Assembly (NCBI GenBank): GCA_913776045.1
Contig: CAJYOI010000028.1
Location: 1-51,428, forward strand
Source of the DNA: an uncultured Sphingomonas sp.
GTDB lineage: Bacteria; Pseudomonadota; Alphaproteobacteria; Sphingomonadales; Sphingomonadaceae
Length of the DNA stretch: 51,428 nucleotides
Reading direction: 5' to 3'
In this document: one piece after another, positions 1-51,428 of the stretch
Layout of the letters: every line of letters starts with the position of its first letter
Position numbering within the stretch: the first letter of the stretch is position 1
The notes under the pieces: generated by a model
What the model saw: only the letters and a program-made list of their open reading frames with translations
What the model was told of the DNA's origin: nothing
Database searches by the model: none
Made by a program: the position numbers and the translations under genes

Positions 1-30
1 CGCGTGCGGGTCATGGCCAATCCTCCAGCC

Positions 31-130
31 GTTCGCCCTGAGGAGGGGCGGAGCCCCGTCTCGAAGGGCATGGGCGACGGTGCTTCGAGACGACACTTCG
101 ACAGGCTCAGTGTCTCCTCAGCACGAATGG
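31..130. repeat. Dispersed palindromic repeat (TTCGACAGGCTCAG family)
   Basis: This intergenic stretch holds an imperfect inverted repeat whose right part reads CTTCGACAGGCTCAG followed by GCACGAA. Related copies lie at 34039-34132, 40567-40635 and 46447-46544. Such palindromes are common between genes in sphingomonads. No ORF here is convincing. It lies directly upstream of the pccB leader. Confidence 0.6.
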
Positions 131-152
131 CAGAGTAATTCGCAAAACGACC

Positions 153-176
153 CTTCGCAACTTCGCAACTTCGCAT
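153..176 (+). repeat. Three tandem copies of an 8-bp unit
   Basis: The unit CTTCGCAA occurs twice, followed by CTTCGCAT, in the leader of pccB about 57 bases before its start codon. It may be simple slippage. A change in copy number would alter leader length but not the protein if translation starts at 233. Confidence 0.6.
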
Positions 177-232
177 TTGCCCTGCGCCTTGGCCGCGGGC
201 AGGAAGGTGGCTTGCACGGCCAGGAGAGTTGG

Positions 233-1759
233 ATGTCGTCCACCATCGCGGAACTGGAGAAGCGTCGCGCCGCGGCACGGATCGGCGGCGGGCAGAAGCG
301 GATCGATGCGCAGCACGCCAAGGGCAAGCTGACCGCGCGTGAGCGGCTCGACGTGCTGCTCGACGAGGGCAGCTTCGAGGAGCTCGACATGTTCGTCGAG
401 CACAATTGCGTCGACTTCGGGATGCAGGACCAGGTGATCCCCGGTGACGGCGTGGTGACCGGGTCGGGGACGATCAACGGCCGGCTTGTCTTCGTCTTCT
501 CGCAGGACTTCACCGTCTTCGGCGGCTCGCTGTCGGAGCGGCACGCGCAGAAGATCTGCAAGATCATGGACATGGCGATGAAGGTCGGCGCCCCGGTCAT
601 CGGGCTGAACGATTCGGGCGGCGCGCGCATCCAGGAGGGCGTGGCGTCGCTGGGCGGCTATGCCGAGGTGTTCCAGCGCAACGTGCTGGCGTCGGGCGTG
701 GTGCCGCAGCTGTCGCTCATCATGGGCCCCTGCGCCGGAGGTGCGGTCTACTCCCCGGCGATGACCGACTTCATCTTCATGGTGAAGGATTCGAGCTACA
801 TGTTCGTCACCGGCCCCGATGTGGTGAAGACGGTGACGAACGAGGTGGTGACGCAGGAGGCGCTGGGCGGCGCGATCACGCACACCACCAAGACCAGCGT
901 CGCCGACGTCGCGTTCGAGGACGATATCGAGGCGCTGCTGGCGGCGCGCGACTTTATCGACTTCCTGCCCGCCTCGAACCGCGAAGGCGTACCGGAGCGG
1001 CCGACCGACGACCCGTGGGACCGTATCGAGGACAGCCTGGACACGCTGATCCCGGCGAGCGCCAATCAGCCCTATGACATGCACGAGCTGATCCGGAAGG
1101 TCGTCGACGAAGCCGACTTCTTCGAGGTCCAGCCCGCGCACGCCGCCAACATCATCTGCGGCTTTGGCCGGATCGAAGGGCACACCGTCGGCATCGTCGC
1201 CAACCAGCCGATGGTGCTGGCCGGGGTGCTCGATATCGCCAGTTCGAAGAAGGCGGCGCGGTTCGTGCGCTTCTGCGACGCATTCGAGATCCCGATCGTG
1301 ACCTTCGTCGACGTCCCCGGCTTCCTGCCCGGCGTCGCGCAGGAGCATTCGGGCATCATCAAGCACGGCGCGAAATTGCTCTACGCCTATGCCGAGGCGA
1401 CGGTGCCCAAGCTGACTGTCATCACCCGCAAGGCCTATGGCGGCGCCTACGACGTCATGGCGTCGAAGCATTTGCGTGGCGACCTCAACTACGCCTGGCC
1501 GACCGCCGAGATCGCAGTGATGGGTGCGAAGGGCGCGGTGGAGATCATCTTCCGGGGCAAGACGCCCGAGGAAATCGCCGAGCGGACCGCGCAATACGAA
1601 GCGCGCTTCGCCAACCCGTTCGTGGCGGCGTCGAAGGGCTTTATCGACGAGGTCATCATGCCGCACTCCACGCGGCGGCGGATCGCGCTGGGATTGCGCA
1701 AGCTGCGGGGCAAGCAGCTCGAGAACCCGTGGAAGAAGCACGATAACATTCCGCTGTGA
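233..1759 (+). CDS. pccB: Propionyl-CoA carboxylase beta (carboxyltransferase) subunit
   Basis: This 508-residue protein moves the carboxyl group from carboxybiotin on PccA to propionyl-CoA, giving methylmalonyl-CoA in the cytoplasm. The sequence begins [15 protein letters not shown] and shows the two-half crotonase-like carboxyltransferase fold: an N-terminal half with [12 protein letters not shown] and [13 protein letters not shown], and a C-terminal half with [10 protein letters not shown] and [12 protein letters not shown]. Length fits the family (about 510). ATG 233 is chosen because AGGAGAG precedes it and the family starts there; the open frame runs further upstream, through a repeat. 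It is the first gene of a plus-strand operon that ends with the partner subunit pccA at 9473. Its stop overlaps the next start (GTGA). Confidence 0.95.
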
Positions 1760-1965
1760 TCAGGCATCTTGTCTTTCTTGTATTGGCTGCCCTGATGCTG
1801 AGCGGGGCGTATAGGTCTATTCAGTCTGGGTGGTTCCTTGGCAATGGCCGTCCTAGGCGAAGCGAGCAGCCGATTTATTTTTGGGTGTTTGTAGTTGCCC
1901 TCGCTCTTCTTGCGGTTGGTAACATCTATTATCACTTGCCCCCGCTGTTGGAGCAATTGTCATGA
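1756..1965 (+). CDS. Small two-helix membrane protein, unknown
   Basis: This 69-residue protein starts with GTG inside the pccB stop (GTGA) and ends inside the start of the epimerase gene (ATGA), so it is probably translated by coupling. Two hydrophobic stretches are visible, about residues 3-17 and 42-58, joined by a short polar, basic loop with RPRRSEQ. The DNA is visibly more AT-rich than its neighbours, which suggests later acquisition or relaxed selection. I do not recognise a family. A membrane location is inferred from hydrophobicity only. Confidence 0.6.
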
Positions 1966-2381
1966 TCCTCGGCCGCCTCAACCACGTCGGCGTCGCGACG
2001 CCGTCGATCGGCGATAGTATGGTGTTCTACCGCGACGTGATGGGCGCGACATCGATCGGCGCGCCGTTCGACCTGCCCGCACAGGGCGTGCGGGTGTGTT
2101 TCGTCGATACGCCGAACACGCAGATCGAGCTGATCGAGCCGCTGGGCGACGCCTCGCCGATCCGGGCGTTTCTTGAGAAGAACCCGGCCGGGGGGCAGCA
2201 TCACCTCTGCTACGAAGTGCCGGACATTTACGAAGCGCTGGCGTGGTTCCGGGGGAAGGGCGCGAAGGTGCTCGGCGAGCCGCGGATCGGGGCGCATGGG
2301 ACGCCGATCTTCTTCGTTCATCCCAAGGACATGGGTGGGGTGCTGACCGAGATCATGGAGACGCCGCGTCATGGGCACTGA
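1962..2381 (+). CDS. mce: Methylmalonyl-CoA epimerase
   Basis: This 139-residue enzyme of the glyoxalase/vicinal-oxygen-chelate fold interconverts (S)- and (R)-methylmalonyl-CoA, linking PccAB to the mutase. Expected metal ligands are visible: the His of LNHVGVATPS near the N-terminus, the Glu of QIELIEP, the His of GGQHHLCYEV and the Glu of GVLTEIMETP near the C-terminus. Length fits the bacterial family. The start overlaps the stop of the small membrane gene. A palindromic repeat follows immediately, then the mutase gene. Confidence 0.93.
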   Translation: MILGRLNHVGVATPSIGDSMVFYRDVMGATSIGAPFDLPAQGVRVCFVDTPNTQIELIEPLGDASPIRAFLEKNPAGGQHHLCYEVPDIYEALAWFRGKGAKVLGEPRIGAHGTPIFFVHPKDMGGVLTEIMETPRHGH

Positions 2382-2383
2382 TC

Positions 2384-2452
2384 GTTCCCCGGCGAAGGCC
2401 GGGGCCCAGCTATGGGCCGGTTGCGTCTGGACCCCGGCCTTCGCCGGGGAAC
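2384..2452. repeat. Perfect-arm palindrome, empty copy of the GIY-YIG-associated repeat
   Basis: The left arm GTTCCCCGGCGAAGGCCGGG and the complementary right arm ending GCCTTCGCCGGGGAAC are separated by a short spacer. The same arms bound a GIY-YIG gene remnant at 49072-49446. The right end stops four bases before the mutase ATG, so its GGGGAA probably serves as that gene's Shine-Dalgarno sequence. Confidence 0.85.
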
Positions 2453-2456
2453 AGCT

Positions 2457-4711
<2,255 letters not shown>

Positions 4712-4712
<1 letters not shown>

Positions 4713-5527
4713 TGACGCTCGGCTGGTCGGTCGAGGAACTGGTCCCCGCCGCGCGCGGGGGCGGGGCGTTGCGCATGGGGCTGAAGCGCCTCTCGCCCGA
4801 CGCCTGGCTGCATGGCCGTCTCGACACGACCACGCGCGCTGAAGCGTTCGATATACATCCCGACAGCGTCCAATCCCTCCCGTGGGCCGCCGACGCGCAG
4901 GCCGAAGCGGCTGAAGTGATCGGCAGCGATGCCAGCGACTTGGCCGGCGCAGCGCGCATGGTGTGGGAAGACCTCTGTCTGGTCCAGACGCCGCCGCAGG
5001 GTGGTGCGCCGGTCCTGTCGGCGGGCGCGGTCGCGTTTCCGACCGACTGGCGACTGGCGGACAAGCTCGGCCAGCCGCTCGTGGCCGTCCACGCCCCGAT
5101 CCACGGCTATGCCGAGCAGCTATCGGCCGGCGTCGATCACTTCATCGCGACGCTGGCGCCGGACATGATCTTCGGCCGCGCCAACTGGTTCGTCGTCGCG
5201 TCCGACGACTGGCGTTACCTGCCGCAGGACGACGTCGCGACCCGCTTCGCCCACGTTACCGCCGAAAATGCTGGCGACACGCTTTTCGTCCGCAGCGAAC
5301 GCCAGACGCTGCGCCGCCTGCCGCGCACGGGCGCGGTGCTCTTCACGATCGGCGTCTACGTCAGCCCGCTCGCCGCGCTGTCCGACGCAGTCGTCGGCCG
5401 GGTCGCGGCGTCGGTCGCGGGCGTCGGCAGCGGCGAGCATGAACGCCGCGCGGCACCGCAATACGTCGCTGCGCTGGCGGCCTATGCGGCGGCGCGGCAA
5501 TCGACGGCTTTGGGGGAAGCGGCATGA
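4712..5527 (+). CDS. DUF3445 family protein (heme-dependent oxidative N-demethylase-like)
   Basis: This 271-residue protein resembles the DUF3445 family, some members of which are heme-dependent oxidative N-demethylases. Visible family-like stretches are AGVDHFIATLAP, FGRANWFVVASDD and FVRSERQTLRRLPRTGAVLF, the last being the best conserved part. No signal peptide or membrane helix is seen. It overlaps the mutase stop by one base and the next gene by four, so it belongs to the propionate operon, yet no amine substrate is suggested by the neighbours. The family assignment is from memory of the RxERQTLRRLP pattern; function in this operon is unknown. Confidence 0.75.
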
Positions 5528-5877
5528 TCGAGGATGATGGCGACCTGACGGGGGAGGCGCCGTTCCCGCGCTCCTACGACTTCTTCAAGCACATGACCGG
5601 CATCGCCCTGGTGTCGATCGGGGGTGTGTTTGCGTTCCTGGACGGTAACGGTGCGCGCATGGAGCGCAGGCAGGTCATCTCGGTGCTGATCTTCCTCGGC
5701 CTGTCGGGGGTGACCAGCCTGCTGATGGCGACGACCCTTGCCGGCGTGGAGGTCAAACCGACCGACCGCGCGAAACTCGCCAAATCGATCCGCTACGGTC
5801 AGTTCGCGGTAACGTTCCTGCTGTCTATCGGTCTTGGCAATTTCGTCCCGGCCTTCGTAACGGGCGTGTTCAAATGA
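5524..5877 (+). CDS. Three-helix membrane protein, unknown (first of a tandem pair)
   Basis: This 117-residue protein has three likely membrane segments, about residues 24-40, 53-69 and 92-112. It contains [20 protein letters not shown], which aligns with [20 protein letters not shown] in the next gene of identical length, and [18 protein letters not shown], which aligns with [17 protein letters not shown]. The two are therefore probably old tandem duplicates. ATGA overlaps at both ends tie it into the operon. No known family was recognised. Confidence 0.75.
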
Positions 5878-6227
5878 CCACCGACGCAACCACGATCGAA
5901 CCCGATGTCGCGCAGGACAAGGTCGCCCTGCTCTACGATTATTCGAAGCACCTGCTGTCGCTCGCGCTGCTCGGCATCGGTGGCATCGTATCGCTGTCGC
6001 AATCACCCCAGGGGCAGAAGATTCCGGGGCTGATCGTGTCGATCATGCTGGCCGCACTGGCGCTGGCGGGATTTTGCGCGCTCAGTTGCAGCGCCAGCAT
6101 CCTGCGAGCGCGTCAGCGCGATCTGCCCGTGGGGCAGGGCGCCTGGCGCAGCAGCCAGGCCGCGATGATGTTCCTCGGTATGGGCGTCGGCGGCTTTCTC
6201 ATCATCTGGATCGAAACCCTGTTATGA
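5874..6227 (+). CDS. Three-helix membrane protein, unknown (second of a tandem pair)
   Basis: This 117-residue paralogue of the preceding protein shares the YDxxKHxxxxALxxIGG signature at the first membrane segment. It has hydrophobic segments at about residues 27-43, 51-72 and 95-115. It lacks the charged loop GARMERRQ of its partner. Its stop overlaps the bioB start by four bases. Same length, topology and order suggest that the two form a hetero-oligomer, but that is inference. Confidence 0.75.
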
Positions 6228-7216
6228 CCGTCCGCACCGACTGGACCCGCGATCAGATCGCTGCGCTCTTCGACCTGCCGTTCACCAGCCTCGTGTTCCA
6301 GGCGGCAGAGGTCCACCGCGCGCACCACGCCGCGGACGAAGTCCAGCTGTCGACGCTGCTCAGCATCAAGACCGGCGGCTGCCCGGAGGATTGCGGCTAT
6401 TGCAGCCAGTCGGTCCATGCGGAGTCGGGGCTGAAGGCGACCAAGCTGATGGACGTCCGCTCCGTGCTTCAGGCCGCCGCGCAGGCGAAGGACGCGGGGT
6501 CCACGCGCTTCTGCATGGGCGCGGCCTGGCGCAATCCCAAGGACCGCGACATGGACGCGATCGTGGCGATGGTGGAGGGCGTCCGCGGCATGGGGCTGGA
6601 GACGTGCATGACGCTCGGCATGCTGACCCCCGCCCAGGCCGAACGGCTCGCCCGCGCGGGCCTCGATTACTACAACCACAATATCGACACGTCGCCCGAA
6701 CGCTATTCTTCGGTCATCACGACAAGAAGCTTCGATGAGCGCTTGGAAACATTGGATAATGTCCGCTCGGCGGGCATCAATGTCTGCTGCGGTGGCATCG
6801 TCGGTATGGGGGAGGATCGGAAAGATCGGGTCGGCTTCCTCCACGCGCTCTCGACCCTCCCCGAACACCCCGGCTCGGTCCCGATCAACGCGCTGGTGCC
6901 GGTGAAAGGCACCGTGCTCGGCGACATGCTGGCCGACACGCCGATGGCCAAGCTCGACGACATCGAATTCGTTCGCACCGTCGCCGTCGCCCGCATCACC
7001 ATGCCCCGGAGCATGGTCCGCCTGTCCGCCGGCCGCGAGAGCATGTCGGAGGCGACGCAGGCCCTCTGCGTCCTCGCGGGCGCCAACTCGATCTTCACCG
7101 GCGACAAACTCCTGACCGCCGGCAACGCTGGGGATGACGCGGACGGCGCGCTGTTCGCGAAGCTGGGGTTGCGACCGATGGCGGCGGAGTGCCGGATGGC
7201 GGAGGCGGCGGAGTGA
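6224..7216 (+). CDS. bioB: Biotin synthase
   Basis: This 330-residue radical SAM enzyme inserts sulphur into dethiobiotin. The SAM-cluster cysteines are Cys53, Cys57 and Cys60 in [10 protein letters not shown]. Family motifs [27 protein letters not shown] and the C-terminal [15 protein letters not shown] are present. ATG 6224 overlaps the stop of the upstream membrane protein. Finding bioB inside the propionyl-CoA carboxylase operon is sensible because PccA carries biotin. No other biotin-synthesis gene (bioA, F, D) is in the window. Confidence 0.96.
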
Positions 7217-7434
7217 TGCCAACCGCCCTTAGAGTTCTCGGCCTTTTAGCCGCGTCATTAGGATGGTGGTTGATTGCGGCGCTGGGGCTTTTTCTACTCT
7301 CGTTTCCTTGTGGCCTCGGACCAGATGCAGCGTGTGCTGATACTAGTCCGATCGTGATGGCGGTGGCGATTGTCGCCTCTGTCGCTGGTTATGGGGCGTT
7401 AGCCTTTCTTCTCGTCCGACGTTGGAGCCGCTAG
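7216..7434 (+). CDS. Small two-helix membrane protein, unknown
   Basis: This 72-residue protein has two hydrophobic stretches, about residues 6-30 and 46-67, with two cysteines (PCG and ACAD) in the loop between them and a basic C-terminus RRWSR. ATG 7216 overlaps the last base of the bioB stop, and its TAG overlaps the likely GTG start of pccA. The DNA is more AT-rich than the flanks. I recognise no family. The loop cysteines could be periplasmic. Confidence 0.6.
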   Translation: MPTALRVLGLLAASLGWWLIAALGLFLLSFPCGLGPDAACADTSPIVMAVAIVASVAGYGALAFLLVRRWSR

Positions 7435-9473
7435 TGTTCAAGAAAATCCTGGTCGCCAATCGTGGCGAGATCGCCTGTCGCGTGTTCCGCACCGCCAAGC
7501 GGATGGGGATCGCGACCGTCGCGGTCTATTCGGATGCCGATGCGCGCTCCCCCCACGTCCTGATGGCGGACGAGGCGGTACGGCTCGGGCCGGCGCCGGC
7601 GGCGGAGAGCTATCTGAAGGCCGAGCTTATCCTTGAGGCGGCGCGCGCCACGGGGGCGGACTGCATCCACCCCGGCTACGGCTTCCTGTCCGAGCGCGAA
7701 AGCTTCGCGCGGGCCTGTGCCGAGGCCGGCATAGCCTTCGTCGGCCCGCCGCCGAACGCCATCGCGGCGATGGGCGACAAGATCGAGTCCAAGAAGTTGG
7801 CGAAGCAGGCCGGCGTCAACGTCGTCCCCGGCTATCTGGGGGAGATCGCCGACACCGACCAGGCGGTGCGCATCGCATCTGACATCGGCTATCCGGTGAT
7901 GATGAAGGCCTCGGCCGGCGGCGGCGGCAAGGGGATGCGGCTGGCGTGGTCCGAACAGGACGTGCGCGAGGGCTTCGAGGCGACCAAGCGCGAGGGCCTC
8001 GCGAGCTTCGGCGACGACCGCGTGTTCATCGAGAAATTCATCGAAAGCCCGCGGCATATCGAGATCCAGGTGCTTGGCGACCAGCATGGTACCATCCTGT
8101 ACCTGGGCGAGCGCGAATGCTCGATCCAGCGGCGTCATCAGAAGGTGGTTGAGGAGGCGCCGTCGCCCTTCGTCAGCCCGGAGATGCGCCGCAAGATGGG
8201 CGAGCAGGCCGTCGCCCTCGCACGGGCCGTGGGCTATTACAGCGCCGGCACGGTCGAACTGATCGTCTCGGGCGCGGACACCACCGGCGACGCCTTCTAC
8301 TTCCTGGAGATGAACACCCGCCTGCAGGTCGAACATCCGGTGACCGAAGCGGTGACCGGCATCGACCTGGTCGAACAGATGATCCGCGTCGCGGCCGGCG
8401 AACGCCTTGCGTTCGGACAGGACGATATCCGCCTCAACGGCTGGGCGATCGAGAACCGCGTGTATGCCGAGGACCCGTACCGCGGCTTCCTGCCCAGCAC
8501 CGGGCGGTTGGTGACGTACCGCCCGCCGGCGGCTGCCGAGACGCCATACAATCCTCTCCATGCTGGGGAGGATAAGCCCTACACCCGCGTCGACGACGGC
8601 GTCCGCGAGGGGGGCGAGGTCAGCATGTTCTACGACCCGATGATCGCCAAGCTGGTGACCTGGGCCCCGACCCGCGAAGCTGCGGCCGATGCGCAGATCG
8701 CCGCGCTAGACGCGTTCCGGATCGAGGGGATCGGCCACAACATCGATTTCCTGTCGGCGATCATGCAGCACTCCCGGTTCCGCTCGGGCGAGCTGACGAC
8801 GGGGTTCATCGCCGAGGAATATCCCGTTGGCTTCCAGGGCGCGCCGGCGTCGCCGGAATTGCTCAAGAAGCTGGCCGCGGTCGCAGTGCTGATCGATCTG
8901 GATCGCACCGATCGCGCGTCGACCATTTCAGGGCAGCTTGGCGACCGGATCGTCGGCTCGACGGAGCGCGTCGTCACGATCGCGGGAGAAAGCCATGACG
9001 TGATCGTCGACGGCTATGACAGCGGCCTTCTCGTCAATTTCGATCCGAACGATCCGCCGCTCGACATACGGCATCATTATGCGCCGGGATCGCCGCTGTT
9101 CAACTGCACGGTCGATAACGAACCGTTCCATGTCGGCGTGCGTCGTGATGGTTCGGGCTGGGTGCTGACTGCCCATGGCGCGAGCCACAAGGTGCGCGTC
9201 TATCCGAAACATGTCGCGGCACTTGCCAGTCACATGATCGAGAAGGTCCCGCCCGACACCTCGAAGCTGCTGCTCGCCCCGATGCCAGGCCTGCTGACGC
9301 GCATCGACGTTTGCGCAGGCGACAGCGTTCAGGCCGGTCAGCCGATCGCGGTGATGGAAGCGATGAAGATGGAGAACATCCTGCGCGCCGAAAAGGCGGG
9401 AGTGGTGAAGGCGGTCAACTTTGCCGCGGGCGACAGCGTCGTGGTGGATGCCGCGATCGTCGAGTTCGAATAA
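7434..9473 (+). CDS. pccA: Propionyl-CoA carboxylase alpha (biotin carboxylase plus carrier) subunit
   Basis: This 679-residue protein uses ATP and bicarbonate to carboxylate its own biotin and hands the group to PccB. The biotin carboxylase domain starts FKKILVANRGEIACRV, with the glycine-rich ATP loop ASAGGGGKGMRLAW and EMNTRLQVEHPVTE. The C-terminal carrier ends with MEAMKMEN; Lys645 is the biotinylated residue, 35 residues from the end as expected. GTG 7434 overlaps the previous stop; an alternative TTG at 7422 would add four residues. Around residues 368-384 a short insertion (AETPYNPLHAGEDKPYT) interrupts the normally compact stretch before RVDDGVREGGE and is coded by a small palindrome. 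Confidence 0.95.
   Translation: MFKKILVANRGEIACRVFRTAKRMGIATVAVYSDADARSPHVLMADEAVRLGPAPAAESYLKAELILEAARATGADCIHPGYGFLSERESFARACAEAGIAFVGPPPNAIAAMGDKIESKKLAKQAGVNVVPGYLGEIADTDQAVRIASDIGYPVMMKASAGGGGKGMRLAWSEQDVREGFEATKREGLASFGDDRVFIEKFIESPRHIEIQVLGDQHGTILYLGERECSIQRRHQKVVEEAPSPFVSPEMRRKMGEQAVALARAVGYYSAGTVELIVSGADTTGDAFYFLEMNTRLQVEHPVTEAVTGIDLVEQMIRVAAGERLAFGQDDIRLNGWAIENRVYAEDPYRGFLPSTGRLVTYRPPAAAETPYNPLHAGEDKPYTRVDDGVREGGEVSMFYDPMIAKLVTWAPTREAAADAQIAALDAFRIEGIGHNIDFLSAIMQHSRFRSGELTTGFIAEEYPVGFQGAPASPELLKKLAAVAVLIDLDRTDRASTISGQLGDRIVGSTERVVTIAGESHDVIVDGYDSGLLVNFDPNDPPLDIRHHYAPGSPLFNCTVDNEPFHVGVRRDGSGWVLTAHGASHKVRVYPKHVAALASHMIEKVPPDTSKLLLAPMPGLLTRIDVCAGDSVQAGQPIAVMEAMKMENILRAEKAGVVKAVNFAAGDSVVVDAAIVEFE
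8552..8572. repeat. Short CCTC/GGGGAGG palindrome inside pccA
   Basis: TCCTCTCCATGCTGGGGAGG lies in frame in a surface-loop position of the biotin carboxylase part. Its DNA (AATCCTCTCC...GGGGAGGAT) resembles the start of the mutase insertion (AATCCTCCCCTGCAAGGAG), and both encode Asn-Pro followed by Leu. It may be a trimmed copy of the same repeat family. Confidence 0.5.
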
Positions 9474-9479
9474 GGCGTG

Positions 9480-10790
9480 TCAGGGCGCGCGCACTTCGGT
9501 CAGGAATCTCCTGACGTCGCCCGACACGGTCGCGGCGGTGGCCTGCAGTCTGTGCGCGAAATCGCGAAGCTCCCCGGCGGCATCGGCGGCGGCCGCGGCA
9601 CTGTCGTCGATTTGGCGGACGTCGCTGCCGATCGCGCGCGCGGCATGATGCGCATCGTCGATGCTGGCGGCGACGCGTCGGGCAGCGGAGCGATGGTCGG
9701 CAACCGCAGCCCCGATCCGGCCGGTGATGTCGGCCACCGCCTCGATTGCTTCGACTACCGCGTCATGCTCGCCCGCGACATCGTGGACCGCGCCGCGAAC
9801 CATGCGGACGTTGTCGGCGATCGCGGCGGCGGCGCGGCTGGTCAGGGCGGAGAGTTGCTTCACTTCGCCGGCGACGACGGCGAACCCGCGCCCGGCCTCG
9901 CCCGCGCGGCTCGCCTCGATCGTGGCGTTGAGCGCAAGCAGGTTTACCTGTGCGGCGATGGCTGCGATCTGTTCGACCGCACCGTCGATCGCCTGCGCGG
10001 TGTCGCTGAGCGCGGCGATCCGCTGGCTGCCGCGCCCGACTTGGGCGACCGCGCGGTCGGTGCAGGCGTGGGCGGCGAGCGAGGCGTCGTCGATCAGCGC
10101 CAACGCCGCGATCAATTCTTGTTCACGCGTCGCCAGGCTGGCGATGCCGGATTCGGCCTGGAGCGAGGCGCCAGCGACGGCCGCCGCGGTGGCGCGGGTC
10201 ACCTGCGCGCGGTCGGCGGTGGCGCCGGCCTGCTCGTCTACCGTCCGCGCCATCGCGCTCAGGTCGGCCGCGAGCGAGCCGGTCCTGGCCTCGAAGCGAG
10301 CGATCGCGTCCGCGATGCGACGCGCGCGGCTCAGTTCGGCGCGCGCCGCCGCCAGGCGCCGTTCGCCGTCCATCGCGACCAGTCGGCGATTGGCGATCGT
10401 CGCATGCAACCGACTGCTGACCGTCACGATGATCCCATCAGTCCCGCCATCTCGCATGTACAGGTCGAGCAGAGCGTCGCGCCCGAGCGACATCTCGCCG
10501 GTCGGACAGGGACGAACATGCGCCGCGATCGACCGCCCGTAGGCGGGGTTGCGCATCAGCGCGTGGCCGTATGGATTGGCGAGCAACGGGCGGATGTCGC
10601 GTTCGAACATCGCACCGACCGGCCGATCGGCGGCATCGACGACCGGCAGCAGGCGCAGGTCGGGATCGTCGCGAAACCGTTCGACCGCCTCCAGCATCGT
10701 TCCGTCCTGTCGGATCGCGACGGGGCGACGTTCGGCTTCCGTCAGCCAGACGGATTCGCCATCGGGGAGCGGGATATTCAGCGCGAACAT
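9480..10790 (-). CDS. Soluble methyl-accepting chemotaxis-type protein with CBS-like N-terminus
   Basis: This 436-residue protein has the conserved chemoreceptor hairpin tip at about residues 281-312 ([20 protein letters not shown] and [13 protein letters not shown]), which binds CheW/CheA in known receptors. Long Ala-rich helices flank it. No membrane segment or periplasmic domain is seen, so it should be cytoplasmic. Residues about 25-75 ([20 protein letters not shown]) look like half of a CBS or similar regulatory domain; this is a weak call. It converges on pccA with only six bases between stops and is divergent from mmsA, so it separates the two catabolic operons. No other chemotaxis gene is present. 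Confidence 0.85.
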
Positions 10791-10894
10791 GACGCCGTCT
10801 GCTATCGGCCGGTGGTAAACGCGGGCTTAGCCGCGGATGACGGTTCGATGACAATGGTAAATTATCTCGCGCCGTACGCGCGAAATGGAGAGTA

Positions 10895-12397
10895 ATGATG
10901 CGTGATATCGACCATGTGATCGCCGGGACCGGCGGTGCCAGAGCCAGCCGCTTCAGTGACGTCTTCGAGCCGAACAGTGGTCAGGTGCAGGCGCGCGTCG
11001 GCTTGGGCAGCGCAGCGGACCTGGAACGCGCGATCGAGGCGGCAAAGGCTGCGCAACCGGCGTGGGCGGCGACCAATCCGCAACGCCGCGCGCGCGTGCT
11101 CTTCAAGTTCAAGGAACTGGTCGAGGCGAACATGGACGCGCTCGCCCACACGCTGTCGAGCGAGCACGGCAAGGTCATCGCCGATGCCAAAGGCGATATC
11201 CAGCGCGGGCTGGAGGTCATCGAATTCGCCTGTGGCATCCCGCACGCGCTGAAGGGCGAATATACGCAGGGCGCGGGGCCGGGGATCGACGTCTATTCGA
11301 TGCGGATGCCGGTCGGCATCGGTGCCGGTATCACGCCGTTCAACTTTCCGGCGATGATTCCGATGTGGATGTTCGGCGTCGCCATCGCCTGCGGCAACGC
11401 CTTCATCCTGAAGCCGAGCGAGCGCGACCCTTCGGTGCCGGTGCGCCTCGCCGAACTGATGCGCGAGGCCGGGTTGCCCGAGGGCATCCTGCAAGTCGTC
11501 CACGGCGACAAGGAGATGGTCGACGCGATCCTCGACCATCCGGCGATTTCCGCCGTCAGCTTCGTCGGCTCCAGCGACATCGCGCAGTACGTCTACAGCC
11601 GCGGCGTCGCTTCCGGAAAGCGCGTGCAGGCGATGGGCGGGGCCAAGAACCACGGCATCGTCATGCCCGACGCCGATCTGGACCAGGTCGTTGCCGACCT
11701 GTCGGGCGCGGCGTTCGGATCGGCGGGTGAGCGCTGCATGGCACTTCCGGTCGTCGTGCCGGTGGGCGAGAAGACTGCCGACAACCTGCGCGAGAAGCTG
11801 ATCCCGGCGATCGACGCGCTGCGGGTCGGCGTGTCGACCGATGCCGAGGCCCATTACGGCCCGGTCGTGAACGCCGCGCACAAGCAGCGGGTCGAAAACT
11901 GGATCCAGATCGGCGTCGACGAGGGCGCCGAACTGGTCGTCGACGGCCGCGGCTTCTCGCTGCAGGGGCATGAGCAGGGCTTCTTCATCGGACCCAGCCT
12001 GTTCGATCGCGTAACGCCGCAGATGCAGAGCTACAAGGAAGAGATTTTCGGCCCGGTCCTCCAGATCGTCCGTGCGCCCGATTTCGAAACCGCGGTGCGC
12101 CTGCCGAGCGAGCATCAGTACGGCAACGGCGTCGCGATCTTCACCCGCAACGGCCACGCCGCCCGCGAATTCGCCGCGCGCGTGGAGGTTGGAATGGTTG
12201 GCATCAACGTGCCCATCCCGGTACCGGTCGCCTACCACAGCTTCGGCGGCTGGAAGCGCAGCGCGTTCGGTGACGTCAACCAGCACGGCATGGAAGGCGT
12301 GCGCTTCTGGACGAAGGTGAAAACGGTGACGCAGCGCTGGCCTGATGGCGGGGTGGGAGAGGGCGGCAACGCCTTCGTCATCCCGACAATGGAATGA
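10895..12397 (+). CDS. mmsA: CoA-acylating methylmalonate-semialdehyde dehydrogenase
   Basis: This 500-residue NAD-dependent enzyme converts methylmalonate semialdehyde to propionyl-CoA, the last step of valine breakdown and the link to the upstream pcc operon. Visible motifs are PVGIGAGITPFNFPAMIP, the NAD-site region SFVGSSDIAQYVY, the catalytic Cys281 in GSAGERCMAL and the C-terminal GWKRSAFGDVNQHG. Two adjacent ATG codons (10895 and 10898) could start it; GGAGAG precedes them. It heads a plus-strand operon running to 20000, and the 104 bases between it and the divergent chemoreceptor gene must hold its promoter. Confidence 0.95.
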   Translation: MMRDIDHVIAGTGGARASRFSDVFEPNSGQVQARVGLGSAADLERAIEAAKAAQPAWAATNPQRRARVLFKFKELVEANMDALAHTLSSEHGKVIADAKGDIQRGLEVIEFACGIPHALKGEYTQGAGPGIDVYSMRMPVGIGAGITPFNFPAMIPMWMFGVAIACGNAFILKPSERDPSVPVRLAELMREAGLPEGILQVVHGDKEMVDAILDHPAISAVSFVGSSDIAQYVYSRGVASGKRVQAMGGAKNHGIVMPDADLDQVVADLSGAAFGSAGERCMALPVVVPVGEKTADNLREKLIPAIDALRVGVSTDAEAHYGPVVNAAHKQRVENWIQIGVDEGAELVVDGRGFSLQGHEQGFFIGPSLFDRVTPQMQSYKEEIFGPVLQIVRAPDFETAVRLPSEHQYGNGVAIFTRNGHAAREFAARVEVGMVGINVPIPVPVAYHSFGGWKRSAFGDVNQHGMEGVRFWTKVKTVTQRWPDGGVGEGGNAFVIPTME

Positions 12398-12777
12398 CCC
12401 GCGACCGCGTCTCCTCGGGCTCGCCCTACGAAGCCACCATCGGCTTCTGCCGGGCCGTCCGCGTCGGCAATCGTATCCTCGTATCGGGAACCGCGCCGGT
12501 CGAGGACGATGGCAGCTCGACGCCCGGCGGTGCCGGGTGCCAAGCCGAGCGGTGCCTGGCGATCATCGTGCGCGCGATCGAACAGCTCGGCGGGTCGGCG
12601 GAGGACGTCGTGCGCACGCGGCAATATCTGGTCGATGCCGCGGATGCCGATGCGGTCGGGCGGGCACATGGCCGCTGGTTCGCCGACGTGCGTCCGGCAT
12701 CGACGATGGTCGTCGTCGCCGGCCTGTTGCGCCCCGAATGGCGGGTCGAGATCGAAGCCGAGGCCGAACTGTCGTGA
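12394..12777 (+). CDS. RidA family protein
   Basis: This 127-residue protein has the YjgF/YER057c/UK114 fold. RidA enzymes hydrolyse reactive enamine/imine intermediates made by PLP enzymes. Family features include GNRILVSGTAPVEDDG near the N-terminus, VRTRQYLVDAADADAVG with the arginine region in the middle, and ASTMVVVAGLLRPEWRVEIE at the C-terminus. It overlaps mmsA by four bases (ATGA) and the next gene by one. A role in clearing imines from branched-chain amino acid deamination is an inference from context. Confidence 0.88.
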   Translation: MTRDRVSSGSPYEATIGFCRAVRVGNRILVSGTAPVEDDGSSTPGGAGCQAERCLAIIVRAIEQLGGSAEDVVRTRQYLVDAADADAVGRAHGRWFADVRPASTMVVVAGLLRPEWRVEIEAEAELS

Positions 12778-13709
12778 TGCGCTGGCTGCTCGCGATGGTA
12801 TTGACCCTCGTTGCCGTTCCAGCCTCGGCGCAGGACAAGCGTATCGCGTTCACCTTCGACGACGCACCGCGGCGGGCAGGCGCGTTCCTGACCCAGGACG
12901 AGCGGGTGACGCGTCTGATCAAAGCGCTACGCAAGGCGCGGGTCGCCCAGGCCGCCTTCTTCGTCAATCCGGGCCATATCGTGCCGAGCGATCCCGGCGC
13001 AGCGGCGCGGATCGACGCCTATGTCGCGGCCGGCCATGTGATCGCCAACCACAGCTTTTCGCACCCGAGCCTGACCGACGTGACGGCCGACGCCTATCTC
13101 GCGGATATCGATGCCGCAGAGACGTGGCTGCGCGGGCGTCCGGGCTATCGCGCGCTGTTCCGCTACCCGCAGCTGAACGAAGGCCGCGCCGACAAGGCCA
13201 AGCGCGACGCGGTGCGCGCAGGGCTTGCGGCGCGGGGTTTGCGCAACGGTTATGTGACGATCGACGGATATGATTGGGCGCTGGAAAATCTGACGGTCGA
13301 GGCGGCGCGGGCGGGCAAGGCGATGGACCGCGAGGCGCTGCGCGACCTTTATGTCGAAACGCACGTCGAGGCGGCGGAATATTTCGACGGCCTCGCCCGC
13401 GCGACGCATGGCCGGTCGCCGGCGCATGTCCTGTTGCTCCACGAAACCGATCTCGCCGCGCTTTATCTGCCCGATCTGGTCAAGGCGCTGCGGCGCAAGG
13501 GCTGGCGGGTCGCGACCGTAGACGACGCCTATGCCGACCCGATCGCGGCCGAGGCGTCGCGCTACGACGTGCGGTCGTCGCAGGGGACGTTGACCGAAAT
13601 GCTCGCCTGGCAAAAGGGGCTTCCCGCGCCGCGCTGGTATGCGCGCAACGATGCACAGGTGCTCGGCAAGCTGTTCGCCACGCGCGTGCTGAAGGAGGGC
13701 GTCGAATGA
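12777..13709 (+). CDS. Secreted polysaccharide deacetylase family protein
   Basis: This 310-residue protein has a clear signal peptide (MRWLLAMVLTLVAVPASAQ) and the NodB-homology motifs: TFDDAP for the base and metal Asp, NHSFSHP for the metal histidines and FRYPQLNEG for motif 3. It should act in the periplasm on an N-acetylated sugar or a related amide. ATG 12777 overlaps the RidA stop; GTG 12774 is an alternative. Nothing ties it to valine breakdown except its position within the overlapping gene string. Confidence 0.88.
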   Translation: MRWLLAMVLTLVAVPASAQDKRIAFTFDDAPRRAGAFLTQDERVTRLIKALRKARVAQAAFFVNPGHIVPSDPGAAARIDAYVAAGHVIANHSFSHPSLTDVTADAYLADIDAAETWLRGRPGYRALFRYPQLNEGRADKAKRDAVRAGLAARGLRNGYVTIDGYDWALENLTVEAARAGKAMDREALRDLYVETHVEAAEYFDGLARATHGRSPAHVLLLHETDLAALYLPDLVKALRRKGWRVATVDDAYADPIAAEASRYDVRSSQGTLTEMLAWQKGLPAPRWYARNDAQVLGKLFATRVLKEGVE

Positions 13710-14179
13710 TCCGGACCCTGACGTTCCTGATCCTGCCCTTGCTCACAGCCTGTTCGGCGTCCGAGCCGACCGAACGCAACGCTGCCCCGGCGGTGCAGAA
13801 CGAGGAGGCCGAGATCCGGGCGGCACTCGCCAACGGCACGGTGCCGCCGCTGCCCAAGACCGTGGCGACCCAGACCAAGACCCTGCCCGCCGAGCTTATC
13901 GGCACCTGGACCGCCGACAGGAGTGGCGGCTGCGCGCCCGGTAACCTGATGCGGATCGAGATCACACCGACCGAAATCCGCTATCACGAAAGCGTCGCCC
14001 GGATCGAAAGCGTGGTGAAGACCTGGCCCGAAGGCTATGGTGTCGACGCGCAGGTCACCGGCGAGGGCCAGACCGAGCGTCGCAGTTTCGACCTGATCCC
14101 CCGCGTGAACGGAACCTTGATCCGGTCCGAAGCGCCTTATCCCGATATCACCTATACCCGCTGCAAGGTTGCCCCATGA
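13706..14179 (+). CDS. Putative lipoprotein, unknown
   Basis: This 157-residue protein has a lipoprotein signal (MIRTLTFLILPLLTAC, lipobox LTAC, lipidated Cys16). The mature part has a Glu/Ala-rich segment, then a domain with LIGTWTADRSGGC, which looks like a small beta-barrel of the kind that begins with GTW. Two further cysteines may pair. It overlaps both neighbours by four bases. The family is not recognised. Confidence 0.75.
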   Translation: MIRTLTFLILPLLTACSASEPTERNAAPAVQNEEAEIRAALANGTVPPLPKTVATQTKTLPAELIGTWTADRSGGCAPGNLMRIEITPTEIRYHESVARIESVVKTWPEGYGVDAQVTGEGQTERRSFDLIPRVNGTLIRSEAPYPDITYTRCKVAP

Positions 14180-15321
14180 CCGATCAATTCAACCTGACTC
14201 CCGACCAGCGCGAGATCCAGGAGCTCGCGCGCCGTTTCACCGCCGACCGAATCACGCCGTTCGCCGCGGAGTGGGACGAGAAGCACCACTATCCCGTCGA
14301 TGTCTGGAAGGCCGCGGGTGAACTTGGCTTCGGCGCGATCTACGTCGGCGAAGAGGACGGCGGCATCGGTCTCGGCCGGCTGGAGGCGGCACTCATCATG
14401 GAGGCGATGGCGTACGGCTGTCCCGCCACGTCTGCCTTCATCTCGATCCACAACATGGCGGCATGGATGATCGCGCGGTTCGGGACGCAGGCGCTGAAGG
14501 ACCGGTTCCTCCCCGATCTGGTGTCGATGGACAAGATCGGCAGCTATTGCCTGACCGAGCCGGGTTCGGGCTCCGACGCCGCCGCGCTCAAGACGACCGC
14601 GCACCGCGACGGCGATCACTTCGTGCTGAACGGCACCAAGCAGTTCATCTCGGGCGCCGGCTACAACGACGTCTATGTCTGCATGGTTCGCACCGGTGAC
14701 GAGAAATCAAAGGGCATCACCTGCTTCGTGGTCGAGAAGGACACGCCCGGCCTGTCGTTCGGGGCGCCCGAGCGCAAGCTCGGCTGGAACGCCTCGCCGA
14801 CGGCGCAGGTGATCTTCGAGGAGTGCCGCGTGCCGGCAGAAAACATGGTGGGCGCAGAGGGCGAGGGGTTCCGCATCGCGATGTCGGGGCTCGACGGCGG
14901 GCGGCTCAACATCGGCGCCTGTTCGCTGGGCGGCGCGCAGCGGTGTCTGGACGAGGCGATCCGCTATACCAAGGAGCGCCAGCAGTTCGGCCAGCCCGTC
15001 GCCGATTTCCAGAACACGCAGTTCACGCTGGCCGACATGGCCACCGACCTGGAGGCGGCGCGCGCGCTGCTCTACCTCGCCGCGGCGAAGGTCACCAACA
15101 ACGCGCCCGACAAGTCGCGCTTCTCTGCGATGGCCAAGCGGCTGGCGACCGACAACGGGTCGAGCATCGTCGACCGTGCGCTGCAGCTGCACGGCGGCTA
15201 CGGATATCTGATGGACTATCCGATCGAACGCTTCTGGCGTGATCTGCGCGTCCATTCGATCCTGGAGGGGACCAACCAGGTCATGCGGATGATCGTCGGC
15301 CGCGATCTGGTGCGGCAGTGA
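14176..15321 (+). CDS. Acyl-CoA dehydrogenase, probably isobutyryl-CoA dehydrogenase
   Basis: This 381-residue FAD enzyme oxidises a short branched acyl-CoA and passes electrons to ETF. Motifs YCLTEPGSGSDAAAL, FISGAGYNDVY, ERQQFGQPVADFQNTQF and LQLHGGYGYL are typical. The catalytic base fits Glu364 in ILEGTNQVMRM. Substrate is inferred from the operon: mmsA, a 3-hydroxyisobutyryl-CoA hydrolase and mmsB define valine degradation, in which isobutyryl-CoA goes to methacrylyl-CoA. ATG 14176 overlaps the lipoprotein stop. Confidence 0.92.
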   Translation: MTDQFNLTPDQREIQELARRFTADRITPFAAEWDEKHHYPVDVWKAAGELGFGAIYVGEEDGGIGLGRLEAALIMEAMAYGCPATSAFISIHNMAAWMIARFGTQALKDRFLPDLVSMDKIGSYCLTEPGSGSDAAALKTTAHRDGDHFVLNGTKQFISGAGYNDVYVCMVRTGDEKSKGITCFVVEKDTPGLSFGAPERKLGWNASPTAQVIFEECRVPAENMVGAEGEGFRIAMSGLDGGRLNIGACSLGGAQRCLDEAIRYTKERQQFGQPVADFQNTQFTLADMATDLEAARALLYLAAAKVTNNAPDKSRFSAMAKRLATDNGSSIVDRALQLHGGYGYLMDYPIERFWRDLRVHSILEGTNQVMRMIVGRDLVRQ

Positions 15322-17000
15322 CCGATCCCTGGACTCAGGCCGTTACGGCGATGACCGAAGCGATGCGCAAGCCCCTCGGTGCCGCGCCGACACGGCCCTA
15401 CGATCCCCTCGCGCTTTTCCAGACGATGGGCGAATTCACCGCCCGTACGATGGCAGATCCGCAGCAGCTGTTCGCCGTGCAGGCAGAGGCGGTGCGCGAG
15501 TGGGGGCGGTTCTGGTCCAACGTCTGGACGACCCCGACCGACAAGCCCCGTGACCGCCGCTTCGCCGCGCCCGAATGGCAGGACGATCCCTGGTATCGCG
15601 CGATCCGCGATGCCTATCTGCTCGCTTCGGCCCAGATGCGGCGGCTGGCGGCGGGCGCGGGGGGCAATACCGCCGATCGGGCGATGATCGCCTTCCTGCT
15701 CGACGGCTGGCTGAACGCTGTGTCGCCGACCAACTTCGCGATGACCAACCCGCAGGTCGTCTACCGCACGCTGGAGACGGGAGGGGCGAACCTGCTGGCG
15801 GGCTTCGCCAACCTGGTCGAGGACGTCGCCAGCGGCAGGGGCATCGTCAAGCGTCGTACCGATCCGAACGCCTTCGTGAAGGGCGAAACGATTGCCGCGA
15901 CGCCGGGCGAAGTCGTGTGGCAGAACGACCTGTGCCAGTTGATCCAGTACACGCCCGCGACGCCGCAGGTCGCGGCCGAGCCGCTGCTGTACGTGCCGCC
16001 GCTGGTCAATCGCTTCTACATGATCGACCTGCAGCCCAGGTCGAGTCTGGTAAAATGGCTGGTCGACCAAGGCCGCACCGTATTCGTCGTCTCGTGGATC
16101 AATCCGACCGAAGCGCACCGTGACAAGAGCGTCGAGGACTATGTTCTTTCGGGCATCGTCGAAGCCGCTGGCGTGGTGCGAGAGCGGACGGGCCACGCCC
16201 CAGACTTGTTCGCCTTCTGCCTGGGCGGCACGCTGACCGCGATTGCACTCGCCTATCTGGCGGCGAAGGGGCGGGCGGACGAGGTCAACTCGGCAACGCT
16301 CATCGGATCGATGGTCGACTTCGCCGACATGCGCGACTGGTCGGCGTTCGTCCACGAAGCGCATCTGACCGCGCTGGAGGGGCATCTCGAGCGGCAGGGC
16401 TTCATCGACTCGGTGGAACTGCAACAATTGTTCGCGGCGATGCGGGCCAACGACTTGATCTGGTCGTCGGTGGTGAACCACTATCTGCTCGACAAGCCCG
16501 CACCGCCCAGCGACCTGCTCTATTGGTTCGAAGATGGCGCGCGCATCCCGGCGGCGTTCCTGAAGAGCTACAACCGGGAGCTGCTGCTGAACAACGCGCT
16601 CGCCGAACCTGCGGGCTTTGCGGTCGGTGGTGAAGCGATCGACCTCGCCAAGATCAGCACGCCCGTTCTGTCGATCGCGCTGAAGGACGACCACGTCTCC
16701 GCCTGGGAAGCCGTCTACGGCGGCGCGCGGATGATGAATGCGGACTTTGTACTCGGCGGGTCGGGCCACAATGCCGGCGTCATCAATCCCCCCGCGGCGA
16801 ACAAGCACGGATACTGGATCAACGACGCGACGCCGGCGACGGGCGCCGAATGGGTGCAGGGCGCGACCAAGCATGACGGATCGTGGTGGCCGTGGTGGAC
16901 GCTCTGGCTCGACCGGCACGGTTCGGGCGACCGTGTGCCGGCCCGCACGATAACCGACGGGATCGAACCCGCTCCTGGCTCTTACGCGAAGGCTGAATGA
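15318..17000 (+). CDS. phaC: Class I polyhydroxyalkanoate synthase
   Basis: This 560-residue protein polymerises 3-hydroxyacyl-CoA on the surface of storage granules. The alpha/beta-hydrolase core is preceded by the class I N-terminal region (FAAPEWQDDPWYRAIRDAYL). The lipase-like box is FCLGGT with nucleophile Cys301; Asp458 (KDDHVS) and His484 (GSGHNAGVIN) complete the triad. The signature SWINPTEAHRDKS and the C-terminal GSWWPWWTLWLD fit. It starts with GTG overlapping the dehydrogenase stop and overlaps the next gene by ATGA. No phasin, phaA or phaB is adjacent. Its position between isobutyryl-CoA dehydrogenase and 3-hydroxyisobutyryl-CoA hydrolase is unusual. Confidence 0.94.
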   Translation: MTDPWTQAVTAMTEAMRKPLGAAPTRPYDPLALFQTMGEFTARTMADPQQLFAVQAEAVREWGRFWSNVWTTPTDKPRDRRFAAPEWQDDPWYRAIRDAYLLASAQMRRLAAGAGGNTADRAMIAFLLDGWLNAVSPTNFAMTNPQVVYRTLETGGANLLAGFANLVEDVASGRGIVKRRTDPNAFVKGETIAATPGEVVWQNDLCQLIQYTPATPQVAAEPLLYVPPLVNRFYMIDLQPRSSLVKWLVDQGRTVFVVSWINPTEAHRDKSVEDYVLSGIVEAAGVVRERTGHAPDLFAFCLGGTLTAIALAYLAAKGRADEVNSATLIGSMVDFADMRDWSAFVHEAHLTALEGHLERQGFIDSVELQQLFAAMRANDLIWSSVVNHYLLDKPAPPSDLLYWFEDGARIPAAFLKSYNRELLLNNALAEPAGFAVGGEAIDLAKISTPVLSIALKDDHVSAWEAVYGGARMMNADFVLGGSGHNAGVINPPAANKHGYWINDATPATGAEWVQGATKHDGSWWPWWTLWLDRHGSGDRVPARTITDGIEPAPGSYAKAE

Positions 17001-18055
17001 CCTATTCTATGACTGACACGGTGCTCGCCGAACGCGATGGTTCGGCGGGCCGCCTGCGCCTCAACCGGCCCAAGGCGCTCCATTCGCTCGACCTTGCGAT
17101 GGTGCGTCAGATGACGCACGCGCTGCTGGCGTGGCGCGACGACCCCGACATCCGCATCGTGCTGATCGACCATGCCCCCTCGCCGGATGGCGATCCCAAG
17201 TACGCGAGGGGCTTCTGCGCGGGCGGCGACGTGGTGACGATCGCCAAAGCGCTGGAGGGTCGCGAAAAGGCCGCGCGCTCGTTCTTCTATGAAGAATATC
17301 GCCTCAACCACCTGATGTACACGTTTCCGAAGCCGGGCGTTGCCTTCATGGACGGGGTGACGATGGGCGGTGGCGTCGGCATCGCCTGCCCATGCCGCTA
17401 CCGCGTCGCGACCGAGCGAACGGTATTCGCGATGCCGGAGACGGCGATCGGCATCTTCCCCGACGTCGGTGGCGGGCGCTACCTCTCGCGGCTGCGCGGG
17501 CGGGTGGCGCAATATCTCGCGCTCACTTCCGCGCGGCTGACCGGCGCGGACTGCAAGGCGCTGCGCCTGGCGACTCACTACCTGCCATCCGAAGCGCTCG
17601 ACGAAGCCAAGCGCCGCATCGCTGCCGATCCGTTCCGGGTGGAGGCGATCCTCGACGAACTGTCGATCGTCCCGCCCGAGGCCGAGATCATGGCGCGCTT
17701 GGGCGTTATCGATCGCTGCTTCGCCGCCGACGATCTGGACGCGATCCTCGCCTGTCTCGACGCCGAGCAGGACGATTGGGCCGCCAAGACCGCCACCAGC
17801 ATTCGCGCCAAGTCCCCGACCGCCTGCGCAGTGTCGCTGCGCATGCTGGTCGAAAGCCCGAAGCAGCCGCATTTCGTGGACGAGATGCGGATGGAATATG
17901 CCCTTATGGTCCGCATGATCGCGTTCCCCGACTTTGCGGAGGGCGTGCGCGCGCTGCTGATCGACAAGACCAGCGATCCGCAGTGGCAGCCGCAAGCCGA
18001 CACCGATCCCTTCTTCGAACCCTTGTCCCCGATCGACGCCTGGAGCCCGCTATGA
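16997..18055 (+). CDS. 3-hydroxyisobutyryl-CoA hydrolase
   Basis: This 352-residue crotonase-superfamily enzyme releases 3-hydroxyisobutyrate from its CoA ester in valine degradation. Features are [24 protein letters not shown], the oxyanion segment [20 protein letters not shown] and [18 protein letters not shown]. Length (about 350) distinguishes it from ordinary enoyl-CoA hydratases (about 260). ATG 16997 overlaps phaC; ATG 17009 is an alternative start. It is followed directly by an enoyl-CoA hydratase. Confidence 0.93.
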
Positions 18056-18831
18056 GCATTTACGAAACCCTGATCGTCGAACAGCGTGAAGGCGGCGTAA
18101 CGCTCATCACGCTCAACCGCCCGCAGGCGCTGAACGCGCTCAATTCGCAGGTGCTGAGCGAGCTGATCGCTGCGCTGGAGGCGTTCGATGCCGACGCCAG
18201 CCAGGGCTGCGCGGTGCTGACCGGCAGCGCCAAGGCGTTTGCGGCTGGCGCCGATATCAAGGAAATGCAGGCGATGGACTTCGCCCAGATGTACGGCACC
18301 AACCACTTCGGCGGCTACGACCGCGTCACCGCGACGCGCAAGCCGGTGATCGCGGCGGTCGCCGGCTATGCGCTGGGCGGCGGGTGCGAGCTTGCCATGA
18401 TGTGCGACTTCATCCTGGCCGCCGACACCGCGAAGTTCGGCCAGCCGGAGATCAAGCTGGCGGTCAGCCCGGGCATGGGCGGATCGCAGCGCCTGGCCCG
18501 CGCGGTCGGCAAGGCCAAAGCGATGGAAATGTGCCTGACCGGCCGGATGATGGACGCCGCCGAAGCCGAACGCGCCGGGCTGGTGTCGCGGATCGTCCCG
18601 GCCGACGACCTGGTCGAGGAAGCGGTGAAGACCGCCACGACCATCGCTGGCATGGCGCCGCTGGCGGTCAAGGCGAACAAGGAAATGGTCAACGCCGCGT
18701 TCGAAACCGGACTGACCCAGGGTGTCGCGTTCGAGCGGCGGCTGTTCCACGGGCTGTTCGGGACCGCCGACCAGAAGGAAGGGATGGCGGCGTTCGTCGA
18801 GAAGCGGCCGGGGAATTGGTCGGGGCGCTGA
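18052..18831 (+). CDS. Enoyl-CoA hydratase (likely methacrylyl-CoA hydratase)
   Basis: This 259-residue crotonase-fold enzyme has [42 protein letters not shown] and [18 protein letters not shown]. The two catalytic glutamates lie in the last two motifs. In this operon its expected substrate is methacrylyl-CoA, giving 3-hydroxyisobutyryl-CoA. Its start overlaps the hydrolase stop. It is close to the general short-chain hydratase type, so other substrates are possible. Confidence 0.94.
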
Positions 18832-18835
18832 GCGG

Positions 18836-19114
18836 TTGGACGGCTATCACGTCTTTTTCGGCCACGTCGCCATTGTCGCGGCCCTCGTATCGTTGATCGT
18901 TGGGGCCGTCGTTCGTCGGCCAATCACCGCGTTGGCGGCACTTGTCGCCACCACCTTTGTTGCGACATCGTTCTATATGCTGATCCTCTATAAGCCCGGA
19001 ATGACGATCGGCATGTCGATCAGTGCATATACCACCGCGTTCGTCAGCCCGGTCATTCTGGGCGCCGTGATTCTAGCGCGCTCGACTCGAAACCTCACAG
19101 TCTGGAAATTCTGA
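18836..19114 (+). CDS. Small membrane protein, unknown
   Basis: This 92-residue ORF begins at TTG 18836, five bases after the hydratase stop, and ends just before mmsB. Three hydrophobic segments are visible, roughly residues 8-23, 30-46 and 55-78. The open frame extends upstream inside the hydratase gene, so the start is uncertain. The DNA is more AT-rich than its neighbours. No family recognised. It is the third such tiny membrane gene slotted between pathway genes in this region. Confidence 0.5.
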   Translation: MDGYHVFFGHVAIVAALVSLIVGAVVRRPITALAALVATTFVATSFYMLILYKPGMTIGMSISAYTTAFVSPVILGAVILARSTRNLTVWKF

Positions 19115-19115
19115 T

Positions 19116-20000
19116 ATGACTCGCATTGCCTTCATTGGCCTCGGCAACATGGGTGGCGGGATGGCCGCGAATCTGGCGAAGGCGGGGCACGACGTCCGCG
19201 CGTTCGACCTGTCGGTGGAGGCGCTCGACCGGGCGAAGGCGGCGGGCTGCCTGCCCGCCGAAAGCGCCGCGGCGGCGTGCGACGGGGCGGAGGCGGTCGT
19301 CACGATGCTGCCGGCGGGCAAGCATGTGGAAGGCGTCTATACCGACAGCATCTTCGACGCAGTGCCCAAGACCGCGATCCTGATGGACTGTTCAACGATC
19401 GACGTCGCGACCGCCAAGCGTGTCGCGGAAGCCGCCGCGGCCAAGGGCCTGACGATGGTCGATGCTCCCGTTTCCGGCGGGATCGGCGCGGCCAATGCCG
19501 GCACGCTGACCTTCATGGTCGGCGGCTCGGCAGCGGCGTTCGACCGAGCCGAGCCGTTCCTGTCAGATATGGGCAAGGCGGTGATCCATGCCGGTGCGAA
19601 CGGCAGCGGCCAGGCAGCGAAGATCTGCAACAACATGCTGCTCGGCGCATCGATGGTCGCGACGTGCGAGGCGCTGGTGCTGGCTGAGAAGTTGGGGCTC
19701 GACCCGCAGAAATTCTACGACATCGCCAGCGTGTCGTCTGGGTCGTGCTGGTCGCTCAACACCTATGCCCCGCTGCCGGGCGTCGGGCCGCAGTCGCCGG
19801 CGGACAATGATTATCAGGGCGGCTTCGCGGCGGCGTTGATGCTGAAGGACCTGCGGCTGGCGATGGAGGCGGCCGGTAGCGTCGACGCCGATACGCCGAT
19901 GGGCAAGCGGGCGACCGAGCTGTACGAGGCGTTCGTGGCTGTGGACGAGGGGGGGCACGACTTCTCGGCGATCATCCGGACTTTGGGGGCGAAGGGCTAA
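19116..20000 (+). CDS. mmsB: 3-hydroxyisobutyrate dehydrogenase
   Basis: This 294-residue enzyme oxidises 3-hydroxyisobutyrate to methylmalonate semialdehyde, the substrate of MmsA at the front of the operon. The N-terminal NAD motif is FIGLGNMGGGMAANL, followed by the substrate signature DAPVSGGIGAA and the catalytic-lysine segment GSGQAAKICNNMLL. Length fits the family. It is the last gene of the valine block; a palindromic repeat follows. Confidence 0.95.
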   Translation: MTRIAFIGLGNMGGGMAANLAKAGHDVRAFDLSVEALDRAKAAGCLPAESAAAACDGAEAVVTMLPAGKHVEGVYTDSIFDAVPKTAILMDCSTIDVATAKRVAEAAAAKGLTMVDAPVSGGIGAANAGTLTFMVGGSAAAFDRAEPFLSDMGKAVIHAGANGSGQAAKICNNMLLGASMVATCEALVLAEKLGLDPQKFYDIASVSSGSCWSLNTYAPLPGVGPQSPADNDYQGGFAAALMLKDLRLAMEAAGSVDADTPMGKRATELYEAFVAVDEGGHDFSAIIRTLGAKG

Positions 20001-20008
20001 ATCGACCA

Positions 20009-20105
20009 CCGTCATCGCCGCGCAGACGGGGAGAAATTCTGGCTGGCTCTCGTGAGCCTCAGGGCCTCCAGCGACTATTGATCCCCGCCTCCGCGGGCAT
20101 GACGG
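20009..20105. repeat. Dispersed palindrome (CCGTCAT/ATGACGG family)
   Basis: ACCGTCATCGCCGCGCAGAC on the left pairs with CGCCTCCGCGGGCATGACGG on the right. Relatives are at 28005-28093 and inside 47690-47915. It fills the space between mmsB and the beta-helix gene and could act as a transcription end for the valine operon, although there is no T run. Confidence 0.65.
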
Positions 20106-20170
20106 AGGGTGCGCGGTGGGGCAATGTTAACCCGCCTCCGCTAATCGCGCGGACCCAAAGGAGTCCCCCC

Positions 20171-21106
20171 ATGCGCCGTCCCGCCCTCGCTCTCGCCGCC
20201 GTCGTCCTCGCCGCACCCGTCGCCGCCCAGCAGGCGGGCGCGCCGTTCACCGTGCTGGAAACCGGCCAGGGGTATGCGACGCTCGACGAGGCCGTCGGCT
20301 CGATCCGCATGGGGCGGGGCACCATCCTGATCCAGCCGGGCACCTATCACGAATGCACCGTACAGGCGGGCGGGGACATCACCTTCAAGGCGGTGCAGCC
20401 CGGCAGCGTCACCTTCGACGGATCTCCGTGCGAGGACAAGGCGATCTTCGTCCTGCGTGGACGGAGTTCGACGGTCGACGGCATCATCTTCCGCGGCGTG
20501 CGCGTGGCGGACGGTAATGGCGCGGGCATCCGGACGGAGATGGGCAATCTGACCATCACCAATTCGATGTTCCTCGACAGCCAGGAAGGCATCCTGGGCG
20601 GCGAGCCGACCAATCAGCAGATCGTCATCGATCGCTCGACCTTCTCAAGGCTGGGCACCTGCGACGAGGCGCCAGACTGCGCGCACTCCATCTACCTCGC
20701 CAGTAAGGGATCAGTGACGATCACCCGCAGCCGCTTCGAGAAGGGGACGGGCGGGCACTACGTCAAGCTGCGTGTCCCGAACGTGCGCATCGTCGACAAC
20801 AGCTTCGACGACACCGGCGGGCAAAAGACCAACTACATGATCGACCTGCCCGAAGGCGGCACGGGCATTATCGCGAAGAACAGCTTCGTTCAGGGCCGCA
20901 ACAAGGAGAATTGGACCGGCTTCATCGTCGTCGCTGCGGAGAACCGGACGTACCGCTCCAACGGCTTGCGGGTCGAGGCCAACGATGCGCGACTGGCCCC
21001 CGGTGAAACCCGCAGCCCCGCCTTCGTGGCGAGCTATAGTCGCGACGCACTGGCGATTGGTGACAACCGGTTGGGGGCGGGCGTGCGCGGGTTCGAGACG
21101 CGCTGA
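20171..21106 (+). CDS. Secreted right-handed parallel beta-helix protein
   Basis: This 311-residue protein starts with a signal peptide (MRRPALALAAVVLAAPVAAQ). The rest has the repeating short strands of a pectate-lyase-like beta-helix: YATLDEAVGSIRMGRGTILI, the pentapeptide-like IQPGTYHEC, and later turns such as GNLTITNSMFLDS, GSVTITRSRFEKG and NVRIVDNSFDD. No clear catalytic residues for a polysaccharide lyase were identified, so an enzymatic role is open. AAAGGAG lies about seven bases before ATG 20171. It stands alone. Confidence 0.82.
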   Translation: MRRPALALAAVVLAAPVAAQQAGAPFTVLETGQGYATLDEAVGSIRMGRGTILIQPGTYHECTVQAGGDITFKAVQPGSVTFDGSPCEDKAIFVLRGRSSTVDGIIFRGVRVADGNGAGIRTEMGNLTITNSMFLDSQEGILGGEPTNQQIVIDRSTFSRLGTCDEAPDCAHSIYLASKGSVTITRSRFEKGTGGHYVKLRVPNVRIVDNSFDDTGGQKTNYMIDLPEGGTGIIAKNSFVQGRNKENWTGFIVVAAENRTYRSNGLRVEANDARLAPGETRSPAFVASYSRDALAIGDNRLGAGVRGFETR

Positions 21107-21113
21107 GCGGTCA

Positions 21114-21720
21114 TCACGCCCAGGCCAGAATCAGGCGGCCGTTTGCCGGCACCCGGAAATCGAGTGCGGTCTGTACGGCGCGTCCCGCAGGCGCGTCGCG
21201 CCCGGGAAGATACGATAGTGCGCGGCGTGGCCGATCTCGCTTTCCCAGGTTGCGCAATTGTGGAGGAAGCTGCCGAGAAAGACGCAGCTCTGGTCGATAT
21301 AGACTTTCCGCCCGGCGATCCGCCACAGCCGCAGGCACGCCGCCGCGCCCCAGGCGGTCAGGTTCGCCTGATAATTGATCTTGAACCGCAACCCCATCGC
21401 TGGGTCGATCGCCGCACGCGCTTCGCCTTGCGGATCGTCGTTCGCGTCGAGGCGGGACAGGTCGTCGCGCGGCTGGAACGGCAGTCAGAGCGGCGCGGTG
21501 GGGTAATCGTGGTGGTCACCCGGACCGCCTCCAGCCTATCGTTGGCAGCGCGGATCGTCCCGACATGTTCTCCGATCGCGATGGTCACTTGCGGGCGGAC
21601 GTCTTCGCCCTCCCGGCAATCGGCGGCCAGGCATTCGAATGAGATTGCAAGATAAGGCGACGCGCATTGCCACGCCACCGTTGCGTGGCCGGCGCAGGAT
21701 CAGCCAAGTCGAATCCTGCG
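21114..21720 (-). pseudogene. Frameshifted hypothetical gene remnant
   Basis: Reading the minus strand, protein-like sequence continues only by changing frame. One frame gives VAWQCASPYLAISFECLAAD and GEHVGTIRAANDRLEAVRV. A second, from about 21500, gives FKINYQANLTAWGAAACLRL and VYIDQSCVFLGSFLHNCATW. A third gives the plausible C-terminus TALDFRVPANGRLILAWA ending at 21114. At least two shifts are needed. The family is unknown; the cysteine content suggests a secreted protein. Sequencing error cannot be excluded but would have to occur twice. Confidence 0.45.
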
Positions 21721-21730
21721 CGCTCAGTAC

Positions 21731-21913
21731 CTAAGCGGCGAGTGATCGGGTTGCGAATTCGGTGAGAACGCGCGCACCGCCGTCGGCCAGCGCGGTCTTC
21801 AGCGTGATCAGATGGGGGGCGACTCCGCGGCTGTCCTTCGATGTCGTATCCGGCGGTGTCATCCCCGGAGAAGCGGTGCACCCAATGCGCGTTCCCGTTG
21901 AAATCGCTCGCCT
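21731..21913 (-). pseudogene. Short frameshifted remnant downstream of the CDF transporter gene
   Basis: The minus strand reads DFNGNAHWVHRFSGDDTAGY in one frame. After a one-base shift near 21825 it reads GVAPHLITLKTALADGGARV and stops at 21731. Both parts have normal protein composition, whereas the continuous frames do not. It lies between the transporter stop and the remnant at 21114-21720. No intact start was found. The family is unknown. Confidence 0.35.
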
Positions 21914-22873
21914 CTACCTGGGCGATACCATTTCTGCGATGACCGCCGCCTCACGCTTTTCCGGCCTGATATAGATCGATGTCAGCTGCGGCAACGCGGC
22001 CTTCAACTCGGTTTCGATCGTTTCGATCAGCGTTTCGCCGTCGCCCATCGTCAGCGTGTCGTCGAAGTCGGCGCTTACCGCGACGAAGATCGCGTCGGGC
22101 GAGGTATGGATCGTACGGACGTGATTGACCGATACGATCCCAGGATGGCGAGCGACATGCTTGCGGATCGTCGCGACGAGATGCGGGTCGGCCGCCTCAC
22201 CGATCAGCAGCCCCTTCGCCTCGCGCGCCAGCAGGATCGCGACTGCCGCCAGCACCAGTCCGATCGCGATCGAGGCGACGCCATCGATCCGCGGATCGCC
22301 ATAGGCATGGCTGGCCCAGATGCCGATACCCGCGAAAGCCAGGCCGATCAGCGCCGCGCTATCCTCGAACAGCACCATGAAGCCCGCTGGGTCTTTCGAT
22401 CTCCGGATCGCGCGCCACCAGCCAAGCCCGCCGCGGCTGGCATCGAATTCGCGGACGGCGATTGCCCATGACGTCCCCTCGAGCGCGACCGCGATGCCGA
22501 GCACGATATAGTTGACCGTCGGATCGCGCAGCGGCTCGGGCTTCAGAATGTGGAGGTAGCCTTCGTAGATCGATACGCCCGCGCCGATCGCGAAGATCAG
22601 CATCGCGACGACGAACGCCCAGAAGTACAGCTCGCGGCCGTAACCGAAGGGGTAGGCGGGGTCGGGCGGCCGGGCGGCGCGCTTTTGGCCGTAGAGCAGC
22701 AGGATCTGGTTGCCGCTGTCGACCAGCGAATGGACGCCCTCCGTCAACATCGACGACGATCCGGTGATGCCGGCGGCCACGAACTTGGCGATGGCAATGC
22801 CGACGTTGGCGGCCAACGCGCCGTAGAGGACGATGTTCGCGCGGACGGCAGCGAGGAGGCTGGATGTGCTCAC
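21914..22873 (-). CDS. Cation diffusion facilitator family transporter
   Basis: This 319-residue inner-membrane protein is a CDF-family exporter of divalent metals such as zinc. It has about six membrane helices followed by a cytoplasmic C-terminal domain (from about 220, with HPGIVSVNHVRTIHTSPDAI). The helix-2 metal site is HxxxD (His48, Asp52 in EGVHSLVDSGNQ). The helix-5 site reads FEDSAALIGLAFAG, lacking the first His of the usual HxxxD, as in ZnT9-like members, so its metal specificity or mechanism may differ. It is followed by decayed sequence. Confidence 0.9.
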   Translation of the reverse strand: MSTSSLLAAVRANIVLYGALAANVGIAIAKFVAAGITGSSSMLTEGVHSLVDSGNQILLLYGQKRAARPPDPAYPFGYGRELYFWAFVVAMLIFAIGAGVSIYEGYLHILKPEPLRDPTVNYIVLGIAVALEGTSWAIAVREFDASRGGLGWWRAIRRSKDPAGFMVLFEDSAALIGLAFAGIGIWASHAYGDPRIDGVASIAIGLVLAAVAILLAREAKGLLIGEAADPHLVATIRKHVARHPGIVSVNHVRTIHTSPDAIFVAVSADFDDTLTMGDGETLIETIETELKAALPQLTSIYIRPEKREAAVIAEMVSPR

Positions 22874-22932
22874 GCCCGCTCAAGCGCCGGGCGGGCGCGG
22901 GCGTTCCGCGGCCGGCTTTCGCTTGGGAAGAA

Positions 22933-24039
22933 TTAGGTCACCGTCATCGGCGCAACCGCCACGTCCGCCAGCCGCTTCGGCTCATGGATCGGGCATCCGT
23001 TGAACGCGCCGCGATAGTCCGCCGAGAATTTGTACGTGTCCTTCCGCGCCCGGTTCACCGCCCCCAGCGGCTGGTGCGCTGCCAGGCCGTGCCACACGCT
23101 GAACGCCAACTTGTCCTCCTGCCGCTCGCTGGTGCCGTAGACCCACGCCGCCTGCGGCGCGACGGTCAGCGTGGCGACCGTGCGATACGGGCTCGCCTCT
23201 TCGTCCCACACCGCACTCGCGTCTTCGATAGGCATCGCGTCGAGATCGGTGTTGAGCTGCACGCGAAGCTCCCACGTTCCGCCCTGTTCCTCCAGCAACT
23301 CGTTCATCGCCTCGCGATTGGCATCGGGCCGGCCGGTTGCGTCGATCGTCTCGTCGGCGAAATCCTTAATGCCGCTGACCGGCACGAACTGGAATTTGGC
23401 GATATGGTCGCCGTAGCGGAACGGCGCCTGGCTGAAGTAGCTCGTGCCGAGCGGATGCACCGGTTTCGCACCGCCAAGCGTGTTAAGCAGCACCGATTTC
23501 TGCCCGACCGCCTCCAACCCCGCTTCGAACGCACGCATAACCGTGGACAGGACTTTCTTCGCCCCCTCCGCCTTGTCGGTCGTCGCGGCGAGCATCTTGA
23601 GGTTTCCGAGGAATTTTTCCGGCGTTGGTGCTGCAAAGGCGGGCGCGTTGGCGGTCACGAAGTCCTGTGTCGTGTCGCCCTCGCTCCCCGGAAGCCGCTC
23701 GCCCGCAACGCCCAGAACCTTCACCGCCAGCCCGCGCGGGAGGCGGATCGCGTCGTCCAGGATGTCGCCGGCATTGGTCGAGAAGCGCAGGATCGCGTCA
23801 TAGTCGCCTGCCTGCGCGAACAGCCCTTGCGCGAGTTCGGGGGGCAGATCGCCGTGAACGGTCAGCCTGCCCGGCACGAGCCCGTGCGACTTGGCATGGA
23901 CCGATCGGACGGCATGGCCGTAATCCTGCGACGTGGTGTCGAGGATCGCCTTGAACTGCTCCTTCAGCCCGGCGATCGTTTCCGCCTCATCGGTTTCGGG
24001 GCGTTCTACGTCCGCGCTGTAGCGTACCGGCTGGCTCAT
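22933..24039 (-). CDS. Catalase-family (catalase-like heme) protein
   Basis: This 368-residue protein has the compact catalase-fold organisation: VRSVHAKSHGLVPGRLTV with the probable distal histidine, YDAILRFSTNAGDILDD, the FVTANAPAF region and a C-terminal NRARKDTYKFSADYRG where the heme-ligand tyrosine is expected. It is much shorter than a true monofunctional catalase (about 480 or more), so peroxidase or other heme activity is possible. ATG 24039 (MSQPVRYSADVERP) is chosen, although the frame stays open far upstream through the divergent gene. It is divergent from a YdeP-type oxidoreductase. Confidence 0.85.
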   Translation of the reverse strand: MSQPVRYSADVERPETDEAETIAGLKEQFKAILDTTSQDYGHAVRSVHAKSHGLVPGRLTVHGDLPPELAQGLFAQAGDYDAILRFSTNAGDILDDAIRLPRGLAVKVLGVAGERLPGSEGDTTQDFVTANAPAFAAPTPEKFLGNLKMLAATTDKAEGAKKVLSTVMRAFEAGLEAVGQKSVLLNTLGGAKPVHPLGTSYFSQAPFRYGDHIAKFQFVPVSGIKDFADETIDATGRPDANREAMNELLEEQGGTWELRVQLNTDLDAMPIEDASAVWDEEASPYRTVATLTVAPQAAWVYGTSERQEDKLAFSVWHGLAAHQPLGAVNRARKDTYKFSADYRGAFNGCPIHEPKRLADVAVAPMTVT

Positions 24040-24129
24040 GTCACAAACTCCGTAAATGTCATCGCTGAACCATTCCCCCTGCGGCCCGTTCCGTTCTAAC
24101 GTGGCTGGGTACTTGACGGGACATTCGAC

Positions 24130-26415
24130 ATGGCGGGGAAGAAATCGACATCGCGCGCGGGCGGTTATTGGGGTCCGGCGGGGGGCTGGGGATCGATGCG
24201 ATCGGTTGCCGAGATCCTGAAGCGCGAGAGGGTCGGGCCCGAAGGCATCCGCGAACTGACCCGGCTCAACAAGCCGAAGGGAGTCGCCTGTGCCAGCTGT
24301 GCCTGGCCAAAGCCCGCCGACCACCACGCCGCCGAATTCTGCGAGGAAGGGGCAAAGGCGACCGCGTGGGAGCTGACGTCGCTGCGCACCACGCCCGAAT
24401 TCTTCCAGAAGCATACGCTGACCCAGCTGCGCGGCTGGTCCGATTACGACCTGGAGCAGCAGGGGCGTCTGACGCATCCCCTGCGCTATGACGCTGCGAC
24501 CGACAAATATGTCGCGTGCGACTGGGGCGAGGCGTTCGATGCGATCGGCGGAGCGCTGAAGGCGCTCGATCCCAAATCGGTTGTCTTCTACGCCTCGGGC
24601 CGCGCGAGTCTGGAGACGTCGTACATGTGGGCGCTGATGGCGCGGATGTACGGCAACCAGAATCTGCCCGACAGTTCGAACATGTGCCACGAGTCCACCT
24701 CCGTCGGGCTGAAGGCCGCGATCGGCGTGCCGGTGGGGACGACGCGGCTCGAAGATTTCGAGCATTGCGACGCGATCTTCTTCTTCGGCCAGAACGTCGG
24801 GTCGAATAGCCCCCGCATGCTGCACGACCTGCGATCGGCGCGGCACCGCGGGTGCGAGATCGTCGTGTTCAATCCGCTGAAAGAGCGCGGGCTGGAGCGG
24901 TTTACCGATCCGCAGAACCCGGTCGAGATGGCGACGCTGACCGAAACGCGGATGGCGACGCAATACCATCAGGTGCGCGCGGGTGGTGACATTGCGGCTA
25001 TGACCGGACTCGCCAAGTTCCTGGTCGAATGGGACGATGCGGCAAAGGCCGCCGGCGATCCAGCCGTGCTGGACCATGAATTCATCGAACAGCACACGCA
25101 CGACTTCGCCGCCTTTGCCGACCATGTCCGCGCGGCGGATTGGCACGCGATCGAGGCGGAGAGCGGCCTGACCCGCGAGGCGCTGGAACAGGCCGCCCGC
25201 GTCTATGCCCGGTCGAAGGCGGTGCTCGGCATCTACGGCATGGGCCTGACCCAGCATGTGAAGGGCGTCGACAACGTACGGATGATCGTCAACCTGCTGC
25301 TGCTGCGCGGCAACATCGGGCGGCCGGGCGCGGGGCCGACGCCGGTGCGCGGGCATTCGAACGTGCAGGGCCAGCGGACGGTCGGCATCACCGAAAAGAC
25401 CGAACTTGCGCCGGTCGAGAAGCTGAAGGAGCTCTACGGCTTCGATCCGCCGACCGAGAAGGGGCTCGACACGGTCGAGGCCTGCCGCGGCGTCATCGAC
25501 GGCAGCGTGAAGGCGGTGATCGGGCTGGGCGGCAATTTCCTGCGCGCGGTGCCGGAGACGGGGCTGATGGAGGAGAATTGGCCGAAGCTCGACGTGTCGG
25601 TGCAAATCGCGACCAAGCTGAACCGCAACCATCTGTTTGCAGGACGGGTCACTTACCTGCTGCCGTGCCTGGGACGGATCGAGGAGGATGTGCAGGCGTC
25701 GGGACCGCAGGCGGTTACGGTCGAGGATTCGACCAGCTGTATTCATGGGTCGCGCGGCAAGGCGAAACCCGCCAGTCCGCACCTGTTGTCCGAAGCCGCG
25801 ATCGTAGCTGCGCTCGCCAAGCGGATCTGCCCGCCTAACGACCGCGTCGACTGGGACGCCTGGGTCGCCGACTATGGCCGCGTGCGCGACGCGATCGAGG
25901 CGACGTACCCGGACAAGTTCGCCAACTTCAACCAGCGCCTGTTCGAACCCGGCGGCTTCTGGAAGGGCAACACGGCGTCCGAACGCATCTGGGAGACAAA
26001 GAGCGGCAAGGCCGAATTCTTGGTACCGGCGGAGCTATCGGCGACGGGCTTTGCCGACAGGGATGGGCGCTATCGCCTGATGACGCTGCGGTCGAACGAC
26101 CAATTCAACACGACGATCTACGGCTATTACGACCGCTTCCGTGGCGTAAATGGAACGCGCGACGTGCTGTTCATGAACAGCGAGGACATCGCCGCGGAAG
26201 GCCTGCACGAGGGCCAAGTCGTGACGTTGATGAGTGACGCCGACGACAACCATGTGCGTCGCCGCGAGGGGCTGGTGGTGACGCCGTACAGCATCCCGCG
26301 CGGGTGCCTGGGGGCCTATTACCCAGAGTGCAACGTGCTGATGCCGGTGGAGCATCATGCGGAGGAAAGCCACGTCCCGGCGGCGAAGTCGGTGCCGGTG
26401 CGGTTCGCGAAATGA
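24130..26415 (+). CDS. FdhF/YdeP family molybdopterin oxidoreductase
   Basis: This 761-residue protein resembles YdeP, a formate-dehydrogenase-alpha-like molybdoenzyme. The N-terminal cluster-type cysteines are Cys54, Cys57 and Cys71 (CASCAWPK and EFCEEGAKA). The molybdenum-domain signature is LPDSSNMCHESTSVGLK with a cysteine at the expected ligand place. Later motifs are GMGLTQHVKGVDNVRMIVNL, LRGNIGRPGAG and the C-terminal molybdopterin-binding barrel (MTLRSNDQFNTTIYGYYDRF). No twin-arginine signal is seen, so it is cytoplasmic. The electron partner and substrate are unknown. An FdhD-type sulphur-transfer gene is not in the window. Confidence 0.92.
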   Translation: MAGKKSTSRAGGYWGPAGGWGSMRSVAEILKRERVGPEGIRELTRLNKPKGVACASCAWPKPADHHAAEFCEEGAKATAWELTSLRTTPEFFQKHTLTQLRGWSDYDLEQQGRLTHPLRYDAATDKYVACDWGEAFDAIGGALKALDPKSVVFYASGRASLETSYMWALMARMYGNQNLPDSSNMCHESTSVGLKAAIGVPVGTTRLEDFEHCDAIFFFGQNVGSNSPRMLHDLRSARHRGCEIVVFNPLKERGLERFTDPQNPVEMATLTETRMATQYHQVRAGGDIAAMTGLAKFLVEWDDAAKAAGDPAVLDHEFIEQHTHDFAAFADHVRAADWHAIEAESGLTREALEQAARVYARSKAVLGIYGMGLTQHVKGVDNVRMIVNLLLLRGNIGRPGAGPTPVRGHSNVQGQRTVGITEKTELAPVEKLKELYGFDPPTEKGLDTVEACRGVIDGSVKAVIGLGGNFLRAVPETGLMEENWPKLDVSVQIATKLNRNHLFAGRVTYLLPCLGRIEEDVQASGPQAVTVEDSTSCIHGSRGKAKPASPHLLSEAAIVAALAKRICPPNDRVDWDAWVADYGRVRDAIEATYPDKFANFNQRLFEPGGFWKGNTASERIWETKSGKAEFLVPAELSATGFADRDGRYRLMTLRSNDQFNTTIYGYYDRFRGVNGTRDVLFMNSEDIAAEGLHEGQVVTLMSDADDNHVRRREGLVVTPYSIPRGCLGAYYPECNVLMPVEHHAEESHVPAAKSVPVRFAK

Positions 26416-26457
26416 CATCCCTCGTCCCCGCCGTCGCGGAAATGACGATGAAGGGGG

Positions 26458-27969
26458 TCAGATCGTGCGCCCCCGCGGCACCGCGGCGATCACCGCCGCC
26501 GCCAGCGTTCCGACGCATAGCTGATACGGGAACGCCAACGTCGTCAGCCCCAGCCCCATCCACGGCTGCAACAGCAACACGGTCACGAACCCGCCCGCCA
26601 GCGCCGCAATGACCGAAATGGTCGTGCCGCGCGTCGTGAACACCGCCACCGCGTATACCCCCAGCAAGCCGGCGTAGGCGAAACTCATCACGCTCAGCGC
26701 GAACTCCAGCAGCGGCGTGTCGGTGTACCGTTGCCAATAGAAGCTCAGCACCGCCGCGGCGAACATGGCCAGGCCGACGATGCCCATCCCCCAGCGTCCG
26801 GCGTGGACATAGTGCCGCTCAGGCTTCGCCGCCGTCCGCTCGCGCCACGGACGATAGAAGTCGCTGATCAGCACTGACGACATCGCGTTCAACGCCGAAT
26901 TGGTCGTTGCCACCGCCGCCGCCGTCACGCCGATCGTCACCAGCCCGCGCAGACCCGGCGGGATCTGGGTCAGGATGTAGCGGACGAACACCGTCACCTT
27001 CTCGCCAGAAAACTGCGTCGCGGCGGTGTTGGCCGTGCCCATCAGGTCGGGGCGGTTGTAGAAGATGTGCAGCAGCAGCCCGATGGTGATGAACATCGCG
27101 ATGATCGGGATCGACGCGAGCGCCGACAGGATCAGGCCGCGCGCGCCCGTTTTCGCATCGGGCGAGGCGAGCAGGCGTTGCGTCGTATCCTGGTCGAGCC
27201 CGGCATTGGCGACGTTGAGCAGGAACAGACCGGTGAAGATCGACAGGATCGTGAAGGGCTTGGCAAGGTCGGTCGAGGGATCGAACAGCAGCAGTTTGTG
27301 TTCGGCCGACAGCGCATCGACCATCTGGCCGGTGCTGGCGGGGATCGAGGTCCACAGGAACACGAACACCGCGATGGCTGATCCGACGTAGATCACGAAC
27401 TGGATCAGGTCGTTCCACAGGACCGACCTGAGGCCGCCGACGAAGGTGAACAGGAAGGCCGCGACCATGACCGCGGCGGCGGCGAACATGATACTGCCGG
27501 CCGACACGCTGGAGAACATTACCATCGCGATGGCGATCGCCGCGAGGTAAACGCGCGCGCCGCCGGCCAGTACCCGCCCGACCAGGAACATGCCGCCTGC
27601 CGCCCGCTTCGCGCGCCCGTCGAAGCGCTGGCCGAGCAGCTCGTACACCGTCGTGACCTTTGCGGCATAGAAGCGGGGGATGAGCACCTTCGCCACGAAC
27701 AGCGCGGCGAACACCGAACTCAGTACGCCGCCGAGATAGGTGTAGTCGCTGCGGTATCCGTAATCCGGGCCGCCGAGGAACGTGGCGGCCGACTGGGTCG
27801 CCGACAGCACCGACACCGCCGCGAGCCAGGCCGGAACGGTATGGCCGGCAAGAAAATATTCCTCCGCATCCTTCGTCTTGCGCCGCGAGAAGATGTAACC
27901 GCCAAGGATCAGCACGGCGACGTAAGCAGCGACGACGATCCAGTCGAGCGGGGCGAATTGGCCTGTCAT
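26458..27969 (-). CDS. Sodium:solute symporter (SSS family)
   Basis: This 503-residue inner-membrane transporter has about 13 hydrophobic segments and family motifs: DWIVVAAYVAVLILGGYIFS, TKDAEEYFLAGHTVPAWLA at the first loop, AGGMFLVGRVLAGGARVYLA and NAGLDQDTTQRLLASPDA. Members take up sugars, amino acids, sialic acid or other solutes with sodium; the substrate cannot be told here. The start is ATG 27969. It converges on the YdeP gene, with stops about 40 bases apart. Confidence 0.9.
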   Translation of the reverse strand: MTGQFAPLDWIVVAAYVAVLILGGYIFSRRKTKDAEEYFLAGHTVPAWLAAVSVLSATQSAATFLGGPDYGYRSDYTYLGGVLSSVFAALFVAKVLIPRFYAAKVTTVYELLGQRFDGRAKRAAGGMFLVGRVLAGGARVYLAAIAIAMVMFSSVSAGSIMFAAAAVMVAAFLFTFVGGLRSVLWNDLIQFVIYVGSAIAVFVFLWTSIPASTGQMVDALSAEHKLLLFDPSTDLAKPFTILSIFTGLFLLNVANAGLDQDTTQRLLASPDAKTGARGLILSALASIPIIAMFITIGLLLHIFYNRPDLMGTANTAATQFSGEKVTVFVRYILTQIPPGLRGLVTIGVTAAAVATTNSALNAMSSVLISDFYRPWRERTAAKPERHYVHAGRWGMGIVGLAMFAAAVLSFYWQRYTDTPLLEFALSVMSFAYAGLLGVYAVAVFTTRGTTISVIAALAGGFVTVLLLQPWMGLGLTTLAFPYQLCVGTLAAAVIAAVPRGRTI

Positions 27970-28004
27970 GGGCGGATGGTAGCGGGTAGCGGCGCATGTG
28001 CAAC

Positions 28005-28093
28005 TTCATCGTCCCCGCGCAGGCGGGGACCGATCTCCCGGACTATCCGCGGGGCGAGCGCGAGATGTATTCCCACCTGCGCGGGGATGATGG
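28005..28093. repeat. Dispersed palindrome (TCCCCGCGCAGGCGGGGA family)
   Basis: TCATCGTCCCCGCGCAGGCG at the left pairs with CCACCTGCGCGGGGATGATG at the right, with an inner GGGGACC/CGCGGGGCG stretch. It belongs to the same broad family as 20009-20105. It lies between the symporter and flippase genes. Confidence 0.7.
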
Positions 28094-28102
28094 TGGCTGG
28101 AT

Positions 28103-29419
28103 TCAGGCCCGCACCGCCCGCATCGCCGCGGGCCACAAGAGCACTAGCGCCGCCACCGACGCCGCCAGCGTCGCCAGCGCTGCGCCCAGCGCCTCGAACC
28201 GCGGCACCAGCACCATAGCGGCCAGCGCCAGCACGCCGACCGCGGCCAGCCGGATACGGAAGGCGCTCCCCGCGCGGCCGGTGCCGATCAGCATCGGTTC
28301 GAACCCGATACCCATCACGTCGATTGCGACCGCCAGGCTGAGCACCAGCACCAGCGGCCAGGCGGCGGTATAGGCCTTGCCGCCGACCAGATGCAGCGCA
28401 GGTTCGCCCAGGATCGGCACGGCGAGGCAGATGACCGCCCCCACCGCCAGCGTCAGCCGGGTCGACTGACGGAACAGCCGCCGCAGGTCCTCGCGGGAGG
28501 TCGCCCGGTCCGCGCGCGAAAACTCCGGAAAGATGCCGCGCGAGAACATTTCGGCGATCTGCGCCAGCGCCTGGCTTAGCTGGAAGGCGAGGCGATAGGC
28601 CCCCGCTGCCGCCGGCCCAGTCACGAGTCCGACGACCACGACCACGCCCTGGCGCCCGGCCGCATTCAGCGTCGCCGATACGTTGGTAAGCGCGGCGAAA
28701 CGCATCAGCCCTGGATGTTCGCGCCACACGCCCACGCTGCCCCGCCACCCGCGCATCAGCCCCGGCGCGACGCGCCACACCGCGCGCCAATGGACGATCG
28801 CCGTCAGGATCTCGGCAGCACCCCAGGCGATCAGGAAGCCACGCACATTCGGCCCCGTCGCCACCACGATCGCGGCGCCGATGAAGCGCATGACGGGCGT
28901 CGTCGATTCCGCCGCCGCGCCGATGCCATAGCGATCGTAGAGCCGCAGGACACCGATCGCACTCGACCGGATCGATACCATTAGCACGATGCAGAACACG
29001 ATCGCGTCGCGCGTCATCGCGTCGTCCCAGCCGAACCGCGCATCGAGCGCCCACAGGACTATGGTGACCACGACGCACCCGGCAACCGCGGCCACGGAAT
29101 CGAGCATCGCGCAGAACCGCACCAGCCGGCCCAGTGCCGCGGTGTCCTCCGCGACCTGTAAAGGCACGCCGTAGCGCACCACGACCTGCCACGACTGGAA
29201 CAGCATCATGGCCGCGACCGCCTGGCCGATCGACAGGATCAGCATGAACTGCCCGAAGCCCTCCGGCCCGAGCGTCCGCGTAGCGAGGCCGAGGTAAACG
29301 AGGCTCAGCACCGCGCCCAATCCCTTGCCGGTCAGCAACCAGCCGACATTGCGCAACGCCCGCCGGAAGGGGCTTGCGATCTTTTCTTCCCCGCCCAAGG
29401 TCTTAGATATCGCGAGCAA
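28103..29419 (-). CDS. Oligosaccharide/lipid flippase-like membrane protein (Wzx/MATE type)
   Basis: This 438-residue protein has about 12 to 14 hydrophobic segments and the typical N-terminus of the polysaccharide-transport group (ALRNVGWLLTGKGLGAVLSL, TRTLGPEGFGQFMLILSIGQ). Such proteins flip lipid-linked glycans or polar lipids across the inner membrane. The apparent start at 29419 is TTG; an in-frame TTG slightly downstream is possible. It is divergent, 46 bases away, from a CDP-glycerol-transferase-like gene and next to a lipid kinase group, so the cargo may be a modified lipid. Confidence 0.8.
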   Translation of the reverse strand: MLAISKTLGGEEKIASPFRRALRNVGWLLTGKGLGAVLSLVYLGLATRTLGPEGFGQFMLILSIGQAVAAMMLFQSWQVVVRYGVPLQVAEDTAALGRLVRFCAMLDSVAAVAGCVVVTIVLWALDARFGWDDAMTRDAIVFCIVLMVSIRSSAIGVLRLYDRYGIGAAAESTTPVMRFIGAAIVVATGPNVRGFLIAWGAAEILTAIVHWRAVWRVAPGLMRGWRGSVGVWREHPGLMRFAALTNVSATLNAAGRQGVVVVVGLVTGPAAAGAYRLAFQLSQALAQIAEMFSRGIFPEFSRADRATSREDLRRLFRQSTRLTLAVGAVICLAVPILGEPALHLVGGKAYTAAWPLVLVLSLAVAIDVMGIGFEPMLIGTGRAGSAFRIRLAAVGVLALAAMVLVPRFEALGAALATLAASVAALVLLWPAAMRAVRA

Positions 29420-29465
29420 TGCGCATGACCCGCCCCCTATCGCGTCCTCCGCGGGCGCGCCACCA

Positions 29466-30608
29466 GTGAAGATCGGCTTTCTCTATAACCACGACGCCCT
29501 GCATCAGGTCAGTCATACCGCACCGGTCATCGCTGCGCTGGCGCGGGATCGGCGAGCCGAAGTGACCGTCCTGACGTCCAGCGACGCTCAGGCCACGCGG
29601 GTGCGCGAACTGATCGGCGGGCAGGCGGCCGCGACGGTTCGTTTCGTCGCGCTGGATATCGGGCCGCTTTCGCGCCTGCTCGACGCCGGCCTGCGCTGGA
29701 TCGCACCGTTCCGCCGCGTCGCGGTGCTGCGCGAAAATCTCCCTGAATTCGCCCGCCTCGACGCGCTCGTCGTGCCCGAGACGACCAGCCTGATGTTGCG
29801 CGACCGCTTTGGTCTGACCGACCTGAAGTACGTCTGGATACCGCACGGTGCCGGTGACCGCTCGGTCGGATTTCGCAGCGTGATGAAGGGGTTCGATCTC
29901 GTCCTTCTGTCGGGGACGAAGGTCCGCGACCGGATGCTGGCGATGGGCCTCGTCAAGCCCGACAACCACGCGATCGTCGGCTATCCGAAGTTCGAGACGG
30001 TCGACCTGACGCGGCGCCCACGGCTGTTCGGCGACGATCGTCTGACTATCCTGTACAACCCGCATTTCGATCCGCTGCTAAGCAGCTGGTATCCCTGGGG
30101 CGAGGCGGTCGTCGATGCGATCGTGGCGCGCGGCGACGTCAATCTGGCAGTCGCGCCGCACGTCATGCTGTTTCAGCGTCGCATCCACGCCTCGGTCGAG
30201 CATCGCCGCCTGCACTGGCGTCGTGACCTGCCGCCGCGGTGGCAACGGCGGCCTGGGCTGATCGTCGATCCGGGCAGCCCGCGATCGATCGACATGAGCT
30301 ACACGCTGGGCGCCGACATCTACATCGGCGATGCGTCGAGCCAGATCTACGAATGGATTGCACGGCCCCGCCCGGCGATCTTCCTCAATCCGCGCAGCAT
30401 CGGCTGGCGCGACGACCCTAGCTTTGCGCATTGGCATCTGGGGGAGGTTGTCGACGATCTCGCCGACCTCGGCCCGGCGATCGACCGCGCGCTCGTCGAT
30501 CCGTATCGCTTCGATGCCGTACAGCGCGACGCCTTTGCTCGAACCTTCGATCGCAGTGCGCGTCCGGCCGCCGAACGCGCGGCCGAGGCCATCCTGTCGC
30601 TGGCTTGA
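29466..30608 (+). CDS. CDP-glycerol glycerophosphotransferase-like / GT-B transferase
   Basis: This 380-residue protein begins VKIGFLYNHDALHQVSHTAP at a GTG; no in-frame ATG is close by. It looks like a GT-B fold: an N-terminal Rossmann half, then LTDLKYVWIPHGAGDRSVGF with the PHG(A/T) motif common in TagB/TagF-type transferases, NPHFDPLLSSWYPWGE at the start of the second half, and GADIYIGDASSQIYEWIARP, matching the donor-site DxSS region of that family. It would transfer a glycerol-phosphate-like or sugar group. The acceptor is unknown, but a lipid is suggested by the next gene. There are no membrane helices. Confidence 0.72.
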   Translation: MKIGFLYNHDALHQVSHTAPVIAALARDRRAEVTVLTSSDAQATRVRELIGGQAAATVRFVALDIGPLSRLLDAGLRWIAPFRRVAVLRENLPEFARLDALVVPETTSLMLRDRFGLTDLKYVWIPHGAGDRSVGFRSVMKGFDLVLLSGTKVRDRMLAMGLVKPDNHAIVGYPKFETVDLTRRPRLFGDDRLTILYNPHFDPLLSSWYPWGEAVVDAIVARGDVNLAVAPHVMLFQRRIHASVEHRRLHWRRDLPPRWQRRPGLIVDPGSPRSIDMSYTLGADIYIGDASSQIYEWIARPRPAIFLNPRSIGWRDDPSFAHWHLGEVVDDLADLGPAIDRALVDPYRFDAVQRDAFARTFDRSARPAAERAAEAILSLA

Positions 30609-30708
30609 ACTACGTCGGGCCGATCGCGCCGCAAACGTAATAAATTTGTCACTCAAGGGAACCAACCCCTTGTGAAGCGTTAGTAGGCTAACCAATTGCC
30701 GGCGCGCT

Positions 30709-31758
30709 GTGAAAAATTCGATTTACGATAGCCTCGCATTGCCGCGACTTGCGTTCACATCTTTAGATGTGGCGCCGCCGCGTGCTGAACCCGCCCGCAC
30801 CTATCGTCGTGGCGCGACGCCGGGGCTGGTCGGGCTGATCCGCAACCCGCGTAGCCGCCGTAATATCGGTGCCGCAAACGCTCTGGTCTATCGCCACAAC
30901 GTCATCGTCGAAGCCCCCGAAACCCGCGAAGCGCTGCGCGATGCGCTGGAGGTGTTTGCTGCGCGCGGCATCGATCTGCTGGTGATTGACGGCGGCGACG
31001 GGACGATTCGCGACGTGCTGACGTGCGCGGGCGACAGCTTCCGCGACCAGTGGCCCGACATCGCCATCCTGCCGACCGGTAAGACCAATGCCCTGGCGAT
31101 CGACCTGGACCTGCCCGCCGATTGGACGCTCGACGAAGCGATGGAAGCGGCGGTGCGCGGGCGGACGATCGCGCGCAGTCCGGTCGAGATCGTCGACCGC
31201 GCCGTTGCACGGCCGCGGGTACGCGGATTCCTGTTCGGCGCGGGCGGCTTCGTCGATGCGACGCAGCTTGCGCAGCACACGCACAAGGCGGGCGCGTTCA
31301 ACGGCTTGGCGGTCGGGCTGGCGCTGGCCGGGGCAATCGGATCGACGCTGTTCGGCCGCGCCGACAACCGCTGGCGCCGCGGCAGCCGGATAGCGCTCCG
31401 CTATTCGGCCGATGCGCGCCCTATGCACGGCGCCCAGACGACCAGTGATATGGCGCGCTACATGATGCTCGCCTCGACGCTGGAGCGCCTGCCGGTAGGG
31501 CTGAAGCCATTCGGCCGAATGCGGCCGGGGCTGAAAAGCCTGGTCGTCGATGCGCCACCGCGCGGACTGGCGAGCAGCGTGCCGTTCCTGCTGGCGGGGC
31601 ATGAGGGCGCCTGGCTGGAGGCGCGGGGCTATCACCGGATCGATGCGAGCGCGTTTGACGTCGATCTCGACGCCGGCTTCATCCTCGACGGGGAGATCTT
31701 TCCCGGCGGACAGTATCGCGTGTCGCAGGGCCTGCCGCTGCGCTTCGTCGTCCCGTGA
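30709..31758 (+). CDS. Diacylglycerol/ceramide kinase-like lipid kinase
   Basis: This 349-residue protein has the lipid-kinase nucleotide motif IDGGDGTIRDVL (Gly95-Thr99) and LPTGKTNALAIDLDLP, where the family usually has GTxND/NALA. The C-terminal half is the beta-sandwich of the DAGK/sphingosine-kinase superfamily (GFLFGAGGFVDATQL). It starts at GTG 30709 after an AT-rich 100-base gap that probably holds a promoter. A bacterial ceramide kinase, CpgB of Caulobacter, belongs to the same superfamily, and sphingomonads make ceramides, so ceramide is a plausible substrate; diacylglycerol is the alternative. It overlaps the next gene by ATGA-type coupling. Confidence 0.82.
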   Translation: MKNSIYDSLALPRLAFTSLDVAPPRAEPARTYRRGATPGLVGLIRNPRSRRNIGAANALVYRHNVIVEAPETREALRDALEVFAARGIDLLVIDGGDGTIRDVLTCAGDSFRDQWPDIAILPTGKTNALAIDLDLPADWTLDEAMEAAVRGRTIARSPVEIVDRAVARPRVRGFLFGAGGFVDATQLAQHTHKAGAFNGLAVGLALAGAIGSTLFGRADNRWRRGSRIALRYSADARPMHGAQTTSDMARYMMLASTLERLPVGLKPFGRMRPGLKSLVVDAPPRGLASSVPFLLAGHEGAWLEARGYHRIDASAFDVDLDAGFILDGEIFPGGQYRVSQGLPLRFVVP

Positions 31759-32630
31759 ATGCGGCACTGGCCGCGCTGGTCGCGGCGTCGCTCGACCGGC
31801 CGGTAGCCGCACCGGTGCGGGCATTCGCGGCGGAGCTTGCGCAGGGGGCGGGCGCGCTGGCGGTGCTGTTCTATGGATCGAACCTGCGCACCGGGTCGCT
31901 GGAAGGTGTGCTCGATTTCTATGTGCTCACCGACGGCCCGCCCGAGCGAGGTCTATGGCCGCGGGTCGGCTATCAAGAATCGAACGGCCTGCGCGCCAAG
32001 ATCGCGACAATGACGCTCGCGATGTTCGAGAAAGCCTGCGACGATCGCACGATTGATACGACGATCTGGACGCGCTTCGTTCAGCCTGCCGCGCTGGCGT
32101 GGGCGGCGGCGGGCGCCCGGGCACGGGTCGAGGCGACGATTGCGGCTGCCGCGATTACCGCGGGGCGGTATGCCGCGGCGTTGGGGCCGCGGGCGGGGGA
32201 GGCGAGTGACTATTGGTGCGCCCTGTTCCGCGCGACCTATGCCGCAGAATTGCGTGTCGAGGCGAAGGGGCGGGAGGAACAGATTCTGGAGGTCCACGGC
32301 GATCACCTGAACGCACTGCTCCCGGCGGCGTGGGGTGCGGGGAACGTGGTTTTCCGGGTTGCCGCACCAGATCGATTTCAAGTCGAGCTGCCCCCCGAAG
32401 GGCGTGCTCGCGTCCTTACCCGCTGGAAACGCCGTCAGCGGCTGGGGCGCCCGCTCAACATCGTCCGCCTGGTCCGCGCAGCCTTCACCTTCGATGGCGC
32501 CGCCCGCTACGCCGCTTGGAAGATCGAGCGGCACACCGGCGTGTCCGTCCCGATTACGCCGTTCCGCGAACGCCATCCGGTGCTGGCCGCGCCGGGCGTG
32601 TTGTGGCGCGTGTGGCGGGCGCGGGCGTGA
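31755..32630 (+). CDS. Unknown protein with Tam41-like nucleotidyltransferase signature
   Basis: This 291-residue protein is not firmly recognised. Residues 37-58 read VLFYGSNLRTGSLEGVLDFY with a Gly-Ser pair (41-42) and Asp54 twelve residues later, the spacing of nucleotidyltransferase-fold enzymes; YGS followed by (I/L)DF resembles mitochondrial CDP-DAG synthase Tam41. Other conserved-looking pieces are WTRFVQPAALAW, SDYWCALFRATYAAELRVEA and LNIVRLVRAAFTFDGAARYA. No membrane segment is seen. It sits between the lipid kinase and a MobA-like nucleotidyltransferase with four-base overlaps, so activation of a phosphorylated lipid with CTP is a reasonable guess. Confidence 0.7.
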   Translation: MNAALAALVAASLDRPVAAPVRAFAAELAQGAGALAVLFYGSNLRTGSLEGVLDFYVLTDGPPERGLWPRVGYQESNGLRAKIATMTLAMFEKACDDRTIDTTIWTRFVQPAALAWAAAGARARVEATIAAAAITAGRYAAALGPRAGEASDYWCALFRATYAAELRVEAKGREEQILEVHGDHLNALLPAAWGAGNVVFRVAAPDRFQVELPPEGRARVLTRWKRRQRLGRPLNIVRLVRAAFTFDGAARYAAWKIERHTGVSVPITPFRERHPVLAAPGVLWRVWRARA

Positions 32631-33382
32631 GCTTCTCCGCCGTCATCCTCGCCGGGTCGCGGGGCGGCGCAGTCGATGCGGTCGCCGAGGCCGAAGGGGT
32701 GTCGCACAAGGCGCTGATCTCGGTCGACGGACGAACGATGCTGGAGCGGGTCGCGGACGCGGTTCGCGCGGCGGGGGCTCAGACGGTGGCGGTGTCGGCC
32801 AACGATCCCGCGGTCATCGCTGTGGCCCAGGCGCTGAGCCTACGCGTGCTGCCGCCCGCTGCCGGACCGAGCGACAGCGTGGCGACAGCGGTCGCCGGTC
32901 TCGGCACGCCGCTGCTGGTCACGACGGCGGACCATGCGTTGCTGGAGCCCGAATGGATCACCAGTTTCTTGCACGACGTGCCGGCCGGAGCCGATATCGC
33001 CGTTCTGCTCGCCGAACGGGCGCGGATCGAGGCGGCGATGCGCGACACGCGGCGGACCTATCTGCGCTTTGCCGATGGCGCGTGGTCGGGCTGCAACCTG
33101 TTCTACCTCGCGACGTCTGACGCCGCGCGCGCGATCGGGCTGTGGCGCGCGGTGGAGGCGGATCGCAAGCGGCCGTGGCGGATCGTCCGGCGGTTCGGGG
33201 TCGGGACGTTGCTGCGCTACCTGACGGGACGGCTGACGCTGGCGGATGCGGTCGCCCGGCTCGGGCGGACGGCCGATGTGCGCGCGGCGGCGGTCGCGGC
33301 GCGCGATGGCCTAGCCGCGGTGGATGTCGACAAGCTGTCCGACCTGGCCGACGTCCGCGCGATCATCGCCAATCGACGATAG
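32627..33382 (+). CDS. MobA-like NTP transferase domain protein
   Basis: This 251-residue protein starts at GTG 32627 (VSFSAVILAG) and has the nucleotidyltransferase signature LAGSRGG...SHKALISVDGRTML at residues about 8-36, then VTTADHALLEPEWI with the metal-binding Asp region. It probably attaches a nucleotide to a small phosphorylated head group. The C-terminal third (about residue 170 on) is basic and helical, with KRPWRIVRRFGVGTLLRYL, typical of the subgroup found near lipid genes. It overlaps the preceding gene, and its 3' end overlaps the convergent phosphatase gene by 20 bases. Confidence 0.82.
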   Translation: MSFSAVILAGSRGGAVDAVAEAEGVSHKALISVDGRTMLERVADAVRAAGAQTVAVSANDPAVIAVAQALSLRVLPPAAGPSDSVATAVAGLGTPLLVTTADHALLEPEWITSFLHDVPAGADIAVLLAERARIEAAMRDTRRTYLRFADGAWSGCNLFYLATSDAARAIGLWRAVEADRKRPWRIVRRFGVGTLLRYLTGRLTLADAVARLGRTADVRAAAVAARDGLAAVDVDKLSDLADVRAIIANRR

Positions 33383-34028
33383 GCCAGCCACGTTCTCCAG
33401 CCATAGTGCGGAGTCGGGCGTGCGGGTTCACCGCAATGGCCTCGTTGGCCCAAGCGAAGGTCGGTTCGTCGGTCGCATGGTCCGAATAGAAGCGGACGTA
33501 CGCATCGGCTCGGGCAAGCCCCTCGCGCGCCATCCATGCCTCGATCATCGCCAGCTTGTCGGCGCCGTAGCAATTGGCCCCGGCGATGCGGTGGGTGACG
33601 CGGCCTTTGGCATCGACCTCGGCTTCGGTCGCGATGACGTCGTCGATGCCGAGCGCCGCGGCTATGCGGGCTGCGTAGAAGCGATGAGCGGCGGAGGCGA
33701 CGACGATGCGATACCCCGCCGCGCGGTCGGCGGCGATCTGCGCGCGCGCGCCGGGGCGGACGTGTCGGGCGAAGCGGTCGGCGAAGGATTGCGCGACTGC
33801 GGCGGACTGGTCGGGTGCCAGCGTGCCGACCATCAGGCGGTGCATCAGCTGCTTAAGCGTCCGCCGCTCGATCAGTCCTGCGCGATAGGTCAGCATCGCG
33901 CCGACGACCACCGGCGCGAACGCCAGCCGCCACGGCGCGCGGGTCCGGGCTGCGTGGAGCACGAACGGCGTCCATGTCGGCACCGCAGTGATCGTGCGGT
34001 CGAGGTCGTAGATGGCGAGGCGATGCAT
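33363..34028 (-). CDS. HAD-IB family phosphatase
   Basis: This 221-residue protein has the HAD nucleophile motif YDLDRT (Asp8, Asp10, Thr12), motif II IVVASAAHRF, a lysine in GADKLAMIEAW and the acidic motif YSDHATDEP. The SerB-like IB cap is indicated by the helical region 35-95. It removes phosphate from a small or lipid phosphate ester. ATG 34028 is chosen; GTG 34046 would add six residues. It is convergent with the NTP transferase gene but likely part of the same functional group. Confidence 0.87.
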   Translation of the reverse strand: MHRLAIYDLDRTITAVPTWTPFVLHAARTRAPWRLAFAPVVVGAMLTYRAGLIERRTLKQLMHRLMVGTLAPDQSAAVAQSFADRFARHVRPGARAQIAADRAAGYRIVVASAAHRFYAARIAAALGIDDVIATEAEVDAKGRVTHRIAGANCYGADKLAMIEAWMAREGLARADAYVRFYSDHATDEPTFAWANEAIAVNPHARLRTMAGERGWPIVDWR

Positions 34029-34038
34029 AACCAACCCC

Positions 34039-34132
34039 GTTCGCACCGAGCACGTCGAAGTGCTGTCCTTCTTTGTGCCGCGAGAATGGCGCCAAAGAAG
34101 AAGGGCAGGGCTTCGACGGGCTCAGCCCGAAC
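34039..34132. repeat. Long dispersed palindrome (GTCGAAG family)
   Basis: GTTCGCACCGAGCACGTCGA followed by GTGCTGTCCTTCTTT pairs with AAAGAAGAAGGGCAGGGCTT followed by CGACGGGCTCAGCCCGAAC across a short loop. It is related to 31-130, 40567-40635 and 46447-46544. It separates the phosphatase and amidohydrolase genes. Confidence 0.8.
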
Positions 34133-34143
34133 AGTAGGAGAGC

Positions 34144-35433
34144 TTACCGATCATACGCCTTGGGCAGAGCGCCCTCGACGACGTTCAGATAGCGATCGCG
34201 CAGCTGGCGTTGACGCGAAGTCATGGGCTGCGGACGGCCGTCGATCCAGATCGCCTGCGGCTGCGAGGCGACTTCCAGCGGATCACCATCCCACAGAACG
34301 ACGTCGGCACGCCGGCCGGGGCGCAGCGAGCCGATCTCGGCACCCATGCCCATCACTTCGGCCGGCTTCGACGTGATCGCCGCGAACGCGCGGCCCCAGT
34401 CGAGGCCCGTCGCGCCCGGTACCTTGGTGATCGCGACCAGATTGCCTGCGAACTGGCGCACGACGTGCTCGCCGCCCGACCCGTCGAAATAGATGCCGAC
34501 CGTGACGCCCGCCGCCGTCATGCGGCCGACGTTGCTTTCGGTCGCGGCGACCTGTTCGAACGACGACGGCAGGTCGGCGAGCGCATAGGCCAGCACCGGC
34601 ACCTTCGCCGCGGCAATCTCGCGCGCGACCATCCAGCCTTCGGTCGCGCCCGCCAGGATCAACTTGATCCCCGGATAGCGCGTCGGCAGCGTCAGCACCT
34701 GGCGGATGTCGCTCGCCCGCTCGACGCGGACGACCAGCGGCACCTTGCCGTCGAGCACGTCGAGCAGAGCCTGCGCGTCGGCCCGGGTCAGCAACGCATC
34801 CTTGCTGCGACCGTCATAGCCCGACGGATTCCGACGATAGTCCTGTGCCATGGCGAACGCATCGGCCAGTGCCGCCCATGCCGCCGGGCGGCTGCCCCCG
34901 GCCGATCGCGCGCCGTCTTCGCCCAGCTGGACGATCTGGAAGGCGCGGGCCTTGGTCACCGGATCGGGATCGGCGCCGAGGTCGATGACCGCGCCTTGGC
35001 CACCGAAGATCGACTGACCGCCGCCACCGCTGATGAGCGCGCGGGTGACGCCGCCGAGACGCTCGTTGGCGATCATCACCGTTTCGGGATTGACCGATGT
35101 CGAGACGTCGATCGCCGCCGAATAGGGCGACTGGCGTGCCGAGGTGTCGTTGCTTTCGCTGACACCGCCCGCATCGACCAGGCCCAGGTCGCCGATGCCG
35201 GTAACGATGCCCGCCGATATCCACTTACCTGTCGCATCGACCGTCTGCGCGCCCGCGGGCACCGCAACGCCCGATCCGGCCGCGACGACACGCCCGTCGC
35301 GGATGACGACGGTACCGTTCGGAATCGGCGCGGAACCATCGCCGATCGCGACCGTGCCGCCGGTGATGGCGATGGTCTGCGCACCGGCGGGAGCCGCGAT
35401 CAGCGCGGCGGCGGCGAGGAACAGGGCCTTCAC
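34144..35433 (-). CDS. Degenerate amidohydrolase-family protein, secreted
   Basis: This 429-residue protein has a signal peptide (VKALFLAAAALIAAPAGA) and the overall amidohydrolase layout, including the C-terminal composite domain GSLRPGRRADVVLWDGDPLE. The metal-binding HxH that should follow the first beta-domain is missing: the place reads SAGIVTGIGDLGLVDAGG. No other histidine cluster is apparent. It is therefore probably not a metal-dependent hydrolase by itself. GTG 35433 overlaps the stop of the intact paralogue upstream (GTGA), so the two are coexpressed, and it may be a structural partner. Confidence 0.85.
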   Translation of the reverse strand: MKALFLAAAALIAAPAGAQTIAITGGTVAIGDGSAPIPNGTVVIRDGRVVAAGSGVAVPAGAQTVDATGKWISAGIVTGIGDLGLVDAGGVSESNDTSARQSPYSAAIDVSTSVNPETVMIANERLGGVTRALISGGGGQSIFGGQGAVIDLGADPDPVTKARAFQIVQLGEDGARSAGGSRPAAWAALADAFAMAQDYRRNPSGYDGRSKDALLTRADAQALLDVLDGKVPLVVRVERASDIRQVLTLPTRYPGIKLILAGATEGWMVAREIAAAKVPVLAYALADLPSSFEQVAATESNVGRMTAAGVTVGIYFDGSGGEHVVRQFAGNLVAITKVPGATGLDWGRAFAAITSKPAEVMGMGAEIGSLRPGRRADVVLWDGDPLEVASQPQAIWIDGRPQPMTSRQRQLRDRYLNVVEGALPKAYDR

Positions 35434-36848
35434 TTGACGTCTCCCATGCCAGGCTGGCCGATCTCGAAATCGCTCACCGGTCGCAGTCGGGGGTTGTTCA
35501 TATCGTAGAGCATCGCGCCGTCGACCCAGACCTTCTCGGGCCGCGAATAGACGCTCATCGGGTTGCCGTTCCACAGCACGACGTCAGCCATCTTGCCGGG
35601 CTTCAGCGATCCGGTGACCTTGTCGATGCCCAGCGCCTTCGCCGGGTTGAGCGACAGCCAGGTCCAGGCGAATTCGTCGCTGACGTTTATGCCCGCACGG
35701 CGCCCGGCGGTCAGTGCCTTGGCAACTTCCTGGTTCAGCCGCTGGATGCCGTTGGCGTCGTCCGAGTGGATCATCACGCACGCGCCCGCCTTGTGCAGCA
35801 GCGGCAGATTCTCGTGAATGCCGTCGTAGCTTTCCATCTTGAAGCCGTACCAGTCGGCCCACACGGCCGCGCAGGTATCATTCTGCTTCAACAGGTCGCC
35901 GATCTTGTACGCCTCGACCGCGTGGTGGAACGCGCTGACCTTGTAGCCGAATTCCTTCGCCATATCCATGACGATGGCCATTTCATCGGCGCGATAGCAG
36001 TGGTTCTGGACCAGGATCTCGCCTGACAGCACGCCGCGCAGTGTGTCCATCGCGATGTTGCGGGCAGGCGGCTCGCCGCCGTCCTTTTCGTACTTGTCCC
36101 AGCGGCGCTTATAGTCCGCCGCCTGCGCCCAGGTCGCACGATCGACCGCGACGTTGCCCATGCGGGTGGAGGGCTGGCGACCCTTCGATCCATAGACGCG
36201 CTTCGGATTCTCGCCGCACGCCATCTTCAGGCCATAGGGCGCGCCGGGGAACTTCATCCCCTGCATCGTACGGGCGTAGACGTTCTTGAGGACGACCGAT
36301 CGCCCGCCCATCAGGTTGGCTGAACCCGGCAGGATCTGCAGCGTGGTCACGCCGCCGTTCGCCAGCGCGCGGCTGAAGCCCGGGTCCTGCGGCCAGACGC
36401 TGTGTTCGGCCCAGACGTCGGCGGTGACCGGGCCGGTCGCCTCGTTCCCGTCCGAATGCGCCTGCACGCCGGGGGAAGGATAGTCGCCCAGATGACTGTG
36501 GATGTCGATGATTCCCGGCGTCACCCACTTGCCCGTACCGTCGATGACGGTCGCGCTCGCCGGCGCCTCCACCGACTGGCCGATCGCGACGATCTTGCCA
36601 TCGGCGAACAGCACCTGACCATTCTCGATCCGCCCGCCTTCGCCGTCATAGACGGTGACGTTGCGGACCAAGGTCGGCACGCCCGGATAGGGTCGGTAGG
36701 TCGAAGGGAAGGGATTGCGGTCGTACGGCTTGCCCGGCTGCTTTGCCGGCGCGGCGGAGGCCGACTTCGCCTCCTGCTTCTGCCCGCAGGCAACGAGCGC
36801 GGACGCGGCAAGCAGCGCGCACGCGACGCGCGTGAATCGACGGTTCAT
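35430..36848 (-). CDS. Amidohydrolase-family lipoprotein, catalytically intact
   Basis: This 472-residue protein has a lipoprotein signal (RVACALLAASALVACGQ) and the full metal-site set: GIIDIHSHLGD (HxH), VQNHCYRADEMAIV, SAFHHAVEAYKIGD and VMIHSDDANG with the catalytic Asp. The C-terminal GSLKPGKMADVVLWNGNPMS closes the composite domain. It resembles imidazolonepropionase- or prolidase-like envelope amidohydrolases whose substrates are mostly unknown. ATG 36848 is two bases from the divergent ATG 36850, so its promoter must overlap the beginning of the TonB-receptor reading frame. Confidence 0.9.
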   Translation of the reverse strand: MNRRFTRVACALLAASALVACGQKQEAKSASAAPAKQPGKPYDRNPFPSTYRPYPGVPTLVRNVTVYDGEGGRIENGQVLFADGKIVAIGQSVEAPASATVIDGTGKWVTPGIIDIHSHLGDYPSPGVQAHSDGNEATGPVTADVWAEHSVWPQDPGFSRALANGGVTTLQILPGSANLMGGRSVVLKNVYARTMQGMKFPGAPYGLKMACGENPKRVYGSKGRQPSTRMGNVAVDRATWAQAADYKRRWDKYEKDGGEPPARNIAMDTLRGVLSGEILVQNHCYRADEMAIVMDMAKEFGYKVSAFHHAVEAYKIGDLLKQNDTCAAVWADWYGFKMESYDGIHENLPLLHKAGACVMIHSDDANGIQRLNQEVAKALTAGRRAGINVSDEFAWTWLSLNPAKALGIDKVTGSLKPGKMADVVLWNGNPMSVYSRPEKVWVDGAMLYDMNNPRLRPVSDFEIGQPGMGDVK

Positions 36849-36849
36849 G

Positions 36850-39030
36850 ATGGCCCCTTTTGTTTGTAACCCATTGGTAGGGCGAGCCGGTGGGTCGATA
36901 CAAGCGCGAAACGAGCGGCGCGGTGGATCGTCCGGCAGCGTCCCGCGTTCGTCCCGCTGGCGGTTTGGGGAAAGTTTTATCAATACGCGTTTCGGGCCGG
37001 CGGCCCTGATCCTGCTCGCGGTCAACGCCCCGGCGCAGGCACAGACGACCGAGGTCGTCGTCACCGGTCGCGGCTTGGCGCCCCGGCCGGGCGATGCCGC
37101 GTTCGACGTCGTCACCATCGCGCCCGAACGCATCGCGGAGTCTGCCAGCGCTCGGCTGGAATCGGTGCTGGCCGACGTTGCCGGCCTGCAGCAGTTTCGC
37201 CGGTCGGATTCGCGCACCGCCAACCCGACCAGCCAGGGCATTTCGCTGCGCGGCATCGGCGGCAATGCGTCGAGCCGGGTGCTGCTGATCCTGGACGGCG
37301 TGCCGCAGGCCGATCCGTTCGGCGGCTGGGTCGCGTTCCCGGCCTATGCCACCGATCGTATCGGGCTTATCCGGGTGACGCGCGGCGGCGGAAGCGGTTA
37401 CTTCGGTGCGGGTGCGCTGGCCGGCACGGTCGAGCTGGAGAGCGCTGGTCCAACGGGTGCCCCCATCGCTGGATCGGTCGCGTATGGCAGCCGCAATTCG
37501 GTCGATGCTAAAGCATCTGCGCTGCTCCAGAACGGCAGCGGATTCGCGACCCTGTCGGCCGCCTATGCACGCGGCGACGGCTTCGTGCCGGTCGTCGCCG
37601 AAAGCCGTGGCCGGGTTGATCGCGCCGCACCTTATGAACAGGCGTCCGGCGCCGTCCGCGCCGTGCTGCCGATCAGCGGCGATATCGAGTTGCAGGCGAA
37701 CGTATCCGCCTTCGCCGACGTCCGCGATCGCGGCACCGACATTACCCGCAACCGCAGCGAAGGCGCCGACGCCAGCATTCGCCTGGTCGGGCGGGGACGC
37801 TGGGGTTTTTCCGCGCTTGCTTATCTCCAGACCCGTGGGTTCGCGTCGCAGTTTGCCGCCGTCGATGTCGCGCGGTCGACTGTCACGCCGACGCTCGATC
37901 AGTATAACACGCCGGCGACCGGGCTCGGCGCGCGCGTGGAGCTGGTGCCGCCGGTAGGGGCAGGAATCGATTTGAGGCTGGGCAGCGATTGGCGCGACGT
38001 GACGGGGCGGACGCAAGAGCTTTACAGCTTCACCGCCGGCGTGCCGACACGTCGACGCGAGGCGGGTGGATCGTCGGAAACCGCGGGTGTGTTCGCCGAC
38101 GCCAGCGTCGAGCGCGGCGCAGTGACACTGACGCTCGGCGGGCGGGTCGATCGCTGGCGGATCAGCGACGGCCACACGCGCGAGGCTTTGCTGACCGGAG
38201 GCGCGCCGCTGACCGACGCGATCTATTCCGATCGGACGGGCACCGAGTGGACGGGGCGCGCCGGGCTGGCGGTCGCGCCGATAGAGGCCGTGCGGCTGCG
38301 CGTCGCGGCCTATCGCGGCTGGCGGCTGCCGACACTCAACGAATTTTACCGCCCATTTCGTGTTGGCGCCGACGCGACTGCCGCCAACGCCGCACTGGCG
38401 CCCGAACGGCTGACGGGGTTCGACGCCGGCGTGTCGCTGACCCCGTTGCGTGGCGCGTCGATCGGTGTGAGCGTCTTTCGCGACCGCCTGACCGGCGGAA
38501 TCGCCAACGTCACCGAGGGGCGGGGGGCGGGAATGTTTCCCGGCGTCGGTTTCGTCGCGGCGAATGGCGTTTACCGCGTGCGGCGCAATCTCGACGCGAT
38601 CCGATCGACCGGGATCGAGTCGGACGCGCGCTACGATGCCGGCCCCGCCTTCGCGCTGCTGTCGTGGAGCCACGTCAATGCGCTCGTGTCGGCCAGCGGC
38701 ACGGCGGCGGCGCTCGACGGCCTGCGGCCGGCGCAGACGCCGCACGACCTCGTGTCCGGCACGATCGGCTGGCGGCGCGATGGACTGACGGTGTCGACCA
38801 CCGTCCGCCACGCCGCGCGGCAATTCGAGGACGACGCCAACAGCCGCACGCTGGCACCCGCGACGACGCTAGACGTTTACGCCGCCGTTCCGCTGGCGGC
38901 AAAGCTGGCGGTCGAATTGCGGGGCGAGAATCTGTTCGACGAACGCGTCGAGGCGGGTGTCGCCGGCACTGGCATCATCGAACGTGCTACTCCTCGAACG
39001 CTGTGGATCGGACTGCGGTGGGCGCGGTAG
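36850..39030 (+). CDS. TonB-dependent outer-membrane receptor, start uncertain
   Basis: This receptor of up to 726 residues has an N-terminal plug (TTEVVVTGRGL, SQGISLRGIGGNASSRVLLI, LDGVPQADPFGGWVAFPAYA, RGGGSGYFGAGALAGTVEL) and a 22-strand-type barrel ending in an aromatic-rich strand (PRTLWIGLRWAR). A signal-peptide core, FGPAALILLAVNAPAQAQ, lies well inside the reading frame. The only in-frame ATG upstream is 36850, which would add about 45 odd residues. Right before the signal peptide a good GGGGAAAG is followed by ATC (36979), not ATG. The ligand is unknown. It could import a sugar or cobalamin; neither is proven by the neighbours. Confidence 0.85.
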   Translation: MAPFVCNPLVGRAGGSIQARNERRGGSSGSVPRSSRWRFGESFINTRFGPAALILLAVNAPAQAQTTEVVVTGRGLAPRPGDAAFDVVTIAPERIAESASARLESVLADVAGLQQFRRSDSRTANPTSQGISLRGIGGNASSRVLLILDGVPQADPFGGWVAFPAYATDRIGLIRVTRGGGSGYFGAGALAGTVELESAGPTGAPIAGSVAYGSRNSVDAKASALLQNGSGFATLSAAYARGDGFVPVVAESRGRVDRAAPYEQASGAVRAVLPISGDIELQANVSAFADVRDRGTDITRNRSEGADASIRLVGRGRWGFSALAYLQTRGFASQFAAVDVARSTVTPTLDQYNTPATGLGARVELVPPVGAGIDLRLGSDWRDVTGRTQELYSFTAGVPTRRREAGGSSETAGVFADASVERGAVTLTLGGRVDRWRISDGHTREALLTGGAPLTDAIYSDRTGTEWTGRAGLAVAPIEAVRLRVAAYRGWRLPTLNEFYRPFRVGADATAANAALAPERLTGFDAGVSLTPLRGASIGVSVFRDRLTGGIANVTEGRGAGMFPGVGFVAANGVYRVRRNLDAIRSTGIESDARYDAGPAFALLSWSHVNALVSASGTAAALDGLRPAQTPHDLVSGTIGWRRDGLTVSTTVRHAARQFEDDANSRTLAPATTLDVYAAVPLAAKLAVELRGENLFDERVEAGVAGTGIIERATPRTLWIGLRWAR

Positions 39031-39110
39031 TGCAAACGTCCGCCCGGATCACGTCCGGGATGACGAAGGCGTCTCGGATACCCCTTGCCACCCGTGCGCG
39101 ACAGACGTCA

Positions 39111-39122
39111 GATAGCGCTAAC
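39111..39122. promoter_or_regulatory. Possible LacI-family operator
   Basis: GATAGCGCTAAC contains the perfect palindrome TAGCGCTA, the core of many LacI-type sugar-regulator operators. It lies about 20 bases before the GTG start of the sugar porter gene, a good place for repression. The regulator gene is not in the window. Confidence 0.4.
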
Positions 39123-39142
39123 ACGGATCAGGGAGGGGAAGA

Positions 39143-40546
39143 GTGGCGCATCCACAACGCGCGAATACCGGCTTAATCGCGGCGATCGTCGCGGTGGCAA
39201 CCATCGGCGGGCTGCTGTTCGGGTACGACAGTGGCGCAGTGAACGGGACGCAGCCGGGGCTGAAGGCCGCGTTCGCCTTGAGCGAAGGCGGCCTGGGCTT
39301 CACCGTTGGGTCGCTGCTGATCGGCTGTTTCGTCGGTGCCTTCCTCGCCGGCCGGCTGGCCGACGTGATGGGGCGGCGCAAGGTGATGATGCTCGCCGCT
39401 CTATTCTTCCTGGCCGGTGCGCTGGTGCAGGGGTCTGCGCACGAACAATAGCTGTTCGTCCTGGCGCGCTTCGCCGGCGGCATGGCGGTGGGCGCGGCGA
39501 GCGTGTTGTCGCCGGCTTACATCTCGGAGGTCGCGCCGGCGAACATCCGTGGGCGGATGACGACCGTTCAGCAGATCATGATCATCATCGGCCTGACCGT
39601 GGCGTTCGTCGTCAACTGGTTCCTCGCCCGCGCCGCCGGCACCTCGACCGCGCCGTTCTGGGCGGGCATCGAGGCGTGGCGCTGGATGTATCTGATGCAG
39701 GCGATCCCCGCCGCGGTATTCCTGGTCGCGCTGACGATGATCCCGGAAAGTCCGCGCTATCTGGTGGCGAAGGGCCGGATCGACGAGGCGCGCACCGTGC
39801 TCGCGCGGCTATTCGGCAGCGCGGAGGCGGAGGCGAAGCTCGCCGATATCCGCGCGAGTTTCTCGGAGGATCACCGCCCGCGCCTGTCGGATCTGAAGAA
39901 TTCCGTCACCGGGCGCATCCGCCCGATCCTGTGGGCCGGCCTGCTGCTGGCGGTGTTCCAGCAGTTGGTCGGTATCAACGTCATCTTCTATTACGGCGCG
40001 ACGCTGTGGCAGTTGGCGGGCTTTACCGAAGACCAGTCGCTCCAGATCAACATCGTGTCGGGTCTGGTATCGATCGCAGCGTGTTTCATCACCATCGCGC
40101 TGGTCGACCGGATCGGTCGCAAGCCGTTGCTGCTGATCGGGTCGGCGGGCATGGCGGCGACGCTGATCGCGCTCGTCTATGCCTTCGCCAACGGATCGGT
40201 CGATGCGGCGGGCAAGCTGTCCCTCTCGAGCGAACTGGGCACGATCGCACTGGTCGCAGCGAACCTGTACGTCATCTTCTTCAACGTCAGCTGGGGCCCG
40301 ATCATGTGGGTGATGCTGGGCGAGATGTTCCCCAACCAGATCCGCGGCTCGGCGCTGGCGGTCTGCGGCTTCGCGCAGTGGTTCTCCAACTATTTAGTCG
40401 CGCAGAGCTTCCCGCTAATGGCGGCGGGGCTGGGGCTAGCGGTCAGCTACAGCCTGTATGCCGCAGCGGCGGTCGTCAGCTTCTTCCTGGTCCAGCGGTT
40501 CATCCACGAAACCAAGGGGGTCGAGCTGGAGAATATGAAGGGCTGA
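39143..40546 (+). pseudogene. Sugar porter (MFS) gene broken by one in-frame TAG
   Basis: The frame codes for a normal 467-codon sugar/proton symporter except for TAG at 39449-39451 (codon 103). Before it: GTG start with GGGAGGGG, IGGLLFGYDSGAVNGTQPGL, RLADVMGRRKVMMLAALFFL. After it, in the same frame: LARFAGGMAVGAASVLSPAY, IPESPRYLVAKGRIDEA, FQQLVGINVIFYYGATLW and the C-terminal FIHETKGVELENMKG. The stop follows AHEQ in the loop before the fourth helix. One C-to-T change (CAG to TAG) would explain it. Recent nonsense mutation, suppression or a sequencing error are all possible. Translation restart at ATG 39482 would give a fragment. Confidence 0.88.
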
Positions 40547-40566
40547 AAACACGTTCGGCCTGCGCC

Positions 40567-40635
40567 TATCGAAGGGTCGTTCTTCTACCGCTAGCGGCAC
40601 GAAGAACGATGCTTCGACAAGCTCAGCACGAACGG
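40567..40635. repeat. Dispersed palindrome (GTCGAAG family)
   Basis: TATCGAAGGGTCGTTCTTC pairs with GAAGAACGATGCTTCGACA, with the small inner palindrome CCGCTAGCGG in the loop; CTCAGCACGAACGG follows. It sits between the convergent sugar-transporter genes and may end both transcripts. Confidence 0.75.
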
Positions 40636-40641
40636 TGAAGG

Positions 40642-42027
40642 TCAGTGCAGGTTCGGCGCCGCTTCCCCCGTGTGCCGCACCTTCGCGCCAGCCGCGGCCA
40701 GCGCGAACACAACCAGCGCCGCGTAGCAAACTGCCGGCACGATGAACGCGGTCGCATAGCTGCCGGTCGCGCCCGACACGATGCCGGTCAGCGGCGGGAT
40801 GGCCGCGCCGCCCACGATCGAGAAGCACAGGAAGCCCGATGTCGCTTCCTGGCTGGCGGTCGAGCGCTCCAGCGTCAGCGTGAAAATCACCGGGAACATG
40901 ATCGAGTTGAACAGCCCCATCGACAGCGCGGCAAAGCCGGCGCCGACGCCACCCACGAACAGGACGTAGCTCGCGATTCCCACGTTGATCGCCGCGAACA
41001 CCGCCAGCAGGCGTGCCGCGGGGAAGCGGGTCAGCAGCGCCGAGCCGATGATCCGCCCGACCATCGCGCCGCCCCAATAGAAAGACACGGCCTTGCCGGC
41101 TTCCAGCAGCGACACGCCGAGTACACCGTCGCTGCCCATCGCCAGTCCCAGCAGCGGCGTGCCGAACGCCGCGTCCGACCGGCCCCAGATCGCATCGGAA
41201 TTGAGGAACAACGCCATCTGTGTCCCGATCGCAACTTCGGCGCCGACGTAGACGAAGATGCCCAGGCCCCCGAGTACCGCCCAGCGCGACGACAGCGCTT
41301 CCGAAATCGCAGCGCCGAAGCCCTTGGGTGCGGCCCCTTCCGGTGCAGCGGCGGCGACCAGCTTGCGCATCGTGAAAAAGAACAGCAGCAGCAGGACTAG
41401 CAGCCCGGCGATCCAGAAGAACGCGCGGTCGATGCCGCCGAGCGCGGTCTGGCGAACGGCTTCGGTGATGACGGTGCCTTCCTTCACCTCGACGCCCTTC
41501 AGGAACAGGGTCGCGCCGATCCAGGGGCCGAGGAAGGTGCCGAGGCTGTTGAATGCCTGGCTGAGGGTCAGGCGGAAATGGCTGCGCGACGGGTCACCCA
41601 GCACCGCCGCCAGCGGGTTCGCCGCGACCTGCAGGATGGTGATCCCGCTCGCCAGCGTGAACAGGCCGAGCAGTACCAGGCTGTAGATCGCCGCATTGGC
41701 CGCGCCCAGCATGATCAGGCACCCGGCGATCATCAGCGTCAGCGCGATCAGCACGGTCGGCGCCGACTTGCGCCGGCTGAGCAGCGCGGCGGCGGGGAAG
41801 CTCATCACGCCGTAGGCGATGAAGAAGGCCGACGCGCTTAACTGCGCCTGCAGGTCGCTCAGCGAGAAGATGCCCTTCACCGCCGCGACCAGCGGGTCGA
41901 TCAACGAAGTGATGAACCCCCATGCGAAGAACAGGGTGGTGACGGTGGCGAATGCCGCCGTCGTGTTGGCGCCCGCCTGGGGTGCCGGCCGTGTGGACAT
42001 GTCGCCCTCCCTGGGAACCGGTTTCAT
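40642..42027 (-). CDS. FucP/GluP-type sugar MFS transporter
   Basis: This 461-residue inner-membrane protein has 12 hydrophobic segments and the FHS-family features: TTLFFAWGFITSLIDPLVAA near the N-terminus, LQVAANPLAAVLGDPSRSHF and TLSQAFNSLGTFLGPWIGAT. Members import glucose, galactose or fucose with protons. Start is ATG 42027; ATG 42000 (MSTRPAP) is the better-matched family start and may be the true one. It converges on the broken sugar porter, so it may now be the main sugar permease here. Confidence 0.9.
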   Translation of the reverse strand: MKPVPREGDMSTRPAPQAGANTTAAFATVTTLFFAWGFITSLIDPLVAAVKGIFSLSDLQAQLSASAFFIAYGVMSFPAAALLSRRKSAPTVLIALTLMIAGCLIMLGAANAAIYSLVLLGLFTLASGITILQVAANPLAAVLGDPSRSHFRLTLSQAFNSLGTFLGPWIGATLFLKGVEVKEGTVITEAVRQTALGGIDRAFFWIAGLLVLLLLFFFTMRKLVAAAAPEGAAPKGFGAAISEALSSRWAVLGGLGIFVYVGAEVAIGTQMALFLNSDAIWGRSDAAFGTPLLGLAMGSDGVLGVSLLEAGKAVSFYWGGAMVGRIIGSALLTRFPAARLLAVFAAINVGIASYVLFVGGVGAGFAALSMGLFNSIMFPVIFTLTLERSTASQEATSGFLCFSIVGGAAIPPLTGIVSGATGSYATAFIVPAVCYAALVVFALAAAGAKVRHTGEAAPNLH

Positions 42028-42075
42028 GGTTTCTTTCCGTTCGTCTGTAGAGGGTCGGGGGCGGGTCGCAAGGGG

Positions 42076-42195
42076 GCGATGCCCCCCCCGGAAGGGGAGG
42101 TGTCCCGCGCAGCCGGTCGGAGGTCTGTCACCCTCTCCGAATAGCGGGACACCCCTCCGTCACGCTGGCGCGCGCCACTTCCCCTAGCAGAGGGG
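42076..42195. repeat. Nested palindromic repeat (CCTCCCC/GGGGAGG family)
   Basis: GAAGGGGAGGTGTCCCGC pairs with GCGGGACACCCCTCC, inside an outer pair GGGGCGATGCCCC / CTTCCCCTAGCAGAGGGG. It is of the same type as the copy inside the mutase gene and 50363-50553. It fills most of the 215-base space between the divergent FucP and kynureninase genes, which otherwise shows only the AT-richer leader of the transporter. Confidence 0.7.
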
Positions 42196-42242
42196 CGGCA
42201 TGAAGATTGACCTGCGCCACCCACACCCCCATCACGCCCACC

Positions 42243-43436
42243 ATGACCGACTTCACCGCCACCCGCGCGCTGTTTCACCTGCCGGCGGGCGTCACCTATC
42301 TCGACGGCAACTCCCTCGGGCCGCTACCGATCGCCGCGCAGGAGCGTGCGCGCCAAGTCGTGACGGATGAATGGGGCGAGATGCTGATCCGCGGCTGGAA
42401 CGCTGCCGGCTGGATGGCGGCGCCGGGGCGCATCGGTGATCGGGTCGCGCGGCTGATCGGTGCCCCTGCGGGCAGCGTGGTGATGGGCGATACGCTCAGC
42501 ATCAAGGTCTATCAGGCGCTCGCCTCGGCGCTGGCGATGCGGCCCGACCGGCGCGTCGTGCTGTCCGACAGCGGCAATTTCCCGACCGACCTGTACATCG
42601 CGCAGGGACTGCTCGCTTCGCTCGGCCCCGATTATCGGCTGAAGGTCGTCGCGCCCGAAGCGGTCACCGATGCGATCGACGAGAGCGTGGCGGCGACGCT
42701 GCTGACCGAAGTCGACTACCGCACCGGCCGCCGTCACGACATGCCCGCACTGACCGCGACGGCGCATGACGTGGGTGCGATGACGATCTGGGACCTTGCC
42801 CATTCGGCCGGCGCGGTGCCGGTCGACGTCAGGAGCGGCAGGGCCGATTTCGCCGTCGGCTGCACGTACAAATATCTCAACGGTGGTCCCGGTGCGCCCG
42901 CGTTCATCTACGTCGCGCCTGAGCACCATGACGTGGCGTTGCCTGCGCTGTCCGGCTGGATGGGCCATGCGGCGCCCTTCGCCTTCGACCTCGACTATAG
43001 CCCGGGTAGAGGGATCGAGCGGATGCGCGTCGGCACACCCCCCGTCATCGCGCTCGCCGTGCTGGACGCCGCGCTCGATGCCTGGGAGGGCGTCGCAATG
43101 CCCGATGTCCGCGCGCGGTCGATCGAACTCAGCGAAGCGTTCATCGCCGGGGTCGAGGCGACGTGCCCGGGCGTCGAACTCGCGTCGCCCCGTGACCCGC
43201 AGGCGCGCGGCAGCCAGGTCGGCTTTCGCCACCCGCAGGCCTATGCCGTGATGCAGGCGCTGATCGCGGATGGCGTCATCGGCGATTTCCGCGCCCCTGA
43301 CATCCTACGCTTCGGCTTTGCACCGCTCTACAATGATATGGCGGACGTCGATCGCGCCGTGACGGTTCTTGCCGATATTCTGGAAACCGAACGCTGGGAT
43401 CGGCCGGAGCATCGCGCTCGCCAAGCGGTGACGTGA
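42243..43436 (+). CDS. kynU: Kynureninase
   Basis: This 397-residue PLP enzyme cleaves kynurenine to anthranilate and alanine. Evidence: YLDGNSLGPLPIAAQERA at the N-terminus, SDSGNFPTDLYIAQGLL, the internal-aldimine lysine Lys210 in GCTYKYLNGGPGAPAFIYVA and GWMGHAAPFAFD. ATG 42243 is chosen over an in-frame upstream start at 42207 because the family begins here. Tryptophan dioxygenase and kynurenine formamidase genes are absent nearby. Confidence 0.93.
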   Translation: MTDFTATRALFHLPAGVTYLDGNSLGPLPIAAQERARQVVTDEWGEMLIRGWNAAGWMAAPGRIGDRVARLIGAPAGSVVMGDTLSIKVYQALASALAMRPDRRVVLSDSGNFPTDLYIAQGLLASLGPDYRLKVVAPEAVTDAIDESVAATLLTEVDYRTGRRHDMPALTATAHDVGAMTIWDLAHSAGAVPVDVRSGRADFAVGCTYKYLNGGPGAPAFIYVAPEHHDVALPALSGWMGHAAPFAFDLDYSPGRGIERMRVGTPPVIALAVLDAALDAWEGVAMPDVRARSIELSEAFIAGVEATCPGVELASPRDPQARGSQVGFRHPQAYAVMQALIADGVIGDFRAPDILRFGFAPLYNDMADVDRAVTVLADILETERWDRPEHRARQAVT

Positions 43437-43464
43437 CTTCGGCCGTTGCTCCGCAGGAAGTCGA

Positions 43465-43478
43465 TTGATTGATGTCAA
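43465..43478. promoter_or_regulatory. FNR/FixK-like palindrome
   Basis: TTGATTGATGTCAA matches the FNR/FixK pattern TTGA-N6-TCAA; a second phasing, GATTGA-TG-TCAATC, is also a perfect palindrome. It lies between kynU and the ClpP-like gene, about 20 to 40 bases before the candidate starts, which is close for activation and could suit repression. The regulator is not in the window. Confidence 0.3.
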
Positions 43479-43497
43479 TCGGGGAACTTCGCCCGCG

Positions 43498-44091
43498 ATG
43501 ACCGGTTCGGCGGCCATGGACCAGACCCGCCCCAACGCCCGCCATTATCCGCTGCTTGCCCAGCCCAACGTGCACCTGCACGGGCCGGTGAACGATGCGA
43601 TGTACGACAGCTTCCGCCAACAACTCGTCAACGCGCCGAGCGAGGGGAGCCTGGTCTTCTCGATCACGACGCTGGGTGGCGACCCCGAAGTCGCCCGCGC
43701 AATGGGCGACGACGTGCGGCTGATCGGCGAATACACCGGCCGCGAGACACTGTTTCTGGGCAAAGTCGCGGTCTATTCGGCTGGCGCGACATTCATGTCG
43801 GCCTTTCCCAACGACAAGCGGTTCCTGACGCGCGGCACGCGGATCATGGTCCACGAACGCCAGATGACCGCGAGTGTGGAGCTAAACGGCCCGCTGAGAA
43901 TGCAGGTCGCCAACCTGAAGGCGAAGCTCCACGAGATCGAACAGTCGATCCGGATCGAGGAAGAAGGCTTCCGCGCACTGATCGCCGGGTCGAGCGTCGA
44001 TTATGGCGAGCTACTGAAGAAGGCGCCGAATAACTGGTACATCGATTGCCAGGAGGCGCTGGACATGGGCCTGATCCTCGACGTGATCTGA
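43498..44091 (+). CDS. ClpP-like serine protease (ClpP/SDH clan)
   Basis: This 197-residue protein has the ClpP fold: VHLHGPVNDAMYDSFRQQLV, VFSITTLGGDPEVARAMGDD (the oxyanion GG), KVAVYSAGATFMSAFP where YSAGA stands for the usual (A)SMGA nucleophile elbow, and IMVHERQMTASVELN with the histidine where ClpP has HQP. The C-terminal LKKAPNNWYIDCQEALDMGL resembles the ClpP region that ends with LxxGLID. It is distinct from housekeeping ClpP and has no Clp ATPase beside it. ATG 43498 or 43516 may start it; the upstream TTG at 43465 falls on the palindrome. Confidence 0.78.
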   Translation: MTGSAAMDQTRPNARHYPLLAQPNVHLHGPVNDAMYDSFRQQLVNAPSEGSLVFSITTLGGDPEVARAMGDDVRLIGEYTGRETLFLGKVAVYSAGATFMSAFPNDKRFLTRGTRIMVHERQMTASVELNGPLRMQVANLKAKLHEIEQSIRIEEEGFRALIAGSSVDYGELLKKAPNNWYIDCQEALDMGLILDVI

Positions 44092-44190
44092 CGGGCCGGG
44101 GCGCGGCTTTTCAGCAAAGCCTCACGCCCCGCTCATGCCGCTCACCTCGGCGGTCGGCCATCACGGCGGCTCCACATTAGGAGCCACCTT

Positions 44191-45564
44191 ATGGCCTATG
44201 ACCCGACAATCGCGCGTACGCCGACGATTAAGCTTGCCTTCGCGATCTTCGTCGCCACCGCGCTGACTATCCCCCTCTTCGCCGTCTATCTGCTCGTCTA
44301 CGATCGCCAGACCCAGTCGGAAACGGCGCGCGCGTCGATCGCGCAAGGGTGGGGCGGGGCGCAGACGATCGCCGGCCCGATTCTGGTCATCCCCTATCAG
44401 GCGGACACGACCGAGACGGTGACCCAGAACGGCCAGCCGACTGCGCGCACGTCGCGCGTCTGGCGCGAACTGCGCATCGCGCCCGAGCTTGCCGACATCC
44501 GATCGACGATCGCGCCGGAGCGGCGGAAGCGGTCGATCTATGAAGCCGTCGTCTATTCGTCGGCGACCAAGGGACAGGCGCGCTTCACGCTGCCGACCGA
44601 CCTGACGCGGTACGGCGTCACCGCCGATGCGCTGGCACTCGACCGCGCCGAACTGCGCTTCGGCCTGAGCGACGCGCGCGGCCTGTACGGCCCGCCGCCG
44701 GTCGTCGCCATCGACGGAACGCGCCGTGCCTTGCGTCCGGGGAAGGGCGTAGAAGCGACCGGCGGATCGGGCTTCGTCGCGCCATTCGACGCGAGCATCC
44801 TGCGAGCAGGAGCGATCGTCGCGACGTTCTCCTACGACTTCCGCGGCAACACGAGCCTGATGCTCTCGCCCTTCGCCGGTGACACGCGCTGGACCGTGAC
44901 GTCGCCCTGGCAGCACCCGAGCTTCGGCGGCGGTTTCCTGCCCGCTCAGCACAGCCGCGACGCCGCCGGCTTCACCGCGCGCTGGCGCGTCGGCAACTTG
45001 GCGCTGGGCAAGGCGCTGGTCGAAGCGGGCGCACCGCCGATAACCGAGCCTCGGCCGGTCGCACCCGAAGCGACCGAACACCTCGCCGGCGTGACACTCA
45101 TCTCGCCAGTCGATCTCTACGCGCAGGTCAATCGCAGCGTGAAATACGGCTTCCTGTTCATCGGTTTCACCTTCCTGGCGTTCCTGATGTTCGACGTCGT
45201 CGGCGGCGTGCGCGTATCGGGAATCGAATATCTGCTGGTCGGGGCCGGGCTGGTGCTGTTCTTCGTCATGATGCTCGCCTTTGCGGAAGTGATCGGTTTC
45301 GCCGCGGCCTATCTCGTTGCGGGCGGGGCGATCATCGCGTTGTTGACCGCCTATTCCGCCGCAGTGCTCGGCAGCCGACGCCGCGCGTGCTTCATCGCCG
45401 CGTTGCTCGCGGCGCTCTACGGCGTGCTCTATGTCCTGCTCAGCCTTGAGGAATTTTCGCTCCTGATCGGCTCGATCCTCCTGTTCACCGCGCTGGCGAG
45501 CATTATGTACCTCACACGCAACATCGAATGGGGCGGGCGAGAGGCTGCGATAGCGGCGGACTGA
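44191..45564 (+). CDS. creD: CreD-family inner-membrane protein
   Basis: This 457-residue protein has an N-terminal membrane helix (about 10-35), a long periplasmic domain (RASIAQGWGGAQTIAGPILV, IPYQADTTE) and five or six helices after about residue 310 (KYGFLFIGFTFLAFLMFDVV, IEYLLVGAGLVLFFVMMLAF). This layout and the GWGGxQxxxGPILVIP motif are characteristic of CreD. AGGAGCC precedes ATG 44191. In enterobacteria creD belongs to the CreBC regulon, but no creBC is seen here. Its function is poorly defined; it is linked to envelope stress. Confidence 0.88.
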   Translation: MAYDPTIARTPTIKLAFAIFVATALTIPLFAVYLLVYDRQTQSETARASIAQGWGGAQTIAGPILVIPYQADTTETVTQNGQPTARTSRVWRELRIAPELADIRSTIAPERRKRSIYEAVVYSSATKGQARFTLPTDLTRYGVTADALALDRAELRFGLSDARGLYGPPPVVAIDGTRRALRPGKGVEATGGSGFVAPFDASILRAGAIVATFSYDFRGNTSLMLSPFAGDTRWTVTSPWQHPSFGGGFLPAQHSRDAAGFTARWRVGNLALGKALVEAGAPPITEPRPVAPEATEHLAGVTLISPVDLYAQVNRSVKYGFLFIGFTFLAFLMFDVVGGVRVSGIEYLLVGAGLVLFFVMMLAFAEVIGFAAAYLVAGGAIIALLTAYSAAVLGSRRRACFIAALLAALYGVLYVLLSLEEFSLLIGSILLFTALASIMYLTRNIEWGGREAAIAAD

Positions 45565-45648
45565 ATTCGCAAAGGGTGATGCGCGTGACGGTTGAGCCCG
45601 CGCGCATCAACCGCTATCGCGCCCTGCAGAGAAGGACGGATACAAGCG

Positions 45649-46434
45649 ATGGCCGAATTCACCCTGCCGAAGAACAGCAAGATCACGGGCAAGGGCCGCG
45701 TGCACAAGGCGCCGGCCGGGGCGACGCGCGTGAAATCGTTCAAAATCTATCGCTACGATCCGGATTCGGGTGAAAATCCGCGTTACGACACCTTCGAGAT
45801 CGACCTGGACGATTGCGGTCCGATGGTCCTCGACGCGCTCATCAAGATCAAGGCAGAGCAGGACCCGTCGTTGACCTTCCGCCGGTCGTGCCGCGAGGGC
45901 ATCTGCGGCTCGTGTTCGATGAATCTGGGCGGCAAGAACGGCCTCGCCTGCACCACCGCGATCGAGGACATCAAGGGCGAAGTGCGCATCACGCCACTGC
46001 CGGCGATGGATGTCATCAAGGACCTCGTCCCCGACTTTACGCATTTCTACGCGCAATACGCCTCGATCAAACCGTGGCTGCAGACGGTCACGCCGGCGCC
46101 GGCGGGCAAGGAGCGGCTTCAGTCGCCCGAACAGCGCGAGAAGCTGGACGGCCTGTACGAGTGCATCCTGTGCGCCTGCTGCTCGACCAGCTGCCCGAGC
46201 TATTGGTGGAACAGCGACAAGTTCCTAGGGCCCGCGATACTGCTCCAAGCGTACCGCTGGCTGGCAGACAGCCGCGACGAGATGACCGGCGAGCGTCTGG
46301 ACGCACTGGAGGATCCGTTCCGCCTTTACCGCTGCCACACGATCATGAACTGCGCGAATGCGTGCCCGAAGGGCCTCAGCCCGGCCAAGGCGATCGCGGA
46401 GATCAAAAAGATGGAAGCCGAGCGGATCATCTGA
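45649..46434 (+). CDS. sdhB: Succinate dehydrogenase iron-sulphur subunit
   Basis: This 261-residue subunit passes electrons from FAD to quinone in complex II. The [2Fe-2S] ligands are Cys81, Cys86, Cys89 and Cys101 ([16 protein letters not shown] and LACTT). The [4Fe-4S] and [3Fe-4S] clusters are bound by [16 protein letters not shown] and [17 protein letters not shown] 45649 ([10 protein letters not shown]) starts the family-type protein. The gene for SdhA, usually directly upstream, is not here; creD precedes it at 84 bases. Confidence 0.96.
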
Positions 46435-46446
46435 TCCAAAGGTTTC

Positions 46447-46544
46447 AAGAAGGGTAGTGCTTCGACGAGCTTAGCTCGAACGAGGAGGGCGGTTTGCTCT
46501 CCTCGATCCGTTCGCGCTGAGCCTGTCGAAGTGCTGCCTTTCTT
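46447..46544. repeat. Long dispersed palindrome (GTCGAAG family), possible terminator
   Basis: AAGAAGGGTAGTGCTTCGAC followed by GAGCTTAGCTCGAACGAGGA pairs with CTCCTCGATCCGTTCGCGCT followed by GAGCCTGTCGAAGTGCTGCC and TTTCTT around a GGCGGTTTG loop. The RNA would fold into a very long hairpin after sdhB. Confidence 0.8.
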
Positions 46545-46567
46545 CATGCTGCGAGCGATAAGCCAAG

Positions 46568-47677
46568 ATGCCCAACGTCCTCGCCCGCTACGAAGCGCTC
46601 GTCGCCTCGGGCGAACTCCGCCCCGATCCTGCGCAGGAAGACGCCGCCCGGCGCCTCGCTGCGCTCACGACTGCACTCGAAACCCAGGAGAAGCCCGGCC
46701 TGATCGGCCGCCTGTTCGGGCGCGCCCCGGAAGTGCCGCGCGGGATTTACATGTGGGGCGGGGTGGGGCGCGGCAAATCGATGCTGATGGATTTGTTCCA
46801 CAGCTGCCTGAAGATCGACCAGAAGCGTCGCGTCCACTTCCACGAGTTCATGGCCGAGGTCCACGACCGCCTGCGCCGCGAGCGTGAGAAGGAAGCCGGC
46901 GATCCGATCCCGCCGGTCGCCGCAGCCTTGGCCGCGGACGTGCGCGTGCTGGCGTTCGACGAATTGGTCGTCACAAACATGGCTGATGCGGCGATCCTGA
47001 GCCGTTTGTTCACCGGCCTGTTCGATCGCGGTGTAACGATTGTCGCGACGTCGAACCGCGTGCCCGGCGATCTCTACAAGAACGGTCTCAATCGGCATCT
47101 TTTCCTGCCCTTCATCGCGCTGATCGAGCAGAAGATGGACGTCGTCGCGCTCAACGGCCCGACCGATTACCGGCACGATCGGTTGGGCAGCGGGGAGACG
47201 TGGCATGTGCCGACCGGCGACGCCGCGACGCAGGCGGTGACCGAGGCCTTCTTCCGCCTGACCGACTTCGACCCCGCCGACCGTAAGCATGTTCCGAGCG
47301 AGGATTTGCCTATCCCCGGCGGGCGGACGCTGCATGTGCCCAAGAGCCTGAAGGGCGTCGGCGTGTTCAGCTTCAAGCGTCTGTGCGGCGAACCCCGCGG
47401 CGTGCCAGATTACCTGACGATCGCGCGTCACTTCCACACCGTCATCATCGTCGGCATTCCCCGCATGGGACCGGAAAACCGCAACGAAGCCGCGCGTTTC
47501 GTGACGCTGATCGACGCGCTGTACGAGCACAAGGTCAAGCTGCTTGCGACCGCCGATGCCGAGCCTGACGATCTGTACGTGGCGGGTGACGGGGCGTTCG
47601 AATTTGAGCGCACGGCGAGCCGGCTGATGGAGATGCGGTCGGCCGATTACCTCGCACTGGGCCACGGTGCGGAGTAG
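46568..47677 (+). CDS. zapE: AFG1/ZapE family P-loop ATPase
   Basis: This 369-residue AAA-type ATPase is related to E. coli ZapE, which acts at the division ring, and to mitochondrial Afg1/LACE1. Walker A is GGVGRGKS (residues 64-71), Walker B is VLAFDELVV, and VATSNRVPGDLYKNGLNR is the sensor-like stretch typical of the family. C-terminal conserved IPRMGPENRNEAARFVTLID. It lies between sdhB and mdh, a common alphaproteobacterial neighbourhood. It is cytoplasmic, perhaps membrane-associated. Confidence 0.94.
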   Translation: MPNVLARYEALVASGELRPDPAQEDAARRLAALTTALETQEKPGLIGRLFGRAPEVPRGIYMWGGVGRGKSMLMDLFHSCLKIDQKRRVHFHEFMAEVHDRLRREREKEAGDPIPPVAAALAADVRVLAFDELVVTNMADAAILSRLFTGLFDRGVTIVATSNRVPGDLYKNGLNRHLFLPFIALIEQKMDVVALNGPTDYRHDRLGSGETWHVPTGDAATQAVTEAFFRLTDFDPADRKHVPSEDLPIPGGRTLHVPKSLKGVGVFSFKRLCGEPRGVPDYLTIARHFHTVIIVGIPRMGPENRNEAARFVTLIDALYEHKVKLLATADAEPDDLYVAGDGAFEFERTASRLMEMRSADYLALGHGAE

Positions 47678-47689
47678 AAAAAGAGCGGT

Positions 47690-47915
47690 TTAAAGAAGGC
47701 GCAAAGGCGCGAGGGAAAGCGTGCCGTTGTTGCTCTGTCTCACCGCCACTCCGCCATTCTTACTCCCTCTCCACCGCCGTCCCGGCGAAGGCGGAGATCA
47801 ATGGTCACTGGTCATGGCGAGGCTCACGACGTTCAGCCGGACTGTGTTCCCGCCTGCGCGAAAATGACGTTGCGGAAGTGGAGCGCCCCTCCTTCTTCGC
47901 GCCTTTAAGCCTCTT
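47690..47915. repeat. Nested composite repeat upstream of mdh
   Basis: The 416-base gap between zapE and mdh has no convincing gene. Outer arms TAAAGAAGGCGCAAAGGCGC and TTCTTCGCGCCTTTAAGCCT enclose a copy of the TCCCGGCGAAGGCGGAGATC/GTTCCCGCCTGCGCGAAAA family. After it, an AT-rich stretch at about 47935-47975 (ATCGATTATCGATTAAACTG) probably carries the mdh promoter, though no clear -35/-10 pair could be fixed. Confidence 0.6.
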
Positions 47916-48006
47916 CAGCGACCATTTCGTCTCCTTATCGCTATTGCGATCGATTATCGATTAAACTGTAAGCCCCCCTGCTTTACGGGTTGCCCCCGTC
48001 GCGTGA

Positions 48007-49056
<1,050 letters not shown>

Positions 49057-49071
49057 GCGAGTAAGTGACCC

Positions 49072-49446
49072 GTGCCCCGGCGAAGGCCGGGGCCCAGATG
49101 CGGGACGGTCTGGGGTGTAGAAACGCGGTTTCGTCTATATCGTCGCGAGCGGTAAGAACGGAACCATCTACATCGGCTCCACCAGCAACCTTCCTCAACG
49201 CATCTGGCAACACCGCAACTTCGTCGCGGACGGGTTCACGAAAGAACACAAGTGTCACATCCTCGTCTGGTTAGAGGTTCATGACACGATCGAAGGCGCT
49301 CGGTTACGCGAACGTCGAATGAAGGAATGGAAGCGAGGCTGGAAGCTACGCGAGATCGAGGGCGAGAACCCGGACTGGGAAGATCTCTACCCGCAGATCG
49401 TGAATGGCTGACGCACCGCACCTGGACCCCGGCCTTCGCCGGGGTA
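49072..49446. mobile_element. Palindrome-bounded element carrying a GIY-YIG remnant
   Basis: The left arm CCCCGGCGAAGGCCGGGGCC and the right arm GGACCCCGGCCTTCGCCGGG are the two halves of the same palindrome that stands undivided at 2384-2452. Here they are about 325 bases apart and enclose a GIY-YIG nuclease frame. The layout suggests a small mobile unit of two inverted repeats plus a nuclease gene. Mobility is inferred, not shown; no target duplication could be assigned. Confidence 0.55.
49121..49411 (+). pseudogene. GIY-YIG nuclease domain gene without a start codon
   Basis: The frame from 49121 encodes FVYIVASGKNGTIYIGSTSN, then LPQRIWQHRN and EGARLRERRMKEWKRGWKL, matching the small GIY-YIG proteins (the VYI...YIG pair, the arginine of PQRIWQHR and the catalytic Glu before ARLRE). 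It ends at TGA 49411 with about 95 residues, near full length. Upstream in frame is TAG at 49118 with no ATG, GTG or TTG between, whereas an ATG at 49098 is out of frame. One indel in about 20 bases would restore it. It is therefore probably a recent frameshift pseudogene, or the sequence has an error. Confidence 0.8.
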
Positions 49447-49468
49447 CAAAGAAGGGATCGGATCTAGG

Positions 49469-50353
49469 ATGAGCATCCTCGTCAACAAGAACACCAAGGT
49501 CATCACCCAGGGCATGACCGGGGAGACCGGCAGCTTCCACACCAAGGCGGCGCTGGATTACGGCACGCAGATGGTGGGCGGCGTCACGCCGGGTAAGGGT
49601 GGCACCGAGCACCTCGGCCTGCCGGTGTTCAACACCGTTGCCGAAGCCGTAACCAAGACCGGTGCCGATGCCAGCGTCATCTACGTGCCGCCGCCCTTCG
49701 CCGCGGATTCAATCCTGGAAGCGATCGACGCCGAAGTGCCGCTGATCGTCTGCATCACCGAAGGCATTCCGGTGCTCGACATGGTGAAGGTCAAGCGCGC
49801 GCTGTCGGGCAGCAAGTCGCGCCTGATCGGTCCGAACTGCCCCGGCGTGCTGACGCCGGGCGAATGCAAGATCGGCATTATGCCGGGCAGCATCTTCTCG
49901 AAGGGTTCGGTCGGCGTCGTGTCGCGCTCGGGCACGCTGACCTACGAAGCGGTTTTCCAGACGACCAACGCCGGCCTGGGCCAGACCACCGCGGTCGGCA
50001 TCGGCGGCGATCCGGTCAACGGCACCAACTTCATCGACGTGCTGGAGCAGTTCCTGGCCGACGATGCGACCGCATCCATCATTATGATCGGCGAAATCGG
50101 CGGCGACGCCGAGGAGCAGGCCGCGCAGTTCCTGATCGACGAGGCCAAGCGTGGCCGCAAGAAGCCGATGGCCGGCTTCATCGCGGGCCGCACGGCGCCT
50201 CCGGGTCGTCGCATGGGCCACGCCGGCGCGATCGTGTCGGGCGGCAAGGGCGACGCCGAGAGCAAGATCGCGGCGATGGAAGCCGCCGGCATCAAGGTCG
50301 CGGATTCGCCCAGCCTGCTGGGCGAGACGCTGGTTTCGGTGTTGAAGGGTTGA
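49469..50353 (+). CDS. sucD: Succinyl-CoA synthetase alpha subunit
   Basis: This 294-residue subunit binds CoA and carries the phospho-histidine. Motifs: [20 protein letters not shown] (CoA-binding), [40 protein letters not shown] and [20 protein letters not shown], where His251 is phosphorylated. AGGATG-type spacing puts the start at ATG 49469. The beta subunit gene sucC, usually directly upstream, is absent. Succinyl-CoA made by the mutase earlier in the window enters the cycle through this complex. Confidence 0.96.
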
Positions 50354-50362
50354 CACCAGACT

Positions 50363-50553
50363 GCCCTCTCCCTGGACAGGGAGAGGGATACCGAAGCTGG
50401 CGAGCTCGCTCGCTAGCGTAGGTTGGGATAGGGTTGAGCGAGCCGCAGGCTCGCGTCGAGCTACGCTCGACCACCCCTCACCCAGCTCCGACCAAGGCCC
50501 TGCGGGCCTAAGTCTGCGCAACCCTCTCCCCTCTGCGAGGGGCGAGGGAGAGG
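50363..50553. repeat. Large nested palindrome between sucD and sucA
   Basis: It opens with a tight hairpin, CCCTCTCCCTGGACAGGGAG, contains GCGAGCTCGCTCGC and GAGCCGCAGGCTC-type inner arms, and closes with CCCTCTCCCCTCTGCGAGGG followed by GCGAGGGAGAGG. The final GGGAGAGG sits seven bases before the sucA ATG and is the only Shine-Dalgarno candidate for it. Confidence 0.85.
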
Positions 50554-50560
50554 ACGTAAA

Positions 50561-51428
50561 ATGGGCTACGAAGGCCAGGATTTCTCGGATATCGCCGGCG
50601 GTGTATCGCAGGCGTTCGTCGACACGCTCTACGCGAAGTATAAGAGCGACCCGTCGGGACTGGAGCCCGGCTGGCGTGACTTCTTCGAAGGGCTCGAGGG
50701 CGCCGCGACGGGGCCGTCCTGGGCCAAGAAGACCTGGCCGCTGACGGAAACGGACGCGCTCACCGCCGGGCTCGACCCGACGCAGATGGAGCCGGCGCCC
50801 AAGCCCGCGAAGCCCGGTGCGAAGTCCGCGCCCGCTGCAGCTCCGGCTGCCTCGCCGGACGCGATCCGCGCCGCTGCCGACGCGTCGATCCGCGCGATGA
50901 CGCTGATCCGCACGTACCGCGTCCGCGGCCACCTGGCGGCGAACCTAGATCCGCTGGGCTTGTCGACACGCGAGCTGCCCGAGGATTTGCGCACCGAATA
51001 CCACGGCTTCACCGACGATCAGATCGACACGCCGGTCTATCTCGGCGGCGTGCTCGGCCTCCAGACCGCGACGATCCGCGAGCTGGTGACGATCCTTCGC
51101 GCCAACTACTGCGGCAACGTCGGCCTGGAATATATGCACATCGCGGACGTGGAGGAACGCAAGTTCCTGCAGGACCGGATGGAAGGCCGCGACAAGGCGA
51201 TTCAGTTCACGCCCGATGGCAAGAAGGCGATCCTCAGCAAGGTGATTCACGCCGAGGGTTACGAGAAGTTCCTCGGCAAAAAGTACGTCGGCACCAAGCG
51301 TTTCGGCCTGGACGGCGGCGAAAGCATGATCCCGGCGCTGGAAAGCGTCATCAAGTATGGCGGCCAGCAGGGCGTCCGCGAGATCGTCTACGGCATGGCC
51401 CACCGCGGGCGCCTGAACGTGCTCGCCA
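50561..51428 (+). CDS. sucA: 2-oxoglutarate dehydrogenase E1 component, 5' part
   Basis: The gene runs off the right edge; 289 codons are visible. SucA is the thiamine-diphosphate decarboxylase of the 2-oxoglutarate dehydrogenase complex, producing succinyl groups for succinyl-CoA. The N-terminus MGYEGQDFSDIAGGVSQAFV followed by LYAKYKSDPSGLEPGWRDFF is typical, then an Ala/Pro linker (about residues 76-105), IRAMTLIRTYRVRGHLAANL and GMAHRGRLNVLA at the edge, which contains a conserved substrate-site region. ATG 50561 follows the repeat-borne GGGAGAGG. Confidence 0.95.
   Translation, partial: MGYEGQDFSDIAGGVSQAFVDTLYAKYKSDPSGLEPGWRDFFEGLEGAATGPSWAKKTWPLTETDALTAGLDPTQMEPAPKPAKPGAKSAPAAAPAASPDAIRAAADASIRAMTLIRTYRVRGHLAANLDPLGLSTRELPEDLRTEYHGFTDDQIDTPVYLGGVLGLQTATIRELVTILRANYCGNVGLEYMHIADVEERKFLQDRMEGRDKAIQFTPDGKKAILSKVIHAEGYEKFLGKKYVGTKRFGLDGGESMIPALESVIKYGGQQGVREIVYGMAHRGRLNVLA

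Follow-up and report, generated by a model that had tools for sequence, protein, structure and literature searches.

A Sphingomonas gene cluster for a probable ceramide phosphate head-group pathway contains a putative distant relative of TagF/TarL

Within the window analyzed here, a 51,428-nucleotide stretch of DNA from an uncultured Sphingomonas sp., family searches and fold comparisons placed all six genes of the original prediction, with the families named for them, where they had been expected. A Wzx-type flippase gene (PF01943/PF13440; 28103..29419, minus strand; PF01943 at 37.2 bits against a cut-off of 28.2) is divergent from a GTG-started gene for a 380-aa GT-B transferase, a putative distant relative of TagF/TarL (PF04464; 29466..30608, plus strand), whose stop lies 100 bases before the start of a gene for a CpgB-type lipid, probably ceramide, kinase (30709..31758, plus strand; DAGK_cat at 48.7 bits against 23.6). 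The kinase gene overlaps by 4 bases (GTGA, 31755-31758) a GTG-started gene for a predicted CpgC-type, Tam41-like protein (31755..32630, plus strand), which in turn overlaps by 4 bases (GTGA, 32627-32630) the GTG-started gene for a MobA/CofC-like nucleotidyltransferase (32627..33382, plus strand; 62.1 bits against 27). Last in the series, a HAD-IB phosphatase gene (33363..34046, minus strand; 109.4 bits against 27, and TIGR01490 at 103.7 bits against 98.3) meets the MobA-like gene tail to tail in a convergent overlap of 20 bases. Coupled starts are present as predicted, although there are two of them and not three. Contigs from relatives were scanned with crude, GC3-based gene calls, which leave start codons beyond the window approximate; of the 80 named loci retained, the best among 187 relatives, 79 have the kinase gene immediately ahead of the Tam41-like gene, so this adjacency is not due to chance, and at the 80th the contig begins 112 bases ahead of the Tam41-like gene.

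The window kinase shares the DAGK_cat domain and a GGDGT motif (residue 95) with YegS/DgkB lipid kinases but falls outside the clade formed by the nine YegS/DAGK-family kinases tested. In our tree, where kinases from ceramide gene clusters were used in place of Caulobacter CpgB and where the "cluster" label takes in two loci with spt absent from their views (L151 and L159), a 100/100 branch separates those nine from 33 kinases of ceramide-cluster and sphingomonad loci. Scores far under the NCBIfam cut-offs of YegS/DgkB lipid kinases, together with this tree position, rule out an ordinary DAG/YegS kinase, one of the outcomes that would have spoken against the original prediction. In Caulobacter, a cpgB knockout is reported to lose ceramide-1-phosphate.

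For the Tam41-like protein, the top five Foldseek matches are all Tam41 (6IG2, 6IG4, 7ECD), with E values of 2.7e-7 to 8.7e-6, TM scores of 0.50-0.59, and 11-13% identity across the five, and the YGS...D layout of Tam41 CDP-DAG synthase is common to both (here YGS at residue 40 and LDFY at 53). Its Pfam search gave zero matches, and a PDB profile search with the CpgC family returned six weak unrelated matches, Tam41 not among them. Where the family differs from Tam41 is in its restriction to CerS-positive genomes: it was found in 38 of 289 alphaproteobacterial genomes, with CerS in 38/38, as against CerS in seven of the 251 genomes without it, in class surveys that may contain misses because a few first-look candidates were scored per genome. 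Co-occurrence with ceramide synthesis in other genomes, raised as a check of the prediction, is therefore present. From gene order and family, the Tam41-like protein appears to correspond to CpgC (CC_1161), which carries a CDP-DAG-synthase InterPro domain. According to papers of 2025 and 2026, the route by which CpgC leads from ceramide-1-phosphate to ceramide phosphoglycerate (CPG) had yet to be identified; the Tam41 fold points to a CDP-ceramide intermediate, a proposal that is direct and testable and that agrees with one drawn in 2024 from an InterPro domain.

Genes for making ceramide are at hand in the same genome, where cerS, spt, acp, cerR, lptF, and lptG all lie on contig C67, the spt, acp, cerR, and cerS genes within 10 kb. 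In other families of the order, spt and acp stand beside the kinase-CpgC pair at all nine loci viewed (L116-L124), and at a named bridging locus (L098) a Tam41-like protein 55% identical to that of the window adjoins spt, acp, cerR, and aas. At L150, the order cpgA-cpgB-cpgC facing spt matches the CC_1159-1162 numbering. The lipid assignment is well supported because the kinase branch, the Tam41 fold, the spt and acp neighbors, and the nesting of the CpgC family in CerS genomes all bear on it, and the (sphingo)lipid of the original prediction can be narrowed to ceramide, which is very probably the substrate given the kinase grouping, the co-occurrence, and the position of relatives inside ceramide gene clusters. 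We hold with high confidence that the locus specifies a ceramide-1-phosphate head-group pathway.

The closest described system is the CPG pathway of Caulobacter crescentus (CpgA-D and CC_1153; region CC_1168-CC_1152), which the locus resembles in its counterparts of CpgB, CpgC, and the CofC/MobA-like protein (equivalence to CC numbers being drawn from gene order, families, and papers), in its flippase, and in the presence of ceramide genes in the genome. The two differ in that the ceramide genes here lie on another contig, that the TagF-like transferase and the HAD phosphatase stand at the locus, and that CpgA and CpgD have no clear equivalents: a CpgA-type CDP-alcohol phosphotransferase found no match at E<=1e-10 in the window's genome, and among three matches to the CpgD-type CTP:phosphoglycerate cytidylyltransferase at E<=0.01 the best is partial (positions 3-111 of 243, E 6.3e-17) and falls in a protein that reads as MurU-like, not a convincing CpgD. 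The match on contig C23 was dropped as a CpgD candidate. For the CC_1158 phosphoesterase, S. wittichii has been reported to be without one. The original prediction held that two nucleotidyltransferases together with a transferase would exceed the published cpg set; the first half was abandoned, as that set already has three candidates (CpgC, CC_1153, and CC_1152/CpgD), while the second stands, and what exceeds the set is the TagF-like transferase, accompanied by the HAD phosphatase in a genome with neither a CpgA match nor a convincing CpgD.

Structure prediction gives the window transferase a GT-B fold (AlphaFold2, pLDDT 87.9; Foldseek), and its motifs include HGAGD at residue 127, APHV at 230, and DASSQ at 289. 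TagF and TarL are GT-B enzymes as well. The window protein differs from them in having no match of its own in Pfam or NCBIfam, below detection by PF04464, and in its predicted acceptor, a phosphosphingolipid; two homologs, 45% (L174) and 44% (L190) identical to it, do pass PF04464 (29.2 and 23.7 bits against 22.1), in both cases over the C-terminal part only. Weak PF04464 matches extend to ten of the 11 members of the transferase alignment (best E 0.0038). The NCBIfam TarL model is weakly matched by three of 11 (best E 0.086), and an unrelated flagellar model does as well (three of 11, best 0.014); TarL appears in a PDB sequence search at E 0.6, behind two unrelated matches; and hhalign of the family against one TagF-like protein gave a non-significant probability of 0.14%. 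A PF04464 survey found one of 115 genomes at E<=1e-20. On the strength of the two homologs over the cut-off, we read the enzyme as a putative, divergent TagF/TarL relative. The CpgD paper likens CPG2 synthesis to TagD/TagF.

Within the genus, the transferase occurs in nine of ten kinase-positive and in none of 15 kinase-negative genomes, CerS being present in all 25 (Fisher 4.9e-6; Fisher values here are overstated because genome rows share descent, and G012, with a kinase match at E 3.1e-6 and 85% completeness, was scored kinase-negative). Across the class, its association with CpgC among CerS-positive genomes is non-significant (p 0.15), and one genome (G115) has the transferase with both CpgC and CerS absent. 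Weak partial matches in G251 (E 1.4e-14), G261 (E 6.8e-22), and G325 (E 3.7e-9), all CerS-negative, were left out before counting. The flippase gene adjoins the transferase gene at many loci in other genomes and on plasmids, although not at all of them. As for the two flanking enzymes, the MobA-like protein has a PF12804 match and a weak CofC match and is 35% identical to a CC_1153-type protein adjoining cerS in L117; its gene is out of view at 28 of the 65 named loci that span 19 kb or more. The HAD gene is present at eight of the 12 Sphingomonas-type loci viewed and recurs in two other families, adjoining the transferase in one (L179) and between CpgD and CpgA in the other (L146).

Taken together, these data make it probable that the locus encodes a sphingomonad form of the CPG pathway in which a TagF-like enzyme serves for CpgA and CpgD. 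Ceramide produced from the C67 genes would be phosphorylated by the kinase to ceramide-1-phosphate, whose phosphate the CpgC counterpart would activate with CTP, most simply to CDP-ceramide; the activated ceramide would then receive an initial head group, glycerate for example. The MobA-like enzyme would supply a nucleotide-activated donor, and the HAD enzyme would strip phosphate from a precursor or intermediate. The TagF-like transferase would extend the head group from a CDP-activated, phosphate-linked unit, the job of CpgA and CpgD in Caulobacter, before the flippase carried the finished lipid over the inner membrane. For the head-group chemistry, we infer every substrate, the order of steps, and the parts played by the MobA-like and HAD enzymes. 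That the transferase stands in place of CpgA and CpgD is suggested by six of the eight named loci carrying a transferase, where neither is in view, but such replacement is not general, since the transferase accompanies both of them at six Sphingomonas-type and two Novosphingobium loci.

Two other accounts of the cluster sit poorly with its relatives. The genes might act on diacylglycerol, through an ordinary DAG kinase, a Tam41-type CDP-DAG synthase, and a head-group transferase: the DAGK_cat and Tam41 folds belong to DAG enzymes, and Caulobacter CpgB is reported to phosphorylate DAG in vitro. The complete nesting of the CpgC family in CerS-positive genomes, the ceramide clusters around its relatives, and the kinase's place outside the DAGK/YegS clade make this quite improbable. 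It is more improbable still that the flippase and transferase come from a capsule or O-antigen system and lie beside a kinase-CpgC-MobA operon by chance. Their divergent orientation would fit such an origin, as would transferase copies away from the kinase locus in 12 genomes (G008, G018, G024, G027, G033, G038, and G039, with G086, G232, G252, G270, and G304 from the class survey), where a flippase match was seen at four of 14 loci (L143-L149, L173-L179) in searches with two query proteins at E 1e-5 that may miss others. However, the transferase is confined to kinase-positive genomes among 41 relatives (14/14), a flippase-transferase-aas-cerR-acp-spt series stands near CpgA, kinase, and CpgC genes at L140 and L141, and a single 820-aa ORF at L115 fuses transferase and flippase and adjoins MobA-like, CpgB, and CpgC genes. 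At L142, a transferase 52% identical to that of the window occurs together with kinase, CpgC, MobA-like, lptFG, and cerS genes.

A more serious alternative keeps the ceramide-1-phosphate pathway and takes the GT-B protein for an ordinary glycosyltransferase, with CPG receiving a sugar from an NDP-sugar donor and the flippase exporting the glycosylated phosphosphingolipid. UDP-sugar enzymes (UDP-GlcNAc 2-epimerases of the WecB type and PglA) lead its Foldseek matches, TagF/TarL being absent from the 50 shown of 1599; the single best weak Pfam E value in the alignment belongs to PF13439 Glyco_transf_4 (three of 11 members, E 0.00065); and sugar-related genes occur near some copies, with a pair of glycosyltransferase genes adjoining transferase and flippase at L190 and GT4-type and GINT1_N-domain genes nearby at L175. 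Set against this are the weak PF04464 matches in ten of the 11 alignment members, the two further homologs over the cut-off, and the loci with CpgA and CpgD both out of view, and we consider the glycosyltransferase possible but doubtful. That the transferase moves a CDP-activated phospho-unit, and not a sugar, is in our judgment about as likely as not.

The TagF-like transferase is an added candidate enzyme for the pathway, and Sphingomonas species carrying the transferase are predicted to differ from Caulobacter in phosphosphingolipid head group. Survival of Caulobacter in the absence of LPS is supported by its anionic sphingolipids, which are also the presumed target of polymyxin there. A bolder reading, which we think unlikely, is that the enzyme polymerizes phosphate-linked units on ceramide phosphate and that the flippase exports the chain; a Gram-negative bacterium would then be making a teichoic-acid-like polymer anchored on a sphingolipid, and where the transferase is present twice (L104, L106, L127, L142, and plasmid pDC07) the two copies would be a primase and a polymerase. 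Related cassettes were found on plasmids too.

All six genes that the original prediction placed within 6 kb were found in the window (contig C28; the draft assembly spans 3.15 Mb and is 99.86% complete): a flippase (28103-29419, -), a GT-B, distantly TagF/TarL-like transferase (29466-30608, +), a CpgB-type lipid kinase (30709-31758, +), a Tam41-like protein (31755-32630, +), a MobA-like protein (32627-33382, +) and a HAD phosphatase (33363-34046, -). Where three coupled starts had been claimed, we find two, 4-base GTGA overlaps joining the kinase, Tam41-like and MobA-like genes. Among the best 80 of 187 relatives, Sphingomonas sp. Leaf33 is the closest named one at the locus and shares all six genes, in identical order and at 79-92% identity. 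The kinase gene immediately precedes the Tam41-like gene in 79 of these 80 named loci; the single exception, L053, has a contig end there. A small DUF2141 protein is encoded near the pair in 77 of the 80 (e.g. L043, 11767-12516), with no match in the window, L034, L104 or L106. An oxidoreductase in the window (24130-26415, +) shares 58% identity across 601 aa with a protein annotated FdhF/YdeP, whose gene is likewise near the pair on a Qipengyuania citrea plasmid.

The lipid handled by this locus is very probably ceramide. In other families of the order, the kinase/Tam41-like pair adjoins spt and acp at all nine loci viewed (L116-L124), where cerR and aas are visible in seven, lptF and lptG in eight, cerS in seven, a fatty acid hydroxylase in four and a MobA-like gene in one; spt was not seen in the 11.8-kb view from a tenth genome (L115). 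Elsewhere in the class the pair occurs together with spt at L140, L141, L150, L153-L155, L157 and L158, and no spt accompanies it within the stretches viewed at L151, L152 and L159. At L150, cpgA-cpgB-cpgC faces spt, the order of Caulobacter CC_1159-CC_1162 given in the available part of PMC11324152. Window-type and ceramide-cluster loci are bridged by L098, a named metagenome contig whose Tam41-like protein is 55% identical to that of the window and adjoins spt, acp, cerR and aas, its kinase being matched in part only. The window genome itself has cerS, lptG, lptF, spt, acp and cerR inside 10 kb on contig C67. The proposed co-occurrence with ceramide synthesis holds across the 289 genomes surveyed in the class: 38 carry the family of CpgC, the Caulobacter counterpart of the Tam41-like protein (E<=1e-10), 45 carry CerS (E<=1e-30), and all 38 CpgC genomes are among the CerS-positive ones. 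The kinase is likewise distinct from ordinary YegS/DAGK enzymes, since in a tree of 42 sequences it joins the kinases of ceramide clusters, and a 100/100 branch splits off nine YegS/DAGK-family kinases, among them E. coli YegS and a second DAG kinase encoded by the window genome. At L016 and L132, both from genome G018, the kinase gene reads as two pieces that overlap, perhaps through a frame break or a sequencing error.

The ceramide phosphoglycerate (CPG) pathway is known (we drew on parts of PMC11324152, PMC12275187, PMC10331486, PMC13228409 and PMC11646218), and the available part of PMC11324152 had already inferred it for sphingomonads, scattered over the genome. What would be new is a TagF-like transferase in this pathway, for which we found no published placement in the open-access library searched. 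The Tam41-like protein matches no Pfam family; the top Foldseek match of its AlphaFold2 model (49 sequences, pLDDT 92.5) is Tam41 CDP-DAG synthase (6ig4, E 2.7e-7; 7ecd, TM 0.56/0.59), with aminoglycoside nucleotidyltransferases ranking after it. CpgC converts ceramide-1-phosphate to CPG by a mechanism described as unidentified in the accessible sections of PMC12275187 and PMC13228409, and those of PMC11324152 propose, on the basis of an InterPro domain, that ceramide is NDP-activated. The simplest inference is that the CpgC-type protein is a putative CTP:ceramide-1-phosphate cytidylyltransferase.

Within the genus, the transferase is dependent on the kinase-CpgC pair: among 25 CerS-positive genomes it occurs in 9 of 10 with the kinase and 0 of 15 without it (Fisher 4.9e-6, not corrected for descent), not being found in G006 although that genome is kinase-positive. 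Among 41 relatives, all 14 transferase genomes are kinase-positive. In the class survey, 11 genomes have a strong transferase match (three weak partial matches excluded) and 10 of them have CpgC, but the link is not significant within CerS-positive genomes alone (p 0.15), and G115 has a transferase homolog (L145, 9584-10789, -) yet neither CpgC nor CerS was detected. Flippase and transferase directly precede aas-cerR-acp-spt at L140 and L141, and the 20 kb of L142 hold two transferase copies, one of them 52% identical, together with flippase, kinase, CpgC, MobA-like, lptFG and cerS genes and an spt-like gene just 34% identical to the reference. At L115, a single open frame of 820 aa (4151-6613, -) holds both the transferase and the flippase and adjoins MobA-like, CpgB and CpgC genes; in this draft genome the fusion may be an assembly error that removed a stop. 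Tight transferase-flippase coupling is disfavoured because, of the 14 loci where the transferase lies apart from the kinase, only four have a flippase match (L173, L175, L176, L177). Adjoining the two genes at L175 is one (10909-11829) with a 130-bit match to GINT1_N (PF24793, glucosamine inositolphosphorylceramide transferase N-terminal domain); genes at L173 (8558-9484) and L176 (11176-12102) have similar starts, the L175 copy alone having been scanned.

The transferase model is a GT-B fold (11 sequences, pLDDT 87.9) for which Foldseek ranks UDP-GlcNAc 2-epimerase 1f6d (E 6.2e-11) and PglA on top, with TagF/TarL not among the 50 matches listed of 1599. The window protein itself matches no sequence family. 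PF04464, the CDP-glycerol:poly(glycerophosphate) glycerophosphotransferase family, is matched by 10 of the 11 alignment members, all below cut-off (best E 0.0038); PF13439 matches three (best E 0.00065), TarL weakly matches three, as does an unrelated flagellar model, and hhalign of the family against one TagF-like protein was not significant. Further homologs at L174 and L190, which share 45% and 44% identity with the window transferase, pass the PF04464 cut-off of 22.1 (29.2 and 23.7 bits), the match covering the C-terminal portion only. The L190 homolog lies on a Sphingobium plasmid, where the depositors labelled it a glycerophosphotransferase; a teichoic acid transporter is encoded two genes further on. 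The motif histidines of the window protein we take to be TagF-like.

Among the 65 named loci that span 19 kb or more (from the best 80 of 187), 28 have CpgA and 8 the transferase, six of these eight without CpgA or CpgD and two with both. Sphingomonas-type loci take mainly two forms, TagF-like transferase, flippase and HAD with CpgA/CpgD not in view (window, L034, L104, L106, L127) versus CpgD, a more divergent transferase and CpgA (L125, L126, L128, L129, L131, L132); none of these last three is in view at L130. CpgA has no match at E<=1e-10 in the window genome, and the best CpgD match is a partial one inside a protein that reads as MurU-like; the TagF-like protein is therefore the best candidate enzyme for head-group extension there. 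The MobA-like protein is a candidate for making the donor within the locus, and the unit added may be glycerate phosphate, glycerol phosphate or a sugar; the available part of the CpgD paper draws a TagD/TagF comparison for CPG2 (PMC12275187). Of the 12 Sphingomonas-type loci viewed, eight have a HAD relative (window, L034, L104, L106, L127, L128, L129, L131) and four show none (L125, L126, L130, L132); in L146 one is flanked by CpgD and CpgA, and in L179 one adjoins the transferase. The HAD enzyme may have the function that has been proposed for the phosphoesterase CC_1158, reported in PMC11324152 as missing from S. wittichii.

Related genes also occur on plasmids. The 24-kb Rhizorhabdus wittichii DC-6 plasmid pDC07 (L189, CP021188.1), typed as conjugative, carries at 6501-10206 a flippase and two tandem TagF-like transferases, all three labelled hypothetical; this is a mobile form of the flippase-transferase cassette. 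Much of a cpg-type phosphosphingolipid set (CerS, MobA-like, CpgA, CpgC, CpgD, lptFG, kinase) is found on two IncP-typed plasmids, Diaphorobacter JS3051 pDCB2 (L191) and Pseudomonas JS425 pPNP1 (L193), whose hosts are a betaproteobacterium and a gammaproteobacterium; in pPNP1 an IS5 transposase gene splits the CerS match.
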